A stretch of 64,000 nt of DNA from Streptomyces sp. GS7. GTDB taxonomy: Bacteria > Actinomycetota > Actinomycetes > Streptomycetales > Streptomycetaceae. A model generated the notes under the pieces. It made no database searches. It had not been told where the DNA came from and saw only the letters and a program-made list of their open reading frames with translations. Positions 1-64,000 of the stretch are shown piece after piece (position 1 is the stretch's first letter; each line of letters opens with the position of its first letter). The stretch covers positions 6,503,501 to 6,567,500 of the forward strand of contig NZ_CP047146.1 of NCBI RefSeq assembly GCF_009834125.1, written 5' to 3'. A program made the position numbers and the translations under genes.

Positions 1-475
1 CCAGGACGCGCACCAGCGGGTGTCGGTGGTCGCGGCGGTGGTCGTCCTGCTGGCGGTGGTCCTCCGGCTCGCCCGCTTCTCCTGCGTCACGATCCGCGAC
101 GGCATCTTCCAGGGCATGCCGAGCCCGTTCGGGGCCCTGACCGTCGTCGCCATCGTCCTGCTGGAGCTGCCGTTCCTGCCGACGCTGCTGGCGATCATCG
201 GCGTGGCCTGGCTGATGGTGAGCCGGGTCGAGTACCCCAAGCCGCGCGGCCGGCTCGCGGTGGCGATGCTCAGCTGGATCGTCCTCAGCATGGGCATGCT
301 CGCCGCCTGGGCACTGGACGCGCCCGGCGGTCAGCTGCTGCTCCAGACCGGCTGCTCGCTCCAGGTGGTCATGGGCGCGATGATCCCGCTGTTCGCGACG
401 GCCCGGAGGGTCAACACCTTCCGCGACAACCGCCGCGAGTCCCGCGCCGAGTCGCGCGCCGCGCACCAGCCCTGA
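1..475 (+). CDS. pssA: CDP-diacylglycerol--serine O-phosphatidyltransferase-like protein, C-terminal part
   Basis: This is the 3-prime part of a gene that begins before the window; the frame is open from base 2. About 158 residues remain. They contain LARFSCVT followed by FQGMPSPFGAL, which resembles the LARFN...GMPSP block of bacterial PssA enzymes that make phosphatidylserine from CDP-diacylglycerol and serine. Four hydrophobic segments follow, consistent with an integral membrane CDP-alcohol phosphatidyltransferase. The catalytic CDP-alcohol motif would lie upstream and cannot be checked. The C-terminus is a short Arg/Ser-rich cytoplasmic tail. A strong hairpin terminator follows 34 bases later. 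Another CDP-alcohol phosphatidyltransferase is possible. Confidence 0.7.
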   Translation, partial: QDAHQRVSVVAAVVVLLAVVLRLARFSCVTIRDGIFQGMPSPFGALTVVAIVLLELPFLPTLLAIIGVAWLMVSRVEYPKPRGRLAVAMLSWIVLSMGMLAAWALDAPGGQLLLQTGCSLQVVMGAMIPLFATARRVNTFRDNRRESRAESRAAHQP

Positions 476-508
476 CAGGCGGCACACCCGCACAGCACTG
501 CACAGCGC

Positions 509-550
509 GCCGAGAGGCCCCGGACGGAACTTCCGTCGGGGCCTCTCGGC
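509..550. terminator. Strong hairpin terminator after the pssA-like gene
   Basis: The arms are GCCGAGAGGCCCCGGACGGA and TCCGTCGGGGCCTCTCGGC, complementary along their length except for one bulged G, with a very short loop. It lies 34 bases after the stop codon. There is no U-run, which is normal for Streptomyces terminators. Confidence 0.8.
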
Positions 551-639
551 GTTCGCGGACGCGGGAGATACGGGGGCGGGGCCGGAACCGGTGCCTCCGG
601 TGCGGGCCCGGCGCCTTGGGCAGGGCGCTCCGGGCGGGC

Positions 640-662
640 CGCCGGAGGCGCCGCCTCCGGCG
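640..662. terminator. GC-rich hairpin between convergent genes
   Basis: The arms CGCCGGAGGCG and CGCCTCCGGCG are perfect inverted repeats. The hairpin sits about 50 bases beyond the end of the minus-strand glycerate kinase gene and could terminate it. Very high GC makes chance hairpins common here. Confidence 0.4.
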
Positions 663-714
663 CCCGCGGGCCGGGACCCGCCGGATCATCCCCGTCGGGC
701 CCCGGCCGGCAGGC

Positions 715-1872
715 TCAGACCAGGAAGTCGCGGGCCAGACTCTCCGCCGCGCGCTCCAGCAGCGGCCCGGCCTCGGCCATGCAGCGGGCCGGGTCGGACT
801 CCAGGTCCGTCAGCGCGTACGCCCGCTGGATACCGGCCGCGGCCAGCGCCTCCCGCGACAGCTGGAGCCGGCCGCAGACCGCGACCACGTCGATGCCCGC
901 CGCCCGCGCCGCCGCGGCGACACCGGCCGGCGCCTTGCCGTGCAGCGTCTGCTCGTCGAGGGACCCCTCCCCCGTGATCACGAACGTCGCCCGGGCCAGC
1001 GCCGGCGCGAAGCCCAGCACGTCCAGCATCACGTCGATACCGGGCCGGAACGTCGCATCCAGCCCGACCAGCGCGCCATAGCCGATCCCGCCCGCGGCCC
1101 CCGCCCCGGGCGCCAGCGCGTGCTCGGCGGCCCTGGCTCCGACGGTCCGCTCCAGCACCTCGGCGTAGTGCGCGAGGGCGGCGTCCAGCGTGGCGACATC
1201 CGCCTCGGCGGCACCCTTCTGGGGGCCGTAGACGGCGGGCGCGCCCTTCGGGCCGGTCAGCGGATTGTCGACATCACTGGCGAGCACGATCTCCGTGCGG
1301 GCCAGACGCGGGTCCAGCCCCGACAGATCCGCCGTGGCCAGCTCGCGCAGCGGCCCGCCACCGGGCGCCACCGGCTCCCCGTTCGCGTCCAGGAACCGCG
1401 CGCCCAGCGCCGCCAGCATGCCCGCGCCGCCGTCGGTGGTCGCGCTGCCGCCCACCCCGAAGACGATCGAGGTCGCCCCCGCGTCCAACGCCGCGAGCAG
1501 CAGCTCGCCGGTGCCGTACGTGGTGGCCGTGAGCGGCGCGAAAACGCCCTTCGGGAGGTGCTGGAGACCCGACGCCTCCGCCATCTCCACCACCGCCGTA
1601 CCGTCGCCGCGCAGCGCGAAGGTGGCCGTCACCGGCTCGCCGGTGGGGCCGGTGACACGGGCCTCGTGCCGGGTGAAACCCGCCGCGATCGCCGCCGCCG
1701 TCGTCCCGTCTCCACCGTCCGCGACCGGCACGGCCGCCACGTCCAGTCCGGGGACCACGCGCCGCAGACCGGCCGTGACATGCTCGGCGACCTCGACGGC
1801 CGTGAGCGAGCCCTTGAACTTGTCCGCGGCGATCAGCACATGTGCTGTCTTTGTCCTTGCTGCGTCCGCCAC
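715..1872 (-). CDS. Glycerate kinase
   Basis: This 385-residue protein belongs to the GarK/GlxK type of glycerate kinase, which phosphorylates D-glycerate with ATP and feeds glyoxylate or serine breakdown products into glycolysis. The N-terminus carries the family signature LIAADKFKGS, followed by the glycine-rich PVADGGDGT. An internal FGVGGSATTDGGAGML block matches the second glycine-rich region of the family. Length is normal for the family (about 375-390). The start is GTG with an AAGGGG stretch upstream. It is a single gene, convergent with the pssA-like gene. No operon partner is visible. Confidence 0.9.
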   Translation of the reverse strand: MADAARTKTAHVLIAADKFKGSLTAVEVAEHVTAGLRRVVPGLDVAAVPVADGGDGTTAAAIAAGFTRHEARVTGPTGEPVTATFALRGDGTAVVEMAEASGLQHLPKGVFAPLTATTYGTGELLLAALDAGATSIVFGVGGSATTDGGAGMLAALGARFLDANGEPVAPGGGPLRELATADLSGLDPRLARTEIVLASDVDNPLTGPKGAPAVYGPQKGAAEADVATLDAALAHYAEVLERTVGARAAEHALAPGAGAAGGIGYGALVGLDATFRPGIDVMLDVLGFAPALARATFVITGEGSLDEQTLHGKAPAGVAAAARAAGIDVVAVCGRLQLSREALAAAGIQRAYALTDLESDPARCMAEAGPLLERAAESLARDFLV

Positions 1873-2059
1873 CGTGTTTCCCCTTGCTTTCGAACTGGCA
1901 GTCGCGCCGCTGCGACCTTATCCGGCCAGGGGCCCGGCGAACAGAGCGGACGGTTCCGGAACGGCCGAAGGGGGCGAAAAGGGGGACGAAGGACGACGAC
2001 CTGCAGCCCGGAACGCCCCGCGCGCACCCGGCACACCCAGCGCACCCCGAACGGGCCGC

Positions 2060-2908
2060 TCACTCCCACGTGGCGGTCTCCGGGTCGACTCCGTTCGCCT
2101 CGGCATTCGCGAAGATCACGTCATGCATCCAGACCGTGAGGCCCGGCGCGACCCCCTCGTAGAACCCGGCGAACCGGGGATCGCCGACGAACAGCCGCCC
2201 CATGCACGCCTGCATCGCATGCGTGCAGTCGAAATACGTCGACATCATCGCCCGGTGCCGCTCCGCGAGGGCGTTCGCCGCGTCGGAACCCGGTACGACC
2301 CCGGCCCGCAGCGCGGCGGCGAGATCGGCGTTCAGCGCATCGGTCGCCGCCGCCACGCCCTTCCAGTCCTCGGGTGTCATCCCCGCGGCCCGCTCGGCGT
2401 ACTGCGCCCACTGCGCGGTGTCACCCCAGCGCTCCTCCGCCTCGTCGACCCAGGCGGGTTGCCAGTCGTCACCGAAGATCTCGACCTGCTCCTCCGGAGT
2501 CAGCCGCATCCCGGTACGCGACGCCTCCATCATCCGGTCGACGGCACCCAGCATCTGCTGCAGTCGGGAAATCCGCTCCACGAGCTGCGACCGCTGCCGT
2601 CGCAGGTGGTCGCGGGCGTCCACGGCCGGGTCATCGAGGAGCCGGCCGATCTCGGCGAGCGGAAAGCCCAACTCCCGGTAGACCAGGACCCGGTGGATGC
2701 GGGCCACGTCGTCGCCCGAGTACACGCGGTACCCGGCCCAGGTGCGCCCGCCCGGCCGCACCAGGCCGATCGCGTCCCAGTGGTGCAGCGTCTTCACGCT
2801 GACCCCGACGAGCGCAGCCGCCCGGCCGACGGTCAGCCCGTCGGAACCGATCGGCTCTGCGCCCGCCCCGGTGGTGGTCGGTTCCTGCTCGCGGGGATCA
2901 CTGGTCAT
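2060..2908 (-). CDS. MerR-family regulator with a TipAS ligand-binding domain
   Basis: The 282-residue protein has an N-terminal MerR winged helix from about residue 25 (LTVGRAAALVGVSVKTLHHWDAIGL), a coiled-coil linker rich in Arg/Leu around 95-125, and a C-terminal TipAS domain from about 130 (EEQVEIFGDDW ... WMHDVIFANA). TipA of Streptomyces lividans is a thiopeptide-induced activator of this design, so the protein probably senses a small hydrophobic ligand; the ligand here is unknown. The ATG at 2908 was chosen because it gives a short natural leader before the helix-turn-helix. The longer open frame upstream is non-coding in character. It is divergent from the Nudix gene. Confidence 0.88.
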   Translation of the reverse strand: MTSDPREQEPTTTGAGAEPIGSDGLTVGRAAALVGVSVKTLHHWDAIGLVRPGGRTWAGYRVYSGDDVARIHRVLVYRELGFPLAEIGRLLDDPAVDARDHLRRQRSQLVERISRLQQMLGAVDRMMEASRTGMRLTPEEQVEIFGDDWQPAWVDEAEERWGDTAQWAQYAERAAGMTPEDWKGVAAATDALNADLAAALRAGVVPGSDAANALAERHRAMMSTYFDCTHAMQACMGRLFVGDPRFAGFYEGVAPGLTVWMHDVIFANAEANGVDPETATWE

Positions 2909-3043
2909 CCGCTCAGTGTCGCGCACCTCGCCCGGAGGTCGGGCCCGAGCGCGGCGGCCGGGGCCACCGGGCACCGGCACACAGCGGCCGACGAAAACCG
3001 ACACGGCGCACCCGCCCCACCCCACGTGTCCTAGGCTCGCGGC

Positions 3044-3562
3044 GTGACGACCACTGACTACGCCACCTACATCGCCGGACTGCCCCGCGTACTCGCGGGC
3101 GCGGGGGTCATCTTCCGGGACGTGGCGGGCCGCATCCTCCTCGTCGAGCCGAACTACCGCGACACCTGGGTCCTGCCCGGCGGCACCGTCGAGTCGGACA
3201 CCGGCGAGTCCCCGCGCCAGGCCGCCCGCCGGGAAACCCTTGAGGAGATCGGTCTGGACATCGCACCGGGCCCGCTGCTCGCCGTCGACTGGGTGCGCGG
3301 CTCGGCCCGGCCGCCGTTGGTGTCGTATCTGTTCGACGGCGGGGTGCTGGACGCCGAGCAGTTCGCGGCGATCCGGGTGCAGGAGGAGGAACTGCTGTCC
3401 TGGCGCCTGGTCCACTGGGACGAGGCCGAGACGATGCTGGGCGAGGGGCTGCGGCTGCGCGTCCGCGGCGCACTGGACGCGCTGGAGGGTGGACGCGGCC
3501 CGGTGGAACTGGAGGACGGCCTGCCTCCGGCCGGTCCGGCGGGCACCGGCGGTCCGCGGTGA
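3044..3562 (+). CDS. NUDIX hydrolase
   Basis: This 172-residue protein carries a Nudix box (GGTVESDTGESPRQAARRET followed by LEEIGL), two residues longer than the strict consensus between the first glycine and the first glutamate. The REtLEE core that binds the divalent metal is intact. Such enzymes hydrolyse nucleoside diphosphates linked to another group; the substrate cannot be told from sequence. The C-terminal 25 residues are Gly/Pro-rich and probably disordered. The GTG start lies 6 bases after a TAGGCT hexamer with no ribosome binding site, which suggests a leaderless transcript. Confidence 0.85.
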   Translation: MTTTDYATYIAGLPRVLAGAGVIFRDVAGRILLVEPNYRDTWVLPGGTVESDTGESPRQAARRETLEEIGLDIAPGPLLAVDWVRGSARPPLVSYLFDGGVLDAEQFAAIRVQEEELLSWRLVHWDEAETMLGEGLRLRVRGALDALEGGRGPVELEDGLPPAGPAGTGGPR

Positions 3563-3692
3563 ACGTTCGTGACACCGCGGCGCCATGACACCTCGTAGAA
3601 CCTGGGTAGGAGACCCCTGGGCCGACTCCCCCGCCCAACACCGAGACCCGTGGGGTGATTGCCTCCGCCCACCCGCGATCTAGCCTTTCCCC

Positions 3693-4508
3693 ATGAACGA
3701 AAACGCCACCCGCATCGCGCAGGTGCCGGGAGTCGTCGGGGTCATGCTCGGCGGCAGCCGCGCACGAGGAACCAACCGTCCCGATTCCGACTGGGATCTG
3801 GGCGTCTACTACCGAGGCGAACTGGATCTGCCCGCTCTGGAGAAGCTGGCGGCCGAGGTGACCGGCGGCCCCGTCGAGATATTCGCACCGGGCGCCTGGG
3901 GCCCCTGGGTCAACGGCGGGGCATGGCTGGTCATGCCGGACGGCAGCCATGTGGACTGGATCTTCCGGGACATCGACCGGGTGCGGCGCGTGTGGGAGGA
4001 CTGCCGCGCGGGCCGTTTCGAGACGGGAATACAGGCCGGACACCCCCTGGGATTCTGGTCCCCCGCCTATCCGGGCGAGGTGGCCCTGGGCCGCGTACTG
4101 GCCGACGACACCGGGGAGTTGGCCCGCCTCAAGGAGGAGACCCGGACCTATCCGGAGGCGCTCCGCAAGGCACTCACCGGCGCCGCCGTCTGGGACGCGG
4201 GATTCTCGGTGGCCATGGCCGCCAAGTCGTCCTCGACCGCGGACGTCCTGCATGCGTCCCTGTGCCTGTCGCGGGCCGTCGGCGCCCTCGTCCAGAGCCT
4301 GCACGCCCACCACGGCATCTGGTGCCTCAACGAGAAGGGCGCCCTGGCCGCCGCCGCGGCACTACCCGAGACTCCACCCGGCTTCGGCCCCCGAGCTACC
4401 GCCCTGCTCGGCGAACTGGGCTGCACGGAGGGCGAGTTGCGCCACTCCCTGTCCGTGGCGGAACAGCTGGTGGCCGAGGTACGGGAGGTGGTCGAAGCAG
4501 AGGGGTAG
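3693..4508 (+). CDS. Nucleotidyltransferase-domain protein
   Basis: A 271-residue protein with an N-terminal polymerase-beta-like nucleotidyltransferase core: GGSRARGTNRPDSDWDLGVY around residues 20-40 gives the GS...DxD metal-binding signature. The C-terminal half is helical and resembles the accessory domain of aminoglycoside-adenylyltransferase-like proteins, but the acceptor is not evident. The ATG lies 6 bases after TAGCCT and there is no Shine-Dalgarno sequence, so translation is probably leaderless. The gene stands alone between the Nudix gene and the repair genes. Its stop codon is directly followed by a TetR-like remnant. Confidence 0.8.
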   Translation: MNENATRIAQVPGVVGVMLGGSRARGTNRPDSDWDLGVYYRGELDLPALEKLAAEVTGGPVEIFAPGAWGPWVNGGAWLVMPDGSHVDWIFRDIDRVRRVWEDCRAGRFETGIQAGHPLGFWSPAYPGEVALGRVLADDTGELARLKEETRTYPEALRKALTGAAVWDAGFSVAMAAKSSSTADVLHASLCLSRAVGALVQSLHAHHGIWCLNEKGALAAAAALPETPPGFGPRATALLGELGCTEGELRHSLSVAEQLVAEVREVVEAEG

Positions 4509-4511
4509 CGA

Positions 4512-4580
4512 TCCGGGGGTGCTCGGCGGCCGCGCTGTACAAGCACTTCCGCCACAAGGAGGAGATCTGTGCGGGACCGT
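4512..4580 (+). pseudogene. Remnant of a TetR-family helix-turn-helix
   Basis: Directly after the nucleotidyltransferase stop codon, one frame reads AAALYKHFRHKEEICAG. This is the recognition-helix block (ALYxHFxxKEEL) found in almost every TetR repressor. Neither the preceding helix nor the ligand domain is present, and no start codon fits. It looks like a leftover from a deletion. The stretch is short, so a chance match is possible. Confidence 0.4.
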
Positions 4581-4613
4581 CCCCGCGTCAGGCGCCGCGT
4601 CGGGAGCCGTCGT

Positions 4614-5201
4614 TCATCCGCACTCCGCCGCCGGGAACAGTCCGTCGTCGGTGCGCTCGAAGGCGAGCAGGCGGCGCTTGCGGTCGAGGCCGCCGCCGTA
4701 GCCGGTGAGGCTGCCGTCGGCGCCGACGACGCGGTGGCAGGGGACGATGATGCCGACCGGGTTGCGTCCGTTGGCCAGGCCGACGGCGCGGGCCGCGGTG
4801 GGGACGCCGAGGCGTTCGGCGAGCCGGCCGTAGGTGAGCGTCTCGCCGTACGGGATGGTGCGCAGCGCTGCCCAGACGCGGCGCTGGAAGGGGGTGCCGC
4901 GTAGTGCCAGCGGCAGGTCGAAGGTGGTCAACTCGCCGCGGAAATAGGCGCGGAGCTGGGCGATGGTCGTGGCGAAGGGCGGGTCTGCGGGGTCGGCCGG
5001 GGTGCCGAAGGTTTCCTGGGGCGGGCGGTGGCGCTGGTCGGTCATGTAGAGGCCGGTGAGGGCGTCGCCGTCGGCCACGAGGGTGAGCGGGCCCACGGGG
5101 GTGTCGTCGAGGACGGTGTGGGTGATCCGGCCGGTGGTGGTGCCGTCCGTAGGGGGCCGGTCCGTGGTGGTCCGGTCGGGGTGCGGGGTGGCAGGGGTCA
5201 T
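4614..5201 (-). CDS. ogt: Methylated-DNA--protein-cysteine methyltransferase
   Basis: This 195-residue protein repairs O6-methylguanine by transferring the methyl group to its own cysteine. The active-site motif PCHRVVG is at residues 154-160 (Cys155), preceded by the DNA-binding helix-turn-helix [19 protein letters not shown]. The N-terminal 25 residues are Thr/Pro-rich and not conserved. The gene lies 35 bases downstream of the Ada-AlkA gene on the same strand, so the two are probably one alkylation-repair operon. This supplies the methyltransferase that the Ada-AlkA protein lacks. Confidence 0.93.
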
Positions 5202-5235
5202 GGCTGCGGCTCGGTTCGTGGGGAGGGGCGGATGG

Positions 5236-6708
5236 TCAGTTCGAGGGGAGGTGGTTGATCGGGTGGTCGTCGGTCGCCCAGAGGTACTGGACGGCGTAGG
5301 CGCGCCAGGGGCGCCAGCCGGCGGAGTGGCGGATGAGGGCCGCGGGGGTGGCGGGCATGCCGAGGCCGGCGGCGGCGCGGCGCAGGCCGAGGTCGGTGGG
5401 GGTGAAGGCGTCGGGGTCGCCGAGGGCGCGCATGGCGACGCATTCGACGGTCCAGGGGCCGATGCCGGGCAGTGCGGCGAGCCGGGCGCGGGCCTCGTCC
5501 CGGTCGCTGCCGACGCCGAGTTGCAGCGCGCCGGAGGCGAGGGCCGCGACGACGCCTGTGAGGGTGGCGCGGCGGGTACGGGGCATCGCCAGGGATTCCG
5601 GGTCGAGTTCGGCGAGGGCGGGGGCGGACGGAAAGAGGTGGGTGAGGCCGCCGGCAGGGTCGTCGACGGGCTCGCCGTGGGCGAGGACTAGTCGGCCGGC
5701 GTGGGTGCGGGCGGCGGCGGTGGAGACCTGCTGCCCGAGGACGGCGCGGACCGCGAACTCGTCGGCGTCGACGGTGCGCGGCACCCGGCGGCCGGGTGCC
5801 TTGTCGACGAGTGGTGCGAGTTGCGGGTCCGCGCGGAGGAGTCCGTCGACGGCTTCCGGGTCGGCATCGAGGTCGAGGAGGCGGCGGCAGCGGGCGATGG
5901 CGCCGGCCAGGTCGCGCAGGTCGGTGAGGGACAGACGGCAGTCGATGTGGTCGGGGCGGGGGGAGAGGGCGACGATGCCGTGTCCGTAGGGGAGGGTGAG
6001 GGTGCGGCGGTAGGCGCCGTCGCGCCATTCCTCGACTCCGGGGACGGCGGTGGCGGCGAGGTGTCCGAAGAGGTTGTCGGGGTTGAGCGGCCGGCGGAAG
6101 GGGAGCCGCAGCGTGAGGGTGCCGGGTACGGCGGTCCGCGGGCCGGGGGCGGCGCGTCCGCGGAGTTCTGAGGGGGAGAGCGCGAAGACCTCCCGAACGG
6201 TCTCGTTGAAGGTGCGGATGCTGGCGAAGCCGGCCGCGAACGCGATCTCCGCCATCGGGAGTTCGGTGGTCTCGACGAGGAGCCGGGCGGTCTGGGCGCG
6301 CTGGGCGCGGGCGAGCGCGAGCGGCCCGGCGCCGAGTTCGGCGAGCAGCTGGCGTTCGATCTGGCGGGTGCTGTAGCCGAGGCGGGCGGCGAGGCCGGGG
6401 ACGCCTTCGCGGTCGACGATGCCGTCGGCGATCAGTCGCATGGCGCGGGCGACGAGGTCGGCCCGTTCGTTCCACTGCGGGGATCCCGGGCTGGCGTCCG
6501 GGCGGCAGCGCTTGCAGGCCCGGAATCCGGCCTGCTGGGCCGCGGCGGCGCTGGGGTAGAAGCGCATGTTCTCGGGCTTGGGGGGCACGACCGGACAGCT
6601 GGGGCGGCAGTAGATGCCGGTGGTGAGCACGGCGGTGTAGAACCAGCCGTCGAAGCGGGCGTCCTTGGATTGCACGGCGCGCAGACAGCGCTCGGTGTCG
6701 GTGTGCAT
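5236..6708 (-). CDS. Ada regulatory domain fused to AlkA 3-methyladenine DNA glycosylase
   Basis: The 490-residue protein joins three modules: an Ada zinc domain with Cys34, Cys38, Cys65 and Cys68 ([10 protein letters not shown] and ACKRC), an AraC-type helix-turn-helix at about 85-180, and an AlkA glycosylase from about 190 to the end. The glycosylase has the helix-hairpin-helix [10 protein letters not shown] and the following catalytic-type aspartate in FTPTD. Ada Cys34 accepts methyl groups from phosphotriesters and turns the protein into an activator, so one polypeptide both senses and excises alkyl damage. The start at 6708 (MHTDTERC) was chosen because it begins the conserved Ada domain; an upstream in-frame start exists at 6762. 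It is the first gene of the ogt operon. Confidence 0.92.
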
Positions 6709-6762
6709 GTCCTCAAGGATTGCGCAGGAGGGCGGTCCGGGCTGGCGGAAATCCGACATCAA

Positions 6763-7116
6763 CCTTGGCGCCAGCTGCGCGGGCGGCGGATCGCTCGAAG
6801 GGAGACGCCCGCACGCCGGGCGCTACTGCGAGGCGGACGGACCCGCCCAGCGCCGTCAGACCGTGCTGCAGCGTACTGGCCGATGAACGACTGGCCGGCC
6901 GGAGCGGCCCACAGCTCGAGAACCTCGCCGCCGCTCTGGCTCCGGCTCGGGTCGAGCGGTTCCTCGCGCCCGCCGCCACTCGCGTCGACACCACTCCTCG
7001 CACCGCCCACCGGACCAGCTGCTGACCACCCCGCCCCGGCTGCAGCACGCCCCTCGCAGTCGTGTTCCCGTAGTGGAGTCGTGGGCGAGGCGGCTCCGTG
7101 GGGGCTCACTTCCTGA
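6763..7116. other. Intergenic stretch without a convincing gene
   Basis: These 354 bases separate the divergently placed repair operon promoter from the end of the phosphatase gene. Short open frames exist on both strands, but none has a recognisable motif. The part next to 6708 should contain the promoter of the Ada-AlkA gene. One plus-strand frame ending at 7025 (LADERLAGRSGPQLENLAA) has protein-like composition and may be a gene remnant, but I cannot name it. Confidence 0.5.
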
Positions 7117-8220
7117 TCAGACGGCGTGGGGAGGGCGGCGGCGCCGGGTGACCACCAAGATGGCCATGTCGTCATCGTGTTTGCCCTCGGTCCAGCGGCC
7201 AACATCCTTGGTCAGGGCATCCACCAGGGCATCGGGGTCCCTGAACCGTCTGCGCATACGCCCTGAGGAGACCGGATCATAGAAAGTCCCCCGCTTGTCC
7301 CGCGCCTCGGTGACACCGTCAGTCACCAGCAACAGCGAGGCCCCCAGGGGCAGCCGCACCACATCGACAGGCACCGAGCCGCCAGGAGCGATATCGCCCA
7401 GCCCCACCCCGAGGGGCAGCTGTGGGGCGGTCGGATCGAGCCGTACGACCTGTCCGTCGTGAACCAGATACGGGGGCGGATGCCCGCGGTTCACCAGGCT
7501 CAGCACCTCCCCGTCGGCGGAGACCTCGGCCAGCACAGCAGTGGTGAAACCCTCCGTGGAGATCACCGGGCCGCTTCGGGCCGCTGTCCTGGCCATCGCC
7601 TCGTCCATCCGCTGTCCCAACGTGGCCAAGTTGGGAGCGTACTCGGCCTCCTGACGGAACGCTCCGATCGCGACCGACACGGCGGCGACAGCCGCAATAC
7701 CTTTGCCCCGCACATCCCCGATGATCATCCGCACCCCGAACGGCGTCTCCTGCACCGCGAAGAGATCACCGCCGATACGCGCCTCGGCCTGCGCCGCCGT
7801 ATACCCGGCAGCCACGGCCAGCGGCCCCACCTCCCTCGGCGGGTCCGGAAGCGCCGCTCGCTGGACTGCCTCCGCGACATCCCTGGCCAGCGCCAGATCG
7901 CGCCCTTGCCGAACAATGAGCCGGTTGACCGCGAGAGCCAGCACGCCGATCACGCCCACCACGGCCAGATCGACGAACAACGGCGTCGCCGGACGTCCGC
8001 GTTCGATGTCCACCGCCACCGAGACCACGCACGTGACACACACGACGGCGAGCGCGGAGCGGAAGGAGAGCGTGGCGCCCGCGACGAGCGGTGCGGCGGC
8101 CAGCAGCGGGAGTCCCGTATACGGCTGGGGCGCGAAAAGGTCCAGCAGGACGCCAGCCACGAGGGCCAGCGCCGCGAGCATCCACGGCATCTTCGCCAGC
8201 GTGGGTTGCAGGACTGTCAC
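7117..8220 (-). CDS. Membrane PP2C-type (SpoIIE-like) serine/threonine phosphatase
   Basis: The protein has 367 residues. Four hydrophobic segments occupy about residues 8-105, followed by a short linker and a PP2C/SpoIIE catalytic domain (about 130-360) with ARIGGDLFAV, GDVRGKGIAA, VNRGHPPPYL and the final GKHDDDMAILVV, which supply the metal-binding aspartates. Proteins of this design in actinomycetes dephosphorylate anti-sigma-factor antagonists at the membrane; the partner here is not encoded nearby. No sensory PAS or GAF domain is present, so the membrane part may itself sense the signal. Confidence 0.88.
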   Translation of the reverse strand: MTVLQPTLAKMPWMLAALALVAGVLLDLFAPQPYTGLPLLAAAPLVAGATLSFRSALAVVCVTCVVSVAVDIERGRPATPLFVDLAVVGVIGVLALAVNRLIVRQGRDLALARDVAEAVQRAALPDPPREVGPLAVAAGYTAAQAEARIGGDLFAVQETPFGVRMIIGDVRGKGIAAVAAVSVAIGAFRQEAEYAPNLATLGQRMDEAMARTAARSGPVISTEGFTTAVLAEVSADGEVLSLVNRGHPPPYLVHDGQVVRLDPTAPQLPLGVGLGDIAPGGSVPVDVVRLPLGASLLLVTDGVTEARDKRGTFYDPVSSGRMRRRFRDPDALVDALTKDVGRWTEGKHDDDMAILVVTRRRRPPHAV

Positions 8221-8471
8221 GGTGCATCTCCTGCTGCCTGGCCTCGCTCGCGCCCCGGAAGGAACGGAGCCCCCGCACGGTTCGGCTTACCGCACCCTGT
8301 TTGTACCTCCAATGGCTTCACATATACGCCTTGTGGGCCGGATGTGCTCATCCTGGATCCACCGCGCGATAGTCGGTCTTTGGGCGGCGAAATGAGAAGA
8401 GGTGCCCGCTGACCTGGGATGAAGGGAGTTCCTACGCCCTCATCAGTCCCACGAAGCAAGGCACCTCGTAG

Positions 8472-9068
8472 GTGAAAGTCTCCTACAGCCCGGCGACGCT
8501 GTTCACCGCGTTCGACGACCCGGACCTGATCGCGCATGCCGGGTTGGTCCCGACGATCCGGCTGGCCGAGCGGTGCGGTCCGCCCTGGGTGGTGGCCGAG
8601 AAGGTGGAACTCACCGGCGCGGGGAACGGTGCCGGTACGGCAGCCGACGCGAAGACCCTGTCGATCGTGGGCGGCATGATCGCCGGGACGGACAGCATCG
8701 AGGACTTGGAGGTTCTTCGGCACGGTGACCTGTCCCGCCTGTTCGGCGGCGTGCGCGCCCCGTCCACACTCAGCAGCTTCCTGCGCGCCATCACCTGGGG
8801 CCACGTACGCCAACTGGAGTCCGCGGTGCGGGCGTTCACCTGCGCTCTCGCAGCTCACACCGGTCTGGTCCCCCGGCGGGACGAGGTGGTGTTCGTGGAC
8901 ATCGACTCCAAGGTCAAGCAGGTCTACGGCCCGGCCAAGCAGGGCGCCTCCTTCGGCTACACCGAGCAGCGCGGCCTGCACTTCCAGATCGTCTCCGTCA
9001 AGACCGCAACCTGCGCTCCCGTGATCGTGGCCACCCGGCTGCGCAAGGGCTCGGCAGGCTTGGCGTAG
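8472..9068 (+). mobile_element. IS1380-family transposase, N-terminal fragment
   Basis: About 195 residues match the N-terminal part of IS1380/DDE group 1 transposases, including VVFVDIDSKVKQVYGPAKQG with the first catalytic aspartate region. The normal protein is about 450-470 residues, so the second half is missing, together with the remaining DDE residues. The homology stops at RLRKGSAG and the frame closes 3 codons later. From there on the sequence belongs to an unrelated decayed gene on the other strand. The GTG start follows a typical IS leader from about 8395. The element is inactive and marks the left edge of the accessory region. Confidence 0.82.
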
Positions 9069-9690
9069 AGGTCGTTGTAGCTGTCATCGCCGCGCCGGCC
9101 CACCGCGGGCAGGACCTGGCTGGGGCCCTTGGGGTCCACCGCGATCTCGTTGGCGATGTTCTTGTACGGCGCACTCGGGTCATCGGCCCTGGCACCGCCC
9201 GGCAGAGAGTCCGGGTTCGGGGCGAACTCCAGCTTCCACAGCCCGGACAGCTTCGTTGCCGAGTGGGACCACACGCCACGGCTGGTGGCGGCCCACTTCG
9301 GCGAGTCCGCGAAAGGCCAGGTAGTTGCGGGGGTCACGTTCGTAGGGGGCTGAGCCTGCGGGTAGCCGGACGGCCATGAGATGGCGCGCTCGATCACCCG
9401 ACGACGACGTCGCCGTCCCCATCGCCGGACAGACTCGATGCCCGTCCTCGGTCACCATCGAGTAGAACGGCCCAACGTAGCCATCGCGATGGCACACGCG
9501 ACGATCACACCGCGGCTACCCACGTTCTCCGGCCCGAACCGGCCCAGTTGCGGGATGGGCGGATGCTGCGTCGGCAGTTCCACCATCTCGCCGTCGACCA
9601 GCGTGGCCTGCTCCGGCCAGGGAGTCTCGTCCACCAGCCACCGTCGCTCGACCGTCGGGCCTCTGCGGGTGCGGGGCATGCGCAGCGTAG
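9064..9690 (-). pseudogene. Decayed gene of unknown function, several frames
   Basis: On the minus strand three overlapping frames each carry protein-like sequence that could form one older gene. From 9679 comes WLVDETPWPEQATLVDGEMV and GRFGPENVGSRGV; then near 9490 DGYVGPFYSMVTEDGHRV; then from about 9360 WAATSRGVWSHSATKLSGLW up to VGRRGDDSYNDLY, ending at the IS1380 breakpoint near 9064. Reading them as one gene needs at least two frameshifts. I recognise no domain. The reading is tentative. Confidence 0.4.
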
Positions 9691-9888
9691 TGCTGTCCTC
9701 ACCCTCGGGCGGTGTGCAGCGGTCCGTAGATACGTTCCGACGCCAGTTCCGTCAAGTGGATCGCAGGAAACCACAAAAGGTGGCAACTAACGACCGAATA
9801 GTTGCGTCACATGTGCAGAGTTGTTCGACTAAACGACCATCCCTGACTGTGTCATGGGGATGGAACACGGGGTTTCGAGGGAGAAGGT
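9691..9888. other. Leader region of the graspetide locus
   Basis: No gene is visible. Bases 9775-9860 are distinctly richer in A/T than the surroundings, as expected for a promoter of the following two-gene unit. No clear -35/-10 pair or long palindrome was found. The XRE-type regulator often seen next to such loci is absent. Confidence 0.5.
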
Positions 9889-10080
9889 ATGCGACCGTTT
9901 GCGTTGAGCTACGCCCGTCCGGCGGTGAAGCCGGAGGCTGTCACTCCGTACACCTACGACGCCACGCGGCAACTCAACGTCCTGCCCGACGGGCGCCCGG
10001 CCACGAGCAGCCGACTGGTCCTGCTTGCTACCAGCACCACTGCCTCCACCGCCGGTTCCAAGACCCACTTCGACGACTGA
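9889..10080 (+). CDS. tgmA: Precursor peptide of an ATP-grasp-modified RiPP (graspetide)
   Basis: A 63-residue peptide with a conserved leader (RPFALSYARP at 2-11, PYTYDATRQLNVLPDGRP at 20-37) and a short C-terminal core rich in Ser/Thr that ends THFDD. This matches the putative ATP-grasp target RiPP family of actinomycetes, whose members include the fuscimiditide precursor. In graspetides the ATP-grasp enzyme joins Thr/Ser hydroxyls or Lys amines to Asp/Glu side chains; here Thr48, Ser49, Thr50, Thr51, Ser53, Thr54, Ser57, Lys58 and Thr59 are possible donors, with Asp62 and Asp63 as acceptors. A GGGAGAAGGT ribosome binding site precedes the ATG. The maturase starts 6 bases after the stop. 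Confidence 0.88.
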   Translation: MRPFALSYARPAVKPEAVTPYTYDATRQLNVLPDGRPATSSRLVLLATSTTASTAGSKTHFDD

Positions 10081-10086
10081 ACGTCG

Positions 10087-11016
10087 ATGACCGTTCTGGT
10101 CCTCACCTGTGAGGAAGACCTGACCGCGGACATGGTCGTCGCGAACCTGCACGACCTCGGTGTCCCGCTCGTCCGCCTCGATCCTGCCGATCTGCCCGGC
10201 AGGATCGACCTCTCGGCGGAATACGTCGGCAAGGGCTTCCATGGCTACCTCAAGACGAACGAACGCATGGTGAGCCTGAGCAGCCTGCGTTCGGTGTGGG
10301 TCCGCCGGCCCGGTACACCGGGTAGTCGCGCGGCGGAACAGTCGACGTGGCTCACCGAGGAGTCCGAGCAGGCGCTCTACGGCATGCTCACCGCCACCCG
10401 GGCCCGCTGGATGAACCACCCCGCGGCGGCCAGACAGGCCCGGTACAAGCCCTGGCAGCTCCATACCGCCCAGGAGAGCGGCTTCGTCGTGCCCGCCACG
10501 CTGATCACCTCGTTCCCCGCGGTCGCGCGTCAGTTCGCCGCCACGTACCAGGATCTCGTGGTCAAGTCGGTGTCCGGGAAGCACCCGGGCGACCCTCCGA
10601 TGGTGCTGCCCACCACCCGTATCAGCCCCGACGCGGACTTCACCGCTGTCGCGGCCGGCCCGACCCTGCTCCAGCAGCACGTCCGCAAACAGGCCGACAT
10701 CCGGCTGACCTGTGTCGACGGTCGACTCTTCGCCGCCCGCAAGGAGGCCGACCCCGACGAGGTGGACAGCCGCTTCACGGAGAACGGCGCCTGGAAGCCC
10801 GCCGAGGTCCCCGACCTCGTCCGCCGGTCGGTGGCCGCCTATATGAGCGCCGCCCAACTCGCCTACGGAGCATTCGACTTCGCCGAGGACGGCAGTGGGA
10901 CCTGGTGGTTCCTCGAATGCAACCAGGGCGGCCAGTTCGGTTTCATCCAGCTCGACACCGACCAGCCCATCACCCAGGCCCTCGCCGCCTGGCTGGCGGC
11001 GGCTCCCCTCGCCTGA
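10087..11016 (+). CDS. tgmB: ATP-grasp RiPP maturase (graspetide synthetase)
   Basis: The protein has 309 residues with a full ATP-grasp fold: an N-terminal pre-ATP-grasp domain, a nucleotide-binding central part with VVKSVSGKHPG (about 158-168) and DGRLFAARKEAD (211-222), and the metal/ATP site DFAEDG and FLECNQGGQF (264-284; Glu277, Asn279). It belongs to the MvdD-like peptide maturase group that makes side-chain esters or amides in a co-encoded precursor. The gene is 6 bases downstream of the precursor and clearly co-transcribed. Related loci normally have a third gene, a protein-isoaspartate-type methyltransferase; none is seen in the 800 bases downstream, so the product may lack aspartimide formation. 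Confidence 0.9.
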   Translation: MTVLVLTCEEDLTADMVVANLHDLGVPLVRLDPADLPGRIDLSAEYVGKGFHGYLKTNERMVSLSSLRSVWVRRPGTPGSRAAEQSTWLTEESEQALYGMLTATRARWMNHPAAARQARYKPWQLHTAQESGFVVPATLITSFPAVARQFAATYQDLVVKSVSGKHPGDPPMVLPTTRISPDADFTAVAAGPTLLQQHVRKQADIRLTCVDGRLFAARKEADPDEVDSRFTENGAWKPAEVPDLVRRSVAAYMSAAQLAYGAFDFAEDGSGTWWFLECNQGGQFGFIQLDTDQPITQALAAWLAAAPLA

Positions 11017-11816
11017 GGCCATGACCAGCCGTCAGGAGGTCTGCCGCGACCCCTGCGGCGAGGCCACCGGACCGTCCACCTCTTCTCGGTGCCGCCGATC
11101 GGCCTGGTCTCCTCTGCCGACTGGTGCCGTCCCCAGCCGGAACGGACACCACTCGGCGTCTTCACCGGCTTCCTCTGAGGATGCCCTGGCCTTCAGGCCA
11201 GGGAGGAATCGGACTCCTGCGGATCAGGACAGAGGAAGATGAATCACCGTCGGGGCGATTCCATCGCGCATCCGCCGCGGTGGTGAGGCGACCCACGGTG
11301 ATCACCGCGCCCAGTACATGTCCAGGCCGCCGTGCCCATGCACGTTCAGCTGCTCCCGGGCCCTCCCCCACGTCTCGCTGCCCCTGATCACGCGCCGCCG
11401 GCCTGGCAGCTGTCGCCCTCCCTTGCCGCTGCCGGCGCCGCGGCCCGGCAATCAAGTAGCGGATGCCAAGATCCGGACCGTGCACGGACCACCGCTCTCC
11501 CGACGGCAGTCACAGCCGCCATTGCAGCAGGTCGGCGCCACCATGAGCGCTGTACCACCAGCAGGCCAAGAACCTGCTGGGCGCCCCACACATGTGGGCG
11601 AGCAAGGCCGCTCGGCACCACGAAATTCCCGGCAACCTGCCACACTCGCGTAGCCAGCAGACCATCCGACCAGCGACGCAAAGCGCCTGACGCTCCATCA
11701 GAATGGGCGTCACGAGCGTCATTTCAGCGTCGAGACCTCGCCCGTAACGCCCGCACCGCACATAATGCGCACACACGAAACCGCAGGTAAGGAGCTCTTC
11801 GCGGCCCGTTCAAGGA
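11017..11816. other. Gene-poor scar region after the graspetide locus
   Basis: These 800 bases hold no convincing gene. Short frames occur on both strands but lack motifs and coding-like composition. The region contains the 11184-11203 hairpin that looks like an IS605-type end. Near 11690-11735 there are several small TGACGCT/AGCGTCA inverted repeats, and at 11779 begins a copy of an RNA-methyltransferase gene end. It is best read as layered debris of insertions and deletions. Confidence 0.6.
11184..11203. repeat. Perfect hairpin resembling the right end of an IS605/TnpB element
   Basis: CCCTGGCC-TTCA-GGCCAGGG forms an 8-bp stem with a 4-base loop, preceded by GAGGATG and followed by AGGAATC. 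The CC(N)GCCTTCAGGGC-type hairpin next to GAGGAT is the usual last hairpin of actinobacterial IS200/IS605 elements with tnpB, where it also ends the guide RNA. No tnpB gene is left upstream. It could equally serve as the terminator of the graspetide operon. Confidence 0.45.
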
Positions 11817-11832
11817 TCACAACACACGCCAC
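11779..11832 (-). repeat. Left 54-bp copy of an RNA methyltransferase gene end (att-like)
   Basis: Read on the minus strand this encodes VACVVILERAAKSS, the C-terminus of TrmA/RumA-type class I RNA methyltransferases, but the stop codon is replaced by TTA. It aligns without gaps to 20691-20744 with 42 of 54 bases identical. Most differences fall three bases apart, at codon third positions. It directly adjoins the broken end of the DUF262 gene. Confidence 0.7.
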
Positions 11833-12149
11833 GTCGCTTCGTTCTGCGGGGACGGCGCGAGCACGACGGAGCCGAGGAAATGCGTGCTCGCCGACGCACC
11901 GGAGTCCAGGAGTTCGGCCTGTTCGAGGATGTCGTTCCACAGCTGAGCGAGCTGCTTCTCCGACCAGGAGTATGTGCGCTGGTAGAGCGGGACCTGGAAC
12001 TGCTGGGTCCGGCCCTGCATCAGGTCGGCGAAGACGGTCTCTTTGGCCTGCACGGAGGTTCTCGTCGGAGGTCGGGCGGTCCGGGACGGGACGGGTACGA
12101 CTGGTGACGAAAGGACGATCTGTCTCTGGGCAACTGCGCCCTTCCTCAT
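11817..12149 (-). pseudogene. Truncated DUF262 (GmrS-like) gene following jetD
   Basis: The frame encodes the first part of a DUF262 domain: AKETVFADLMQG ... QFQVPLYQRTYSWSEKQLAQ ... STHFLGSVVLAPSP. It stops just before the DGQQR motif that full-length DUF262/GmrSD type IV restriction proteins need for nucleotide use, so it should be inactive. The ATG at 12149 overlaps the jetD stop codon as ATGA, making this the fifth gene of the Wadjet operon. A GTG at 12053 fits the usual DUF262 start better, and the 32 residues before it look unconserved. The break coincides with the left 54-bp repeat, which implies that recombination there removed the rest of the gene. Confidence 0.7.
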
Positions 12150-13390
12150 CCGAGGTCGGACAGCAGGTCGTCCAGGACCGCTTCCTCCTCCACCCGCACG
12201 CCTGAATCCGCCAACGCGCCCGCCAGGTCCGGGTCCCAGGGGGCGTCGGCCCGCGCCCCGGTGAGCGGCGGGCCGGCGGGCAGGGTGCGCACCGCGGCAC
12301 GATAGTGGGCGGCGGTATAGCGCCAGGGACTCCAGGGGACGCGGCGTAGCAGGGCGGCCGCGATGCGCAGGCCTCCCCAGTCAAAGTCCCCGTGGTAGCA
12401 CAAACCGGTGCCGTGTGTGTGGAGGTGGTGCAGGAGGGTGAGGGCAGCGGCGGACGGCTGCCCCTGGAGGCAGACCAGGGGTGCGGAATCCGCGCCGTAC
12501 GTGTCGGCGGCAGCGGCGAGCACAGCCGGGTTTTCGCAGATCCAGACCGCCGGCGGTGCTGAGGCAGGCGGGTGCCGGATCAGCTGCCGCAGGGTCAGTA
12601 CGGCGGGCTCGCCCTCGTCGGCCATCCAGTCCAGGGCTGGTGTGCCCGGCAGATTGAGGGTGAGCACGGTCGAGGAGAGTTCGTCACGCAGCAGTCCCGC
12701 CGAAGCCCACACCTCACGCCGCCACTGCGCGCCGCTGCCGTCCGGAAAGCCGGTCAGAGCCCGGACACCGGAGAGCGTGAGACTGCACAGCGGGGTTCCG
12801 TCATCCAATGCGTGTGCGTTGCCCAGCAGTTGGGACGAGAAGGTCGGCAGCGACACCGGCGGTTCCGCCGGGAGCGCGCGCAGTGCGGTCGCGGCCCGGC
12901 TGAGCAGGTCGGCCGCCGCGGCGGGGGTGCCGGCGAGGCGGCGTACCAGTCCGTCGCTCCGGAGCCGGTCGACCCAGGCATGGAGAGCAGGGACCTCCTC
13001 CGCCAGAGCCTCCACAGGGAGGTACGCCTCCTGCCATGCCCGCTGTTCCTCGGCGCGAGCCGGGCCGAGGAGTCTGACCGGACCGGTGAGCGCGACCACG
13101 GCCGCAGCCAGCCCTGCAGGGCTGATGCCGGAGCGGCGCAGGAGGTCGTCCACCGCGTCGAGCCGCACAGACAAGGACCGTCCACTGCCAGGAGCCCGCC
13201 CCAACAGCCTTTCGGCCGCTTCTCGTTGCTCTGCGGTCGGCGCGCTCAGAAGAACCGGTCCGGTGAGCGGCTGCTCACGCTCCAGGCGCCGGCGTGCACG
13301 GTCGACCAACCAGTCGAGTCCGGGGTCCCCCAGCAACCGGCGCAGCCGTACGTTGTCGGCGGTCACGGCGGGGTCGGGTGTCAGTTCCAC
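12146..13390 (-). CDS. jetD: Wadjet type II nuclease subunit JetD (DUF3323/DUF2399, Toprim)
   Basis: The 414-residue protein belongs to the TIGR02679 family. The N-terminal half is the DUF3323-type domain. The C-terminal half is a Toprim fold with Glu286 in VWICENPAVL and Asp335/Asp337 in YHGDFDWGG, the expected metal-binding residues. In Wadjet, JetD cuts the circular plasmid DNA once the JetABC motor has extruded it. The gene starts 10 bases inside the end of jetC, so the two are translationally coupled. All key residues are present, so the subunit looks functional. Confidence 0.92.
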   Translation of the reverse strand: MELTPDPAVTADNVRLRRLLGDPGLDWLVDRARRRLEREQPLTGPVLLSAPTAEQREAAERLLGRAPGSGRSLSVRLDAVDDLLRRSGISPAGLAAAVVALTGPVRLLGPARAEEQRAWQEAYLPVEALAEEVPALHAWVDRLRSDGLVRRLAGTPAAAADLLSRAATALRALPAEPPVSLPTFSSQLLGNAHALDDGTPLCSLTLSGVRALTGFPDGSGAQWRREVWASAGLLRDELSSTVLTLNLPGTPALDWMADEGEPAVLTLRQLIRHPPASAPPAVWICENPAVLAAAADTYGADSAPLVCLQGQPSAAALTLLHHLHTHGTGLCYHGDFDWGGLRIAAALLRRVPWSPWRYTAAHYRAAVRTLPAGPPLTGARADAPWDPDLAGALADSGVRVEEEAVLDDLLSDLG

Positions 13391-16300
13391 AGTGGCTCCG
13401 CTCCGGCAGGTGCTTCGGCGCTGGGCCGGGGGATCTGGTGATACTCAGGCCGCACCGGCTCCGGACCGCGCAGCCGCCGAGTGCCGTCCCATTCCCAGCG
13501 AGTGACGAGCACCGCCGCGACCTCATCGATCCGCGACAGCTGGGCGATGGCGATGCCGGGCACCTGGGGGTAGCAAGCCCACTCGCGTTCACTGGTCATC
13601 ACGACGTCGAGGTCGAAGGCATGCAGCAACCCGAGGCACTTGGCGCGCGAGTCGTCGTCCACTCCCGCGAACGCCTCGTCGAGGGTGACCAGTCGCGGCG
13701 CGTGCGGGCTGCCCGCGCTTGCGTAGTGGGAGGACGCGGCGGCGAACAGCGGCACGGAAACGGCCAGCACCCGCTCGCCGCCCGACGCGGGCCCCGTGGC
13801 CGGAACCCAACGGCCCTGCTGGTGCCGCTCGACCCCGAATTCATGCCAGGTGCGGTAGTCGAGTGCCGCGGTGAGGTGCTCCAGCCAGCTGCCCGATGCG
13901 TCGTCGGCGTGCTGGCGCGCGATCTGCTCCTGGAGGAACTCACCTACGGCTGCCCGGTCTTCGACGGTCCAGATGTCGGCCGACCTGCGCAACCGATCCC
14001 TGGCCTGAGCGAGCCCCGCGGGGGCCTTGCGGGAGGCTCGCCATACCAGCCTCAGCCGCATGCCGGTCGAGGTCGGCCGCTCCTCCAGCTCGACGTTCAT
14101 GTCCCGCACCTGCCGTTCGGCCGCGCCGATCAGCTCCTGGAGCGTGCCCGCGACCTCGGTGACCAGGTGGGTTTCCAAGATCTCCCGCTCCCGTGCGGAC
14201 AGGATGCGTGCGAGTTCGCCGACCTCGGCAGCCAGCGCGTCGGCCAGTTCCGGTACTGCGCGTTCGCGGCCCTGGTAGACGATGTCGACGACCATCCCGT
14301 CCTCCACCATCCGGGCGGAGGCGCGGTGCCCGTGCCGGGACAGCGTGTCCTGGAGGGTTTTGAGTTCCTCGCTGAGCCGACGTTGCACCCGCTCCCAAGC
14401 GCTGTCGGAGTCGTCGGTGGCGGACAGGCCCGCGTCGATGCCGCGAGCCAACGCGATGGCGGGGGTGGCTGCCCAAGCCTCGCCATCTGCGGCGGGCACC
14501 CGGATGTCGGGCAGAGCCACGCCCATCAGACCGGTCTCCGTGAACCGCTGAAGCGCGGCGATGGCCTCCGTGCGCGCCTCAGCCGCCTCCCTGAGCCCTT
14601 CGTGCAACTGCTCAATACGACCTTCGGCCTTACCAGCCGCCCGATCGGCTTCGGCATGGCGCTTACGGCTGAGACGCTGCTCGTTCTCGCAGGTGCGCAA
14701 CGCCTCCGCGGTCTGTGCCAGCATGCGCTGGAGTTCGGCGACGGCGGCGCCGACCGTGGCGCGCAAGGTGGTGAAGCGTTCGTCGGCGGCTGCCGCCTCG
14801 CTCTCCGCCTCCTTCGCGCGAGCCGCGAGCTCTGCGGCTCGCTCCGCGGCCTGGCCGGCCTCGGTGCGTTCGTCGTCCGCCTGGCCGGCCGCCTCGCCGC
14901 GCTCACGCAATGCGGGCCAGAGAGCGGCCAGCACCTCGGCGAGCGAACCGAGAGCGTCGCGCACCGCGGACAGCCCTTCCTGATCGGCGGGCAGCCTCAG
15001 ATCCTCGGCGGTCCGGGCGAGTTCGGCCGCGGCCGCCTCGCTCTGCTCAGTCGCCTCCCGCAGGGCAGCGGCCCGCTCCGCGCGCCGCGTGCTGATCCGG
15101 TGCAAGGACGCGGCGGCGGCCGTCACCCGAGCATGCGCCCGGGCGAGGGCACCTTCGTCGGGCACCTCCGCCACCTCGGCATCGAGGACGCGACGGCGGG
15201 CTGCCACGGTGGCGGCCAGGTCCGCGACGGCTGCCGACTCCTCCTGAACCTGGTCGAGTTCGGCACGGAGGGCAGCCATACGAGTCCGCCGGGCGGCTTC
15301 CCGCGCGCCCTCACCGATGTATTCAGCGGTGGCCTTGGCCCACCGGCCGGTGAGCGCACCGACCCGGAAGCGTCCATCCACAGCCGCCCAGGTTCCGGTT
15401 TCACCTTCCGGCTCGACGGCCGCCTCTCCGGCCCGTCCGACACCGATCGCGGCGAGCAGGTGGGCCACCGTGCCCTCACCCACGGCTGCGGCATCGGCGT
15501 CCTCGTGGTCCACCGCGGGGCGCAGCAGCCCCGCGAGTGACGCGCCCCGTACCGGACCCGACGCAGGGGCGAGCAGTACGTCATGGCTGTCGGCCGCGAG
15601 CACCACGCCATCGGGGAGTACCCAGGCGTCCAACAACCCGGACGCCTCCAAGGCTGCCTCCAGACCGGCGCGTTCCCCGTCGGGGAGGCCGTCCTGGAAG
15701 TCCACCAGTCTCCACAGGGGGGCGCCCGTCAGCCGCTCACGCAGACCGGGGGTGCGCGTGGACGGCGGCTGCGGCGGACGCCGCCCACCGGCCTCCAGCG
15801 CGGCCAGTTCCTGCCGCAGTCTGTCGGCCTGCTCGGTGAGTGCGCTCCGGCGCCGCGCGGCCTCGGCGGCCTGCTCGGCCAGGCGCGCGGATGCGGCACT
15901 GTGGGCACGCGCGGCCTCGGTCCGCGCCGGGTAGGAGCCGTCGAGACGGCCCACCCACTCCTGCAGTTCGTCCAGCAGCCCGGTCTCATCCGGATAGGCG
16001 AGTTCGGTCCAGCCACGGGCACGGGTACGGACCTCGTCGAGCAGTGCCCGGCCGGCGTGCGCCACCTCCTCCTCGGCCAGGCTCAGCTCAGCCGCGGCCG
16101 CGCCCCGGTCGGCATCGGCCTCATCGAGCCGGAAGGCTCGCTTGCGCCGTTCCTCCGCAGCACGGGCGGCTGCCTGGGCAAGGCTCTCCACATGGGTGAG
16201 AGCACGTCGGCCCCGCTCCACGGACTGTTCGACGGAGCCGCGCAGTTCGCCCCCGGTGAGCCCGTCCTCCCCGGGCAGGGCGACCCGGGCCGCGGCGGCC

Positions 16301-17538
16301 GCCTCGCCCGCCTGCCGATAGGTGTCCTTGACGTGCTGCTCCGCCACCCGCAGACGATTTTCGGCCGCACCGAGCCGATCCAGGCTCCTGGTGTGCAGTC
16401 GCAGTGCCTGGTCCCGGTCGCTCCGCGCACGTTCCGCGGCGTGCGCCGTGCGGTCCGTCTCGCGGTGCGCCTGGTCGAGATCCTTGGCGCTGCGCATCTC
16501 GGGGCCTTCGCGCAGAGCGGCGTCCTGGGCACGCAGCCTGCTCTGCTGTTCCTCCAGCGTGCGGGTCGACTCCGCCGCGGCCTCCCGCTCCTCCTCGGCC
16601 TTGGCCTGTTGGGCCTGCGCCTCGGCGAGGTCCCGTTGGCGGTGCTCATAGCGGGAGTGCTCGACACGGGGCAGGCGGGCGCGGCGGCGAGTGGCGATAC
16701 GGGCGTAGCGCCGGTAGTGCTCCAGGAATTCGGCGGCGGCACGCTCGGCTGCGGAGGCAGCCGCCAGTTCGGCCTTCTCCTCGTCCAGCGAACGGAACGC
16801 CTCGGCCACGTCGGCGATGACTGCCTGGTCCACGGGTGGCAGGGCCTCGGTGAGCGCGCGGGAGAGGGCTCCCTCGTTGGGGCGCTTGGACAACTGGGGC
16901 TGGCGCAGCTGGACGAGCAGGTCGACCAGGGCGCCGTAGCGCTGCTCGCCGAGCCCAAAGAGCGCCTCGTCCACGGCTCTGCGGTAAGTCCTGGCCTGGT
17001 CGTACACCATGCCATGGCCACCGACGGCTTCGATGAGACGGTCCCGCGACAGAGCCGTGCCCGTCGCGTCGACAAGGCTGAGGAACCCCTCCGCGGTGGT
17101 GCCGGGGCCATGATGGACCCGTTGGCCGGTGACCGCGTACCAGTGCCGGGCGATACCGCGCCCGCTCACCGCCTTCAGTCCGCACAGCAGCGTGCGGAAG
17201 TGCGTTTCCCCGTTGGCCGGGTCGAGTCTGCCGAACTCGATCCAGGTGTAGCCGAGACGCTCGGAGTGCGGGTGGTCACCGCCGAGCAGGAGGTTCCATT
17301 CCATCCGTTTGCCGGGGTCGCCGTCCGGTTCCACCCGTCGCGGGCTCAGGTCGGCATCGAGCAGGAAGGGCAGGGTGAGCGCGAGCACCTTGGACTTGCC
17401 GGTGCCGTTGTTGCCGCGCAGCAGCAGACGCCCGTCGCGGAAGTGGAATTCCTCCACGTCGTAGTGGAAGAGATCGACGAGCCCGATCCGGAGGGGTTGC
17501 CAGCGGGTGCGGAGCGGTTCGGGGAGTGCGGTGGTCAC
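13381..17538 (-). CDS. jetC: Wadjet type II SMC-like ATPase JetC
   Basis: This very long protein (1385 residues) is an SMC/MukB-like ATPase of the TIGR02680 family. The Walker A motif GNNGTGKS is at 42-49. Long Ala/Glu/Arg-rich coiled coils run through the middle (about 245-560 and 740-1100) around a hinge-like section. The C-terminal head has the signature SGGER at 1252-1256 and Walker B LVTLDE at about 1283-1288. The protein forms the loop-extruding motor of the complex. It starts inside the last codon of jetB (ATGA overlap) and overlaps jetD at its end. Length and motifs are complete. Confidence 0.95.
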   Translation of the reverse strand: MTTALPEPLRTRWQPLRIGLVDLFHYDVEEFHFRDGRLLLRGNNGTGKSKVLALTLPFLLDADLSPRRVEPDGDPGKRMEWNLLLGGDHPHSERLGYTWIEFGRLDPANGETHFRTLLCGLKAVSGRGIARHWYAVTGQRVHHGPGTTAEGFLSLVDATGTALSRDRLIEAVGGHGMVYDQARTYRRAVDEALFGLGEQRYGALVDLLVQLRQPQLSKRPNEGALSRALTEALPPVDQAVIADVAEAFRSLDEEKAELAAASAAERAAAEFLEHYRRYARIATRRRARLPRVEHSRYEHRQRDLAEAQAQQAKAEEEREAAAESTRTLEEQQSRLRAQDAALREGPEMRSAKDLDQAHRETDRTAHAAERARSDRDQALRLHTRSLDRLGAAENRLRVAEQHVKDTYRQAGEAAAAARVALPGEDGLTGGELRGSVEQSVERGRRALTHVESLAQAAARAAEERRKRAFRLDEADADRGAAAAELSLAEEEVAHAGRALLDEVRTRARGWTELAYPDETGLLDELQEWVGRLDGSYPARTEAARAHSAASARLAEQAAEAARRRSALTEQADRLRQELAALEAGGRRPPQPPSTRTPGLRERLTGAPLWRLVDFQDGLPDGERAGLEAALEASGLLDAWVLPDGVVLAADSHDVLLAPASGPVRGASLAGLLRPAVDHEDADAAAVGEGTVAHLLAAIGVGRAGEAAVEPEGETGTWAAVDGRFRVGALTGRWAKATAEYIGEGAREAARRTRMAALRAELDQVQEESAAVADLAATVAARRRVLDAEVAEVPDEGALARAHARVTAAAASLHRISTRRAERAAALREATEQSEAAAAELARTAEDLRLPADQEGLSAVRDALGSLAEVLAALWPALRERGEAAGQADDERTEAGQAAERAAELAARAKEAESEAAAADERFTTLRATVGAAVAELQRMLAQTAEALRTCENEQRLSRKRHAEADRAAGKAEGRIEQLHEGLREAAEARTEAIAALQRFTETGLMGVALPDIRVPAADGEAWAATPAIALARGIDAGLSATDDSDSAWERVQRRLSEELKTLQDTLSRHGHRASARMVEDGMVVDIVYQGRERAVPELADALAAEVGELARILSAREREILETHLVTEVAGTLQELIGAAERQVRDMNVELEERPTSTGMRLRLVWRASRKAPAGLAQARDRLRRSADIWTVEDRAAVGEFLQEQIARQHADDASGSWLEHLTAALDYRTWHEFGVERHQQGRWVPATGPASGGERVLAVSVPLFAAASSHYASAGSPHAPRLVTLDEAFAGVDDDSRAKCLGLLHAFDLDVVMTSEREWACYPQVPGIAIAQLSRIDEVAAVLVTRWEWDGTRRLRGPEPVRPEYHQIPRPSAEAPAGAEPLWN

Positions 17539-18770
17539 GCCTGACCGGCCTTTCGTTGTGTCGGCATGCGTAGGGTGCCGGGTTCGTGTACGACCGGTTC
17601 GCCGACCGAGTAGCGGGCCAGAGCGGGGCGGGGTTCGGCCCCGTCGGCAGTACGGGAGACGAGGCCGAGGGCGGCCAGCCGGGCGACGGCCTGCTCGGCC
17701 AGCTCGGTCTCCATGCCCGGTTCCCGTGCCGACTTGGCCCAGAATCCGCCGTGCTCGGCGGCGAGTTCCCGTACACGCTGCGCGAGTTGGTCAGCTGTGA
17801 CCGGTCCGCCGGCCCTGGCCAGGTACTCCGCGAGCAGCAAGGTGATGTGGCCGTGGGTGCCCTGCTCGGGCATCCGGACGTCGGTGAGGTCGTCCTCGGG
17901 GTCGACCATGGCGATGCCCTCAGCCCGGATCTCGGGAACCAGGCCGGTCAGGTCGGCCACACGGGCCGTGAGGAACCCCCGCTGCCGGGTGAGATAGCTG
18001 AGTTCGGCGTCACTCAGCTCGTCGTAGTAGAGCACCGGATCGTCCAGCAGTCTGCGGGTGAGTGTCTGCCGCATCGCGCGAAAGCGCAGCTCGTCGCTGT
18101 CGAGGGCGGTTTCGGCGACGAGCTGCGCCAGCCGGTCGGCGATGCTTTCAGCCTGCACCGTGGAGGGCCCACGGCGCGTCGCGAGCAGCCCTGCCAGCAC
18201 CCGTCGTTCGACGTCGTACAGCACGTCGCCGGCTCCGTTCACGTACGCGTCCTCGTCTCCGGCGACCCTGCGGAGTACCCCGAGGCTGAGCAGAAGCCGC
18301 ACGACCGCCGCGAGGTCGAGGCGCTCGTCCCGGCGGTCCAAGGCGAACTGGATGCCTGCCGCGACGAGTCGGGGGTCGGTGGCGTCTAGGACGACCTGGT
18401 CGGCGAGACGGCCTAGAGCGATCTGCGACTCGCCGCGCTCCAGGGCGGCCAGGGCCAGACAGAGCAGGACGTAGCGGCGGCGTGTGAAGGGAGCGGGGGC
18501 GCGGGTCGCCTCGCGGGCAGGATGCGTGGCGTCATTGAGCACGCCGGGGATCTTGCGCAGCCGGGCGGTCTCCGCGTCGACGTGGAGAGGCCAGCCGGTG
18601 TTGCGGTCGAACCACTCACGGAGTTCGGAGGCGTGCCGTCGCACGAGCCGGAATTCCTCCGCGTGCCTGCCGTGGGAGAGGAGGAGGGGCTGCTTCAGCA
18701 GGGCGCGGGCGGCCTTGCGGACTTCGGCGGCGTGCTGTCCGTCGAGCACCTCGGCCAGTGGCGTGGTCAT
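17535..18770 (-). CDS. jetB: Wadjet type II subunit JetB (DUF2398)
   Basis: This 411-residue protein belongs to the TIGR02678/DUF2398 family. In structures of Wadjet complexes, JetB is the small winged-helix (kite-like) protein that bridges the kleisin JetA and the JetC necks. A conserved RRRYVLLCLALAALER stretch (about residues 97-112) and WFDRNTGWPLHVD near the N-terminus are recognisable. The ATG overlaps the stop codon of jetA (ATGA) and the gene end overlaps jetC in the same way. There is no catalytic motif, as expected for a structural subunit. Confidence 0.92.
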   Translation of the reverse strand: MTTPLAEVLDGQHAAEVRKAARALLKQPLLLSHGRHAEEFRLVRRHASELREWFDRNTGWPLHVDAETARLRKIPGVLNDATHPAREATRAPAPFTRRRYVLLCLALAALERGESQIALGRLADQVVLDATDPRLVAAGIQFALDRRDERLDLAAVVRLLLSLGVLRRVAGDEDAYVNGAGDVLYDVERRVLAGLLATRRGPSTVQAESIADRLAQLVAETALDSDELRFRAMRQTLTRRLLDDPVLYYDELSDAELSYLTRQRGFLTARVADLTGLVPEIRAEGIAMVDPEDDLTDVRMPEQGTHGHITLLLAEYLARAGGPVTADQLAQRVRELAAEHGGFWAKSAREPGMETELAEQAVARLAALGLVSRTADGAEPRPALARYSVGEPVVHEPGTLRMPTQRKAGQA

Positions 18771-20341
18771 CGGTCGTTCGCTCCGTGCGTCGGGCCGTCG
18801 GTCAGGTCCACGATCTCGATGAGGTGATCGGGCCCGCGAAAGGTGCCGGACGGCGTACGGATCTCCGCCGCCGGTCCGTCGGCCAGTGCGCTGAGCCGGA
18901 TCTCCATGGAGCCGTCATTGCTGGTGGCCACGGTGTGCCGCATGCCCGGACGCCAGGTGGCCAGTGCGTCGCCGAGCAGTTGGAGGAAGAGCCCGAAGGA
19001 CGCCGGGTCGAGCTCGCCGAGTTCGGACAGCCGGACCGTTCCGTCCGTGACGAGTCGGGCCCGGGCCGCGGCGGTCTCGGCAGCCTGCTTGGCTGCCACC
19101 TCGGCGAGGTGGCGACGCCGCTCCTGACGGTCCTCGACCTTGCGGGGTTTGCCCCGCCGCTCGTAACTTCCGGTGCGGCGCAGCTGAGGGCTGATCCGCA
19201 GCGGCTCCGCAGCGGACCAGGGAGTGGCGGCGGAAACCGGTGCGGCCACGCGGGCGGCCAGGGTGTCCGCGTCGATCGTGAGGTGACGGGCGGGATAGAG
19301 CCCGAAAGCCGCCCGCCACAACCGGTGCCGCGATGCGTCGTCGGAGGTCTCGGCGAACCAGCGGGCGAGCGTGCGAAAATCCGCGGAACGATCGGACCGC
19401 CCGGCCCGACGCTCCCCCAACGCACGGACGACGGCCAGCATCTGCGGGATCGCTCCCAGGGCCCGGCCCCGTAGCAGTCTGGCCTGCGACTCGCGTCCGT
19501 TCCGGGTGAGGAACCACGCCGCGAGCCCCTCCCAGCGTCCGGCCCAGTGCGCGTACGCCTCCTGCGCGGCGTGCGCCGCCTCCTCGGGCGCGGCGTCGGC
19601 CGCCTCCCGTCCGGCGGCAGCCCTGAGAAGGGCCTCGAACCTGCCCGATTCCTCCAACTCCAAGATCAGCTGGGCGATGCGCCCTCCCAGGGTGATCAGG
19701 TCCTGGATGAAGCGCTCCAGGTATTGGATGAGGCGATCTTTGTAGGCGAGGAAGACCGCTTCCTCCACCTCGTGGAGGTCAATCGTGCGCTGCAACGAGC
19801 CCATGAACGCCCGGGCGTTGTCGGCGAGAGCGGCGAACCGGCTGGCGAGCGCGTCGAGCGCGAGATGTGTCTTGCCGGGATCGGGATGCTCGTCGGCGGT
19901 GAGCACGAGGAGGGCCCGCAGCTGCGTGACAATGTCGTGCAGTGCGATGGCCTGGAGGGCGCCGCGCCGTCCGAGCGCCTCGTCGTAAGCGGCAAGCGCC
20001 TCCTCGGCGGCTTCCCCGGCCTGGGTGAGCTGGTAGATGAAGCGTTTGCGGTAGAAGTCCTCCACGGCGGTGACCCGACCCGTGTCCGGATCGGCCCGTA
20101 GGTTCCCCCACTCGACCAGCTTGTCGAGTGCTTTGACCACCCCGTCGAGCTCGCCGGGCCGCACCTCCCCGGGCAGCGCTTCGTACACGTCCTCGGGCCG
20201 CAGGTGCACGGCGAAGTGTTCCTTGGCCACGACGAACGTCCGCATCACCTGTCGGTAGAGCGCGGCGTTCTGCACGGTGAGGTGGGTGAAGGGGCTGAAC
20301 GCGTCCGGTTCACCGGCCAGAGCGATGGCGGCGGCAGTCAT
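18767..20341 (-). CDS. jetA: Wadjet type II kleisin-like subunit JetA (DUF2397)
   Basis: The protein is about 524 residues from the chosen start and belongs to the TIGR02677/DUF2397 family, the kleisin-like subunit of the type II complex. The conserved N-terminus FSPFTHLTVQNAALYRQVMR is followed by a helical middle and a C-terminal domain ending in FRGPDHLIEIVDL. The ATG at 20341 was chosen because it lies just before the conserved region; an in-frame GTG at 20392 would add 17 residues, and neither has a good ribosome binding site. It is the first gene of the jetABCD operon, and the promoter must lie in 20342-20450. Confidence 0.9.
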   Translation of the reverse strand: MTAAAIALAGEPDAFSPFTHLTVQNAALYRQVMRTFVVAKEHFAVHLRPEDVYEALPGEVRPGELDGVVKALDKLVEWGNLRADPDTGRVTAVEDFYRKRFIYQLTQAGEAAEEALAAYDEALGRRGALQAIALHDIVTQLRALLVLTADEHPDPGKTHLALDALASRFAALADNARAFMGSLQRTIDLHEVEEAVFLAYKDRLIQYLERFIQDLITLGGRIAQLILELEESGRFEALLRAAAGREAADAAPEEAAHAAQEAYAHWAGRWEGLAAWFLTRNGRESQARLLRGRALGAIPQMLAVVRALGERRAGRSDRSADFRTLARWFAETSDDASRHRLWRAAFGLYPARHLTIDADTLAARVAAPVSAATPWSAAEPLRISPQLRRTGSYERRGKPRKVEDRQERRRHLAEVAAKQAAETAAARARLVTDGTVRLSELGELDPASFGLFLQLLGDALATWRPGMRHTVATSNDGSMEIRLSALADGPAAEIRTPSGTFRGPDHLIEIVDLTDGPTHGANDR

Positions 20342-20690
20342 CAGCGGCCATTTTGCCGTGGGGGTGATGCTCCTGGGCGGGGACCAAAGCACTTGGCTGA
20401 ATCACGCCGGTAGGTGCACCGCCCGAACCCCAAGGTGCCGCCTGCTTGCCATGAGCGGCAATACGGGTCGGCTCGCGTCACAGGCTGCTCTTCAGGCCAA
20501 TGTGACGGAGCTTCAGAACATGTGTCATCTGAGCTCAGAACTCTGAGCATGCCACTGAGCCACTACCTGAGCAGGTGTCGCACCGTCCTGCATCCGCAAG
20601 GCAATCGTTTTGGGCAGCCGACGCGGCCTCCACCCGCCCTTGACCTGTCGAATGCACGGAAACAGGTCAAGGGAACCAATAGGACCGACA

Positions 20691-20775
20691 AACCGCAGAT
20701 CAGGAGCCCTTGGCCGCCCGCTCCAGAATGACCACGCACTCCACATGATGCGTCATCGAGACCATGTCGACACCG
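20691..20775 (-). pseudogene. 3-prime end of a TrmA/RumA-family RNA methyltransferase gene (right repeat copy)
   Basis: The minus strand reads VDMVSMTHHVECVVILERAA followed by KGS and a stop codon at the correct place. This is the standard C-terminus of actinobacterial class I SAM-dependent RNA (uracil-5) methyltransferases. Upstream of 20775 the similarity ends, so the body of the gene is gone. Bases 20691-20744 are the partner of the left 54-bp repeat. The intact stop and gene-side extension make this the attR-like side of the island. Confidence 0.7.
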
Positions 20776-20797
20776 ACGTCTTCACTCCGTACACAAG

Positions 20798-20841
20798 GCC
20801 GAATGCGCTGACATCTCCCGCTCGACATCAGCGCATTCGGC
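20798..20841. terminator. 14-bp perfect inverted repeat after the macrodomain gene
   Basis: GCCGAATGCGCTGA and TCAGCGCATTCGGC are perfect complements separated by 16 bases. The element lies about 50 bases downstream of the macrodomain gene and probably ends its transcript. Because it also lies at the island edge, a role in recombination cannot be excluded. Confidence 0.55.
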
Positions 20842-20892
20842 GCAGTTGGACAGGGGACTCGGGCGAGTTGAGTGAACGGGTCGCGACCGTGG

Positions 20893-21405
20893 TCACCGGA
20901 TCTGCCGGGCGAAAGCCTCGTACGCCTTCTCGTCGAAGAGGACGAACCTGACCTCCTCGACCGACGTCTCCGCCGCCCGCACCGTCTCCACCGCGATCCG
21001 GGCGGCGTCCTCCATCGGCCACCCGTAGATGCCCGCGGAGACCGCCGGAAAGGCAACCGTACGGGCGCCCAGTGCGTCCGCCACCCGCAGCGACTCCCGG
21101 TAGCACGAAGCCAGCAGCTCCGACCGGTCCTCCTCGGGGGTGAAACGCGGGCCCACGGTGTGGATCACCCAGCGGGCCGGGAGCCGGCCGGCGGTGGTGG
21201 CGACGGCGGCGCCGATGGGCAGGCCGCGGCGGTATTTCGCGGCGCGCAGGGCGCGGCACTCGTCGAGGATGTCCGGGCCGCCGCGGCGGTGGATCGCGCC
21301 GTCCACTCCCCCGCCGCCGAGCAGGGAGGAGTTGGCGGCGTTGACCACCGCGTCCACGGCCTGTTCGGTGATGTCGCCCTGCCTGAAGGTGAGGGTGGTG
21401 TTCAT
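20893..21405 (-). CDS. Macrodomain protein (O-acetyl-ADP-ribose deacetylase type)
   Basis: This 170-residue single macrodomain has the ADP-ribose-binding signature [20 protein letters not shown] followed by [10 protein letters not shown], plus [12 protein letters not shown] near residue 120. Enzymes of this MacroD/YmdB type remove acetyl or ADP-ribosyl groups from O-acetyl-ADP-ribose or modified proteins. Length is standard. TACGCT lies 8 bases before the ATG, so the transcript may be leaderless. The neighbours do not suggest a specific pathway; a sirtuin gene that would make O-acetyl-ADP-ribose is 5 kb away but not linked. Confidence 0.92.
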
Positions 21406-21458
21406 GGGCGAAGAGCGTAGGAGGGCGGGGCGGCGCGGGCGGGACGGACGCGCCGGGG

Positions 21459-22871
21459 TCAGCGGCTGCTCGCGCGAAGCCGGCGCCAGACCGCCTTGGC
21501 GGCGTAGTGGCCGGACATGCCGTGGACGCCGGGGCCGGGCGGGGTGGCCTGGGAGCAGAGGTAGACGGCGGGGTGCGCGGTTTCGTAAGGGACGCGGGCG
21601 AGTTTGGGGCGGATGAGGAGGCGCAGGCCGGCCGCGGAGCCGGTGGCGGTGTCGCCGCCCACGTAGTTGGCGTTGCGGGCGGCGAGCTGCGGGGGGCCGG
21701 CGACGGCGCGGGCCAGGACGCGGTCACGGAAGCCCGGGGCGAAGCGTTCGATCTGCCGCTCGACGACCTCGGTGGCGTCACCGTCCCAGCCGTTGGGGAC
21801 GTGGCCGTAGGCCCAGAAGGTGTGCTTTCCCTCGGGGGCGCGGGTGGGGTCGATGAGGCTGGGCTGGGCGGTGATGAGGAACGGGACGGAGGGGTCGCGG
21901 CCCTCGGAGGCGGCGTTGAGCGCGGCGGAGATCTCGGCGCTGGTGGGGCCGATGTGGACGGTGCCGGCGCGCTGGGCGTCCTTGGCGGTCCAGGGGACGG
22001 GGCCGTCCATCGCGTAGTCGATCTTGAAGACGCCGGGGCCGTACTTGACGTCGCGGTAGGCGTTGCCGAGGCGGGCGATCCGGGCGAGCGCGGTGGGTGA
22101 GGTGTCGAAGACGTAGGCGCGGGCCGGCGGGAGGTCGTCGAGGCGTTTGACCTCGAAGTCGGTGTGGACGGCGCCGCCGTGGGCGCGCAGCAGTCCGGCG
22201 AGGGCGTCGGAGAGGGCCTGGGAGCCACCGCGGGGCACCGGCCAGCCGTTGGCGTGCGCCGCGAGCGCGAACATCAGGGCCAGGCCGCTGGTGCCGAAGC
22301 CGCGGAGCGGGGCGATGGCGTGGGCGGCGAGGCCGGCCAGCAGGGCGCGGGCCTTCTCGTCCTGGAAGCGGCGGTTGAGGAGGGTGACCGGCTGCATGGC
22401 GACCAGCCCGAACCGGGCGTAGGTGACCGGGTCGCCGGGCAGCCCGAGCCACTGGGTGCGCAGGAAGTCGCGGGAGAGGGCGTCCCACTTGCCGACGAAG
22501 GGGGCGACCAGCCGGCGGTAGGTGCCGGCGTCGCGCGGCCCGAAGGACATGGCGGTCTCGCCGACGGACTGGGCCAGCACCCCGGCCGTGCCGTCGGGGA
22601 AGGGGTGCGCCATGGGGAGTTCGGGGTGCAGCCACTCCAGGCCGTACCGCTCCAGGGGCATGGTGCGGAAGGCGGGTGAGCCGATGGCGAGGGGGTGGAC
22701 CGCGGAGCAGGGGTCGTGGCGGAAGCCGGGGAGGGTCAGCTCCTCGGTGCGGGCTCCGCCGCCGATGGTGTCGCGCGCCTCGAAGATCTCCACGGACATG
22801 CCGCGGCGGGCCAGTTCGACCGCCGCCGTCAGGCCGTTGGGTCCTGCCCCGATCACGACGGCATCGAGCAT
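21459..22871 (-). CDS. FAD-dependent oxidoreductase, phytoene-desaturase-like
   Basis: About 470 residues. The N-terminus [23 protein letters not shown] is a classic dinucleotide-binding fold, followed by an acidic residue in [18 protein letters not shown]. The end carries [19 protein letters not shown], typical of the CrtI/PYROXD2 branch. The substrate is not known; no carotenoid genes are nearby. The ATG at 22871 starts directly at the conserved region; an in-frame GTG at 22898 would add nine residues. It lies 49 bases downstream of the IMPase-like gene and is probably co-transcribed with it. Confidence 0.85.
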
Positions 22872-22920
22872 CCTCGGCACCTGCGCCACTCCCCTCACGT
22901 CCGACCCTCGTCGGTGAGGG

Positions 22921-23835
22921 TCAGTTGGCCGCTGCCAGCAGTCCGAGGATACGCCGCGCGGTCTCGGCGTCCCGTGCGGCGGTGAAGGGGAGCGCGTTGC
23001 CGCCGGCTATGCGGAACGGTTGGCCGGCGACGGTGCCGCTGGCGCCGCCCGCTTCGTGGACGAGCAGCAGTCCGGCGGCGTGGTCCCAGGCGTTCTCCCA
23101 GCTGAAGGCGGTGGCGTCGATCCGGCCCTGGGCTATGTGGAGGTATTCCAGGCCGGCGGAGCCGCAGGGGCGGGGGGCGATGCCTCCGGTGTCCAGGGCG
23201 GCCAGGACGCGCTTCTGGTCGTCGTCGGTGAAGTCGTGGTGGGAGGTGGCGACTTCGAGGTCGGCGCCTGCGGCGGGGTGGCCGGCGGTGAGCCGTTCGC
23301 CGTTCAGCCAGGCGCCGGCGCCGCGGCGGGCGGTGGCCATCAGGCCGAGGGCGGGCGCGTACGTCCAGGAGGCGAGCAGTTCGCCGTGGTGGGCGAGGGT
23401 GACGAGGGTGGCGAAGCCGGGGTCGCCGTGGACGAACTGGCGGGTGCCGTCGACGGGGTCGACGATCCATACGGGGGCGTCGCCGCGCAGCGCGTCGAGG
23501 ACGGTGGGGTCGGCGTGCACCGCTTCCTCGCCGACGACGCGGGAGCCGGGCAGCAGGGCCGTCAGGGCGGCGGTGAGCTGCTCCTCGGCACGGCGGTCGG
23601 CGATGGTGACGAGGTCGTGCGGGCCGTTCTTCTCGACGATGTCCTCGGCGGCGAGCTGCCGGAAGCGCGGCATGATCTCGTCGGCGGCGGCCTGGCGGAC
23701 GGCGTCCTCGACGGCGGCCAGGTCCAGTGCGGAGAGGTCCGGCGACGGGGTCACCGGGGCCGCGGGGGTCGTCGCGAGGTCTTCGGTGATATTCGTGGTA
23801 TCTCCCGAATCGTGGGGACGAAATGCTTCGATCAT
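22921..23835 (-). CDS. Inositol-monophosphatase-family phosphatase (possibly histidinol phosphatase)
   Basis: The protein has 304 residues and all three lithium-sensitive phosphatase motifs: [21 protein letters not shown] and [13 protein letters not shown], which bind the catalytic metals. The first 35 residues are a variable leader. Family members hydrolyse inositol phosphate, PAP, fructose bisphosphate or, in actinomycetes, histidinol phosphate (HisN); sequence alone does not decide. It is the first gene of a two-gene unit with the FAD oxidoreductase. Confidence 0.88.
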
Positions 23836-24002
23836 GCGTCCATCGAACCACGAGCCACTGACACGGCTGCTGTACTGCGGGTGAATTCCCGATGCCGCGG
23901 AGGGCACGGGCGGGTGCGGCCGGGAGGGCGGCGGCCGGTCGCGCACCCGCCGGCCGCCCCTTCTCCGGCCGCCCCCGCCCACCCCGCGCCGGCGGGCCGG
24001 TG

Positions 24003-25841
24003 TCAGCGCCCCACCGCGTATCCCTGCATCCCGCGCGGGTTCGCCGCCGCCGACAGCACCCCGGTCCCGGGGTCGCGGGCCACCGCGCACAGCCGCCCCT
24101 CCGACCAGGCGGCCCCGACGGTGACGTCGTGCCCGCGCCGCCGCAGCTCCTCGACGACGTCGGTGCCGATACGGGACTCGACGGTGACGCTGCCGGGCCG
24201 CATCCCGCGCGGGAAGAAGGAGCCGGGGAAGGAGTCCTGGTGCCAGTTCGGGGCGTCGATGGCGCCCTGGAGGTCGGGGCCGCCGCGGACTTCCGGGCGC
24301 AGCACCGCGGCGAGGAAGAAGTGCAGCTGCCACTGGTCCTGCTGGTCGCCGCCGGGCGTGCCGAAGGCCATGACGGGGACGCCGTCGCGCAGGGCGAGGG
24401 ACGGGGTGAGGGTGGTGCGGGGGCGGCGCCCGGGGGTGAGGGTGTTGGGCAGGCCCTCTTCCAGCCAGGCCATCTGGAGCCGGGTGCCGAGCGGGAAGCC
24501 GAGCGCGGGGACGACGGGGTTGGACTGGAGCCAGCCGCCGGAGGGGGTGGCGGAGACCAGGTTGCCCCAGCGGTCGGCGACGTCGAGGTGGCAGGTGTCG
24601 CCGCGGGTGGTGCCGTCCGGGTCGACCCGGGGCTCGGCGGTGGACGGCACGCCGCGGGCCACGGTCGGCTCCCCCGCCCCGCTCCCCGAGATGCCCAGCG
24701 GATCGAAGCCGCCCGCCCCCGAGGCCACCGCCAGGGCGTGCCTGCCGAGCCGGGGCGGGCGCCCGTCCGGGCTGCCGGGCCGCAGCGCGTACGAGGCGTG
24801 GTCGTCGACGAGCTTGCGGCGCTCGGCGTTGTAGCCGTCGCCGAGCAGGGCGGGCAGCGGCACCTCGGCGGCGTCGCCGTACCACGCCTCGCGGTCGGCC
24901 ATCGCGAGCTTGCTGCCCTCGATGAGCAGGTGGACGTATTCGGGGCTGCCGTAGGCGGGCAACTCGTCGGGGAGCAGGGCGAGTTGCTGGAGGAAGGCGG
25001 GGCCCTGGGACCAGCCGCCGGCCTTGGCGACGGTCCAGCCGTGCCAGTCGTAGGTCACGGGGTCCTCGTAGCTGGCGGAGTAGGCGGCGAGGTCGTCGCC
25101 GGTGAGGGTGCCGGCGTGGCGTTCGCCCGAGGTGTCCAGGGCGGGGCGGGCCGCGAAGTCGGCGAGTGCCTCGCCGATGAAGCCCTCGCGCCAGATGCGG
25201 CGGGCGGCGTCGAGCTGCGCCTCGCGGTCCGCCGACGCGGCCTGCGCCTCCGTGATCAGGCGGCGCCAGGTGGCTGCCAGCGGGCGGTTGGTGAGCAGTC
25301 CGCCGGGGGCCACGGACCTGCCGCCGGGGAGGTAGATCTCGGCGGACGAGGTCCACTCGGTGGTGAACAGCTCCCGGACGCTCTCCACGGTCTCCCCTAT
25401 CCGCTCCACGGCGGGGTGGCCGTGCTCGGCGTAGCCGACGGCGTACCGCAGGACCTCGGCCAGGGTTTTGGTGCCGTGGTCGCGGAGCAGCAGCATCCAC
25501 GCGTCGAAGGCGCCGGGGACGGCGGCGGCGAGCGGACCGGTGCCGGGCACCAGGTCGAGTCCGAGGGCCGTGTAGTGGGCGACGCTCGCCCCGGCGGGGG
25601 CCGGGCCCTGGCCGCAGAGCACCCGCACCGGCCCGCCGGCGGGCGCCAGGATGATGGGCACCTCGCCCGCCGGCCCGTTCAGGTGCGGCTCGACGACGTG
25701 CAGCACGAATCCGGCGGCGACGGCGGCGTCGAAGGCGTTGCCGCCGTCCTCCAGGACGGCCATCGCGGTCTGGGAGGCCAGCCAGTGGGTGCTGGCGGCC
25801 ATCCCGAAGGTGCCTTGGAGGGTGGGGCGGGTGGTGAACAC
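24003..25841 (-). CDS. Gamma-glutamyltransferase family protein
   Basis: A 612-residue Ntn-hydrolase precursor. Self-cleavage should occur before the nucleophile threonine in GDTCHLDVADRWGNLVSATP, equivalent to the TTH signature of Ggt, giving large and small chains. Other landmarks are ASTHWLASQTAMAVLEDGGN near the N-terminus and FGTPGGDQQDQWQLHFFLA. No signal peptide is present, so it is probably cytoplasmic. The usual role is glutathione or gamma-glutamyl-peptide breakdown; actinomycetes lack glutathione, so another gamma-glutamyl or amide substrate is likely. The GTG start at 25841 has an AAGGAGG ribosome binding site 6 bases upstream. Confidence 0.9.
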   Translation of the reverse strand: MFTTRPTLQGTFGMAASTHWLASQTAMAVLEDGGNAFDAAVAAGFVLHVVEPHLNGPAGEVPIILAPAGGPVRVLCGQGPAPAGASVAHYTALGLDLVPGTGPLAAAVPGAFDAWMLLLRDHGTKTLAEVLRYAVGYAEHGHPAVERIGETVESVRELFTTEWTSSAEIYLPGGRSVAPGGLLTNRPLAATWRRLITEAQAASADREAQLDAARRIWREGFIGEALADFAARPALDTSGERHAGTLTGDDLAAYSASYEDPVTYDWHGWTVAKAGGWSQGPAFLQQLALLPDELPAYGSPEYVHLLIEGSKLAMADREAWYGDAAEVPLPALLGDGYNAERRKLVDDHASYALRPGSPDGRPPRLGRHALAVASGAGGFDPLGISGSGAGEPTVARGVPSTAEPRVDPDGTTRGDTCHLDVADRWGNLVSATPSGGWLQSNPVVPALGFPLGTRLQMAWLEEGLPNTLTPGRRPRTTLTPSLALRDGVPVMAFGTPGGDQQDQWQLHFFLAAVLRPEVRGGPDLQGAIDAPNWHQDSFPGSFFPRGMRPGSVTVESRIGTDVVEELRRRGHDVTVGAAWSEGRLCAVARDPGTGVLSAAANPRGMQGYAVGR

Positions 25842-26177
25842 GGGGCCTCCTTGCCGTCGGTGGATCGGTGCGCTCCGCCTGCGTCCGGGGTTCGCAGGGG
25901 TGTACGGATCCCCCGTACCCTCCCCGCACGGCTCTGCACCGGACCGCGCTCCCCCGCCACACCGACGGCGCCCGCTGGGACGGCCTCGCGCTCGCGGTGG
26001 ACGAACCGGGCAGACCGGACGGGCCGGAGCTGCGCTGCGAGACGGCCGACGGGCGGCGGCCGGCGGTGGTGCAGGGCGTGGACGACGCCGGCGGCGCACG
26101 ACCCGGACCGGGGGCACATCACCTGGTTCGGTTACGGCGACCCCGTGGACGAGGGCCGGCGGCCACCCTGGCCGCCC

Positions 26178-26206
26178 GGGGGCACCTCCCAGCGGTAGCT
26201 GGGGGA
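26178..26206. repeat. Short palindromic interspersed repeat, copy 1
   Basis: The unit GCACCTCCCAGCGGTAGCTG is flanked by G-runs and can fold into a hairpin. A second, inverted copy is at 26392-26421. Similar GC-rich palindromes centred on AGCGGTAGC are scattered in Streptomyces genomes. This copy sits inside the reading frame of the decayed gene and introduces a stop. Confidence 0.65.
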
Positions 26207-26391
26207 ACGTCCTGCGGGCGTACGAGGAGCGCGTCGCCGGGCTGGAGCGGCGGCGGGACGGCGGCGACCCGCTCGCGCCCCTGAAGATCGCCGCGGCGGG
26301 CCGGCGCCTGGACGCGGAGCTGCGGGGGCTGCTCCCCGGCTCCGGTCTCACCCGCGGCTGGCCGCTCCCCGGGGGCGCCGCCGCCTGGGAC

Positions 26392-26421
26392 GCTCCCCCG
26401 GCTACCGCTGGGGGCGCCCCC
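26392..26421. repeat. Short palindromic interspersed repeat, copy 2 (inverted)
   Basis: The plus strand has CCCCCGGCTACCGCTGGGGG. Its reverse complement matches copy 1 around CCCAGCGGTAGC and the flanking G-runs. The two copies lie in inverted orientation about 185 bases apart and bracket the C-terminal part of the decayed gene. Confidence 0.65.
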
Positions 26422-26517
26422 AGCCCGAAGGCACGCGCCGGGCCGGCACCCCGATGTCACCCGCCGACGCCCCGAAACCAGGTCGCCGCGCCCCGCCTCC
26501 TTCCGTACGCTCGCGCC

Positions 26518-27279
26518 ATGACCAGCACGGAGGAGCCGGCGGGGCCCGGCCGGCCGCAGCACCGTCCGCTCGTCGCGATCCTGAGCGGCGCCGGCATTTC
26601 CACCGACTCCGGGATCCCCGACTACCGCGGTCCCAAGGGGCTGTGGCGGCGCGACCCGGATGCCGAGAAGCTGGTCACCTACGACGTGTACATGGCCGAT
26701 CCGGAGATCCGGCGGCGCTCGTGGCGGATGCGGCAGGAGAGCCCGGCCTTCCGGGCCCGGCCCAATGCCGCGCACGAGGCCGTGGCCGCGCTGGCCCGGT
26801 CCGGGACGCCGGTGCGGGTGATCACCCAGAACGTGGACGGACTGCACCAGCTCGCCGGGCTGCCCGAGCGCAAGGTCCTGGAACTGCACGGCACCGCACG
26901 CGCCGTCACCTGCACCCGCTGCCATACCCGTTCGTCGATGGAGGAGGCGCTGGAGCGGGTGGCGGCGGGCGATCCGGATCCGGCGTGCCTCGTGTGCGGC
27001 GGGATCCTGAAGTCGGCGACGGTGATGTTCGGTGAGCGGCTGGATCCGCAGGTGCTCGGTACGGCGCTGGGTGTGGCGAAGGCGGCCGAGGTCTTCGTGG
27101 CGGTCGGTACGACGCTCCAGGTGCAGCCGGCCGCCTCGCTCGCCGGGGTGGCCGCGGACCACGGCGCGCGGCTGATCATCGTCAATGCCGAGCCGACGCC
27201 GTACGACGCTCTGGCAACCGAGGTGATCCGCGAGCCGATCGGCACCGCGCTGCCCCGCCTGCTGGAGCGGTTCGGCTGA
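26518..27279 (+). CDS. Sir2-family NAD-dependent protein deacetylase
   Basis: This 253-residue sirtuin has GAGISTDSGIPDYRGPKGLW (NAD binding), TQNVDGLHQLAG, the catalytic histidine in LELHGTA, and four zinc cysteines in CTRCH and CLVCGG. It removes acyl groups from lysines, producing nicotinamide and O-acetyl-ADP-ribose. Length and motifs are complete. The ATG follows TACGCT by 6 bases with no ribosome binding site, so the message is probably leaderless. It stands alone; the downstream gene is convergent. Confidence 0.93.
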   Translation: MTSTEEPAGPGRPQHRPLVAILSGAGISTDSGIPDYRGPKGLWRRDPDAEKLVTYDVYMADPEIRRRSWRMRQESPAFRARPNAAHEAVAALARSGTPVRVITQNVDGLHQLAGLPERKVLELHGTARAVTCTRCHTRSSMEEALERVAAGDPDPACLVCGGILKSATVMFGERLDPQVLGTALGVAKAAEVFVAVGTTLQVQPAASLAGVAADHGARLIIVNAEPTPYDALATEVIREPIGTALPRLLERFG

Positions 27280-27336
27280 CCGCGAGCGGCCGGACGGGCC
27301 CGCCGGCCCCCGGTCCCCCGGTCCCCCGGCGGCGGC

Positions 27337-28149
27337 TCAGAAGGCCGTGTGCGCGAACCAGTGGTCGAGCACCGCCTGGTCGCCCGAGACCTCGAAGGCG
27401 GCCTCCTGGTAGGTCCGTCGCCCGTAGAGCAGCAGCAGGAGGTCCGCCGCCTGCCCCCGTACGACGGCGTCCGGCTCGGACGGCGCGTCGTCGGCCGCGG
27501 CCGGCGGCAGCGGTCGGAAGCCGTCCGGCTCCAGCCGTACCCGCCACTCCTCGCCGGTCCCGCCGTCCGGGCCCGCACACCGGAAGGCGAGGGTCTCGCC
27601 GGTGCCGTGCAGCTTCGCGACGCCGGGGGCGAAGAGTCCCGCGTAGGGCAGGTTGACGAGGAATTCGTCGATCCCGTCCGCCGCCAGGGCGGCGTCGACG
27701 TCCGGCTCCCGGCCGACGGCGAGTTCCGCGTCCACCCGGTGCACCAGCGTTTCGTACAGCATCCGGCGGGCCCAGAACCGTGCGTGCGGGTCCTCGCCCC
27801 AGGTCCACATCGCCGCCCCCGGATCCGTGTCGCGCAGCACGCCGGCCACGCCCGGGACGCCCGCGGCCACCCAACCCGCATACTCCTCGGCGCGTTCCGG
27901 CAGCCCCAGCTCCACGTCGCGGCTGCGGGGCGGCTCCTGCACCCGCCGGGTCAGCAGCGTGCTGAACCAGCGCTGGAGCGCTCCCACATGGCGGGCGAGT
28001 TCGGCCAGCGTCCAGTCGGGGCAGGAGGGCACGGCGGTCGCCGGGTCGGCCCCGCCGACCACCTCGGCGAAGCGCAGGGTCTCCCGCTCGATCGCCTGCC
28101 GGTAGGTGTCGTACGGCAAGGGGTGTCCCGGCCGGCTCGTCGTCTCCAT
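27337..28149 (-). CDS. Maleylpyruvate isomerase family mycothiol-dependent protein
   Basis: A 270-residue DinB-like protein with an N-terminal four-helix metal/mycothiol-binding domain (PSCPDWTLAELARHVGALQR, then RRMLYETLVHRVDAEL) and a C-terminal MDMPI-type domain ending in VLDHWF. The DWT...H pattern and later HRVDAE are the metal ligands typical of the actinobacterial family, which uses mycothiol as a cofactor. The specific reaction is unknown; many members are annotated only by homology. It is divergent from the lipoate ligase gene, with 189 bases between them. Confidence 0.85.
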   Translation of the reverse strand: METTSRPGHPLPYDTYRQAIERETLRFAEVVGGADPATAVPSCPDWTLAELARHVGALQRWFSTLLTRRVQEPPRSRDVELGLPERAEEYAGWVAAGVPGVAGVLRDTDPGAAMWTWGEDPHARFWARRMLYETLVHRVDAELAVGREPDVDAALAADGIDEFLVNLPYAGLFAPGVAKLHGTGETLAFRCAGPDGGTGEEWRVRLEPDGFRPLPPAAADDAPSEPDAVVRGQAADLLLLLYGRRTYQEAAFEVSGDQAVLDHWFAHTAF

Positions 28150-28338
28150 CAGCTGCCGCCTTTCCGTCCGCAGCGCGGATCGTCTCCCGGTCAGTGTGGC
28201 GGCTGGAGTCCACTCGAAGGCAAATCCGGCCGCCGCGGCCGTTACGGTGGTGACGCGGATCCGGATCCACCCGGATCCGGGCCGACGAGAATCCGGCACC
28301 GGTCCGGGTGACGGTGCCGACGAAGCGGAGAGTGCGCG

Positions 28339-29403
28339 GTGCACGGCGAGTACAAGGTCCCCGGCGGCAAGCTGGTGGTCGTCGATCTGGACGTCGAGGA
28401 CGCGTCCTTGCGCAACGTCCGCGTCGCCGGGGACTTCTTCCTGGAGCCCGACGAGGCTCTCCTGCGGATCAACTCCGCGCTGGAGGGCGCCCCGGCCGAC
28501 ACCGACACCGCCGGGCTCACCGCCCGTATCGACGCCGCGCTCCCCGAGTCGGCGGTGCTGTTCGGATTCACCAGTGAGAGCGTCGCCGTCGCGGTGCGGC
28601 GCGCGCTGGCCCGGGCCACCGACTGGGGCGACTACGACTGGCAGCTCATCCACGGGGCTCCCGAGCCCCCGGCGCTGCACATGGCTCTCGACGAGGTCAT
28701 CACCGCGGAGGTGGCGGCCGGCCGCCGGCCGCCCACGCTGCGCGTCTGGGAATGGGACTCCCCCGCCGTCATCATCGGCAGCTTCCAGTCGCTGCGCAAC
28801 GAGGTCGACCCCGCGGGCGCGGCCCGCCACGGCGTCACCGTGGTCCGCAGGATCTCCGGCGGCGGAGCGATGTTCGCGGAGCCGCGGAGCACCATCACCT
28901 ACTCCCTGTCCGTCCCCGAGGCACTGGTCTCCGGGCTCTCCTTCGCGGACTCCTACGCCTATCTCGACGACTGGGTCCTGGCCGCCCTCGGCGACCTCGG
29001 AATCAGGGCGTGGTACCAGCCGCTCAACGACATCGCCACCGAGCTGGGGAAGGTGGCCGGCGCCGCGCAGAAGCGGATGGTCGGACCGGAGGGCGGGCCC
29101 GGTGCGGTGCTGCACCACGTGACCATGTCCTACGACATCGACGCCGACAAGATGGTCGAGGTGCTGCGGATCGGCAAGGAGAAGCTCTCCGACAAGGGCA
29201 CGAGGAGCGCGAAGAAGCGCGTCGACCCGCTGCGCCGTCAGACCGGACTTCCCCGCGAAGCGGTCATCGAGAAGATGGTCGACTCCTTCCGGTCGCGCTA
29301 CGGCCTCACCCGCGGGGCCGTCACCGCCCAGGAGATGGCCCGCGCCCAGGAGCTCGTACGCACCAAGTTCGCGAACGAGGAGTGGACCACGCGCATCCCG
29401 TGA
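28339..29403 (+). CDS. Lipoate--protein ligase family protein with N-terminal accessory domain
   Basis: The protein has 354 residues in two parts. Residues 1-95 (EYKVPGGKLVVVDLDVEDA, VAGDFFLEPDEALLRI) resemble the accessory domain that in E. coli LplA sits at the C-terminus. Residues 105-354 are the catalytic lipoyl/biotin ligase fold with RRISGGGAMFAEP and the lysine region NDIATELGKVAGAAQKR. The order is therefore permuted relative to E. coli LplA. It would attach lipoate to E2 subunits or glycine cleavage H protein using ATP. The start is GTG. A hairpin follows the stop codon. Confidence 0.88.
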   Translation: MHGEYKVPGGKLVVVDLDVEDASLRNVRVAGDFFLEPDEALLRINSALEGAPADTDTAGLTARIDAALPESAVLFGFTSESVAVAVRRALARATDWGDYDWQLIHGAPEPPALHMALDEVITAEVAAGRRPPTLRVWEWDSPAVIIGSFQSLRNEVDPAGAARHGVTVVRRISGGGAMFAEPRSTITYSLSVPEALVSGLSFADSYAYLDDWVLAALGDLGIRAWYQPLNDIATELGKVAGAAQKRMVGPEGGPGAVLHHVTMSYDIDADKMVEVLRIGKEKLSDKGTRSAKKRVDPLRRQTGLPREAVIEKMVDSFRSRYGLTRGAVTAQEMARAQELVRTKFANEEWTTRIP

Positions 29404-29408
29404 CCGGT

Positions 29409-29432
29409 ACCGCGGTCCGTACGGGCCGCGGT
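29409..29432. terminator. Hairpin after the lipoate ligase gene
   Basis: ACCGCGG and CCGCGGT are perfect 7-bp arms with a 10-base spacer, 6 bases after the stop codon. Composition is close to background, so confidence is limited. Confidence 0.5.
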
Positions 29433-29647
29433 GGCGCGCGGAAGGGGACCGGACCGGCGCCCCTCAGGGCCCTTGCGCACGGCGCGGGCCGCCGGCCGCC
29501 TCGGGGTGGCAACTCGCCCCGTCCCGGCACCCGTTCAGCCGGCGAACGCGGCAATGCCCTCCGCTCGCCGGAGGTCATTCACCCGATGGCCTGCCCGCCC
29601 CCGCGCGTGCGCGTGCGGGTCGGCGCGCCCCCGGCGATCCTGAGGAC

Positions 29648-30175
29648 ATGGCGGATGGCGCGAACACCGACGACCGGGCGGGCGACGAGGGTCGACAGCG
29701 GCCGGAGCAGCCGGGTGGCAACTACGCGGGTGCGATCTACGGATCCCTTCTGGCCGCGTCCGTCGTGGCCGGGACCGCCACGTTCGGACCGTTCCCCCGG
29801 CTCGGGCTCCTGCTGCTGCTGCTCATCACCGGCCTGGTGTTCTGGGCGGCGCACGTCTACGCCCTCCTCGTCGGCGACCTGCTGTCGTACCGGCATCTGA
29901 CGTGGGCCGCGATCCGGCACGTGGCGGGGCATGAGTGGCCGATCGTCCAGGCGGCGGTGCTGCCGGCCGTCGCCGTGGCGGTAAGTCCGCTGCTGCGGTT
30001 GGACCTTGAGGGCACCGCGTGGTTCGCGCTGTCCGTCGCCGTGGCCGAGCAGATCGGCTGGGCGAGCACGGCCGCCGTCCGCGCCGGCGCCTCGCTGCGC
30101 GTGGTGGTGGTCTCCGGCGCCGTCAACCTGGTGCTCGGCCTCGTCATCGTGGTCGCCAAGGCCCAGCTGCACTGA
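29648..30175 (+). CDS. Hypothetical integral membrane protein
   Basis: A 175-residue protein with a hydrophilic, Asp/Glu/Arg-rich N-terminal 25 residues and four hydrophobic segments at about 28-50, 52-75, 98-130 and 145-172. I recognise no family; proteins of this size and topology are common single genes in Streptomyces. A GAGG stretch lies close to the ATG. It is convergent with the MarR gene and shows no operon. Confidence 0.75.
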   Translation: MADGANTDDRAGDEGRQRPEQPGGNYAGAIYGSLLAASVVAGTATFGPFPRLGLLLLLLITGLVFWAAHVYALLVGDLLSYRHLTWAAIRHVAGHEWPIVQAAVLPAVAVAVSPLLRLDLEGTAWFALSVAVAEQIGWASTAAVRAGASLRVVVVSGAVNLVLGLVIVVAKAQLH

Positions 30176-30346
30176 GCCCGTCGGGCAAGGAGAGCCGGGT
30201 GAGCGGGATGCTCCGGCCCTGGACGCCGTGGGCAGGTCGGCGCACTACGAACGGCCCTGCCCGCATCGCCGGGTCGCTTGTCGGTTCGGCGTCCGGACCG
30301 ACTGCGTGCCGGCCGTCGAGTCACGGGGGAGCCGCGCCCGCCGCCG

Positions 30347-30766
30347 TCATGCCTCCAGGATCAGTTGCAGGAGCTCGCGCAGGGTCTCGCGCTGCTGCGC
30401 GGTGAGCGGGGCCAGGGGGTCGGCGGCGAAGGGCATGCGTGCGCGGAGATCGGCGGCGACGGTGCGGCCGGCGGCGGTCGCGGCGACACGCTTGACGCGA
30501 CGGTCGCCCGGGTCGGGGCTGCGCTCGACCAGGCCGCTGGACTCCAGCCGGTCGATGATCACGGTCACGTTCGACGGCTCCGCGTGCAGCCGCTCGGCGA
30601 TGCGGCGCATCGGAACCGGGCCTTCGGCGGCGAGCAGCGCCTTGGCCTGGAGCGGGGTCAGGTCGTGGGGCGTCGCGGCTGCCTCGGACTCCTGGCCGTA
30701 GCGACGGTTGATGGCCGCGAAGAGGCCGACGATCTCCCTGCTGAGCTCATCCGGTGGGTTGGACAT
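30347..30766 (-). CDS. MarR-family transcriptional regulator
   Basis: This 139-residue regulator has a winged helix with MRRIAERLHAEPSNVTVIIDRLESSGLVER and the wing DPGDRRVKRVAATAAG. The ATG at 30766 is preferred over 30784 because TACGCT lies 7 bases before it, which fits a leaderless promoter. It is divergent from an SDR gene, and the 99-base gap contains a TTAGTTA/TAAGTAA inverted repeat that is probably its operator. It therefore likely represses itself and the dehydrogenase in the absence of a small-molecule ligand. Confidence 0.9.
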   Translation of the reverse strand: MSNPPDELSREIVGLFAAINRRYGQESEAAATPHDLTPLQAKALLAAEGPVPMRRIAERLHAEPSNVTVIIDRLESSGLVERSPDPGDRRVKRVAATAAGRTVAADLRARMPFAADPLAPLTAQQRETLRELLQLILEA

Positions 30767-30829
30767 GGCGTCCAGCGTACCCATGTGCTTGACAGCATCA
30801 AATATCCGTGCCCATAGTTATGGAGCATA

Positions 30830-30850
30830 TTAGTTATTCGACATAAGTAA
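30830..30850. promoter_or_regulatory. Probable MarR operator
   Basis: TTAGTTA and TAAGTAA are inverted repeats (6 of 7 positions) with a 7-base centre, in an unusually A/T-rich gap between the divergent MarR and SDR genes. A TTGACA sequence at 30789-30794 may be the -35 box of the plus-strand promoter. Confidence 0.6.
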
Positions 30851-30865
30851 GTTGGGAGCACGAGG

Positions 30866-31687
30866 ATGACCACCAAGACCGTCCTGATCACCGGCACCTC
30901 CTCCGGCATCGGCCTGGCAGCCGCCGTCACCGCCGCGCGAAGCGGATGGCACGTGATCGCCACCATGCGCGACACCGCCAAGGCGGGCGCACTGCTGGCG
31001 GCGGCGGAGGAAGCCGGAGTCGCCGTCGACGTCCGGGCCCTGGACGTGACCGACCCGGCCTCGGTCGAGGCATGCCTGGCCGGCCTCGACCGGCTGGACG
31101 CGCTCGTCAACAACGCCGGCGCGGGCCACGTCGGCACCCTGGAACAGGAGAGCGTCGAGGACGTACGCGCCGTCATGGAGGTCAACTTCTTCGGCGTGCT
31201 GCACGTCACGAAGGCCGCCCTGCCCCTGCTGCGGGCGAGCAAGGGCCGCGTGCTGACCGTGACCAGCGTCGGCGGAGTGATCGGCCAGCCCTTCAACGAG
31301 GCATACTGCGCCGCCAAGTTCGCGGTCGAGGGCTTCATGGAATCCCTCGCACCGGTCGCGGCCACGACCGGCGTGCACGTCAGCGTGGTCGAGCCGGGCG
31401 CGGTGGCCAGCGAGTTCGTCAGCAACGTGGGCCTCCCGGACAACGCACTGCAGCAGGCCGGGCCGTACGCGCCGGCCCTGTCCGCCTACCTGGACCGCAC
31501 CCGCGGCGCCTTCGCCCACGCGCAGACGCCGCAGGACGTGGCCACGCAGATCGTCGATCTGCTCGCCGCCGAGCGGCCGGCCTTCCGGGTCCTCACCTCC
31601 GACACCGCGCGCGCCTTCGCAGCGACGAAGCTCAAGGACCTCGACGGCTCGGCCGTGCAGACGCTGACCAGCGGCTGGGTCGTCTAG
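30866..31687 (+). CDS. Short-chain dehydrogenase/reductase
   Basis: The protein has 273 residues with the NAD(P)-binding TGTSSGIGLAAA, the NNAG motif in ALVNNAGAGHVG, and the catalytic tyrosine and lysine in YCAAK with a preceding serine in VTSVGGV. It belongs to the classical SDR group often controlled by a divergent MarR gene. The substrate is unknown; YCAAKFAVEGFMESLA and the oxidoreductase-like C-terminal length suggest a hydroxysteroid-dehydrogenase-like member. A GAGG ribosome binding site precedes the ATG. Confidence 0.9.
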   Translation: MTTKTVLITGTSSGIGLAAAVTAARSGWHVIATMRDTAKAGALLAAAEEAGVAVDVRALDVTDPASVEACLAGLDRLDALVNNAGAGHVGTLEQESVEDVRAVMEVNFFGVLHVTKAALPLLRASKGRVLTVTSVGGVIGQPFNEAYCAAKFAVEGFMESLAPVAATTGVHVSVVEPGAVASEFVSNVGLPDNALQQAGPYAPALSAYLDRTRGAFAHAQTPQDVATQIVDLLAAERPAFRVLTSDTARAFAATKLKDLDGSAVQTLTSGWVV

Positions 31688-31840
31688 GGCCTGCCTGATG
31701 GGTCAGGGCCGGGCGCCCCCACCCCACCCGGCTACAGAGCGTGCCCATTGGCTCACTCCTTTCCGCATACCTGCCGGCCGACCGGGGCAGGGAAGAGCCC
31801 GGGAGCAGCGGGGTTCGGCCCGCAGCGGGGAGGGAGCGGC

Positions 31841-33193
31841 ATGCCTATGGGTACCGACGTCCGGCACGCGGTGGTGATCGGGGCAGGCATGGCGGGTCTC
31901 GCGGCCGCCCGGGTCCTGGCCGACGGCTTCGAGGCCGTCACCGTCATCGAACGCGACACGCTTCCGAGCGCGTCCGAGCCCAGGGTGGGGGTGCCCCAGG
32001 GGCACCACGTCCATGGCCTTCTGGCCCTCGGTGCCGAGGTGTTCGAGGGGTACTTCCCCGGGCTGCGGGCCGAGCTGGAAGAGGCGGGCGCGCCGGTGTG
32101 GGACTGGGGCGAGGACCTGTGCGCAGTGCTGCCCAACGGCACCCCGCCGCCCACGCCGATGGGCATGCCGATCCAGACCTTCTCCCGGCCTCTCCTGGAG
32201 CACGTCCTGCGCCGACGGGTGTCGGCGCTGGAGCCCGTCACCCTGCGGGACGGACTGACCGTCACCGGCCTGCGCACGGCCGGTCCCGGCAGGGTCACCG
32301 GGGTGCGGGTCAAGAACGGCGACGGCGAGGACGAGATCGTCGCGGACCTCGTGGTGGACGCCTCGGGCCGCTCCTCCCACCTGCCGCAGTGGCTGGCCGC
32401 CCTCGGCCTGCCCAGCCCCCGCACGACGACCGTCGACGCACAGGTCGGCTACGCCTCACGCACCTACTCCTACCCGGAAGGGCAGTCCCCGCCCTCATGG
32501 AAGGGCGTGCTGGAACCCCTGCGGGCCCCCGACTTCCACAAGGGCTCCTACGCCATCCAGATCGAGAACAACGCGCTCCACGTCACCCTGCACGGAGCAG
32601 GAGGAATCCAACTGCCGCGCGGCGACGACGACTTCCTCGCCTTCACCAAAACCCTGCGCGGCCCCATCGCCGACACCATCGCCTCCCTCACCCCCGTCTC
32701 CCCCGTGCGCCGCTACGCCCGTACGGTCAACCGCAAGACCGCCTACCACCGCCTGGCCCGCTGGCCCGACGGACTGATCGCCCTGGGGGACTCGGTCTGC
32801 ACCTTCAATCCCGCCTACGGTCAGGGCATGACCGTCGCCGCCCTGGAGGCCCGCCTCCTGGAGCAGATGCTCCGCGGCCGGCGCACTCGCGCCCCCTTCG
32901 ACGGGCAGGGTTTCCAGAGGCGGCTGGCCCGCGTCACCGCCTTCTCCTGGCTGATGGCAACCATCCCCGACCGCGCCTGGGAACAGTCGCGACCCGCCTT
33001 GCCCGTCAAGGCCGGCAACTGGTTCATGAACCGCATGATCGACACCGTCCCCCACGACCCGCGGGTCTACACGACCTTCTCCGGCCTCTTCCACATGCTC
33101 GCGGGCCCCCTGGCACTGGCCGACCCGCGCCTGCTGTCCCGCGTCCTCGTCGGCCCCCGCCCGGGCGGAAGCCTGCACGCGGCCACGCCCTGA
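31841..33193 (+). CDS. FAD-dependent monooxygenase / oxidoreductase
   Basis: A 450-residue flavoprotein with GAGMAGLAAARVL at the N-terminus, the internal ADLVVDASGRSS and the second FAD motif LIALGDSVCTFNPAYGQGMTVA, as in the PHBH/geranylgeranyl-reductase superfamily. GVPQGHHVHGLL near residue 50 is typical of a Streptomyces subfamily of unknown substrate. The ATG at 31841 has GGGAGGGAG upstream. The gene is single and shows no biosynthetic neighbours. A strong bidirectional hairpin separates it from the convergent LLM gene. Confidence 0.88.
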   Translation: MPMGTDVRHAVVIGAGMAGLAAARVLADGFEAVTVIERDTLPSASEPRVGVPQGHHVHGLLALGAEVFEGYFPGLRAELEEAGAPVWDWGEDLCAVLPNGTPPPTPMGMPIQTFSRPLLEHVLRRRVSALEPVTLRDGLTVTGLRTAGPGRVTGVRVKNGDGEDEIVADLVVDASGRSSHLPQWLAALGLPSPRTTTVDAQVGYASRTYSYPEGQSPPSWKGVLEPLRAPDFHKGSYAIQIENNALHVTLHGAGGIQLPRGDDDFLAFTKTLRGPIADTIASLTPVSPVRRYARTVNRKTAYHRLARWPDGLIALGDSVCTFNPAYGQGMTVAALEARLLEQMLRGRRTRAPFDGQGFQRRLARVTAFSWLMATIPDRAWEQSRPALPVKAGNWFMNRMIDTVPHDPRVYTTFSGLFHMLAGPLALADPRLLSRVLVGPRPGGSLHAATP

Positions 33194-33200
33194 ACCGCGG

Positions 33201-33227
33201 CCGGCGGCGGACGCCCCCCGCCGCCGG
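33201..33227. terminator. Bidirectional hairpin terminator
   Basis: CCGGCGGCGG and CCGCCGCCGG are a perfect 10-bp stem with a 7-base loop, midway between two convergent genes whose stop codons are only about 48 bases apart. Confidence 0.75.
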
Positions 33228-33241
33228 CGGTCTCTCCGGGC

Positions 33242-34258
33242 TCAGTGCCGCAGCGCGGGGATGACACCCGCCCCGTACCCGTCGATGACCTTCTCCCGGG
33301 CGTCGTGCATGGCGTAGAGCGCGAACTGGTCGACGCCCAGTTCCTTCAACTCCCGCAGCTTGTCGATGTGTTGGGCCTCGGTGCCGATGAGGCAGAACCG
33401 GTCGACGATCTCGTCGGGGACGAACGCGGTGTCGGGGTTGCCGGCGCGGCCGTGATGGGCGTAGTCGTAGCCGTGGCGTTCCTTGATGTAGGCGGTGAGG
33501 GTCTCGGGCACGGCGCCGGAGTGCTCGCCGTATCTGGCGACGAGGTCCGCGACGTGGTTGCCGACCATGCCGCCGAACCAGCGGCACTGCTCGCGCGCGT
33601 GCGCAAGCGCGGCGGGCGAGGCGTCGTCGGTGAGGTAGGCGGGTGCGGCCACGCAGATCTTCACCGACGACGGGTCGCGGCCGGCGGCCGTCGCCGCGTC
33701 CCGTACCGCCTTCACCATCCACTGCGTCAGATACGGGTCGGCCAGCTGGAGGATGAAGCCGTCGGCCTGCCGACCGGTCAGGGCCAGCGCCTTCGGGCCG
33801 TATGCCGCCATCCATACGGGCAGGTGTCCGTTCCGCACCCAGGGGATGCGCAGTCTCCGGCCCTCCACCTCGGCCTCGCGGCCCTCCGCCAGGTCACGGA
33901 TGACGTGGATCGCCTCGCCGAGCGTGGCCAGGGTGTTCGGCTTCCGGCCCGCGACCCGCATCGCCGAGTCGCCCCGGCCGATACCGCACACCGTGCGGTT
34001 GCCGAACATGTCGTTCAGCGTCGCGAAGGTCGACGCGGTCACCTCCCACGTGCGCGTACCGGGGTTCGTCACCATCGGCCCGACCGTCAACTCGGTCGTG
34101 TGCTCAAGGATTTGGCTGTAGATGACGAAGGGCTCCTGCCAGAGCACCGCCGAGTCGAAGGTCCAGCCGTAGCGGAAGCCGTTGCGCTCGGCGCGACGCA
34201 TCAGCTCGACGACGGCGGAGGCGGGCGGATCGGCCTGGAGGACGACTCCGAAGTCCAC
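33242..34258 (-). CDS. LLM-class flavin-dependent oxidoreductase (TIGR03842-like)
   Basis: This 338-residue TIM-barrel protein of the luciferase-like family starts MDFGVVLQADPPASAVVELM and contains GIGRGDSAMR and VWMAAYGPKALALTG, typical of the F420-dependent branch repeatedly found next to hydantoinase genes. It lies 51 bases downstream of dihydropyrimidinase on the same strand and is probably in the same transcript. A role in the reductive step that makes dihydropyrimidines would complete the pathway, since no classical dihydropyrimidine dehydrogenase is in the window; this is inference. Confidence 0.88.
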   Translation of the reverse strand: MDFGVVLQADPPASAVVELMRRAERNGFRYGWTFDSAVLWQEPFVIYSQILEHTTELTVGPMVTNPGTRTWEVTASTFATLNDMFGNRTVCGIGRGDSAMRVAGRKPNTLATLGEAIHVIRDLAEGREAEVEGRRLRIPWVRNGHLPVWMAAYGPKALALTGRQADGFILQLADPYLTQWMVKAVRDAATAAGRDPSSVKICVAAPAYLTDDASPAALAHAREQCRWFGGMVGNHVADLVARYGEHSGAVPETLTAYIKERHGYDYAHHGRAGNPDTAFVPDEIVDRFCLIGTEAQHIDKLRELKELGVDQFALYAMHDAREKVIDGYGAGVIPALRH

Positions 34259-34309
34259 GGGTGCTCCTTACGCGGTGGGGTACGGGTGTGCCGGGTGCGG
34301 GCGGGCGGC

Positions 34310-35716
34310 TCAGAGCAGGTACTGGCAGGTGCCGCGCGGGATGTACTGCCCGTGCCCGGCGCGGCCGGTGAACTCCCGCTTGTCGAGGACGAGTTCGCCG
34401 CGCGACAGGACCGTCTCGACGCGCCCGGTGAGCCGCCTGCCCTCGTAGGCGGAGTAGTCGACGTTCATGTGGTGGGTCTTCGCGGAGACCGTCTGCTCGG
34501 CGGTGGGGTCGTAGAGGACGAGGTCGGCGTCGGCGCCGGGGGCGATGGTGCCCTTCTTCGGGTAGAGGCCGAACATCCGGGCCGGTGTGGCGCAGGCGAT
34601 CTCGATCCAGCGCCGGCGGCTGATGTGCCCGTCCACGACGGCCTGATGGAGCAGGTCCATCCGGTTCTCCACGCCGGGCATCCCGTTGGGGATCTTGGAG
34701 AAGTCACCGCGGCCCAGCTCCTTCTGGCCCCGGAAGCAGAACGGGCAGTGGTCGGTGGAGACCACCTGGAGGTCGTTGGTGCGCAGTCCGCGCCAGAGCG
34801 CCGCCTGGTGCTCGCGGGGCCGCAGCGGGGTGGAGCAGACGTACTTGGCGCCCTCGAAGTCCGGCTCGGCGAGGTTGTCGGTCGACAGGAACAGATACTG
34901 CGGACAGGTCTCGCCGAAGACGTTGAGCCCCAACCGGCGGGCCCGGGCGATCTCGTCGACGGCCTGCTCGGCGGAGACGTGGACGACGTAGAGGGGTGCG
35001 CCGGCGACCCGGGCGAGCTGGATGGTGCGGTGGGTGGCCTCGGCTTCGAGGAGGACGTGGCGGACCTCGCCGTGGTAGCGCGGGTCGGTGCGGCCGGCGG
35101 CGAGCGCCTGCTCGACGAGGACGTCGATGGCCAGGCCGTTCTCCGCGTGCATCATCACCAACCCGCCGTTGCCGGCGGCCCGTTGCATAGCGCGCAGGAT
35201 CTGCCCGTCGTCGCTGTAGAAGACGCCGGGGTAGGCGGTGAACAGCTTGAAGGAGGTGACGCCCTCGGACACCAGGAGGTCCATCTCCTTGAGGGTGTGC
35301 TCGTTGACGTCGGAGAGAATCATGTGGAACGCGTAGTCGATGGCGCACTGGGCGTCGGACTTGGCGTGCCACTGGTCGAGGCCCGCGCGCAGGGAGTTGC
35401 CGCGGGACTGGACGGCGAAGTCGACGATGGTGGTGGTGCCGCCCCAGGCGGCGGCGCGGGTGCCGGTTTCGAAGGTGTCCGAGGCCGCGGTGCCGCCGAA
35501 GGGGAGTTCCATGTGGGTGTGCGCGTCGACGCCGCCCGGGATGACGTATCTGCCGGTGGCGTCGAGGGTGCGGTCCGCCGATTCGGCCCAGCCGGCGGCG
35601 GCCCAGCTCCCGGACGCGGCGAGGGCCGCGATCCGGCCGTCCTCCACGAGGACGTCTGCGTGCGTCTCGTCGGCGGCGGTGATGACCAGTCCGCCCTTGA
35701 TGACCGTACGGCTCAC
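34310..35716 (-). CDS. hydA: Dihydropyrimidinase
   Basis: The 468-residue amidohydrolase has the metal ligands DAHTHMELPFGG, the lysine in SFKLFTAYPG that becomes carbamylated, MMHAENG, YVVHVSAEQA and STDHCPF. It opens the ring of dihydrouracil or dihydrothymine to N-carbamoyl-beta-amino acids. The start is GTG with GGTAGGGAG upstream. It is the first gene of the unit with the LLM oxidoreductase. Its promoter at 35789-35818 is nearly identical to that of the beta-ureidopropionase gene, so the two enzymes are co-regulated. Confidence 0.93.
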   Translation of the reverse strand: MSRTVIKGGLVITAADETHADVLVEDGRIAALAASGSWAAAGWAESADRTLDATGRYVIPGGVDAHTHMELPFGGTAASDTFETGTRAAAWGGTTTIVDFAVQSRGNSLRAGLDQWHAKSDAQCAIDYAFHMILSDVNEHTLKEMDLLVSEGVTSFKLFTAYPGVFYSDDGQILRAMQRAAGNGGLVMMHAENGLAIDVLVEQALAAGRTDPRYHGEVRHVLLEAEATHRTIQLARVAGAPLYVVHVSAEQAVDEIARARRLGLNVFGETCPQYLFLSTDNLAEPDFEGAKYVCSTPLRPREHQAALWRGLRTNDLQVVSTDHCPFCFRGQKELGRGDFSKIPNGMPGVENRMDLLHQAVVDGHISRRRWIEIACATPARMFGLYPKKGTIAPGADADLVLYDPTAEQTVSAKTHHMNVDYSAYEGRRLTGRVETVLSRGELVLDKREFTGRAGHGQYIPRGTCQYLL

Positions 35717-36041
35717 CTATCCCATCTCCCTACCTGATGCCACGTCACAAGCTGGTCTACACCCGTAGATTCCGGTCGAGAAGGAGACACCGTAGAAGCA
35801 TGTCACCCACCGTGGCAATACCGTGACGGTTAACGAGCCGGGACGGCCGTGTTGCACCGACGATCAGCCGGGCGGTTCAACCCGGGGCCCGGGGTGGGCG
35901 GCGGCAGGGGTGCGGGCGCGGTGCGGTGGGCAGTAAAAAGACTCCGGACCCACAACTTCGAAAGTTAATACCGAATCACACCTTCGCAATCAGCACCGAG
36001 GACGCCAGAAGGCGCACAAACGACCAGAAAGGCGATGTGCC
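35717..36041. other. Divergent promoter region of dihydropyrimidinase and the binding-protein gene
   Basis: No gene. It holds the minus-strand promoter at 35789-35818, a CCCGGGG-type GC hairpin near 35880-35900, and an A/T-rich stretch at 35930-36000 that contains the small palindrome AACTTCGAAAGTT and should carry the promoter for the plus-strand gene at 36042. Confidence 0.6.
35789..35818 (-). promoter_or_regulatory. Promoter of the dihydropyrimidinase unit
   Basis: On the minus strand: -35 TTGCCA, 18-base spacer beginning CGGTGGGTGAC, -10 TACGGT. The sequence from -35 into the spacer is shared with the promoter at 39837-39865, differing at one base in CGGTGSGTGAC. That shared block probably includes a binding site for a common regulator. 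Confidence 0.65.
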
Positions 36042-36926
36042 ATGGAGCAGAGCACACCGTGGGAGTTCTCCGACGACCGCGGGCGCCTGGTGGTGGCCGG
36101 TAACCGGCCGGAACGAATCGTTGCGTACATACAGGCGGGAGCGACGCTGTGGGATCACGGCATCCGCCCGGTGGGGATCTTCGGGTCCCAGCACGACGGG
36201 GCCGCGGCCGACCCGGCCAAGGGCGGTGAGCTGCCGCTCGCGGAGATCCCGTATCTGGGGTCGGGTGCCGCGCTGCACCCGGACACGCTCCTGGAGGCCC
36301 GGCCGGACCTCGTGGTGGCGGTGACCTACGACAGCGAGCAGGTCTACGGACTGGAGGCGAAGACCGCGCTGGAGCTGGAGACGCACGTCCCCGTGGCCAC
36401 CGTCGCGGTGGGGCCCGGGCGCGGCCTCGCCGAGGTGCGGGAGCGCTTCGCGGCGCTCGCCGGGTCCCTGGGGCGCGGCGAACCACTCACGATGGCACGG
36501 GAGTTGGACGCCGCCGAGGACGTGCTGCGGCAGGCGAGCGGCGGCTCGGTGCGACCGCGGGTGGTGGCGTTGTCGCCCGCCGGGCCGGAGCGGGTGCACC
36601 TGGCCCGGCCGGGTGCCTGGCCGGACCTGCGGGCGCTGGCCGAGCACGGGGTGGAGCTGCCGGAGCCGGCGGCCGGCTCCGGCGCGAACTGGGCGACGGT
36701 CGGCTGGGCGGAGGCCGCCGCACTGGCCCCGGACGTCGTCCTGATCGACGTCCGGGTCAACGCCGCCCGCGTCGAGGCGCTGCGGACCGATGAGCACTGG
36801 CGGGCGATCGAGGGCCGGGCCCGGCTGCTGCCGTGGAATCCGGAGGCCCCGGCGAGCCGCCGTGCGCACACCCGGTTCTTCACCGACGTGGCCGAGGCGG
36901 TCCGCGGGGCCGCCGCCCGGACGTAG
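36042..36926 (+). CDS. Periplasmic-binding-protein-like (siderophore/FepB type) protein without signal peptide
   Basis: The protein has 294 residues. RIVAYIQAGATLWDHGIRPVGIFG, EARPDLVVAVTYD and a C-terminal FTDVAEAVR match the TroA/FepB fold that binds Fe-siderophores. However, the N-terminus MEQSTPWEFSDDRGR is hydrophilic and has neither signal peptide nor lipobox cysteine, so the protein appears cytoplasmic. No permease or ATPase gene is nearby. It may be an intracellular metal or siderophore binding protein, or an upstream signal-bearing start could have been lost; the upstream frame shows none. Confidence 0.78.
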   Translation: MEQSTPWEFSDDRGRLVVAGNRPERIVAYIQAGATLWDHGIRPVGIFGSQHDGAAADPAKGGELPLAEIPYLGSGAALHPDTLLEARPDLVVAVTYDSEQVYGLEAKTALELETHVPVATVAVGPGRGLAEVRERFAALAGSLGRGEPLTMARELDAAEDVLRQASGGSVRPRVVALSPAGPERVHLARPGAWPDLRALAEHGVELPEPAAGSGANWATVGWAEAAALAPDVVLIDVRVNAARVEALRTDEHWRAIEGRARLLPWNPEAPASRRAHTRFFTDVAEAVRGAAART

Positions 36927-37089
36927 GGCGGGACCTCCGCCGTGTCGCGGACGGTCCGTCAACTCCTGCCGGATGGTGGGGGCGTTGGCGGTGGTCGGCG
37001 GAACGCCGCGGCCCGCGCACCCCCTTGACGGCAACTGGAAACAAACCTGACTTTCACTCCCGTCCCATCCCCCACCACGGGAGTCCGCC

Positions 37090-37544
37090 ATGAAGCGACC
37101 GCCAACCACCCGCTTACGATGGGGAGTTGCCCTCGTCAACGGTGTCGCGCTGGTCGGCACCTGGACCGCCGCCGCCGAGGAGGCACCGTCCGGGACCGGG
37201 CCGACCGGCGCCCACCGGGCCGCCGGGCACCGCGCGGCGCCGCTGTGGCGCGCCGACCCCGCCAAGGGCTCCGCCTCCTTCGAGGGCGTCGAGCCCAAGC
37301 CGGGCTCGGTCACCGTCGTCGACGACCCGGCCGGGCGACTGGGGGGTCCTGTGGCAGCTCAAGGACTACGGCTCGGGCGCCTCGACCCCGCCGCTCTCGC
37401 TGCGCGCCCGAGGTGACGGCACCGTCGACCTGGAGTACCGCGTGGGGCGTCTACCGCTCCGACGGAGTCCGCGGCGAGGCCACCTCCTGGCTCAACATCC
37501 CTGCTGTGGGGCGGAGTTACCAGGACGTCGCGCCCGGCCGCTGA
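37090..37544 (+). pseudogene. Decayed polysaccharide (heparin) lyase-like gene
   Basis: Three frames hold parts of one secreted protein. Frame one has a signal peptide (LRWGVALVNGVALVGTWTAA) then LWRADPAKGSASFEGVEPKP and VTVVDDPAGR. Frame two has WGVLWQLKDYGSG and RARGDGTVDLEY. Frame three has WGVYRSDGVRGEATSWLN and YQDVAPGR followed by a stop. These resemble, in order, the N-terminal, middle and C-terminal blocks of the concanavalin-like heparin lyase I family common in Streptomyces, but large internal pieces (normally about 100 residues) are deleted. Non-functional. Confidence 0.65.
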
Positions 37545-37614
37545 CCGGCCGCCGACGGACCGCGGGGGCCGCCCCGGGTCGCGTTCCGGGACGGCCCGCC
37601 GGGAGGACACCGGA

Positions 37615-38937
37615 CTACCCGTCCCGCAGCCGCTCCTGCGCCCACCGCAGCGCGTCCGCGAGCATTTCGGCGCCCTCCTCGGCCTCGGCGACGGTCAGCG
37701 ACATCGGCGGCGCGATGCGCAGCACCGCGCCGCCCTGCCCGCCCTTGCCGACCAGCAGGCCGCGCTCCCGGGCCGCCTCCAGGACCAGCGTCGCCGCCTC
37801 GGGCGAGGGCTCGTCGGTCCCTGGGCGGACCAGCTCGACCCCGATCATCAGGCCCCGTCCCCGCACCTCGCGGACCACGTCGAGCCCTGCTGCCACCGCC
37901 CGCAGCCGCTCGATGAGCAATCCGCCGACCCGCCGGGCGTTGCCCTGGAGGTCGTGCTCCAGGAGGTAGCCGAGGTTGGCCAGCCCCGCCGCCATGGTGA
38001 CCGGGCTGCCGCCGAACGTCGAAATGGAGTTGGCGGGCAGGGAGTTCATCACCTCGGCGCGGGCCACCACCCCGCCGATGGACATCCCGTTGCCGATGCC
38101 CTTGGCGAAGGTCAGCAGGTCGGGCGGGCCGTTCTCGGCGTGCGCCTGCCAGCCCCAGAAGTGGTCGCCGGTGCGGCCCCAGCCGGTCTGCACCTCGTCG
38201 CTGATCCACAGGATCCCCTCGCGGGCCAGCACCTCGCGGAACGCCGCGTAGAGCCCGTCCGGCGGCGCGGTGAACCCGCCGACGCCCTGGACCGGTTCGG
38301 CGATCAGCGCGGCCACCCCGCCCGCGGTCTGCTGGAGCAGGTCCGTAAGGTCGGCGACGCAGGCCGCGATGTAGTCGGCGTCGCTCAGCTCGGCGAACGG
38401 GCCGCGGGAGCGCACCCCGCCGTGCACGTAGAGCGTCTGGAGCGGGGAGAGGCTGGTCGGCGACCAGCTCTGGTTGCCGGTGATGCCGACGGCGGAGAAC
38501 GACCGGCCGTGGTAGCTGTTGCGCATCGCCAGGATCTGGTTGGAGCGGCGGTACGAGGTCGCCAGCAGCAGCGCGGTGTCGGTGGCCTCCGTACCGGAGG
38601 TGGTGAAGAAGACCCGCGCGTCGGGGATGCCGGAGAGCGCGGCGATCCGCTCCGCCAACTCGACCATGGGCCGGGAGAGATAGAGGGTCGAGGTGTGCAG
38701 GATCCGGCCGGCCTGCTCGCCGACCGCCTTGGTCACCTCGGGCAGCGCGTGCGCTGTCATGGTGGTGAGGATGCCGCCGAAGAAGTCGAGGTAGCGGTTG
38801 CCCTCGGCGTCCCAGACGTGCCGGCCCTCCCCGTGGGTGAGTTCGAGGGGACGCTCGTAGTAGAGGGCGAGCCACTCGGGCAGGACGGCACGGTGGCGCG
38901 CGCGCAGCCCTGCGGGGTCGTGGGAGTGCTGGTTCAC
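37615..38937 (-). CDS. Class III (aspartate aminotransferase family) pyridoxal-phosphate aminotransferase
   Basis: The 440-residue enzyme has the class III motifs: FFTTSGTEATDTAL, NSYHGRSFSAVG, ILWISDEVQTGWGRTG (PLP-binding aspartate) and LTFAKGIGNGMSIGGV with the Schiff-base lysine. The GTG start overlaps the stop of the beta-ureidopropionase gene as GTGA, so the pair is translationally coupled. In this setting it most likely transaminates beta-alanine or beta-aminoisobutyrate, the products of pyrimidine breakdown, to the semialdehyde; that specificity is inferred from position. Confidence 0.9.
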   Translation of the reverse strand: MNQHSHDPAGLRARHRAVLPEWLALYYERPLELTHGEGRHVWDAEGNRYLDFFGGILTTMTAHALPEVTKAVGEQAGRILHTSTLYLSRPMVELAERIAALSGIPDARVFFTTSGTEATDTALLLATSYRRSNQILAMRNSYHGRSFSAVGITGNQSWSPTSLSPLQTLYVHGGVRSRGPFAELSDADYIAACVADLTDLLQQTAGGVAALIAEPVQGVGGFTAPPDGLYAAFREVLAREGILWISDEVQTGWGRTGDHFWGWQAHAENGPPDLLTFAKGIGNGMSIGGVVARAEVMNSLPANSISTFGGSPVTMAAGLANLGYLLEHDLQGNARRVGGLLIERLRAVAAGLDVVREVRGRGLMIGVELVRPGTDEPSPEAATLVLEAARERGLLVGKGGQGGAVLRIAPPMSLTVAEAEEGAEMLADALRWAQERLRDG

Positions 38938-39776
38938 GGCTTCACCAGCCCGTCGTAGGCGTCGGGTCGGCGGTCGCGGTAGAACGCCCACTGCTGGCGC
39001 ACCTCGTCGATCATCCCGAAGTCCAGGTCGCGGACGACCAGTTCCTCCTTGGTGTCGCTGGCGACGTCGCCGACGAACCGGCCGCGGGGGTCGACGAAGT
39101 AGCTGGTGCCGTAGAAGTCGTTGTCGCCGTACTCCTCGACGCCGACCCGGTTGATCGCCGCGATGAAGTACTCGTTGGCGACCGCGGCGGCCGGCTGCTC
39201 CAGCTTCCACAGGTACGCGGACAGGCCGCGGGAGGTGGCCGACGGGTTGTAGACGAGCTGGGCGCCGTTGAGCCCCAACTGCCGCCAGCCCTCCGGGAAG
39301 TGGCGGTCGTAGCAGATGTAGACGCCGACCTTGCCGACGGCGGTGTCGAAGACCGGCCAGCCCGCGTTCCCCGGCTTGAAGTAGTACTTCTCCCAGAAGC
39401 CCTTCACCTGCGGGATGTGGTGCTTGCGGTAGCTGCCGAGCACCGTGCCGTCCGCGTCGATGACGGCCGCGGTGTTGTAGTAGAAACCGGACTGCTCGAC
39501 CTCGAAGACCGGCACCACGATCACCATGCCGGTCTCGCGGGCCAGCTGCTGCATCCGGCGGACGGTCGGGCCGTCGGGCACCGGCTCGGCCCAGCGGTAG
39601 TGCTCCGGCTCCTGGACCTGGCAGAAGTACGGGGCGTTGAAGACCTCCTGGAAGCCGATCACCTTCGCGCCCTGCGCAGCCGCCGCTCTGGCGTACTCCT
39701 CATGCTTCGCGATCATCGATTCGGTGTCGCCGGTCCAGGTCGCCTGGACCAGTGCGGCACGCACAACATCGGCCAT
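38934..39776 (-). CDS. Beta-ureidopropionase (nitrilase-superfamily carbon-nitrogen hydrolase)
   Basis: This 280-residue nitrilase-fold enzyme has the Glu-Lys-Cys triad in GFQEVFNAPYF, YRKHHIPQV and GVYICYDRHFPEGWR. The sequence FWEKYYFKPGN is typical of N-carbamoyl-beta-alanine amidohydrolases. It hydrolyses the ring-opened product of dihydropyrimidinase to beta-alanine, CO2 and ammonia. The ATG at 39776 has an AAAGGAGCAG ribosome binding site; an upstream ATG at 39857 is out of keeping with the family start. It is the first gene of a two-gene unit with the aminotransferase. Confidence 0.92.
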   Translation of the reverse strand: MADVVRAALVQATWTGDTESMIAKHEEYARAAAAQGAKVIGFQEVFNAPYFCQVQEPEHYRWAEPVPDGPTVRRMQQLARETGMVIVVPVFEVEQSGFYYNTAAVIDADGTVLGSYRKHHIPQVKGFWEKYYFKPGNAGWPVFDTAVGKVGVYICYDRHFPEGWRQLGLNGAQLVYNPSATSRGLSAYLWKLEQPAAAVANEYFIAAINRVGVEEYGDNDFYGTSYFVDPRGRFVGDVASDTKEELVVRDLDFGMIDEVRQQWAFYRDRRPDAYDGLVKP

Positions 39777-39836
39777 GAGCTGCTCCTTTGTCGGTGCGTC
39801 AGCCTGCGGGCACGCGGATCTACGCGTGTGGAGGCG

Positions 39837-39865
39837 ACCGTAAGCCCCGTCACGCACCGTGGCAA
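39837..39865 (-). promoter_or_regulatory. Promoter of the beta-ureidopropionase unit
   Basis: On the minus strand: -35 TTGCCA, 17-base spacer beginning CGGTGCGTGAC, -10 TACGGT, placed about 60 bases before the ATG. It is the twin of the promoter at 35789-35818. Confidence 0.65.
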
Positions 39866-39899
39866 GACCATCTCTCAGCGCGGCGCGTCCGCCGGGCGC

Positions 39900-41426
39900 T
39901 CAGCGCGGCGCCGGGTGGCCGGCGGCGCGCAGGGCGTGCGCGACATCGCTGTGCCGGGAGGGGGAGACGGTCCGGGCGGCCTCCAGGAGGAGCGGCCCGA
40001 GGGTGACCGGGTCGGCGGCGGCCAGCGCCGCCGCGTCCTCGGGCGTACGGGCCCGGACCAGCGCGGCCAGCAGTTCGCCGGCCTGCTCCGGACGCCTCCG
40101 GTCGAGCAGCGCCAGCGCGGTCCGGGCCACCTCGGCCACGGGGCGGGCCAGGCTCTGCCGGAGCAGCGCGGCAGCGTCGGCGGTGCGGCCCGCGGCGACC
40201 AGTGCGGCGGTCGCCGCGGCCAGCCCGTCGGGCGGCAGGCAGGCCACTTCCCAGAGCAGGGTGGGGATGTCGCAGGCCAGCCCGGCACTCTCCAATTCGC
40301 CGAGCAGGAAGGGGAGTTCGGCTGCGGGACGCGCTGCGGCGGCGCAGATCTCGACGTACGCCGGGCCGTCCTCGCCGGGCGGCCGGTGGCGGGCCAGGCG
40401 GTACGCGGTACTGGCGGCGCGGCGGCGCACCTCGGGATCGGCCGCACCGCCCGCCGCGGCCTCGCCGGGTCCGTCGTCCGGCCCGTCACCCGACCCGCTT
40501 CCCTGCCCGTTGTCCGGGGCGGCGTACGCCCCGGCGAAGCGGGCACCGCGCGGGGCCGTGCCGGCTGCGGCTGGCACCGCCGCCGGCACGTCGGGCGGCG
40601 TCCGGTCACCTGCGGGCGCGGCGTCGTCCACCACCTCCAGCCCGGCGAAACGCGCTCCCCGCGGGCGGCCGGCGGCCTTGGCCTTACGGGCCGAGAGTTT
40701 GGACTTACGGGCGGAGGCGTCGCCGTCAGGGGCCGGGAGCTTGGCCATACGGGCGGGGAGTGTGGCCGTACGGGCGGCGTCGCCGTCAGGGGCCGGGGAC
40801 GCCGCCTCCGCGGCGCGGGTTTCGCCTTCTGGGACGGGGCCGCCGCCACCACGTGCCGGGGCGTCGTCCGCGGCGGCGGGCGCGTCGCCCTCGGGGGTCG
40901 CGGCGCCCGCACCCTGCCCCGCTTCCTCCAGCGCCGCCAGCCGCGCCCGCAGTTCGCGCACCCGGGCGCCCGCCCGGAGGTGGTCGTCCTGGGCCCAGGC
41001 CAGTTCACGGGAGAGCCGCTCGCCCTCCGCGGGGTCCTGGGCGAACCGTGCGGCGGTGCGGAGTTCGCGGGCACGCGCCGCCGCCTGCCGCTGCTCGTGG
41101 ACCATCACCTCCAGCCGGTCGCGGAGCGCGGGCCGGCCGCCCGGCTGGGCGTCGTGGCCGGCGACCGCGCGGGCGTACAGCCGCCGGGCGCGCGGGCCCA
41201 TGGTGCGCACCGCCGCGTCCCCGTGCTGCGCGGCCAGGTCGTGCAGCAGGGACTCCACCACGTCCCAGTGCGGCACCTCCCGCCCCTCCAGACAGGCCCG
41301 CAGGCCCTCCGGATCGCGTTGCCCGAAGACCCCGTACCAGCCGGAGGCCGGGTCGAGCAGCCGCCCGAGATCGGTCAGGAATCGGGCGAACTCCTCCGTG
41401 GGGTTTCGGAGTTGAGTAACCGTCAT
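39900..41426 (-). CDS. Large protein of unknown function
   Basis: The protein has 508 residues. The N-terminal part (WYGVFGQRDPEGLRACLEGREVP, WDVVESLLHDLA) resembles a domain found in Streptomyces proteins linked to XRE-like or signalling proteins. A coiled coil rich in Arg/Glu follows at about 115-185. A long low-complexity Ala/Pro/Gly segment covers 190-345 with a degenerate repeat (PAPDGDA, ARxxxLxARxAK; GARFAG twice). The C-terminal 150 residues are regular helices like TPR units. No enzyme motif is visible. It may be a scaffold or regulatory protein. Confidence 0.7.
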   Translation of the reverse strand: MTVTQLRNPTEEFARFLTDLGRLLDPASGWYGVFGQRDPEGLRACLEGREVPHWDVVESLLHDLAAQHGDAAVRTMGPRARRLYARAVAGHDAQPGGRPALRDRLEVMVHEQRQAAARARELRTAARFAQDPAEGERLSRELAWAQDDHLRAGARVRELRARLAALEEAGQGAGAATPEGDAPAAADDAPARGGGGPVPEGETRAAEAASPAPDGDAARTATLPARMAKLPAPDGDASARKSKLSARKAKAAGRPRGARFAGLEVVDDAAPAGDRTPPDVPAAVPAAAGTAPRGARFAGAYAAPDNGQGSGSGDGPDDGPGEAAAGGAADPEVRRRAASTAYRLARHRPPGEDGPAYVEICAAAARPAAELPFLLGELESAGLACDIPTLLWEVACLPPDGLAAATAALVAAGRTADAAALLRQSLARPVAEVARTALALLDRRRPEQAGELLAALVRARTPEDAAALAAADPVTLGPLLLEAARTVSPSRHSDVAHALRAAGHPAPR

Positions 41427-41652
41427 GGCGTGCCTCTCCCCCTGCGGACCGGACTTCTCCGGCCTGCCCGCATTCGACACCCGGCATGTTTCCGGAACGG
41501 TGACGAGCGTGCTACGGGAGCTTTTCGGAATCCGCACAGGGCGGGGAACGACTGGACCACGGAGCCGTATGGCGGGGCACGCGGGTATCGCGCGGCGGCG
41601 CACGGCGACCGCACACGGCGGCGCGGGGCGGCGTATGACGTCCGCACACAGC

Positions 41653-41682
41653 CGCGTACGACCGCGTACGACCGCGTACGAA
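41653..41682. repeat. 10-bp tandem repeat, three units
   Basis: Three consecutive units of CGCGTACGAC (the last ending GAA) lie in the divergent gap between the large unknown gene and the MarR gene. Each unit contains the palindrome CGTACG. This may be a regulatory repeat or simple slippage. Confidence 0.6.
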
Positions 41683-41697
41683 AAAGTACCGGCAAAA

Positions 41698-41731
41698 CTC
41701 GACAGAGAAACTTGCAAGTTTCTCTGTCGAG
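41698..41731. promoter_or_regulatory. Perfect 34-bp palindrome, operator of the MarR-MFS-isochorismatase operon
   Basis: CTCGACAGAGAAACTTG is followed at once by its exact reverse complement CAAGTTTCTCTGTCGAG. It overlaps the -35 region (TTGCAA at 41712) and spacer of the MarR promoter. Autorepression by the MarR protein encoded 17 bases downstream is the simplest reading. Confidence 0.85.
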
Positions 41732-41741
41732 ATTCTAGGGT
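41712..41741 (+). promoter_or_regulatory. Promoter of the marR operon, leaderless
   Basis: -35 TTGCAA (41712-41717), 18-base spacer, -10 TAGGGT (41736-41741). The ATG at 41748 lies 6 bases after the -10 box, at the expected transcription start. Confidence 0.65.
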
Positions 41742-41747
41742 CGCAGT

Positions 41748-42179
41748 ATGCCGAACAAGGACCAGGAACGTCTGGCGACCGACCTCGGCGCGACGGTGTC
41801 GCTGCTGATGCGCCAGCTGCGCGCCGCGTCGCCGCAGGGCGCCCTCACGCCCACCCAGCGCGCGGTCATCGCCCTCATCGACTCCGAGGGGCCCTCCACG
41901 ATCGCCGCGCTGGCCCGCGCCGAGCTGGTGCGCCCGCAGTCGATGCGGGTGACCGTCGGCGCGCTGGAGGACAGCGGGATCCTCGCCCGCAGCCCGCATC
42001 CCACGGACGGGCGCCAGGTCGTCTTCTCCCTCACCGACCACGGCCACCGGGTACTCGCCGAGGTACGGCAGGCCAAGAACAACTGGCTGGCCGTGGCCAT
42101 CGCCGACCGGCTGAGCGCCGACGAGCAGCAGACCCTGGAGGCGGCGACCGCACTCATACGGCGGCTGATCCGGCCGTGA
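41748..42179 (+). CDS. MarR-family transcriptional regulator
   Basis: A 143-residue protein with a central winged helix: STIAALARAELVRPQSMRVTVGALEDSGIL and the wing HPTDGRQVVFSLTDHG. It heads a three-gene operon with an MFS transporter and an isochorismatase-type hydrolase, under a 34-bp palindromic operator. That arrangement points to a ligand-relieved repressor controlling export or breakdown of a small aromatic or toxic compound. No cysteine suggests redox sensing. Confidence 0.92.
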   Translation: MPNKDQERLATDLGATVSLLMRQLRAASPQGALTPTQRAVIALIDSEGPSTIAALARAELVRPQSMRVTVGALEDSGILARSPHPTDGRQVVFSLTDHGHRVLAEVRQAKNNWLAVAIADRLSADEQQTLEAATALIRRLIRP

Positions 42180-42276
42180 GCGCCCCCGAAGCCCCCAGAG
42201 CCCCCGGCCGCAGCGGCCGGGCGGTTGCCGGCCGAGCCGCCGCCCCTCCCCCGACCCGGGCTTCGGCGCCCGGCTG

Positions 42277-43635
42277 ATGACCCCGCTGCTGCTGGGGTCC
42301 CTCCTCAACCCCGTCAACTCGACGATGATCGCCACCGCACTGGTGGCCATCGGCCAGGACTTCCGTGTCGGGGCCGCCGACACCGCCTGGCTGATCTCCG
42401 CGATGTACCTCGCCAGCGCGGTCGGCCAGCCGTCGCTGGGGCGGCTCGCCGACCGCGTCGGACCGCGCCGGGTGTTCGCCGCCGGCGCGGTGGCGGTGGT
42501 CGCCGCCGGCCTCATCGGGGCGCTGGCGCCCACCTTCACGCTGCTGATCGTCTCCCGCGTCGTCCTCGGCATCGGCACCGCCGCGGCCTATCCGGCCGCG
42601 ATGGCGATGCTGCGCGCCGAGTCGCGCCGGGTGGGGCGGCCCGCGCCCCGGTCGGTCCTCGGCCGGATCTCGCTCGCGGCGCTGGCCAGCGCCGCCGTCG
42701 GCCCCACCCTCGGCGGGCTGCTGGCCGCGACCTGGGGCTGGCGGGCGGTCTTCGCCGTCAACGTCCCGCTGGCGCTGCTGGCACTGGCCGGTGCGCTCGC
42801 CTGGCTGCCGCCCGACCGGGAGACCCGGCACACGGCCCGCGCCGCGGACGGCACGGGGTCGGACGGGGGCTCCCTCGACCCGCTCGGCATCGCGCTCTTC
42901 GCCGGCGCCCTGACCTGCGCGATGTTCTTCCTGCTGCGGCTGGACGCACCGCGCTGGCCGCTGCTCGCGCCGACCGCCGCCCTCACCGCCGCCCTGGTGT
43001 GGTGGGAGCTGCGCCACCCGGAGCCGTTCCTCGATCTGCGGATGCTGGCCCGCAACCGCGCGCTGGTGCTCACCTACCTCCGGCACGGGCTGGCGTATCT
43101 CGTCATCTACTGCGTGCTCTACGGCTACAGCCAGTGGCTGGAGCAGGCGCACGGCTTCACGTCGTTCCACGCCGGGCTGATCATGCTGCCGATGTCCGGC
43201 GCCGCCGCGGTCTGCTCGCTCGCCGGCGCCCGCACGAAGGGCATCCGCGCCCCGCTGACCGTCGCCGCGGCCTTCCTCGCCCTCGGCAGCACGGTCCTCG
43301 TGATGCTGGACGGCGGCAGCCCGGTGGCCGTACTGCTCGTCGCCGGGGCGCTCTTCGGCATCCCGCAGGGCCTGGCCTCCACCGGCAATCAGGCCGCCGT
43401 CTATGCCCAGGCCCCGGCCGACGGCGTGGGCGCCGCCGCCGGACTCCAGCGCACCGCCCAGTACCTCGGCGCGATCTCCTCCTCCAGCCTCATCGGGCTG
43501 CTGTACGGACAGCGCGCCACGGACTCCGGGCTGCACGGCATCGCGCTGGCCGGTGCGGTCCTCGCCGTGCTGCTGCTGGCCCTCACCCTGGCCGACCGCT
43601 CGCTGCGCACCGGACCGACACGAGCCACTACCTGA
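42277..43635 (+). CDS. MFS transporter, DHA2-like
   Basis: A 452-residue protein with 12-14 hydrophobic helices and the major facilitator motif GRLADRVGPRRVF between the second and third helices. STMIATALVAIGQDF near the start is typical of multidrug exporters of the DHA2 group. The first usable start is the ATG at 42277, 97 bases after marR. Just upstream of it the residues PGFGARL in the same frame look like part of a longer N-terminus, so a start lost by a small frameshift is possible. It is probably co-transcribed with marR. Confidence 0.88.
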   Translation: MTPLLLGSLLNPVNSTMIATALVAIGQDFRVGAADTAWLISAMYLASAVGQPSLGRLADRVGPRRVFAAGAVAVVAAGLIGALAPTFTLLIVSRVVLGIGTAAAYPAAMAMLRAESRRVGRPAPRSVLGRISLAALASAAVGPTLGGLLAATWGWRAVFAVNVPLALLALAGALAWLPPDRETRHTARAADGTGSDGGSLDPLGIALFAGALTCAMFFLLRLDAPRWPLLAPTAALTAALVWWELRHPEPFLDLRMLARNRALVLTYLRHGLAYLVIYCVLYGYSQWLEQAHGFTSFHAGLIMLPMSGAAAVCSLAGARTKGIRAPLTVAAAFLALGSTVLVMLDGGSPVAVLLVAGALFGIPQGLASTGNQAAVYAQAPADGVGAAAGLQRTAQYLGAISSSSLIGLLYGQRATDSGLHGIALAGAVLAVLLLALTLADRSLRTGPTRATT

Positions 43636-43670
43636 CCAACCGTCAACTCACCGCCCCCACAGGAGTATCC

Positions 43671-44222
43671 ATGCCCGTCACCACTCTCGACCCGCGGACC
43701 GCACTCGTCCTGATCGACCTTCAGAAGGGCATCGTCGCGCTGCCCACCGTCCACCCCGCCGACGAGATCGTCGCGCGCGGCGCCCGGCTGGCCGCGGCGT
43801 TCCGCGAGCGCGGGCTGCCGGTCGTGCTGGTGAACGTCACCGGCGGCGCGCCGGGCCGTACGGAGTCCGCGGCCGGCGGCCGCACACCGCCCGCCGACTG
43901 GGCCGAACTGGTCGAGGAGATCGACCGGCAGCCGGGCGACGTCACCGTCACCAAGCAGCAGTGGGGCGCCTTCCACGGCACCGCCCTGGACCTGGAGCTG
44001 CGCCGCCGCGGGGTGACCCAGATCGTGTTCGCCGGGATCGCCACCAGCATCGGCGTGGAGTCCAGCGCCCGTGCCGCGCACGAACACGGCTACCACGTCA
44101 CCGTCGCCACCGACGCGGTGACCGACCTGGACGAGGCGGCGCACCACAACAGCCTGGAGAAGATCTTCCCACGGCTGGGCGAGACCGGCACCACGGACGC
44201 GATCCTCACGCTCCTGGGCTGA
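43671..44222 (+). CDS. Isochorismatase-family cysteine hydrolase
   Basis: This 183-residue protein has the catalytic aspartate in ALVLIDLQKGI, the lysine in VTKQQWGAFHGT and the cysteine-position region VFAGIATSIGVESSAR. The residue normally occupied by the nucleophilic cysteine (as in GICTNICV) is Ser here (ATSIGVESSA), so hydrolysis may be altered or absent. AGGAG precedes the ATG. It is the third gene of the MarR operon. Its 3-prime end overlaps the convergent amidase gene by 17 bases. Confidence 0.85.
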   Translation: MPVTTLDPRTALVLIDLQKGIVALPTVHPADEIVARGARLAAAFRERGLPVVLVNVTGGAPGRTESAAGGRTPPADWAELVEEIDRQPGDVTVTKQQWGAFHGTALDLELRRRGVTQIVFAGIATSIGVESSARAAHEHGYHVTVATDAVTDLDEAAHHNSLEKIFPRLGETGTTDAILTLLG

Positions 44223-45687
44223 GCCCGTCGCCGGGCCGCCGGTCCTGCCACCGGAGCGCGTCCTGGAGTTGGGCGGCCAGCGAGATCAGCCGCGGCTCGG
44301 CATGGGCCGGGCCGAGGAGCTGGCCGCCCAGCGGCAGCCCGTCCGCGCTGAAGCCGGCCGGGACGCTGACGCCCGGCCAGCCGAGGACGTTCCACGGCCA
44401 GGCGTACGGGCAGGCCGCGATCATCGCCCGGTCGGTGCGCCAGCCGCTGAGCTTGGCGAGGGTGCCGACGCGCGGCGGCGGGGTGGCGGTGGTCGGCGTC
44501 AGCAGTACGTCGTAGGGGCCGAACAGGGCGCCGATGCGCTGCTGTTGGCGGCTCTCGGCGGCGCGCGCCCGGCGCAGTACAGGCCCGCCGAGCAGCCGGC
44601 CCAGTCGCGCCGCCTCCCGTGTGCGGCGGTCCAGCAGCCGGGGGTCGGGGACCCGGGCCGCCCATTCGCCGACGCCGGCCGTGGCGCGCGGCACGAAGGC
44701 GAGGCCGACGAGCCCGTAGTCCGGTTCGGCCTCCTCGACGAAGTGGCCGAGCCCGGCCAGCGTGTGGGCCAGCGAGGTCACCGCCGCCCGGACGTCGGGG
44801 TGCAGCGGTTTGCGGGTGAAGGTGGCGGCGGCCTTCCAGGAGAGCGCGATGCGCAGCCGCCCGGGGTCGCGGCCGGCCGCCTCGCGGGCCGCGATGGCCG
44901 GCGGCCGGTGCAGGTCGCCGGCGTGGTTGCCGCTGGCCACGTCCAGCAGCAGCGCCGCGTCCTCGACCGTACGGGCCAGCGGTCCGATGCCGGTGATGCC
45001 CTGGAACGCCTCGGCCTCCGGCCAGGTCGAGATCCGGCCGCGCTGGGGCTTGATGCCGACGAGGTGGGACCAGGCGGCGGGGATGCGCACGGAGCCGGCG
45101 CCGTCGGTGCCGAGGGCGGCCGGCACCAGCCCGGCGGCGACCGCGGCGGCCGAGCCGCCGGAGGAACCGCCGGGGGTGTGCGCGAGGCTCCAGGGGTTGC
45201 GGGTGTCGCCGAAGGCCGGGCCCTCGGTGAACGGCCACTGGCCCAGTTCGCAGGCGTTGGTCTTGCCGACGATGACCGCGCCGGCCGCGCGCAGCCGCCG
45301 GACGACCTCGGAGTCGCGCTCCTTGGGCGGGAACAGCCCGGCGCAGCCGAACGCGGTCGGCTCGCCCGCCACGTCCGTGTCGTCCTTGACCGCGACCGGC
45401 ACCCCGAGCAGCGGCAGCCGCTCGCCGGCGGCCAGTCTGCGGTCGGCCGCCGCGGCCTCGTCGAGCGCCGCCTCGGCCCGGACCCGCCGGAAGGCGTTGA
45501 CGGTGTCCTGGGTGGCCGCGATCCGCTCCAGGCAGCGCTGTACCAGTGCGGTGGCGGCGACCTGGCCGCCGGCCAGCGCCTGCGCCTGTTCGGCGAGCCC
45601 TTCCCACTGCCCGTCCAGTTCCCCGGCCGTCCGGCGGATACGGCGTTCTGGGCGTCTCGGGCGATCCTGACTCTCGTCAACGCTCAC
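44206..45687 (-). CDS. Amidase (amidase-signature family)
   Basis: The 493-residue enzyme has the Ser-cisSer-Lys triad region: lysine in PVAVKDDTDVAG and serines in HTPGGSSGGSAAAVAAGLVP followed by LGTDGAGSVRIPAA. It hydrolyses a small amide; the substrate is unknown. The GTG at 45687 with GGGAGGG upstream is preferred over longer frames. A perfect 20-bp palindrome at 45708-45727 lies 20 bases upstream of the start and probably binds a TetR-type repressor encoded elsewhere. Confidence 0.9.
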   Translation of the reverse strand: MSVDESQDRPRRPERRIRRTAGELDGQWEGLAEQAQALAGGQVAATALVQRCLERIAATQDTVNAFRRVRAEAALDEAAAADRRLAAGERLPLLGVPVAVKDDTDVAGEPTAFGCAGLFPPKERDSEVVRRLRAAGAVIVGKTNACELGQWPFTEGPAFGDTRNPWSLAHTPGGSSGGSAAAVAAGLVPAALGTDGAGSVRIPAAWSHLVGIKPQRGRISTWPEAEAFQGITGIGPLARTVEDAALLLDVASGNHAGDLHRPPAIAAREAAGRDPGRLRIALSWKAAATFTRKPLHPDVRAAVTSLAHTLAGLGHFVEEAEPDYGLVGLAFVPRATAGVGEWAARVPDPRLLDRRTREAARLGRLLGGPVLRRARAAESRQQQRIGALFGPYDVLLTPTTATPPPRVGTLAKLSGWRTDRAMIAACPYAWPWNVLGWPGVSVPAGFSADGLPLGGQLLGPAHAEPRLISLAAQLQDALRWQDRRPGDGLSPGA

Positions 45688-45707
45688 GCTGCGTGCCCTC
45701 CCTGGGA

Positions 45708-45727
45708 CCGTTCGTTCGAACGAACGG
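45708..45727. promoter_or_regulatory. Perfect 20-bp palindrome, likely TetR-type operator
   Basis: CCGTTCGTTCGAACGAACGG is a perfect palindrome between the amidase start and its promoter region. GTTCGAAC-type sites are common TetR operators. No TetR gene is next to it. Confidence 0.7.
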
Positions 45728-46083
45728 ATCCAGGAGGCTAATCGGCGCCGCAGAGGCCGGCAACGACACGCGCGGCGCGGCACGTCGACGACACACGGAC
45801 GGCACACACGGGCCCGTCGTGTGCCGCGGGCGTTACGGGATTCCGGCCCGGTGTCGCGCACGGGGGCACGGCTCGGGGTGCCCGGCCAACTCCCGGTACA
45901 TACGGGCTGGATCGGGCTTCTTCGGTATGAAGCGGGCGGCGGGCGGCGCGGGGCGGCGGCAGCGGCCAGGGCCGGAGACCGCGCGCGACAACCCCGCGCG
46001 GACAGCGGGCATTTCAGGCAATACCCGCCATCCCGGCCGCCTGCCTCGAACGCACACCCGGTCAGCGGCTACGCTCGCCCGCC
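45728..46083. other. Intergenic region, no gene seen
   Basis: This 356-base gap between divergent genes contains CACACGGGCCCGTCGTGTG-like dyad symmetry near 45800 and the TACGCT hexamer 8 bases before the ATG at 46084. Nothing else was recognised. Confidence 0.5.
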
Positions 46084-46824
46084 ATGGACGACACCCTGCT
46101 GCTTACGGCGACCGTGGCCCTCCTCGTGGGGCTCGGCGCCGGCTGGGCCGTGCAATCGGCGCTGACCCGCCGGAAGCTGGTCCGCGAACAGAGCTTCTTC
46201 GGGCTGCCGGAGGGGTCGGAATGCGTCCTGGTCACGCACCGGGACAGCTCCTCGGCCCAATGGAGCATCCCGCGGCACGACGCGCTGGCGCTGCTCGGCC
46301 TGGCCTCGGTGGTGGAGAACTGCGGTGCGCACCCCGAAGTGGCCCCGCACGACACCGGTCTCCAGGGCTTCGGCGCGCGCACCGAGTTCTGCGTCGGCGA
46401 CCCGACCGCGCACCGCCGCCTCGCCGCCCACATGTCCAATCTGCTGCCCGGAGTCACGGTGCACCCGGGCGACGCGGCCGGCGCCGGCCGCGGCACGTTC
46501 ACCGTCGGCGGTACGGCGTACCGGATGGAGCCGGGCGCGGTGGAGTACGTCCTGCTGGCCCGGCTCACGGCCGGGGAGGGCGACCGCCCGGTGTTCCTGG
46601 CGGCCGGGCAGCGCCCGGTCACCCACCGGGCCGCGGTCCGCCACCTGGTCCGCAACCGGGCCCGGCTGGCCCGCAAGTACGGCGCCGGCGGCCAGTTCTG
46701 CCTGCTGCTGAAGGTGGTCAACTCACAGGCGTACGGGCCCGATGTCGTCGAGCTGGTCGCCGACGTCACCAAGGCCGCGATCGCCCCGGCGGAGCTGAAG
46801 GGGCAGCACCGGGCGGCGGCCTGA
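46084..46824 (+). CDS. Membrane-anchored protein of unknown function
   Basis: A 246-residue protein with one N-terminal transmembrane helix (TLLLTATVALLVGLGAGWAV) and a soluble domain. I do not recognise the domain; proteins of this type are annotated as hypothetical in Streptomyces. The soluble part has two Cys residues and a C-terminal basic/helical section. It precedes the Ca2+/H+ antiporter, but a strong hairpin lies between them. Start: ATG with upstream TACGCT, probably leaderless. Confidence 0.75.
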   Translation: MDDTLLLTATVALLVGLGAGWAVQSALTRRKLVREQSFFGLPEGSECVLVTHRDSSSAQWSIPRHDALALLGLASVVENCGAHPEVAPHDTGLQGFGARTEFCVGDPTAHRRLAAHMSNLLPGVTVHPGDAAGAGRGTFTVGGTAYRMEPGAVEYVLLARLTAGEGDRPVFLAAGQRPVTHRAAVRHLVRNRARLARKYGAGGQFCLLLKVVNSQAYGPDVVELVADVTKAAIAPAELKGQHRAAA

Positions 46825-46855
46825 GCCCGGTGCACCGACGGGCGGCCACCGGGCT
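46824..46855. terminator. Hairpin terminator after the unknown membrane protein
   Basis: AGCCCGGTG and CACCGGGCT form a perfect 9-bp stem with a 14-base loop, starting in the stop codon and followed by TCTCT. Confidence 0.65.
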
Positions 46856-46875
46856 TCTCTGCGAAGCTCGGAGGC

Positions 46876-47976
46876 ATGATCGCCCGTCTCCGCTCGGCCG
46901 TCCCGCACTGGGCCGGTGTGCTGCCGGTCGCGGCGGTGGTGCTGCTGGCGCTGACCTGGGGGCGGTCGCTTTCGGTCACGCTGGTGGTGCTGGTGTCGCC
47001 GTTCCTGGCCGGGGCGGTGCTGGCCGCGGTGCACCACGCGGAGGTGATCGCGCACCGGGTGGGCGAGCCGTTCGGGTCGCTGGTGCTGGCGGTGGCGGTG
47101 ACCGTCATCGAGGTGGCGCTGATCGTCACGTTGATGGTGGACGGCGGCGACAAGAGCGCCGCGCTGGCCCGCGACACGGTCTTCGCGGCCGTGATGATCA
47201 CCTGCAACGGCATCGTGGGGCTGTCGCTGCTCGTCGGCTCGCTCCGGCGCAAGGTGGCGGTCTTCAACTCCGAGGGCACCGGCGCCGCACTGGCCACGGT
47301 CGCGACGGTGGCCGGCCTCAGCCTGGTCCTGCCGACCTTCACCACCACGGCGCCGGGCCCGCGGTTCTCCCCTCCGCAGCTGGTCTTCGCGGCGCTCGCC
47401 GCGCTGGCGCTGTACGGCCTCTTCGTGGCCACCCAGACGGTCCGGCACCGGGACTACTTCCTGCCGGTGACCACCGCCGGCGAGGTGATCGACACCGAGG
47501 ACCACGCCGAGCCGCCCACCGCCCGCGGCGCACTGCTCAGCCTGGGGCTGCTGGCGCTGGCGCTGATCGCCGTGGTGGGGCTGGCCAAGGCGGAGTCCCC
47601 GGCCATCGAGTCGGCGGTGATCGCGGCGGGGCTGCCGTCCTCCGTCGTCGGCATCGTGATCGCGCTGCTGGTGCTGCTCCCGGAGACCATCGCGGCGGCT
47701 CGCGCGGCCCGCCGCGACCGGGTGCAGACCAGCCTCAACCTCGGCCTCGGCTCGGCGATGGCGAGCATCGGCCTGACCATCCCGGCGGTGGCGCTGGCCA
47801 GCGTCTGGCTGCCCGGACCGCTGGTGCTGGGCCTGGGCGCCAGCCATATGGTGCTGCTCGCGCTCACGGTGGTCGTCGGCACCCTGACCGTGGTCCCCGG
47901 GCGGGCCACGCCGCTCCAGGCCGGTGTCCACCTGGCGCTGCTGGCCGCGTACATCGTGCTGGCGGTCAGCCCGTGA
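46876..47976 (+). CDS. Calcium/proton (cation/H+) antiporter, ChaA-type
   Basis: The 366-residue membrane protein has about 11 helices. Two Ca2+/H+-exchanger repeats are visible: GEPFGSLVLAVAVTVIEVAL and LPETIAAARAARRDRVQTSL followed by NLGLGSAMASIGLTIP; the glutamates in VTVIEVAL and LLPETIAA are the transport residues of the family. It probably exports Ca2+ or Na+/K+ in exchange for protons. CGGAGG precedes the ATG. Its end overlaps the convergent permease gene by 11 bases. Confidence 0.92.
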   Translation: MIARLRSAVPHWAGVLPVAAVVLLALTWGRSLSVTLVVLVSPFLAGAVLAAVHHAEVIAHRVGEPFGSLVLAVAVTVIEVALIVTLMVDGGDKSAALARDTVFAAVMITCNGIVGLSLLVGSLRRKVAVFNSEGTGAALATVATVAGLSLVLPTFTTTAPGPRFSPPQLVFAALAALALYGLFVATQTVRHRDYFLPVTTAGEVIDTEDHAEPPTARGALLSLGLLALALIAVVGLAKAESPAIESAVIAAGLPSSVVGIVIALLVLLPETIAAARAARRDRVQTSLNLGLGSAMASIGLTIPAVALASVWLPGPLVLGLGASHMVLLALTVVVGTLTVVPGRATPLQAGVHLALLAAYIVLAVSP

Positions 47977-49918
47977 CCCGCCCGTCCCGGCGCGATCGCG
48001 GAGCCCGGCTCGACGACAGCCGGTAGGGGACGTTGACCACCGTCACCCCGGGCGTGAACAGCAGCCGGGCCTTGAGCCGCAGTGCGCTCTGGTTGTGCAG
48101 CAGGTGCTCCCACCAGTGACCCACGATGTACTCCGGGATCACGACGGTGAGCGCGCCGCCGGGATTGCGTGCGCCGACGTCCGTGACGTAGTCGATCACC
48201 GGGCGGGTGAAGTCGCGGTAGGGCGAGCTGAGGACCTGGAGCGCCACGTCGATGTCATGGGCGTCCCACTGCTCGCGCAGCCCCTGCACATCCCGGGGGT
48301 CGACCGCGACGGTCAGCGCGTACAGCGAGGTGGGCCGCAGCGCGCGGGCGTAGCCGAGGGCCTTGAGCGTCGGGGCGTGCAGGGCGGACACCAGCACCAC
48401 CACGTGGTTCCCGGCCGGCTCCCAGGGGCGTGCGTCCGGCGCGACCGCCAGTTCCCCGGCGACCCGCCGGTAGTGCTCGTGCACCCCGCGCATCGCCAGG
48501 AACAGCAGCGGCATGGCGATCGCGACGATCCAGGCGCCGTGGGTGAACTTGGTGATCAGGACGATGACCAGCACCACCCCGGTCAGCAGCGCGCCGACCG
48601 CGTTGATCGCCTGCGACCGCCGGTAGCGCAGGCGTACCGGCCGCCGCAGTCCGGGCCCGGCGAGCAGACCGCGCCAGTGCCGCACCATCCCGGTCTGGGA
48701 CAGCGTGAACGAGACGAAGACGCCGATGATGTAGAGCTGGATCAGGCGCGTCAGCTCCGCCCGGAACAGGACGATCAGCCCGATGGCGGCCAGCGCCAGC
48801 AGGATCACGCCGTTGGAGAAGACCAGCCGGTCCCCGCGGTTGTGCAGCTGGCGCGGCAGATAGCTGTCCGCGGCGAGGATCGACGCCAGCATCGGAAATC
48901 CGTTGAAGGCGGTGTTCGCGGCCAGGATCAGCACCCCGGCGGTGAACGCCTGGAGCAGGTAGAAGAGGCTGTGCGCACCGCCGAAGCTGGCCCGTCCGAT
49001 CTGCGCGAGGGCGGTGGCGGTCGGGGTGTGCGGCGGCAGCCCCAACACGGTGGGATCCGCCGCCACATGGACCTGGTACACCATCGCGAGAAAGGTGATG
49101 CCGGCGAACATGGTGATGGAGAAGAAGCCCATGACGAGCAGCGTGGTGGCGGCGTTCCGGCTCTTCGGCCGGCGGAACGCGGGCACCCCGTTGCTGATCG
49201 CCTCGACCCCGGTCAGCGCCGTGCACCCGGACGCGAACGCCCGCATCCCGAGCAGCACCAGCGCCGCCCCGGAGTAGGCGGACGCGGTGTGCAGCGGCAG
49301 GTCCGCCGACTCCGCACGCGGGGTGGCGCCGGTGGCCATGCGCACCGCGGCGAACGCGAACATCAGGTACACGGAGCAGACGAACCCGTACGTCGGGACC
49401 GCGAAGATCCGCCCGGATTCGCGGACCCCGCGCAGGTTCATCAGCGCCAGCAGGCTCACGAAACCCACCGACAACGCCACGTCGTGCCCGCCCAGTTCCG
49501 GAATCGCCGACGTGATCGCGGCGACCCCGGACACCACCGAGACGGCCACCGTCAGCACGTAGTCGACCAGCAGCGCACTGGCCGCGGTGAGCGCCGCGTT
49601 CCGCCCCAGGTTCCGCGCGCTGACGACGTAGGCACCGCCGCCGCCCGGATACGCGTAGCAGGTCTGCCGGTACGAGGCGACGACCACCGCGAGGACGACG
49701 ACGATGGCCGCCGCCGCGTACCAGGCCAGGTGCAGCAGCGCGACCCCGCCGAGGCCCACGACCAGCAGCAGCTCCTCGGTGGCATAGGCGACCGAGGACA
49801 GCGGGTCGCTGCAGAAGACCGGCAGCGCCAGCCGCTTGGGCAGCAGGGTCTCGCCGAGCCGCGCGCTGTCCAGCGGGCGGCCCACCATGATCCGCTTCGG
49901 CCTGATCAGGTGCCTCAT
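47966..49918 (-). CDS. APC-family amino acid/potassium permease with cytoplasmic C-terminal domain
   Basis: This 650-residue protein has 12 predicted helices, with FCSDPLSSVAYATEELLLV at the N-terminus and YPGGGGAYVVSARNLG in the first part, as in the APC subgroup related to KimA-like potassium importers. The last 170 residues are soluble (VVVLVSALHAPTLKALGYAR ... HLLHNQSALRLKARLLF) and resemble a regulatory nucleotide-binding tail. The ATG at 49918 begins MRHLIRPKRIMVGRPL. TAGTTT lies 8 bases upstream, suggesting a leaderless message. Whether it moves K+ or an amino acid is undecided. Confidence 0.9.
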   Translation of the reverse strand: MRHLIRPKRIMVGRPLDSARLGETLLPKRLALPVFCSDPLSSVAYATEELLLVVGLGGVALLHLAWYAAAAIVVVLAVVVASYRQTCYAYPGGGGAYVVSARNLGRNAALTAASALLVDYVLTVAVSVVSGVAAITSAIPELGGHDVALSVGFVSLLALMNLRGVRESGRIFAVPTYGFVCSVYLMFAFAAVRMATGATPRAESADLPLHTASAYSGAALVLLGMRAFASGCTALTGVEAISNGVPAFRRPKSRNAATTLLVMGFFSITMFAGITFLAMVYQVHVAADPTVLGLPPHTPTATALAQIGRASFGGAHSLFYLLQAFTAGVLILAANTAFNGFPMLASILAADSYLPRQLHNRGDRLVFSNGVILLALAAIGLIVLFRAELTRLIQLYIIGVFVSFTLSQTGMVRHWRGLLAGPGLRRPVRLRYRRSQAINAVGALLTGVVLVIVLITKFTHGAWIVAIAMPLLFLAMRGVHEHYRRVAGELAVAPDARPWEPAGNHVVVLVSALHAPTLKALGYARALRPTSLYALTVAVDPRDVQGLREQWDAHDIDVALQVLSSPYRDFTRPVIDYVTDVGARNPGGALTVVIPEYIVGHWWEHLLHNQSALRLKARLLFTPGVTVVNVPYRLSSSRAPRSRRDGRVTG

Positions 49919-50073
49919 AGCCGGACAAACTAAGGTCCGGCGGAGCGGCCACTCCCCTCCCACTCCGACGCGGTACGCCAAACCCCCGGCCCTGCGAGCC
50001 GAACGGGTACGGAAGCGGCGCCGCACGGTGTCGCTCCGCCCGCCGGCCGCGGGCCCGTGAGAGCCCATGGGGG

Positions 50074-50910
50074 GTGACGTCCGATCACCCCGCCATGACG
50101 CGGCGCCTGCTCCTGCGCACCGCCGTCGTGATCGGCACCCTCGCCACCGCCCGCGTGCTGCTCTCCCCGGACGACGACGTTCCGCCCGCCGGCCCCGGCC
50201 CGCAGACCCGCGGCCGGCCGCCCGCCGCCGCGCCGGGCTCCGCCCCACCGGACACGTCCCGGCTGCGCCCCCTGGCCGGCGAGACCTCCCGCTCCGGGCC
50301 CGGCGCCTCACCGCCGCACGCCGATGTCGCCCGCACCGTCCCGGCCCGCGCCGGACAGATCGCGCTCACCTTCGACGACGGCCCCGACCCCCGCTACACC
50401 CCGGAGATCCTGGAGGCGCTGCGCCGCCACGGAACCCGGGCCACCTTCTTCGTCGTCGGCGAACACGCCGTGGAGTTCCCCGATCTGCTGCACTTCATCG
50501 CCGACGAGGGCCACGCCATCGGCAACCACACCTGGACCCACCCGCAGCTCACCGCCCTCCCGCCCGGCCGCGTCCGGACCGAGCTGGGCCGCACCAGCGC
50601 CCTGATCGAGGAGGTCGTCGGCACCGCCCCCCGGCTCGCCCGCGCCCCGTACGGCGACTGGGACCAGACCTCCCTCGACATCTGCGACGACCTGGGCATG
50701 TCCCCCGTCGGCTGGTCGGTCGACTCCCGGGACTGGACCCGCCCGGGGCCCGAGAGCATCGCCGACACGGTCGTGGACGAGCTGCGGCCCGGCGCGATCG
50801 TGCTGTCCCACGACGGCGGCGGCAACCGCATCGAGACCGTCCAGGCCCTGGACTGGTATCTGCCGCAGCTGCTGGACGGGGGCTTCCGGCCGGTACGGAT
50901 CTCGCCCTGA
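50074..50910 (+). CDS. Polysaccharide deacetylase (NodB domain), exported
   Basis: The 278-residue protein has an N-terminal hydrophobic anchor/signal (RLLLRTAVVIGTLATARVLL), a Pro-rich linker to about residue 95 and a NodB homology domain with IALTFDDGPDPRYT, HTWTHPQL and RAPYGDWDQ, giving the Asp-His-His metal site. It should deacetylate cell-wall N-acetylated sugars outside the membrane. The GTG at 50074 and an ATG at 50095 are both possible starts, and neither has a good ribosome binding site; the ATG gives a more usual signal peptide. Confidence 0.9.
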   Translation: MTSDHPAMTRRLLLRTAVVIGTLATARVLLSPDDDVPPAGPGPQTRGRPPAAAPGSAPPDTSRLRPLAGETSRSGPGASPPHADVARTVPARAGQIALTFDDGPDPRYTPEILEALRRHGTRATFFVVGEHAVEFPDLLHFIADEGHAIGNHTWTHPQLTALPPGRVRTELGRTSALIEEVVGTAPRLARAPYGDWDQTSLDICDDLGMSPVGWSVDSRDWTRPGPESIADTVVDELRPGAIVLSHDGGGNRIETVQALDWYLPQLLDGGFRPVRISP

Positions 50911-51152
50911 CGACCTCCGCCCGGCCGCCCGGCCGGGCGGAGGTGAGAGCCGTCACCCCGCGCACCGGATGCCGGGCCAGTGGTTTATCGTTCAATCGGC
51001 AGCGCGCCCCTCGGGTGGCAGCGCGCCCCCACGATCGCCCCGGCCGGGTTCCCCCGTCCGGCCGGGGCTTCCCCCCTCCCGCCGCGCCGGCGGAACCACC
51101 CGTCTCGCTCCCCCCGCATGCCGCCCCGGCGAAACCTGCCTTGAATGCAGGC

Positions 51153-53507
51153 ATGTCGTTGCCGAACTCACCGAGCGGGCCGGGCAGCCGGCGGCCCGAG
51201 GGAGCACTGCGGCGCATCGGGGAGTGGTGCGCCCGGCATGCCGTCGCGGTCCTGGTGCTGTGGCTGGTGGCGCTGGCCGGGGTGCAGGTGCTCCAGCGGA
51301 CGTTCGGCGGGGAGTACTCCGACGACTTCTCCCTGCCCGGTGTGCAGTCGAGCCAGGGGCGGGACGTCCTGGCCCGGCACGATCCGGAGGCCGGCGGCTA
51401 CACCGGCCAGGTGGTGCTGCACGACCGCACGCAGCCGCTGGCCGCGGTCGGCGGGCAGATCGCCGACGCGGTCACCGACCTGGGGCGGCTGCCGGACGTC
51501 CTGGCGGCACAGAGCCCGCTGCCGCCGCCCGGCTCCCCGCCGAAGCCGCCGGCGCCGGGGACGCCGAACACCGGGCCGCTGTCCGCCGACGGCCGGACCG
51601 GCTACCTCGCGGTGCGGTTCCGGGTCCCGCCGGTCACCCTCGGGCCGGAGTACCTCGCCGGCGTGGACCGGGCCGTGGCACCGCTGCGCGCCGCCGGAGT
51701 GCAGGTGGAGTACGGCGGGTCGCTGGGCGAGCTGGCCCGGCCGCGGACCGACGACCGGCTCAGCGAGGCGATCGGGTTCGCGGTGGCGGTCCTGGTGCTG
51801 CTCGCCGGGTTCGGGAGCGTGCTGGCCGCCGGGTTGCCGCTGCTGACCGCGCTGATCGGCGTGGTCTGCGGGCTGGGCTGCCTGGGGCTGCTGGCCGCCG
51901 CGTTCACCTTCGCCACCGTCTCCCCCACCCTGGCCACGATGATCGGCCTCGGCGTCGGGATCGACTACGCCCTCCTTCTGATCACCCGTCACCGGCAGCA
52001 CCTCATGGACGGCGCCGCCCCGGAGGTCGCCGCGGGCCGGGCGGTGGCCGGCAGCGGCCGGGCGGTCCTGGTGTCCGGCGTCACCGTCGTCATCGCGCTG
52101 ACCGGCCTGTCCGTCTCGGGCGTCGGCTTCGTCGGGAAGCTGGGCATGGCCGCGGCGATCACCGTGGTCACCGCGGTCCTCGGCGCGCTCACCCTGGTCC
52201 CCGCGCTGCTCGGACTGCTCGGCCGCGGGATCGACCGGTTCCCTGTCCGCCGGCCCGTCGCGGAGGCGCACCCCGCGCCGGACGGCGCGGCACCGGGCGG
52301 GCGGCGCCGGTACGCGCAGCGGGTGGCCCGCCGGCCGTGGTGGTACCTGGTGGGCGGCGTGTTCGTCGTCGCGGTGCTGGCCGTACCGCTCTTCTCGATG
52401 CGGCTGGGGCACATCGGCGACGGCGCCGACCCGGTGTCCTTCACCGACCGACGGGCCTTCGATCTGATGTCGTCGGCGTTCGGGCCCGGCTCGACGGGGC
52501 CGCTGACGCTGGTCATCGACCGGAGCGAGGTGCAGCAGGCGGACCGCCCGGCACTGGCGGAGCAGGCCCAGCAGGTTCTCGCCGGGGTCCCGGGCGCCGC
52601 CGCGGTCACCCCCCTGCGGCCCACCCCGGACGGCGCGGCGCTGACCGCGACCGCGTACCCCGCCCAGGGCCCGCAGCAGCCCGGCACCACCACGCTGGTC
52701 CACCGCCTGGTGCACACCGTCCTCCCGGAGGCGGTGCGCGGCTACGACGCGTACGGCTATGTCACCGGCACGACGGCGGGCCAGGTGGACTTCCTGGACA
52801 GCGTGGCCGGCCGGCTCCCGCTGATCATCGCCGTGGTCGTCGCCCTCGCCTTCCTGATCCTCCTGATCGTCTTCCGCGGCGTGCTGGTCGCGGTGAAGGC
52901 CGCGGTGCTCAACATCCTGTCGATCGCCGCCTCGTACGGGGTGGTGGTGGCCGTCTTCCAGTGGGGCTGGGGCGGTCCGGCGCTGGGCGTCTCGGGCACC
53001 GTGCCGATCGAGGGCTACGTGCCGATGATGATGTTCGCGATCGTCTTCGGGCTGAGTATGGACTACGAGATCTTCCTGCTGTCCCGGGTCCACGAGAACT
53101 GGCTGCGGACGGCGGATTCCCGGGCGAGCGTCACGCACGCCCTGGAGACCACCGCCCGGGTGATCACCTGCGCCGCGCTGATCATGGTGAGCCTCTTCGC
53201 CGCGTTCCTCCTCAGCGACAACATCGTGGTGAAGATGCTCGGCCTGGGCCTGGCGGTGAGCGTGCTGATCGACGCGACGGTGGTGCGGCTGCTGCTGGTG
53301 CCCGCGCTGCTGGCGCTGCTGGGGCCGCGGGCCTGGTGGACGCCCTGGTGGCTGGACCGGGTGCTGCCGTACGTGGACGCCGAGGGGCAGGCGCCCCGCG
53401 CCCCGCGCCGGGCCCGCCGGGCCGCGGCGGCTCCGCCCTGCGCGGACCGCCCCGGCCCCCGATCATCGAACTATGGCCCCGACCGCCGGACGCGGCTTCG
53501 CCGATGA
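51153..53507 (+). CDS. MMPL-family RND transporter
   Basis: A 784-residue protein with 12 helices in two blocks and two extracellular loops. The start MSLPNSPSGPGSRRPEGALR leads into the first helix (AVAVLVLWLVALAGV), followed by RTFGGEYSDDFSLPGVQSSQ, typical of actinobacterial MMPL exporters. GIDYALLLITRHRQ and GLSMDYEIFLLSRVHENW are the paired proton-relay regions. It exports lipids or toxic hydrophobic compounds; the substrate is unknown. The ATG at 51153 was chosen as the first in-frame start before the conserved N-terminus. The end overlaps the DNA ligase gene by 35 bases. Confidence 0.92.
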   Translation: MSLPNSPSGPGSRRPEGALRRIGEWCARHAVAVLVLWLVALAGVQVLQRTFGGEYSDDFSLPGVQSSQGRDVLARHDPEAGGYTGQVVLHDRTQPLAAVGGQIADAVTDLGRLPDVLAAQSPLPPPGSPPKPPAPGTPNTGPLSADGRTGYLAVRFRVPPVTLGPEYLAGVDRAVAPLRAAGVQVEYGGSLGELARPRTDDRLSEAIGFAVAVLVLLAGFGSVLAAGLPLLTALIGVVCGLGCLGLLAAAFTFATVSPTLATMIGLGVGIDYALLLITRHRQHLMDGAAPEVAAGRAVAGSGRAVLVSGVTVVIALTGLSVSGVGFVGKLGMAAAITVVTAVLGALTLVPALLGLLGRGIDRFPVRRPVAEAHPAPDGAAPGGRRRYAQRVARRPWWYLVGGVFVVAVLAVPLFSMRLGHIGDGADPVSFTDRRAFDLMSSAFGPGSTGPLTLVIDRSEVQQADRPALAEQAQQVLAGVPGAAAVTPLRPTPDGAALTATAYPAQGPQQPGTTTLVHRLVHTVLPEAVRGYDAYGYVTGTTAGQVDFLDSVAGRLPLIIAVVVALAFLILLIVFRGVLVAVKAAVLNILSIAASYGVVVAVFQWGWGGPALGVSGTVPIEGYVPMMMFAIVFGLSMDYEIFLLSRVHENWLRTADSRASVTHALETTARVITCAALIMVSLFAAFLLSDNIVVKMLGLGLAVSVLIDATVVRLLLVPALLALLGPRAWWTPWWLDRVLPYVDAEGQAPRAPRRARRAAAAPPCADRPGPRSSNYGPDRRTRLRR

Positions 53508-54516
53508 GCCCGACCACCCGCACGACCCCGAGAGCGCGGCCGCGTCCCCGTATCCCGTAGACCCCACGTATCCCGGGTACCCCGTGATCCAGCCGATGCT
53601 GGCCACCCTCGGGCCGCTGCCCGCCGAGCACGAGCAGCCGGAGTGGGCGTTCGAGGCCAAGTGGGACGGGGCGCGGTGCGTCGTGAACACCCCGGGCGAC
53701 GGGACGGTCCGGCTGGTCACCCGGGCCGGCAACGACGCGACCCTGACGTACCCGGAGCTGGGCCCGCTCGGCGAGCAGCTGCGCGGGCGGCCCGCGGTGC
53801 TCGACGGCGAGGTGGTGGTGCTCGACGCCGGCGGCCGGCCCGACTTCGGGCTGCTGCAACGCCGGATGGGCGTGGTGAACCCGCGCCGCACGGCCCGGCT
53901 GGCGATGGAGCTCCCCGTTCAGCTCATCCTCTTCGACCTGATGTATCTGGGCGGCTGGCTGGTGGACTTCCCTTACCACGAGCGCCGGGCGGTGCTGTCC
54001 GGGCTGCGGCTCGGCGGCCCCAACTGGTCGGTGCCGGCCTACGTGGAGGGCCGCGGCCAGCAGGCGTGGGAGGCGGCGCTGCGCGGCGGCCACGAGGGCG
54101 TCATGGCGAAGCGGCTGACGTCCCGCTACGTCCCCGGGGTGCGGTCCCCCGACTGGCGCAAGACCAAGCACCTGGAGACGCTGGACATCGTCATCGGCGG
54201 CTGGACGGAGGGCCACGGAGTGCTCACCGGCCTCCCCGGGTCGGTGGTGGCGGGCCTGCCGGAGCCGGCGGGGCTGCGGTACGTCGGCTCCGTGGGGTCG
54301 GGCCTGTCCGACCGGGAGCGCCGGGAACTCGCGCAGTACCTGGGGGTGATTCCGCTCGACCGCTCGCCGTTCCGCAACCCGGTGGACCTGCCGGGCGTCC
54401 ACTGGGTGGAGCCCCGGCTGGTGGCCGAGATCAGCATCACGGGCTGGACCTCGGCAGACCGGGTCCGGCATCCGATCTGGCACCGGCTGCGGCCCGATCT
54501 GACGCGCCTGGGCTGA
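53473..54516 (+). CDS. ATP-dependent DNA ligase (LigC-like)
   Basis: A 347-residue ligase with the nucleotidyl lysine Lys63 in EAKWDGAR, motif III LILFDLMYLGG, EGVMAKRLTSRYVPG (motif IV) and WRKTKHLETLD (motif V), followed by an OB-fold C-terminal domain. It seals nicks with ATP and may act in repair alongside the NAD-dependent LigA; it lacks the polymerase and nuclease domains of LigD. The first 35 residues are a Pro/Asp-rich leader. The start lies inside the MMPL gene, so coupled expression is likely even though the functions are unrelated. Confidence 0.9.
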   Translation: MAPTAGRGFADEPDHPHDPESAAASPYPVDPTYPGYPVIQPMLATLGPLPAEHEQPEWAFEAKWDGARCVVNTPGDGTVRLVTRAGNDATLTYPELGPLGEQLRGRPAVLDGEVVVLDAGGRPDFGLLQRRMGVVNPRRTARLAMELPVQLILFDLMYLGGWLVDFPYHERRAVLSGLRLGGPNWSVPAYVEGRGQQAWEAALRGGHEGVMAKRLTSRYVPGVRSPDWRKTKHLETLDIVIGGWTEGHGVLTGLPGSVVAGLPEPAGLRYVGSVGSGLSDRERRELAQYLGVIPLDRSPFRNPVDLPGVHWVEPRLVAEISITGWTSADRVRHPIWHRLRPDLTRLG

Positions 54517-54657
54517 GCGGCGGCGAAGGGCGGCCGGCGTCCGCCGGGCGGCTGATGCGGCGGGATGCCCGCGGCGGCCCGGGAAGGATCTTCGGGACCC
54601 TGCCCCGACCCCGCCCCGACCCCGCCCCGACGCCGCCCGCGGACGAAAGAAGCCACC

Positions 54658-55683
54658 ATGCCCGACCCCGGTCCCGCCGCCGGCGACTCCGCCCCGGGCG
54701 CCCGGCCCTTCCAGCGCTCCCGGAGCCATTTCACCGACCGCATCACGGCCGACGGCCGCGACGGCTGGCCCGTGGCGGCCGGCCGCTACCGCCTCGTGGT
54801 CAGCCGCGCCTGCCCCTGGGCGAGCCGGGCGGTGATCTCCCGGCGGCTGCTCGGCCTGGAGGACGCACTGTCGCTCGCCATCGCCGACCCCCTGCAGGAC
54901 GACCGCGGTTGGCGCTTCACCCTGGACCCGGACGACCGGGACCCGGTGCTCGGCATCCGCTTCCTCGGTGAGGCGTACGACGCCCGCGAGACCGGCTATC
55001 CGGGCGGGGTCAGCGTCCCCGCCGTCGTCGACATCCCCAGCGGGAAGCTGGTCACCAACGACTACCGGCAGATCACGCTGGACTTCGCGACCGAGTGGCG
55101 GGCGCTGCACCGGCCCGGCGCGCCCGACCTCTACCCGGAGGCGCTGCGCGCGGAGATCGACGAGGTGATGGAGGAGGTCTACCGGGACCTCAACAACGGG
55201 GTGTACCGGGCCGGTTTCGCCACCGGGCAGAGCGACTACGACGAAGCCTGCGGCGATGTCTTCCGGCGGCTGGACCTCCTCTCCGCGCGGCTGGCCGACC
55301 GGCGCTACCTGGTCGGCGACACCGTCACCGAGGCCGATATCCGCCTGTTCACCACCCTGGTGCGGTTCGACGCCGTCTACCACGGCCACTTCAAGTGCAA
55401 CCGCTTCAAACTGGCCGAGGACCCGGTCCTGTGGGCGTACGCCAGGGACCTCTTCCAGACGCCCGGCTTCGGCGACACGGTCGACTTCCACCACATCAAG
55501 CAGCACTACTACCGGGTGCACACCGGCATCAACCCGACCGGCATCGTGCCCCTCGGCCCCGACCTGGCGGGCTGGCCGGCCCCGCACCACCGCGAGGAGC
55601 TGGGCGGCCGGCCGTTCGGCGACGGCACCCCGCCCGAACCGGTCCCGCCGGCCGAGGCGGTGCCTCCTGCGGGGCGCCCCTGA
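54658..55683 (+). CDS. Glutathione S-transferase family protein (glutathionyl-hydroquinone reductase type)
   Basis: The 341-residue protein has the Xi-class signature ACPWASR (Cys52) and the C-terminal HIKQHYYRVHTGINPTGIVP typical of glutathionyl-hydroquinone reductases, with the thioredoxin fold first and an all-helical domain after. These enzymes remove thiols from quinone conjugates. Actinomycetes make mycothiol instead of glutathione, so the conjugated thiol is probably mycothiol. The ATG has a GAAAGAAG stretch upstream. It is a single gene with no linked quinone pathway. Confidence 0.88.
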   Translation: MPDPGPAAGDSAPGARPFQRSRSHFTDRITADGRDGWPVAAGRYRLVVSRACPWASRAVISRRLLGLEDALSLAIADPLQDDRGWRFTLDPDDRDPVLGIRFLGEAYDARETGYPGGVSVPAVVDIPSGKLVTNDYRQITLDFATEWRALHRPGAPDLYPEALRAEIDEVMEEVYRDLNNGVYRAGFATGQSDYDEACGDVFRRLDLLSARLADRRYLVGDTVTEADIRLFTTLVRFDAVYHGHFKCNRFKLAEDPVLWAYARDLFQTPGFGDTVDFHHIKQHYYRVHTGINPTGIVPLGPDLAGWPAPHHREELGGRPFGDGTPPEPVPPAEAVPPAGRP

Positions 55684-55789
55684 CCGGCTCCTTCCGGGGC
55701 CGGGGCACCCGACCGGGGCGGGCACGGAATGTCGGGTCCGGCAGGGTGGGCCTTCCTTAGCGTGAGGGGCACAAGGGAAGGAGACCGAG

Positions 55790-56656
55790 GTGCTGGAGCG
55801 GCTGAATCAGGCCATGGAGCACATCGAGCGTCACCTCGACCAGCAGATCGAGGTGGCCGAACTGGCGCGGATCGCCATGACGTCGGAGTACCACTTCCGC
55901 AGGATGTTCTCCGCACTGGCCGGGATCCCGCTGTCGGAATACGTACGGCGCCGGCGGCTGACCGTCGCGGGTGCCGAGGTGCTCGCCGGCGAGCGGACAC
56001 TGCTGGACGTCGCGGTGCGGTACGGCTACGGATCGGGCGAGGCGTTCGCCCGCGCGTTCCGCGCCGTGCACGGCGTGGGTCCGGGCGAGGCCCGGCGGAC
56101 CGGTGCGGCACTGCGCTCCCAGCCACGGATGGCCTTCCGTCTCATCGTCGAAGGGAGCAGCAGCATGCAGTACCGCGTCATGGAGAAGGAGGAGTTCCGG
56201 GTGGCCGGGCAGAAGGCCCGGGTGCCGCTCGTGCACGAGGGGGAGAATCCGGCCATCGCCGCGATGATCAAGGGCATCGGCCAGGAGACGCTGCGGCGCA
56301 TCCAGGCCCTGTCGGACCAGCAGCCGGAGGGGATCCTCTCGGTCTGCGACGATCTCGACCCGAGCCGCGCGGAGGGAACCGAACTCGACTACTACCACGC
56401 GGTGGTGACGAGTGCTCAGGTTCCGGACGACCTGGACTCCCTGACCGTCCCGGCGGGCACCTGGGCCGTCTTCGAGAACACCGGACCGTACCCGGAGGCT
56501 CTCCAGGAGCTGTGGCGGGACGTGTTCACCCAGTGGTTCCCGTCGAACCCGTACCGCAGCCGGCCGGGCCCGGAGATCCTGCGGACCCGTACGGCACCGG
56601 ACGGGTCGGCGGCGACCGCCGAGCTGTGGATACCGGTGGAGCGCACCGCGGCGTGA
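55790..56656 (+). CDS. AraC-family regulator with GyrI-like effector domain
   Basis: This 288-residue protein has an N-terminal double helix-turn-helix (MEHIERHLDQQIEVAELARI ... VAVRYGYGSGEAFARAFRAV) and a C-terminal GyrI/SoxS-effector-like domain from about 125 (YRVMEKEEFRVAGQKARVPL ... WIPVERTAA). This is the Rob/BmrR-type design in which the C-terminal domain binds hydrophobic or cationic ligands. The start is GTG with a strong GGAAGGAGA ribosome binding site. The target genes are not evident; it is convergent with the MocR gene. Confidence 0.9.
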   Translation: MLERLNQAMEHIERHLDQQIEVAELARIAMTSEYHFRRMFSALAGIPLSEYVRRRRLTVAGAEVLAGERTLLDVAVRYGYGSGEAFARAFRAVHGVGPGEARRTGAALRSQPRMAFRLIVEGSSSMQYRVMEKEEFRVAGQKARVPLVHEGENPAIAAMIKGIGQETLRRIQALSDQQPEGILSVCDDLDPSRAEGTELDYYHAVVTSAQVPDDLDSLTVPAGTWAVFENTGPYPEALQELWRDVFTQWFPSNPYRSRPGPEILRTRTAPDGSAATAELWIPVERTAA

Positions 56657-56689
56657 GCCGGCGGCCGGGGGACCGGTGAGAAAAAAGGA

Positions 56690-56724
56690 GGGGTGTGCGG
56701 CGGCCGTCGGGCCCCGCACACCCC
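56690..56724. terminator. Rho-independent-like terminator between convergent genes
   Basis: GGGGTGTGCGG and CCGCACACCCC form a perfect 11-bp stem with a 13-base loop. Six A residues at 56681-56686 give a U-run for minus-strand transcripts, so it should efficiently end the MocR gene transcript. It also serves the AraC gene. Confidence 0.85.
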
Positions 56725-56772
56725 TCAACTCGACCTCCGAAAAAGAACATTGATGTCTGTTCAGGGATTCGG

Positions 56773-58113
56773 CTACTCGGCGCCACCGGCCTCCGCCGTG
56801 CCGCGGCCCAGTTCCGCCAGGACGTCCAGCGCCTCGGCCAGTACGTCGAGAGGCGGGGAGGCCAGCGCCAGCCGTACCGCGTTGGGCGCGTGCCCGGTGC
56901 CGACAGTGAAGGCGCCCGACGGGGTGACCGCGATGCCGCGGCGAGCCGCGGCGGCGACGAAGGTGTCGGCGCGCCAGGGGTCCGGGAGCTCCCACCAGCA
57001 GTGGTAGGCGTGCGGGTCGGCGCGCAGCCGGAAGCCCGCGAGGCGCTCGGCGGCGAGGTGCTGGCGGGCCGCGGCGTCGGCGCGTTTCGCCTGCTCGACG
57101 GCGGCGGCGGTGCCGTCGCCCAGCCAGCGGGTGGCGGCGTCCAGCGCGAAGCCGGTGGCCGTCCAGGCGCCGGAGCGCAGGGCCCCGGCGAAGTCGGGCG
57201 GGGCGGCGCCCGACGGCGGCACCAGGAATCCGAGCGTGAGTCCGGGGGCGAGGCGCTTGGAGAGACTGTCGAGGAGGACGGTGCGTTCCGGCGCCAGGGC
57301 GGCGAGCGGTGGCAGGTCGGCGCGGAGGAATCCGTAGATGGCGTCCTCGATGGCATGGATGTCCAACTCACGTAGCAGCGCGGCGAGTTCCTCCCTCCGG
57401 TGGGTGGGCATCGTGATGCCGAGGGGGTTGTGCAGCGCGGGCTGGAGGTAGACGGCGCGCAGCGGCGCGGCGGCGCGCAGCGCGTCGGGGGTCACGCCGT
57501 GCTCGTCCATCGCCAGCGGGACGAGGGTGACGCCGAGGCGGGCCGCGATGCCCTTGACGACGGGGAAGGTGAGCGGTTCGACGCCGAGGCGGCCGCCGGG
57601 CGGCACCAGCGCGGCGACGGCGGCGGCGATGGCCTGCCGGCCGTTGCCCGCGAAAAGCAGCCGCCGCGGGTCGGGCGCCCAGTCGCCGCGGGCGAGATGC
57701 CCGGCGGCGGCCTGCCGCGCGGCAGCCGTACCGGCCGCGCCGACCGGCCGCAGCGCCTCGGCCAGGGCGTCGCTCCGGTGCACCAGATGCGCCAGGCTCT
57801 TCGCGAGCAGCGCGGACTGGTCCGGCAGCAGCGGGAAGTTCAGCTCCAGGTCGACCCGGTGGCCGCCCGGCTCGGCCAGTGCGGGCTCGGCCGGCGGCAC
57901 GGCGGTACGCACGAAGGTGCCGCGCCCCACCTCGCCCACGGTCAGCCCGCGCCGCCCCAACTCCCGGTAGACCCGCGCCGCGGTCGACGGGGCGATCCGC
58001 CGGTCGCGGGCGAACCGCCGCAGCGGCGGCAGCCGTTCTCCCGGGCCGAGACGGCCGGCGGCGATGTCCGCCGCCAGGCCGTCGGCGATCGCGCGAAAGT
58101 CCTCCACCGGCAC
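56773..58113 (-). CDS. MocR-type regulator (GntR winged helix plus aminotransferase domain)
   Basis: A 446-residue fusion: residues 1-70 are a GntR winged helix (GPGERLPPLRRFARDRRIAPST, ELGRRGLTVGEVGRGTFV), the rest a class I aminotransferase fold with the PLP lysine in LLDSLSKRLAPG and LTLGF after it. MocR proteins bind PLP or amino acid adducts and regulate a neighbouring gene rather than catalyse. The GTG start has GAGGAAG upstream. The divergent alpha/beta hydrolase gene, with ACATTG repeats in the gap, is the likely target. Confidence 0.9.
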   Translation of the reverse strand: MPVEDFRAIADGLAADIAAGRLGPGERLPPLRRFARDRRIAPSTAARVYRELGRRGLTVGEVGRGTFVRTAVPPAEPALAEPGGHRVDLELNFPLLPDQSALLAKSLAHLVHRSDALAEALRPVGAAGTAAARQAAAGHLARGDWAPDPRRLLFAGNGRQAIAAAVAALVPPGGRLGVEPLTFPVVKGIAARLGVTLVPLAMDEHGVTPDALRAAAPLRAVYLQPALHNPLGITMPTHRREELAALLRELDIHAIEDAIYGFLRADLPPLAALAPERTVLLDSLSKRLAPGLTLGFLVPPSGAAPPDFAGALRSGAWTATGFALDAATRWLGDGTAAAVEQAKRADAAARQHLAAERLAGFRLRADPHAYHCWWELPDPWRADTFVAAAARRGIAVTPSGAFTVGTGHAPNAVRLALASPPLDVLAEALDVLAELGRGTAEAGGAE

Positions 58114-58137
58114 GCTTCCTCCTCTATTGCACCGAGC

Positions 58138-58165
58138 ACATTGTGAACATTGTGCCGAGACATTG
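58138..58165. promoter_or_regulatory. Repeated ACATTG boxes, likely MocR operator
   Basis: ACATTGTG occurs at 58138 and 58147 as a direct repeat (9-base step) with ACATTG again at 58160. They lie in the 105-base gap between the divergent MocR and hydrolase genes, where GntR/MocR operators with direct repeats are expected. Confidence 0.6.
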
Positions 58166-58218
58166 CCCCCTATAGCATCGAGCCGTCAACTCCAGCGCAG
58201 CGCACGAAGGGAGATCCC

Positions 58219-59028
58219 ATGGGATCGGTCCACTCCGGAGAGATAGCGGTCGCCTACGAGGACGAGGGCGGCGGCAATCCGCTGGTGCTCGTCCACGGGC
58301 ACCCCTTCAACCGCTCCATGTGGCGGCCCCAGATCGACCACTTCAGCCGCGCCGGATGGCGGGTGATCGCCCCCGACCTCCGCGGCTACGGCGACAGCAC
58401 CGTCGTCCCGGGAAAGACCCCGCTGGATACCCACGTCCGCGATATCGCCGCTCTCCTGGACCACTTGGGGATCGAGCGGTGCGTTCTCGGCGGGCTGTCC
58501 ATGGGAGGGCAGATCGTCATGGAGTTCTGCCGACTGCTCCCCGACCGGATCCGGGCGGTGGTCTTCGCCGACACCTTCGCCCTCGCCGACACGGACGAGG
58601 GCAGGGCGGTGCGCCACCGGACCGCCGCCCGCCTCCTCGAAGACGGCATGGACGACTACGCCCGGGAGGTACTGCCGAAGATGATCTCCCCGCACACCAT
58701 CGCGCGGCAGCCGGCGGTCGCCGAGCACGTCCTGGACATGATGCGCACCACCTCCCCCGAGGGCGCCGCCGCCGCACTGTACGGCCGCGCCGAGCGCCCG
58801 GACTACACCGGCCTGCTGCCGCGGATCGCCGTACCGGCATGGGTCGTTGTCGGTGCGGAGGACGCGTTCACCCCGGTCGCGGACGCGCGGCTCATCCACG
58901 AATCGGTGCCGGGGGCGAGCCTGACCGTCATTCAGGACGCGGGCCACATGCCGAACCTGGAGTGCCCGGACGCCTTCAACGCCGGTCTCGCCCGGTTCCT
59001 GGAATCCCTTCGCGCGACGTCTTCCTGA
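58219..59028 (+). CDS. Alpha/beta hydrolase
   Basis: The 269-residue enzyme has the oxyanion motif LVHGHPFNRSMW, nucleophile serine in GGLSMGGQIV, acidic residue in GAEDAFTP and histidine in DAGHMPNLE. The closest general type is the epoxide hydrolase/haloperoxidase/lactonase group (PDLRGYGDS). The ATG follows AAGGGAG at a good distance. Its expression is probably under the divergent MocR regulator, suggesting a role in metabolism of an amino- or PLP-related compound; substrate unknown. Confidence 0.9.
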   Translation: MGSVHSGEIAVAYEDEGGGNPLVLVHGHPFNRSMWRPQIDHFSRAGWRVIAPDLRGYGDSTVVPGKTPLDTHVRDIAALLDHLGIERCVLGGLSMGGQIVMEFCRLLPDRIRAVVFADTFALADTDEGRAVRHRTAARLLEDGMDDYAREVLPKMISPHTIARQPAVAEHVLDMMRTTSPEGAAAALYGRAERPDYTGLLPRIAVPAWVVVGAEDAFTPVADARLIHESVPGASLTVIQDAGHMPNLECPDAFNAGLARFLESLRATSS

Positions 59029-59205
59029 CGGTACGTCAGGCAGATTCCGGCGGTCGCCGACACCCCGCCCCGGGCCCCGCACACCTCGGCGCACGTCGCG
59101 AATCCCCCGCAGTCACCGGGCGCCGGCTCCCGCACTTGTCGCCGACCGACAGGAACGGCGACTCGCGCGGGGCGCCGCCCCACAGGCCGCCCCACCGACC
59201 CAAAA

Positions 59206-59235
59206 TTGGCATCTCACATGCCACTTCTCTATAGT
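59206..59235 (+). promoter_or_regulatory. nsrR promoter with NsrR-type operator
   Basis: TTGGCA at 59206 serves as -35 and TATAGT at 59230-59235 as -10, with an 18-base spacer; the GTG is 6 bases later. TGGCAT and ATGCCA (59207-59223) form an inverted repeat over the -35 box. The same 17-mer recurs with 14 matches upstream of hmpA. Confidence 0.75.
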
Positions 59236-59241
59236 CCAGGT

Positions 59242-59688
59242 GTGCGACTGACCAAGAGCACCGACATCGCGCTGCGGATCGCCATGCGCCTGGCCGTGCT
59301 GGACGACACCGAGGACGCCCCGACCACCCGCGACGTGGCGAGCGCCATCCAGGTGCCGTACACCCACGCCGCCAAGGTGGTCAGCAGACTCCAGCACCTC
59401 GGCGCCGTCGAGGCCCGCCGCGGCCGGGGCGGCGGACTGACGCTGACCGCCGCGGGGCGGACCGGCTCGCTCGGCCGCCTGGTGCGCGCGCTGGAGGGGA
59501 CCGATGACGTCGTCGGCTGCGAGGACGACCCGCCCTGCCCGCTGCGCGGCGGGTGCCGCCTGCGGGGCGCCCTGCGCACGGCACAGGAGGCGTTCTTCGC
59601 CGCGCTCGACCCGCTCTCCATCGAGGACCTGATCGGCGCCCCCACGGGGCCGCTCCTGCTGAGCCTGTCACCCCGCGCCACGGACTGA
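59242..59688 (+). CDS. nsrR: Nitric-oxide-sensing repressor NsrR (Rrf2 family)
   Basis: This 148-residue Rrf2 protein has an N-terminal winged helix (TTRDVASAIQVPYTHAAKVVSR) and three cysteines at 93, 99 and 105 in VGCEDDPPCPLRGGC. These are the same spacing and numbering as the iron-sulfur ligands of Streptomyces coelicolor NsrR. The [4Fe-4S] cluster reacts with NO and releases DNA. The GTG at 59242 gives the canonical RLTKSTDIALR start; the TATAGT -10 box lies 6 bases upstream, so the mRNA is leaderless. It sits next to hmpA and shares its operator sequence, so it represses both. Confidence 0.93.
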   Translation: MRLTKSTDIALRIAMRLAVLDDTEDAPTTRDVASAIQVPYTHAAKVVSRLQHLGAVEARRGRGGGLTLTAAGRTGSLGRLVRALEGTDDVVGCEDDPPCPLRGGCRLRGALRTAQEAFFAALDPLSIEDLIGAPTGPLLLSLSPRATD

Positions 59689-59766
59689 TCCGGGCCCAGC
59701 CCACACCAGCGCCCACCCCCTCGCACCCGATCGCGCCCCACACCCGACCGCCCCACGCCCAAAAAT

Positions 59767-59783
59767 ACGCATCCCACATGCCA
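59767..59783. promoter_or_regulatory. NsrR-type operator upstream of hmpA
   Basis: ACGCATCCCACATGCCA matches the nsrR operator TGGCATCTCACATGCCA at 14 of 17 positions, and the following CTT is shared. It lies about 57 bases before the flavohaemoglobin start. Confidence 0.75.
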
Positions 59784-59839
59784 CTTTCCCGCCCGACCCT
59801 CGCCCGCATCGATCGAAGAAGAACCGGAGTGACCCGCCC

Positions 59840-61057
59840 ATGCTCTCCCCGAAGTCCGCCGCCACCGTTCGCGCCACCCTCCCCGCCGTCGGGGCGGCCA
59901 TCGGCGAGATCACCCCGCTCTTCTACGAGAAGCTGTTCGCGGCCCGGCCCGAGCTGCTCCGCGACCTCTTCAACCGCGGCAACCAGGCCGTCGGCAGCCA
60001 GCAGCAGGCGCTCGCGGGATCCATCGCCGCCTTCGCCGGCCATCTGCTCGCGCACCCGGACACCCGGCCGGACCTCCTGCTGACCCGGATCGCGCACAAG
60101 CACGCCTCGCTCGGGGTGCGCGAGGACCAGTATCCGATCGTGCACGAGCACCTCTTCGCGGCCCTCGCCGAGGTGCTCGGCGACGCGGCCACCGAGGAGG
60201 TCGTCGCGGCCTGGGACGAGGTGTACTGGCTGATGGCGCACGCCCTGATCGCCGTCGAGAGACGGCTGTGCGCGGCGGCGGGCGCGGTCGGCGGCGCGGT
60301 GTGGCGGAGATACCGGGTGGCCGGCCGGGTCCAGGAGACCGCGGACGTCGCGACGTTCTTCCTCCGCCCGGCCGACGGTGCGCCCGTACCGCCGCACCGG
60401 CCCGGCCAGTACGTCTCCGTACAGGTGCAACTCCCCGACGGGGCCCGGCAGATACGCCAGTACAGCCTGTCGGGGCAGGCGGACGGCGGGCTGCGGATCT
60501 CCGTCAAGCGGGTCGCCGCCGGAGCGGACGGCTCACCGGCCGGCGCGGTCTCCGGCCATCTGCACGACCGCGTCCACGTCGGCGAGACGCTGCGGGTGAG
60601 CGCGCCCTTCGGTGACGTGGTGCTGGACGACGGCCCGGGCCCGGTCCTGCTGGCCTCCGCGGGCATCGGCTGTACGCCGGTGATCGGCATGCTCGCCCAC
60701 CTGGCCGCCGACGCCTCCCCGCGCCGCGTCATCGCGGCACACGCGGACCGCTCTCCGGACAGCCACGCCTTCCGCGCCGAACTCGTCCAGCTCACCGGCA
60801 AGCTGACCGGTGCGACGGCGGAACTCTGGTACGAGGAGGGGGCCGTGCCCGACGCGGCGGCACCCGGCCCGGCCCCGGCGGTGACCGTACACGGCGGCCG
60901 GATGGACCTGACGCGGCTGGACATCCCGGCAGGCACCACCGCCCACCTCTGTGGCCCGGTCCCCTTCATGAAGGCCGTCCGCGCCCAGTTGCTGGCGTCC
61001 GGCGTGCGGCCAGCGGACATCCACTACGAGGTCTTCGGGCCCGACCCGGGCCTCTGA
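59840..61057 (+). CDS. hmpA: Flavohaemoglobin (nitric oxide dioxygenase)
   Basis: A 405-residue protein: globin domain 1-140 with the proximal histidine in RIAHKHASLGV, an FAD-binding barrel with RQYSLSG, and a NAD-binding domain with ASAGIGCTPVIGML and HLCGPVPFM, ending in YEVFGP. It converts NO and O2 to nitrate using NAD(P)H. Together with nsrR it forms a self-contained NO defence unit. Domains are complete and length is normal. GGAG precedes the ATG at 59840 at about 10 bases. Confidence 0.95.
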   Translation: MLSPKSAATVRATLPAVGAAIGEITPLFYEKLFAARPELLRDLFNRGNQAVGSQQQALAGSIAAFAGHLLAHPDTRPDLLLTRIAHKHASLGVREDQYPIVHEHLFAALAEVLGDAATEEVVAAWDEVYWLMAHALIAVERRLCAAAGAVGGAVWRRYRVAGRVQETADVATFFLRPADGAPVPPHRPGQYVSVQVQLPDGARQIRQYSLSGQADGGLRISVKRVAAGADGSPAGAVSGHLHDRVHVGETLRVSAPFGDVVLDDGPGPVLLASAGIGCTPVIGMLAHLAADASPRRVIAAHADRSPDSHAFRAELVQLTGKLTGATAELWYEEGAVPDAAAPGPAPAVTVHGGRMDLTRLDIPAGTTAHLCGPVPFMKAVRAQLLASGVRPADIHYEVFGPDPGL

Positions 61058-61099
61058 GCGGCACCGTGCCGGGCGGGCGCCGCGCGCCGCGCCCGGGCG

Positions 61100-61930
61100 T
61101 CACGCCCCCGCCCCGGCCACCCGCCCGGACGCCAGCAGTGCCGTGTGCGGCAGGACAAGTTCACCGTCCGGTCCGGTGAACTCGCGGGCCAGCACGGCGA
61201 ACTGACGCCTGATCCGCTCGGTGACATCCGCTCCCCGACTGATCACGACCTGGCCGATGGTCGCCACTCCGGCCGCCGGGCCGCGCCACCACTCCTCCGG
61301 CGTCGTGCGGTGCTCCCAGGACAGCGCGGCGCAGCGCACCTCCGCCAGCCGCCCCGCCGTGCGCAGCAGCCCGGCCAGCCCCTCCCCCGTGCGCGGGAAG
61401 TCCTCTTCGGGTGCGAGGGCCGGCAGTTCGGCCGGGCGGCTCACCCCGGCGGCCCGTACGGCGCGGCCGAGCAGCGCCTGGCCCGGTGCGGCGGGGGCGG
61501 CCCAGATCGTCAGCGCGACGCGTCCGCCGGGCCGGGTCACCCGCCGCAGTTCCGCGAGGGCGGCCCGGGGCCGGCCGACGTGGTTGAGGACGAAGTTGCC
61601 GACGACGGAGTGGAACTCGCCGTCCGGGAAGGGGAGTCGGGGTAGTGCGGCGACCCGGACGTCCGCCCCGGGAACGGCCTGTGCGGCGCACCGCACCATG
61701 TCCGGTTCGGCGTCCACGGCACTCACCCGCGCGCCGCGCGCGGCGGCCGCCGCGGCGACCGTCCCCGTGCCGGTGCCGACGTCCAGCACCCGGGCGCCCG
61801 CATCCACCCCGGCGGCGTCCAGCAGCCGCGGAACCGTATACGCGCACAACCTGCCGAAGCCGTCCGCATACGCCGCGGCCCGTCCCGCCCACGCCCGCCG
61901 CTCACTCGCGTCGAACGGCGTCTGCGCCAC
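61100..61930 (-). CDS. Class I SAM-dependent methyltransferase
   Basis: The 276-residue protein has the SAM-binding motif VLDVGTGTGTVAAA, acidic residue SAVDAEPDM, and FHSVVGNFVLNHVGRPRAAL (motif IV/post). It belongs to the UbiE/Methyltransf_11 group; the substrate is unknown. The GTG at 61930 has a strong GGGAGGGAG ribosome binding site, while the longer upstream frame has non-coding composition. It is convergent with hmpA and divergent from the secreted hydrolase. Confidence 0.85.
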   Translation of the reverse strand: MAQTPFDASERRAWAGRAAAYADGFGRLCAYTVPRLLDAAGVDAGARVLDVGTGTGTVAAAAAARGARVSAVDAEPDMVRCAAQAVPGADVRVAALPRLPFPDGEFHSVVGNFVLNHVGRPRAALAELRRVTRPGGRVALTIWAAPAAPGQALLGRAVRAAGVSRPAELPALAPEEDFPRTGEGLAGLLRTAGRLAEVRCAALSWEHRTTPEEWWRGPAAGVATIGQVVISRGADVTERIRRQFAVLAREFTGPDGELVLPHTALLASGRVAGAGA

Positions 61931-62091
61931 GGCTCCCTCCCGTACGCCGGACTCCTCGTGCCCACCGGTCGCCCCGCCCACCCGGCTCCCGTCCACCACC
62001 TCGCACGCCTCCTCGACCGACCCTCGCCGCAACGCGACACCCTCCACACTGACCCCCGCCGCCCCGGCGAACACCCCTCCCCCACCCGGAC

Positions 62092-62107
62092 GTTACCCAC
62101 CCGTAAC
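62092..62107. promoter_or_regulatory. GTTAC inverted repeat upstream of the secreted hydrolase
   Basis: GTTAC and GTAAC are separated by 6 bases, and GGTTACC and GGTAAG follow within 30 bases. The cluster lies in the divergent gap between the methyltransferase and the hydrolase and may be an operator. Confidence 0.45.
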
Positions 62108-62228
62108 CTACCGATGGGTTACCCGAGGTAAGCAACGGACCTTACCCTCCAGTCACATCGAGCCGCCGGACGCCCCTCCTGTCCTCGGACAGCGTCCGCG
62201 CGGCTCGCGTCGAGATCTGGAGCAGAAG

Positions 62229-63848
62229 ATGACGCCCTCCCGCACGACGCTGCGCGCCGCGATCGGCACCGTCTCCGCCGCGGTCCTCACCGCCACCGTT
62301 CTCACCGGCGCCCCGGCGCAGGCCGCCGGAGCCGCGGCGTCCCACCGCGCCACCGCGCCCACCGCCCCGGCGCGTTCCGCCGCCGCCTTCCCGTCCCTGA
62401 AGTTCGTCGACATCAGGGGCGAGGGCGGGATCACGCTCAAGGCGAACGTCTTCACGCCGGCCGGCGCCGACGGCACCCGGCGCTACCCGGTCATCGTGCT
62501 TCCCACCAGCTGGGCCATGCCGCAGATCGAGTACCTGGCGCAGGCGAAGAAGCTGGCCGACGCGGGATATGTCGTCGTCGGCTACAACGCGCGCGGATTC
62601 TGGCAGTCGGGCGGGAAGATCGAGACGGCCGGACCGCAGGACATCGCCGACGCCTCCAAGGTGATCGACTGGGCGCTGGCGCACACCCCGGCCGATCCGC
62701 GGAAGGTCGGCATGGGCGGGGTGTCGTACGGCGCCGGCATCAGCCTGCTGACCTCCGCGTTCGACAAGCGGGTCAAGGCGGTCGCGGCGCTCAGCGGCTG
62801 GGGCGACCTCATCGACTCGATCTACAGCGGGCGCACCCCGCACCTCCAGGCGGCGGAGGTGCTGGGCGGCCTGGGCGATCTGACCGGCCGGCCCAGCCCC
62901 GAACTCCAGCGGATCCTCAAGGAGTTCCTGAGCGCCGACATGTCCAAGGAGAAGGACATGATCGCGTGGGGGAAGAAGCGCTCGCCGGTCACCTATATCG
63001 ACAAGATCAACGCCAACGGCGCGGCGATCATGCTCGGGAACGCCTGGGGCGACTCGCTCTTCCCGCCCAACCAGTACGCCGCGTTCTACGAGAAGCTGAA
63101 GGGGCCCAAGCGGCTGGAGTTCCGCCCCGGTGACCATGCGACGGCCGAGGGGCTCGGCCTCTTCGGGCTGCCCAACGACACCTGGACCGACACCAAGCGG
63201 TGGTTCGACCACTACCTCAAGGGCGCGGACAACGGCATCGACCGCGAGTCGCCGGTGCTCCTCAAGTCCCGCTCCACCGGCGCCTACGAGGGCTACAAGA
63301 GCTGGCAGGACGTACCGTCCGCGCACCGCAGGATCGCGCTCGACGGCAGTCAGCGGATCCGCACCAACCTGGACTCCGGTGCCGACGGCGGGGTGATCTT
63401 CCTCTCCAGCATGATGGACCAGTTCCTCAAGCTGCCGCCGATGGCGTCGATCCCGCTGCTGCCGCGCTCGCTGGCCGCGGTGTGGCAGTCCGCGCCGTAC
63501 GAGACCGGGCAGCGGGTCCGCGGCACCACCCGTCTGCACACCACCGTGACCAGCACCGCCGAGAGCGGCACCGCCATCGCCTACCTCTACGACGTGGGCC
63601 CGCTCGGCCTGGGCAAACTGGTCACGCACGGCCCGTTCACCTTCCACGGCAAGACGCCGGGCCGGCCGTTCGGCGTGGACCTGGACCTCTTCTCCACGGC
63701 GTACGACGTACCGGCCGGACACCGGCTGGCGGTGGTCGTGGACACCGTCGACCCGCTCTACATAGCCCAGAACCCGCCCGGCTCCCGGCTGACGTTCTCC
63801 TCCCCGGCGAACGACCCGTCGTATGTGTCGGTGCCGGTGCGCGACTGA
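62229..63848 (+). CDS. Secreted alpha/beta hydrolase (CocE/NonD-like acyl esterase or peptidase)
   Basis: The 539-residue protein has a signal peptide (RAAIGTVSAAVLTATVLTGA, cleavage after AQA at about 32). The hydrolase core has the serine in MGGVSYGAGISLL, aspartate in GNAWGDSLFPPNQ and histidine in FRPGDHATAEG. The C-terminal third (from about 400) is a beta-sandwich like the X-Pro dipeptidyl-peptidase C-terminal domain. Such proteins are exported peptidases or esterases. The start is ATG with AGCAGAAG upstream; it is a single gene. Confidence 0.88.
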   Translation: MTPSRTTLRAAIGTVSAAVLTATVLTGAPAQAAGAAASHRATAPTAPARSAAAFPSLKFVDIRGEGGITLKANVFTPAGADGTRRYPVIVLPTSWAMPQIEYLAQAKKLADAGYVVVGYNARGFWQSGGKIETAGPQDIADASKVIDWALAHTPADPRKVGMGGVSYGAGISLLTSAFDKRVKAVAALSGWGDLIDSIYSGRTPHLQAAEVLGGLGDLTGRPSPELQRILKEFLSADMSKEKDMIAWGKKRSPVTYIDKINANGAAIMLGNAWGDSLFPPNQYAAFYEKLKGPKRLEFRPGDHATAEGLGLFGLPNDTWTDTKRWFDHYLKGADNGIDRESPVLLKSRSTGAYEGYKSWQDVPSAHRRIALDGSQRIRTNLDSGADGGVIFLSSMMDQFLKLPPMASIPLLPRSLAAVWQSAPYETGQRVRGTTRLHTTVTSTAESGTAIAYLYDVGPLGLGKLVTHGPFTFHGKTPGRPFGVDLDLFSTAYDVPAGHRLAVVVDTVDPLYIAQNPPGSRLTFSSPANDPSYVSVPVRD

Positions 63849-63941
63849 CCCGCCGCGCCCCGCCCGCACCCGGGCCTACGACCACCGCCCTACGGCCCGC
63901 GCCCGAAGCGGCTGGCGGGCACGCGTCGTTACGCTCCGGCC

Positions 63942-64000
63942 ATGAGGACTCTCCCCCCGGCCCGCGATGCCGGGCAACGCAAGCGGGACGCGCTCCGGCG
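63942..64000 (+). CDS. Start of a probable pyridoxamine-5-phosphate-oxidase-family gene (partial)
   Basis: Only 19 codons are in the window: MRTLPPARDAGQRKRDALR. This opening (LPPxRDAxQRKRDxL) is typical of actinobacterial PNPOx/F420-binding proteins. TACGCT lies 6 bases before the ATG, as in several other leaderless genes here. The identification rests on a short stretch. Confidence 0.45.
   Translation, partial: MRTLPPARDAGQRKRDALR

Follow-up and report, generated by a model that had tools for sequence, protein, structure and literature searches.

The precursor and maturase genes and their setting

The window, by which is meant the whole 64-kb stretch of Streptomyces DNA that was analysed, contains a cassette of two genes on the forward strand, a graspetide precursor gene followed by the gene of its ATP-grasp maturase. 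The cassette lies in an accessory island together with the remains of other elements and a defence system. The features are:

9650-9888, + strand: upstream region common to close relatives, with a ribosome-binding site (homology, alignment)
9889-10080, + strand: graspetide precursor, 63 residues (PF14404 and TIGR04186 matches)
10087-11016, + strand: ATP-grasp maturase (graspetide synthetase), 309 residues, complete reading frame (TIGR04187 match)
6795-20900, no strand: accessory island holding the cassette, borders approximate (comparison with relatives)
8472-9068: IS1380 transposase remnant (profile positions 3-184 of 419; 95.9 bits, cut-off 180)
11817-12149: GmrSD-type nuclease domain fragment (profile positions 2-61 of 199)
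12146-20392, - strand: complete type II Wadjet system of JetA2, JetB2, JetC2 and JetD2 (models, best 480-1461 bits)

The initial annotation had described a 63-residue precursor ending in THFDD, 6 bases upstream of a complete maturase, and both the reading frames and the profiles agree with this description. The comparison with TIGR04186 and TIGR04187 that it proposed places both proteins above the cut-offs, the precursor with 51 bits (cut-off 25) and the maturase with 371.1 bits (cut-off 350) over profile positions 1-311 of 312. The precursor also matches PF14404 (Strep_pep) with 107.8 bits (cut-off 25) over the full profile, positions 1-63 of 63. Judged by these scores, the profile matches of both proteins are far above chance. 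The precursor consists of a leader (residues 1-48) with the conserved QLNVLxDG segment and a core (residues 49-63), STTASTAGSKTHFDD, the border between the two being a predicted one that was placed by conservation. The maturase retains a GAFDF motif from residue 261 and an FLECN motif from residue 275, both of which we take to be metal-ligand sites. The ratio dN/dS for the maturase is 0.18-0.25 in comparison with six relatives (0.20 with S. albospinus), and by this measure the gene is evolving under purifying selection.

A ribosome-binding site, AGGGAGAAGG, can be read from the sequence at 9878-9887. The point at which homology to 11 relatives begins is 9650 for S. albospinus, 9673-9681 for five others, 9721-9747 for another four and 9862 for the last, and conserved blocks are seen in the upstream region in an alignment of 11 sequences. 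A promoter scan found no sigma-70-type promoter upstream of the cassette, but this is weak evidence because Streptomyces promoters are often unlike the sigma-70 type that was scanned for.

The island interval of ~14 kb contains a SpoIIE-type phosphatase gene (PF07228), the IS1380 remnant, the cassette, the GmrSD fragment and the Wadjet genes, which also match TIGR02677-TIGR02680 above the cut-offs. The earlier description of a decayed accessory region beside a plasmid-defence island fits the remnant, the fragment and the complete Wadjet system found here. The insertion hotspot is bordered by an Ada/AlkA gene (5239-6762) on the left and a macro-domain gene (20896-21405) on the right, as identified by Pfam. 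Each of the ten S. lydicus-like relatives matches the left side (window 1-6794); the match is on a single contig in seven of them and divided between two contigs in three. The right side, from ~20.9 kb, has matches in all seven of the ten relatives that were examined there, and in those seven it shares one contig with the stretch left of the gap (up to ~6.76 kb). Two relatives have an empty site: G227 has ~75 bp between the counterparts of window positions 6770 and 20915, and G231 has ~140 bp between those of 6761 and 20902. The five other relatives examined on both sides have different content here, ranging in length from ~4.5 to ~16 kb. G224 has, already 1.3 kb away, a piece with 79% identity to the right side.

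The cassette and the island site are on different contigs in all ten relatives. When the window was compared with 11 close-relative loci (those of the ten S. lydicus-like genomes and one further locus, L046), 1.14-1.37 kb was found in common, ending at 10999-11026, and in addition there was a single match of 157 bases, 70% identical, in the phosphatase gene. Among these 11 loci the flanks are largely shared in 2 of 55 pairs, and the surroundings of the ~1.35-kb cassette are mostly unrelated. A cassette that is mobile everywhere was considered and rejected, since in a wider set of 69 loci 17 of the 20 pairs whose cassettes are at least 90% identical have a quarter or more of one flank in common. 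From these comparisons relocation is characteristic of the S. lydicus-like group, or of the fast-changing regions in it, and is not proven to be a property of the cassette.

No repeats framing the cassette turned up in a repeat search. The Wadjet genes are bracketed by a direct repeat of 55 bp with 78% identity (11778-11832 and 20690-20744), both copies of which have overlapping matches at one place in G227. Two stretches of ~100 bp flank the cassette, 9296-9400 to its left and 11462-11580 to its right, and have many scattered matches of ~80-90% identity in the relatives. They are perhaps remnants of repeated elements.

Distribution and conservation of the two-gene cassette

Of 199 sampled Streptomyces genomes, 107 have a PF14404 match, which is above the cut-off in 105, and none of 14 control genomes has one. 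In a genome collection, 433 of 454 candidate stretches encode a relative of the maturase. The best 80 of these 433 and 20 loci from another search make up a set of 100 loci with maturases at least 59% identical, in which the window itself is included (as L009). At least four further strong maturase matches lie outside this set, and some species are counted twice in it (L010 and L060, for example); the number of distinct precursors is 91. Every one of the 100 loci shows this gene order, with the precursor gene directly 5' of the maturase gene. The spacer is 6 nt in 13 loci, the window included, and 13-18 nt in 78. The best 80 of the 433, the named loci with the most similar maturases, comprise 78 from Streptomyces, one from Wenjunlia (L050) and one from Actinacidiphila (L054), the last two being other Streptomycetaceae. 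A protein search gave 57 precursor clusters, including the window's own, all of which belong to PF14404.

The cassette shares with other Strep_pep systems (PF14404/TIGR04186 with TIGR04187) the length of 63 residues, the QLNVLxDG leader, the THFDD end and the adjoining maturase. The maturase also matches PDB 9bou, an MvdD-like pre-ATP-grasp domain-containing protein, with 418 bits over residues 1-305, and 196 of the 305 aligned residues are identical. Maturases of the two-gene family span 59-65% identity, and the 64% found here lies inside that span. A search of the available literature found no paper naming PDB 9bou, and a search by core motifs found no paper on a Strep_pep peptide. The one graspetide paper that the motif search gave, PMC8939145, does no more than name Strep_pep, as a family from an analysis of 2009. 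By its sequence, the locus is an ordinary, intact member of the widespread and already described Strep_pep family.

Clustering of the neighbouring genes of 81 loci gave no conserved third gene, the next cluster after maturase and precursor being present in 21 of the 81; this clustering used a crude gene caller that listed the precursor in only 40 of the 81 loci. Homologues of a DUF397/XRE/ATPase regulator set are found near 10 of 80 loci and there are none in the window. Common plasmid carriage was also considered and rejected, as the cassette was found in 1 of 72,556 plasmid records, a Streptomyces replicon of 1.16 Mb.

The core is far more conserved than the leader. The 100 loci and the 57 proteins together give 139 distinct precursor strings when the last 63 residues are compared. 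T51, S53, A55, G56, S57, T59, H60, F61 and D62 are invariant in all 139 and D63 is present in 138. The window's precursor has all ten of these residues, and its core differs from the others by ordinary variation (S49 and A52). Pairwise pN/pS in 80 loci is 0.097 for residues 49-63 and 0.045 for residues 53-63, compared with 0.49 for residues 1-48. The only acidic residues in the core are D62 and D63, so the core should allow at most two side-chain rings. As both acids are C-terminal, no loop Asp remains for an aspartimide. The expectation in the initial annotation of a product without an aspartimide is supported.

Methyltransferases near and far from the cassette

No methyltransferase gene adjoins the cassette, as had been noted earlier, and this was confirmed by tblastn and by a TIGR04188 search of the window and the chromosome. 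The tblastn search with three graspetide/PIMT-type methyltransferases gave no match in the 64-kb window. Two of the queries were S. prunicolor TIGR04188 methyltransferases (487.5 and 414.9 bits, cut-off 380) and the third was an unlinked methyltransferase relative from the window's own chromosome (312 bits). TIGR04188 gave one partial match of 27.4 bits in the window, at 61664-61834, which is 50 kb away and falls in a reading frame (61100-62074) that by eye resembles an ordinary SAM methyltransferase. Across the whole chromosome, a single contig of 9,067,183 bases, there are 11 TIGR04188 matches and none is above the cut-off. Three of these are full-length (286-312 bits) and lie more than 4 Mb off along the contig. 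Matches below the cut-off are also present in 14 of 14 control genomes. No chromosomal TIGR04188 match adjoins a maturase, and the sole other TIGR04187 match in the chromosome is partial (25.7 bits, 3.59 Mb).

One of the 100 two-gene loci, the window included in the count, has a methyltransferase match by tblastn. At least 1.4 kb on both sides of the maturase was covered for 96 of the 100 loci, with short flanks (up to 1.5 kb per side) for 20 of the 100, and a methyltransferase farther off would escape this count. The one match, in L052, reaches 366 bits with TIGR04188, just below the cut-off, and it is assigned to a separate cluster because it follows a second maturase (TIGR04187, 379 bits). 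Ten loci whose maturases are distant (33-41% identity) served as a positive control, and eight of them gave a methyltransferase match. All eight have maturases above the TIGR04187 cut-off, and the two without a methyltransferase (L035 and L038) are below it. S. prunicolor has the same two-gene locus without a methyltransferase and, elsewhere in the genome, two other TIGR04187 loci, each followed by a TIGR04188 methyltransferase above the cut-off (487.5 and 414.9 bits).

In a maturase tree of 37 rows, 24 two-gene maturases (the window's and 23 chosen from the other 99 loci) and 13 others are separated by a single branch with support of 100/100. The 13 comprise all 10 distant loci and 3 more methyltransferase-linked ones, so that 2 of the 13 are without a methyltransferase match; the enzyme of fuscimiditide itself was left out of the tree. 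The root is arbitrary, and a warning that the long branches of L035 and L038 meet does not touch the 24/13 split.

Judged by the loci compared, the two-gene Strep_pep family seems not to include a third gene. The initial annotation had called the locus fuscimiditide-type and lacking "its" methyltransferase, and this part of it is not upheld, given the single match in 100 loci, the separate branch with 100/100 support and the core without a loop Asp. The TIGR04187 profile covers both kinds of locus, and this explains the mix-up with the fuscimiditide type. A methyltransferase should not be presumed from a TIGR04187 match, and the two-gene branch shows no sign of one.

Two side observations were made in these loci. 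S. samsunensis (L052, 4884-10153) has a Strep_pep locus of the two-gene kind within ~5 kb of a maturase locus that is linked to a methyltransferase, with DUF397 and DUF5753/HTH genes between the two. L035 and L038 reach 326 and 303 bits with TIGR04187 and may form a further graspetide branch.

The predicted product and its possible role

The reading preferred here, which is very likely, is that of an intact, ordinary two-gene Strep_pep cassette whose maturase makes a bicyclic diester peptide without an aspartimide, with a protease elsewhere removing the leader. Family membership, intactness, conservation and the absence of a methyltransferase attributable to the cassette are what was observed in the loci examined. 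The bond type, the number of rings and the removal of the leader are expected because of known graspetide chemistry. The maturase would bind the precursor leader via the conserved QLNVLxDG segment and would spend ATP on activating the C-terminal D62 and D63 at their side chains. These would then be joined to hydroxyl side chains of the core, for which T51, S53, S57 and T59 are the invariant candidates, and the hydroxyl donors are probably among the invariant core residues. Closure of two side-chain esters would make the peptide bicyclic and lower its mass by 36 Da. It would carry no aspartimide, and the leader would be cut off by a protease encoded elsewhere. Residue counts are the basis for the predicted number of rings and for their partners. 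A link through the C-terminal carboxylate is suggested for another graspetide in a passage of PMC10787088, and by analogy this carboxylate could be a further acceptor in the Strep_pep peptide.

A likely relative among known peptides is prunipeptin, which a title in the reference list of PMC13097080 describes as a bicyclic peptide of Streptomyces prunicolor. The section of PMC11888242 on its cluster family gives 3,589 members, of which 3,572 (99.53%) are in Streptomyces. In the species of prunipeptin (BGC0002725), S. prunicolor NBRC 13075 has at locus L112 a 63-residue precursor of the present kind and a maturase with no methyltransferase, and of the three TIGR04187 loci of S. prunicolor this methyltransferase-free one resembles the window's cassette. 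The word bicyclic fits the two Asp acceptors of the present core. The product is probably of the prunipeptin family.

The likeness to fuscimiditide and amycolimiditide is confined to the ATP-grasp maturase and the ester links, which are expected here. According to the parts of PMC12291112 and PMC13001092 that concern them, these two have a PIMT-type methyltransferase and an aspartimide; the present locus has neither. Group 13 graspetides almost always co-occur with a methyltransferase (PMC13097080), their products carry an aspartimide and a loop of 10-12 residues (PMC12291112), and the graspimiditide methyltransferase acts on Asp (PMC13001092). It might be argued that the window holds a locus of this group 13 type that lost its methyltransferase, as its maturase is above the TIGR04187 cut-off like eight methyltransferase-linked ones and no methyltransferase is near the cassette. 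This is extremely improbable. The absence is common to the related loci, with one match in 100 that lies beside a second maturase, and the maturase branches apart, on the other side of the 100/100 branch, from the methyltransferase-linked maturases of other loci, eight of which match TIGR04187. The core, moreover, has no loop Asp. Membership in group 13 was rejected on the same three grounds (no methyltransferase, no loop Asp, the branch), and recent loss was rejected because 1 of the 100 related loci has a match and the window has none. No loss of a methyltransferase need be assumed, because the two-gene relatives share the absence and both kinds of locus coexist in S. prunicolor.

The chromosome has three unlinked full-length methyltransferases, which reach 286-312 bits against a cut-off of 380, and one of these could in principle act from a distance and give the Strep_pep peptide an aspartimide or isoaspartate. 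That such an enzyme acts on this peptide is very improbable, however, since the three lie more than 4 Mb off along the contig with no maturase beside any of them, two of them have a small Asp-containing reading frame just 5' that could be their own substrate, and the sole acids of the core are the two presumed cross-link acceptors. Somewhat different is the suggestion that the cassette is a silent remnant, its reading frames intact in a decayed region and no longer expressed or matured. The IS1380 remnant and the GmrSD fragment among the neighbours speak for this, as does the promoter scan, which found no sigma-70-type site. It is nevertheless improbable, given that every invariant core residue is present, that dN/dS of the maturase is 0.20 against S. 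albospinus, and that the conserved upstream blocks and the ribosome-binding site are retained.

The two unlinked methyltransferase genes with a small Asp-containing reading frame just 5' are at 6402-7769 (- strand) of L127 and 7358-8682 (+ strand) of L129. The small reading frames contain MGKKGG.. and MGKHGD.. and have no Pfam match. These pairs recall the two-gene type I pamtides as presented in part of PMC10787088.

A puzzle is that about half of the sampled Streptomyces species have this ribosomal peptide, with a drifting leader and with ten core residues that are practically fixed. The near-invariant core points to one fixed partner, such as a conserved protease or receptor, and not to an arms race. 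It is possible, as a tentative suggestion, that the peptide is not a weapon and has a single fixed partner, acting as a conserved signal of Streptomyces or as the regulator of an endogenous protease. If so, the core would be almost invariant while the 1.35-kb cassette (upstream region, precursor and maturase) moves between unrelated accessory sites, and the S. lydicus-like species would nearly all carry the same peptide, each at a different place.

Variation within the core is found at residues 54 and 58. Residue 58 is K in 123, Q in 8 and A in 8 of the 139 distinct precursors. Lys58 as an obligatory cross-link donor was rejected on the basis of these 16 Q or A cases, and the alternative of a Lys amide in the initial annotation is likewise disfavoured as an obligatory link. 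At residue 54, 135 of the 139 have T and the other 4 have K, so that this residue was also rejected as an obligatory hydroxyl donor; each of the four Lys54 cases has Ala58. This core variant, TTTSKAGSATHFDD, is found in the precursors of L010 (= L060), L063, L068 and L087, as if the lysine had moved, and it provides a natural test of ester versus amide formation at residue 54.
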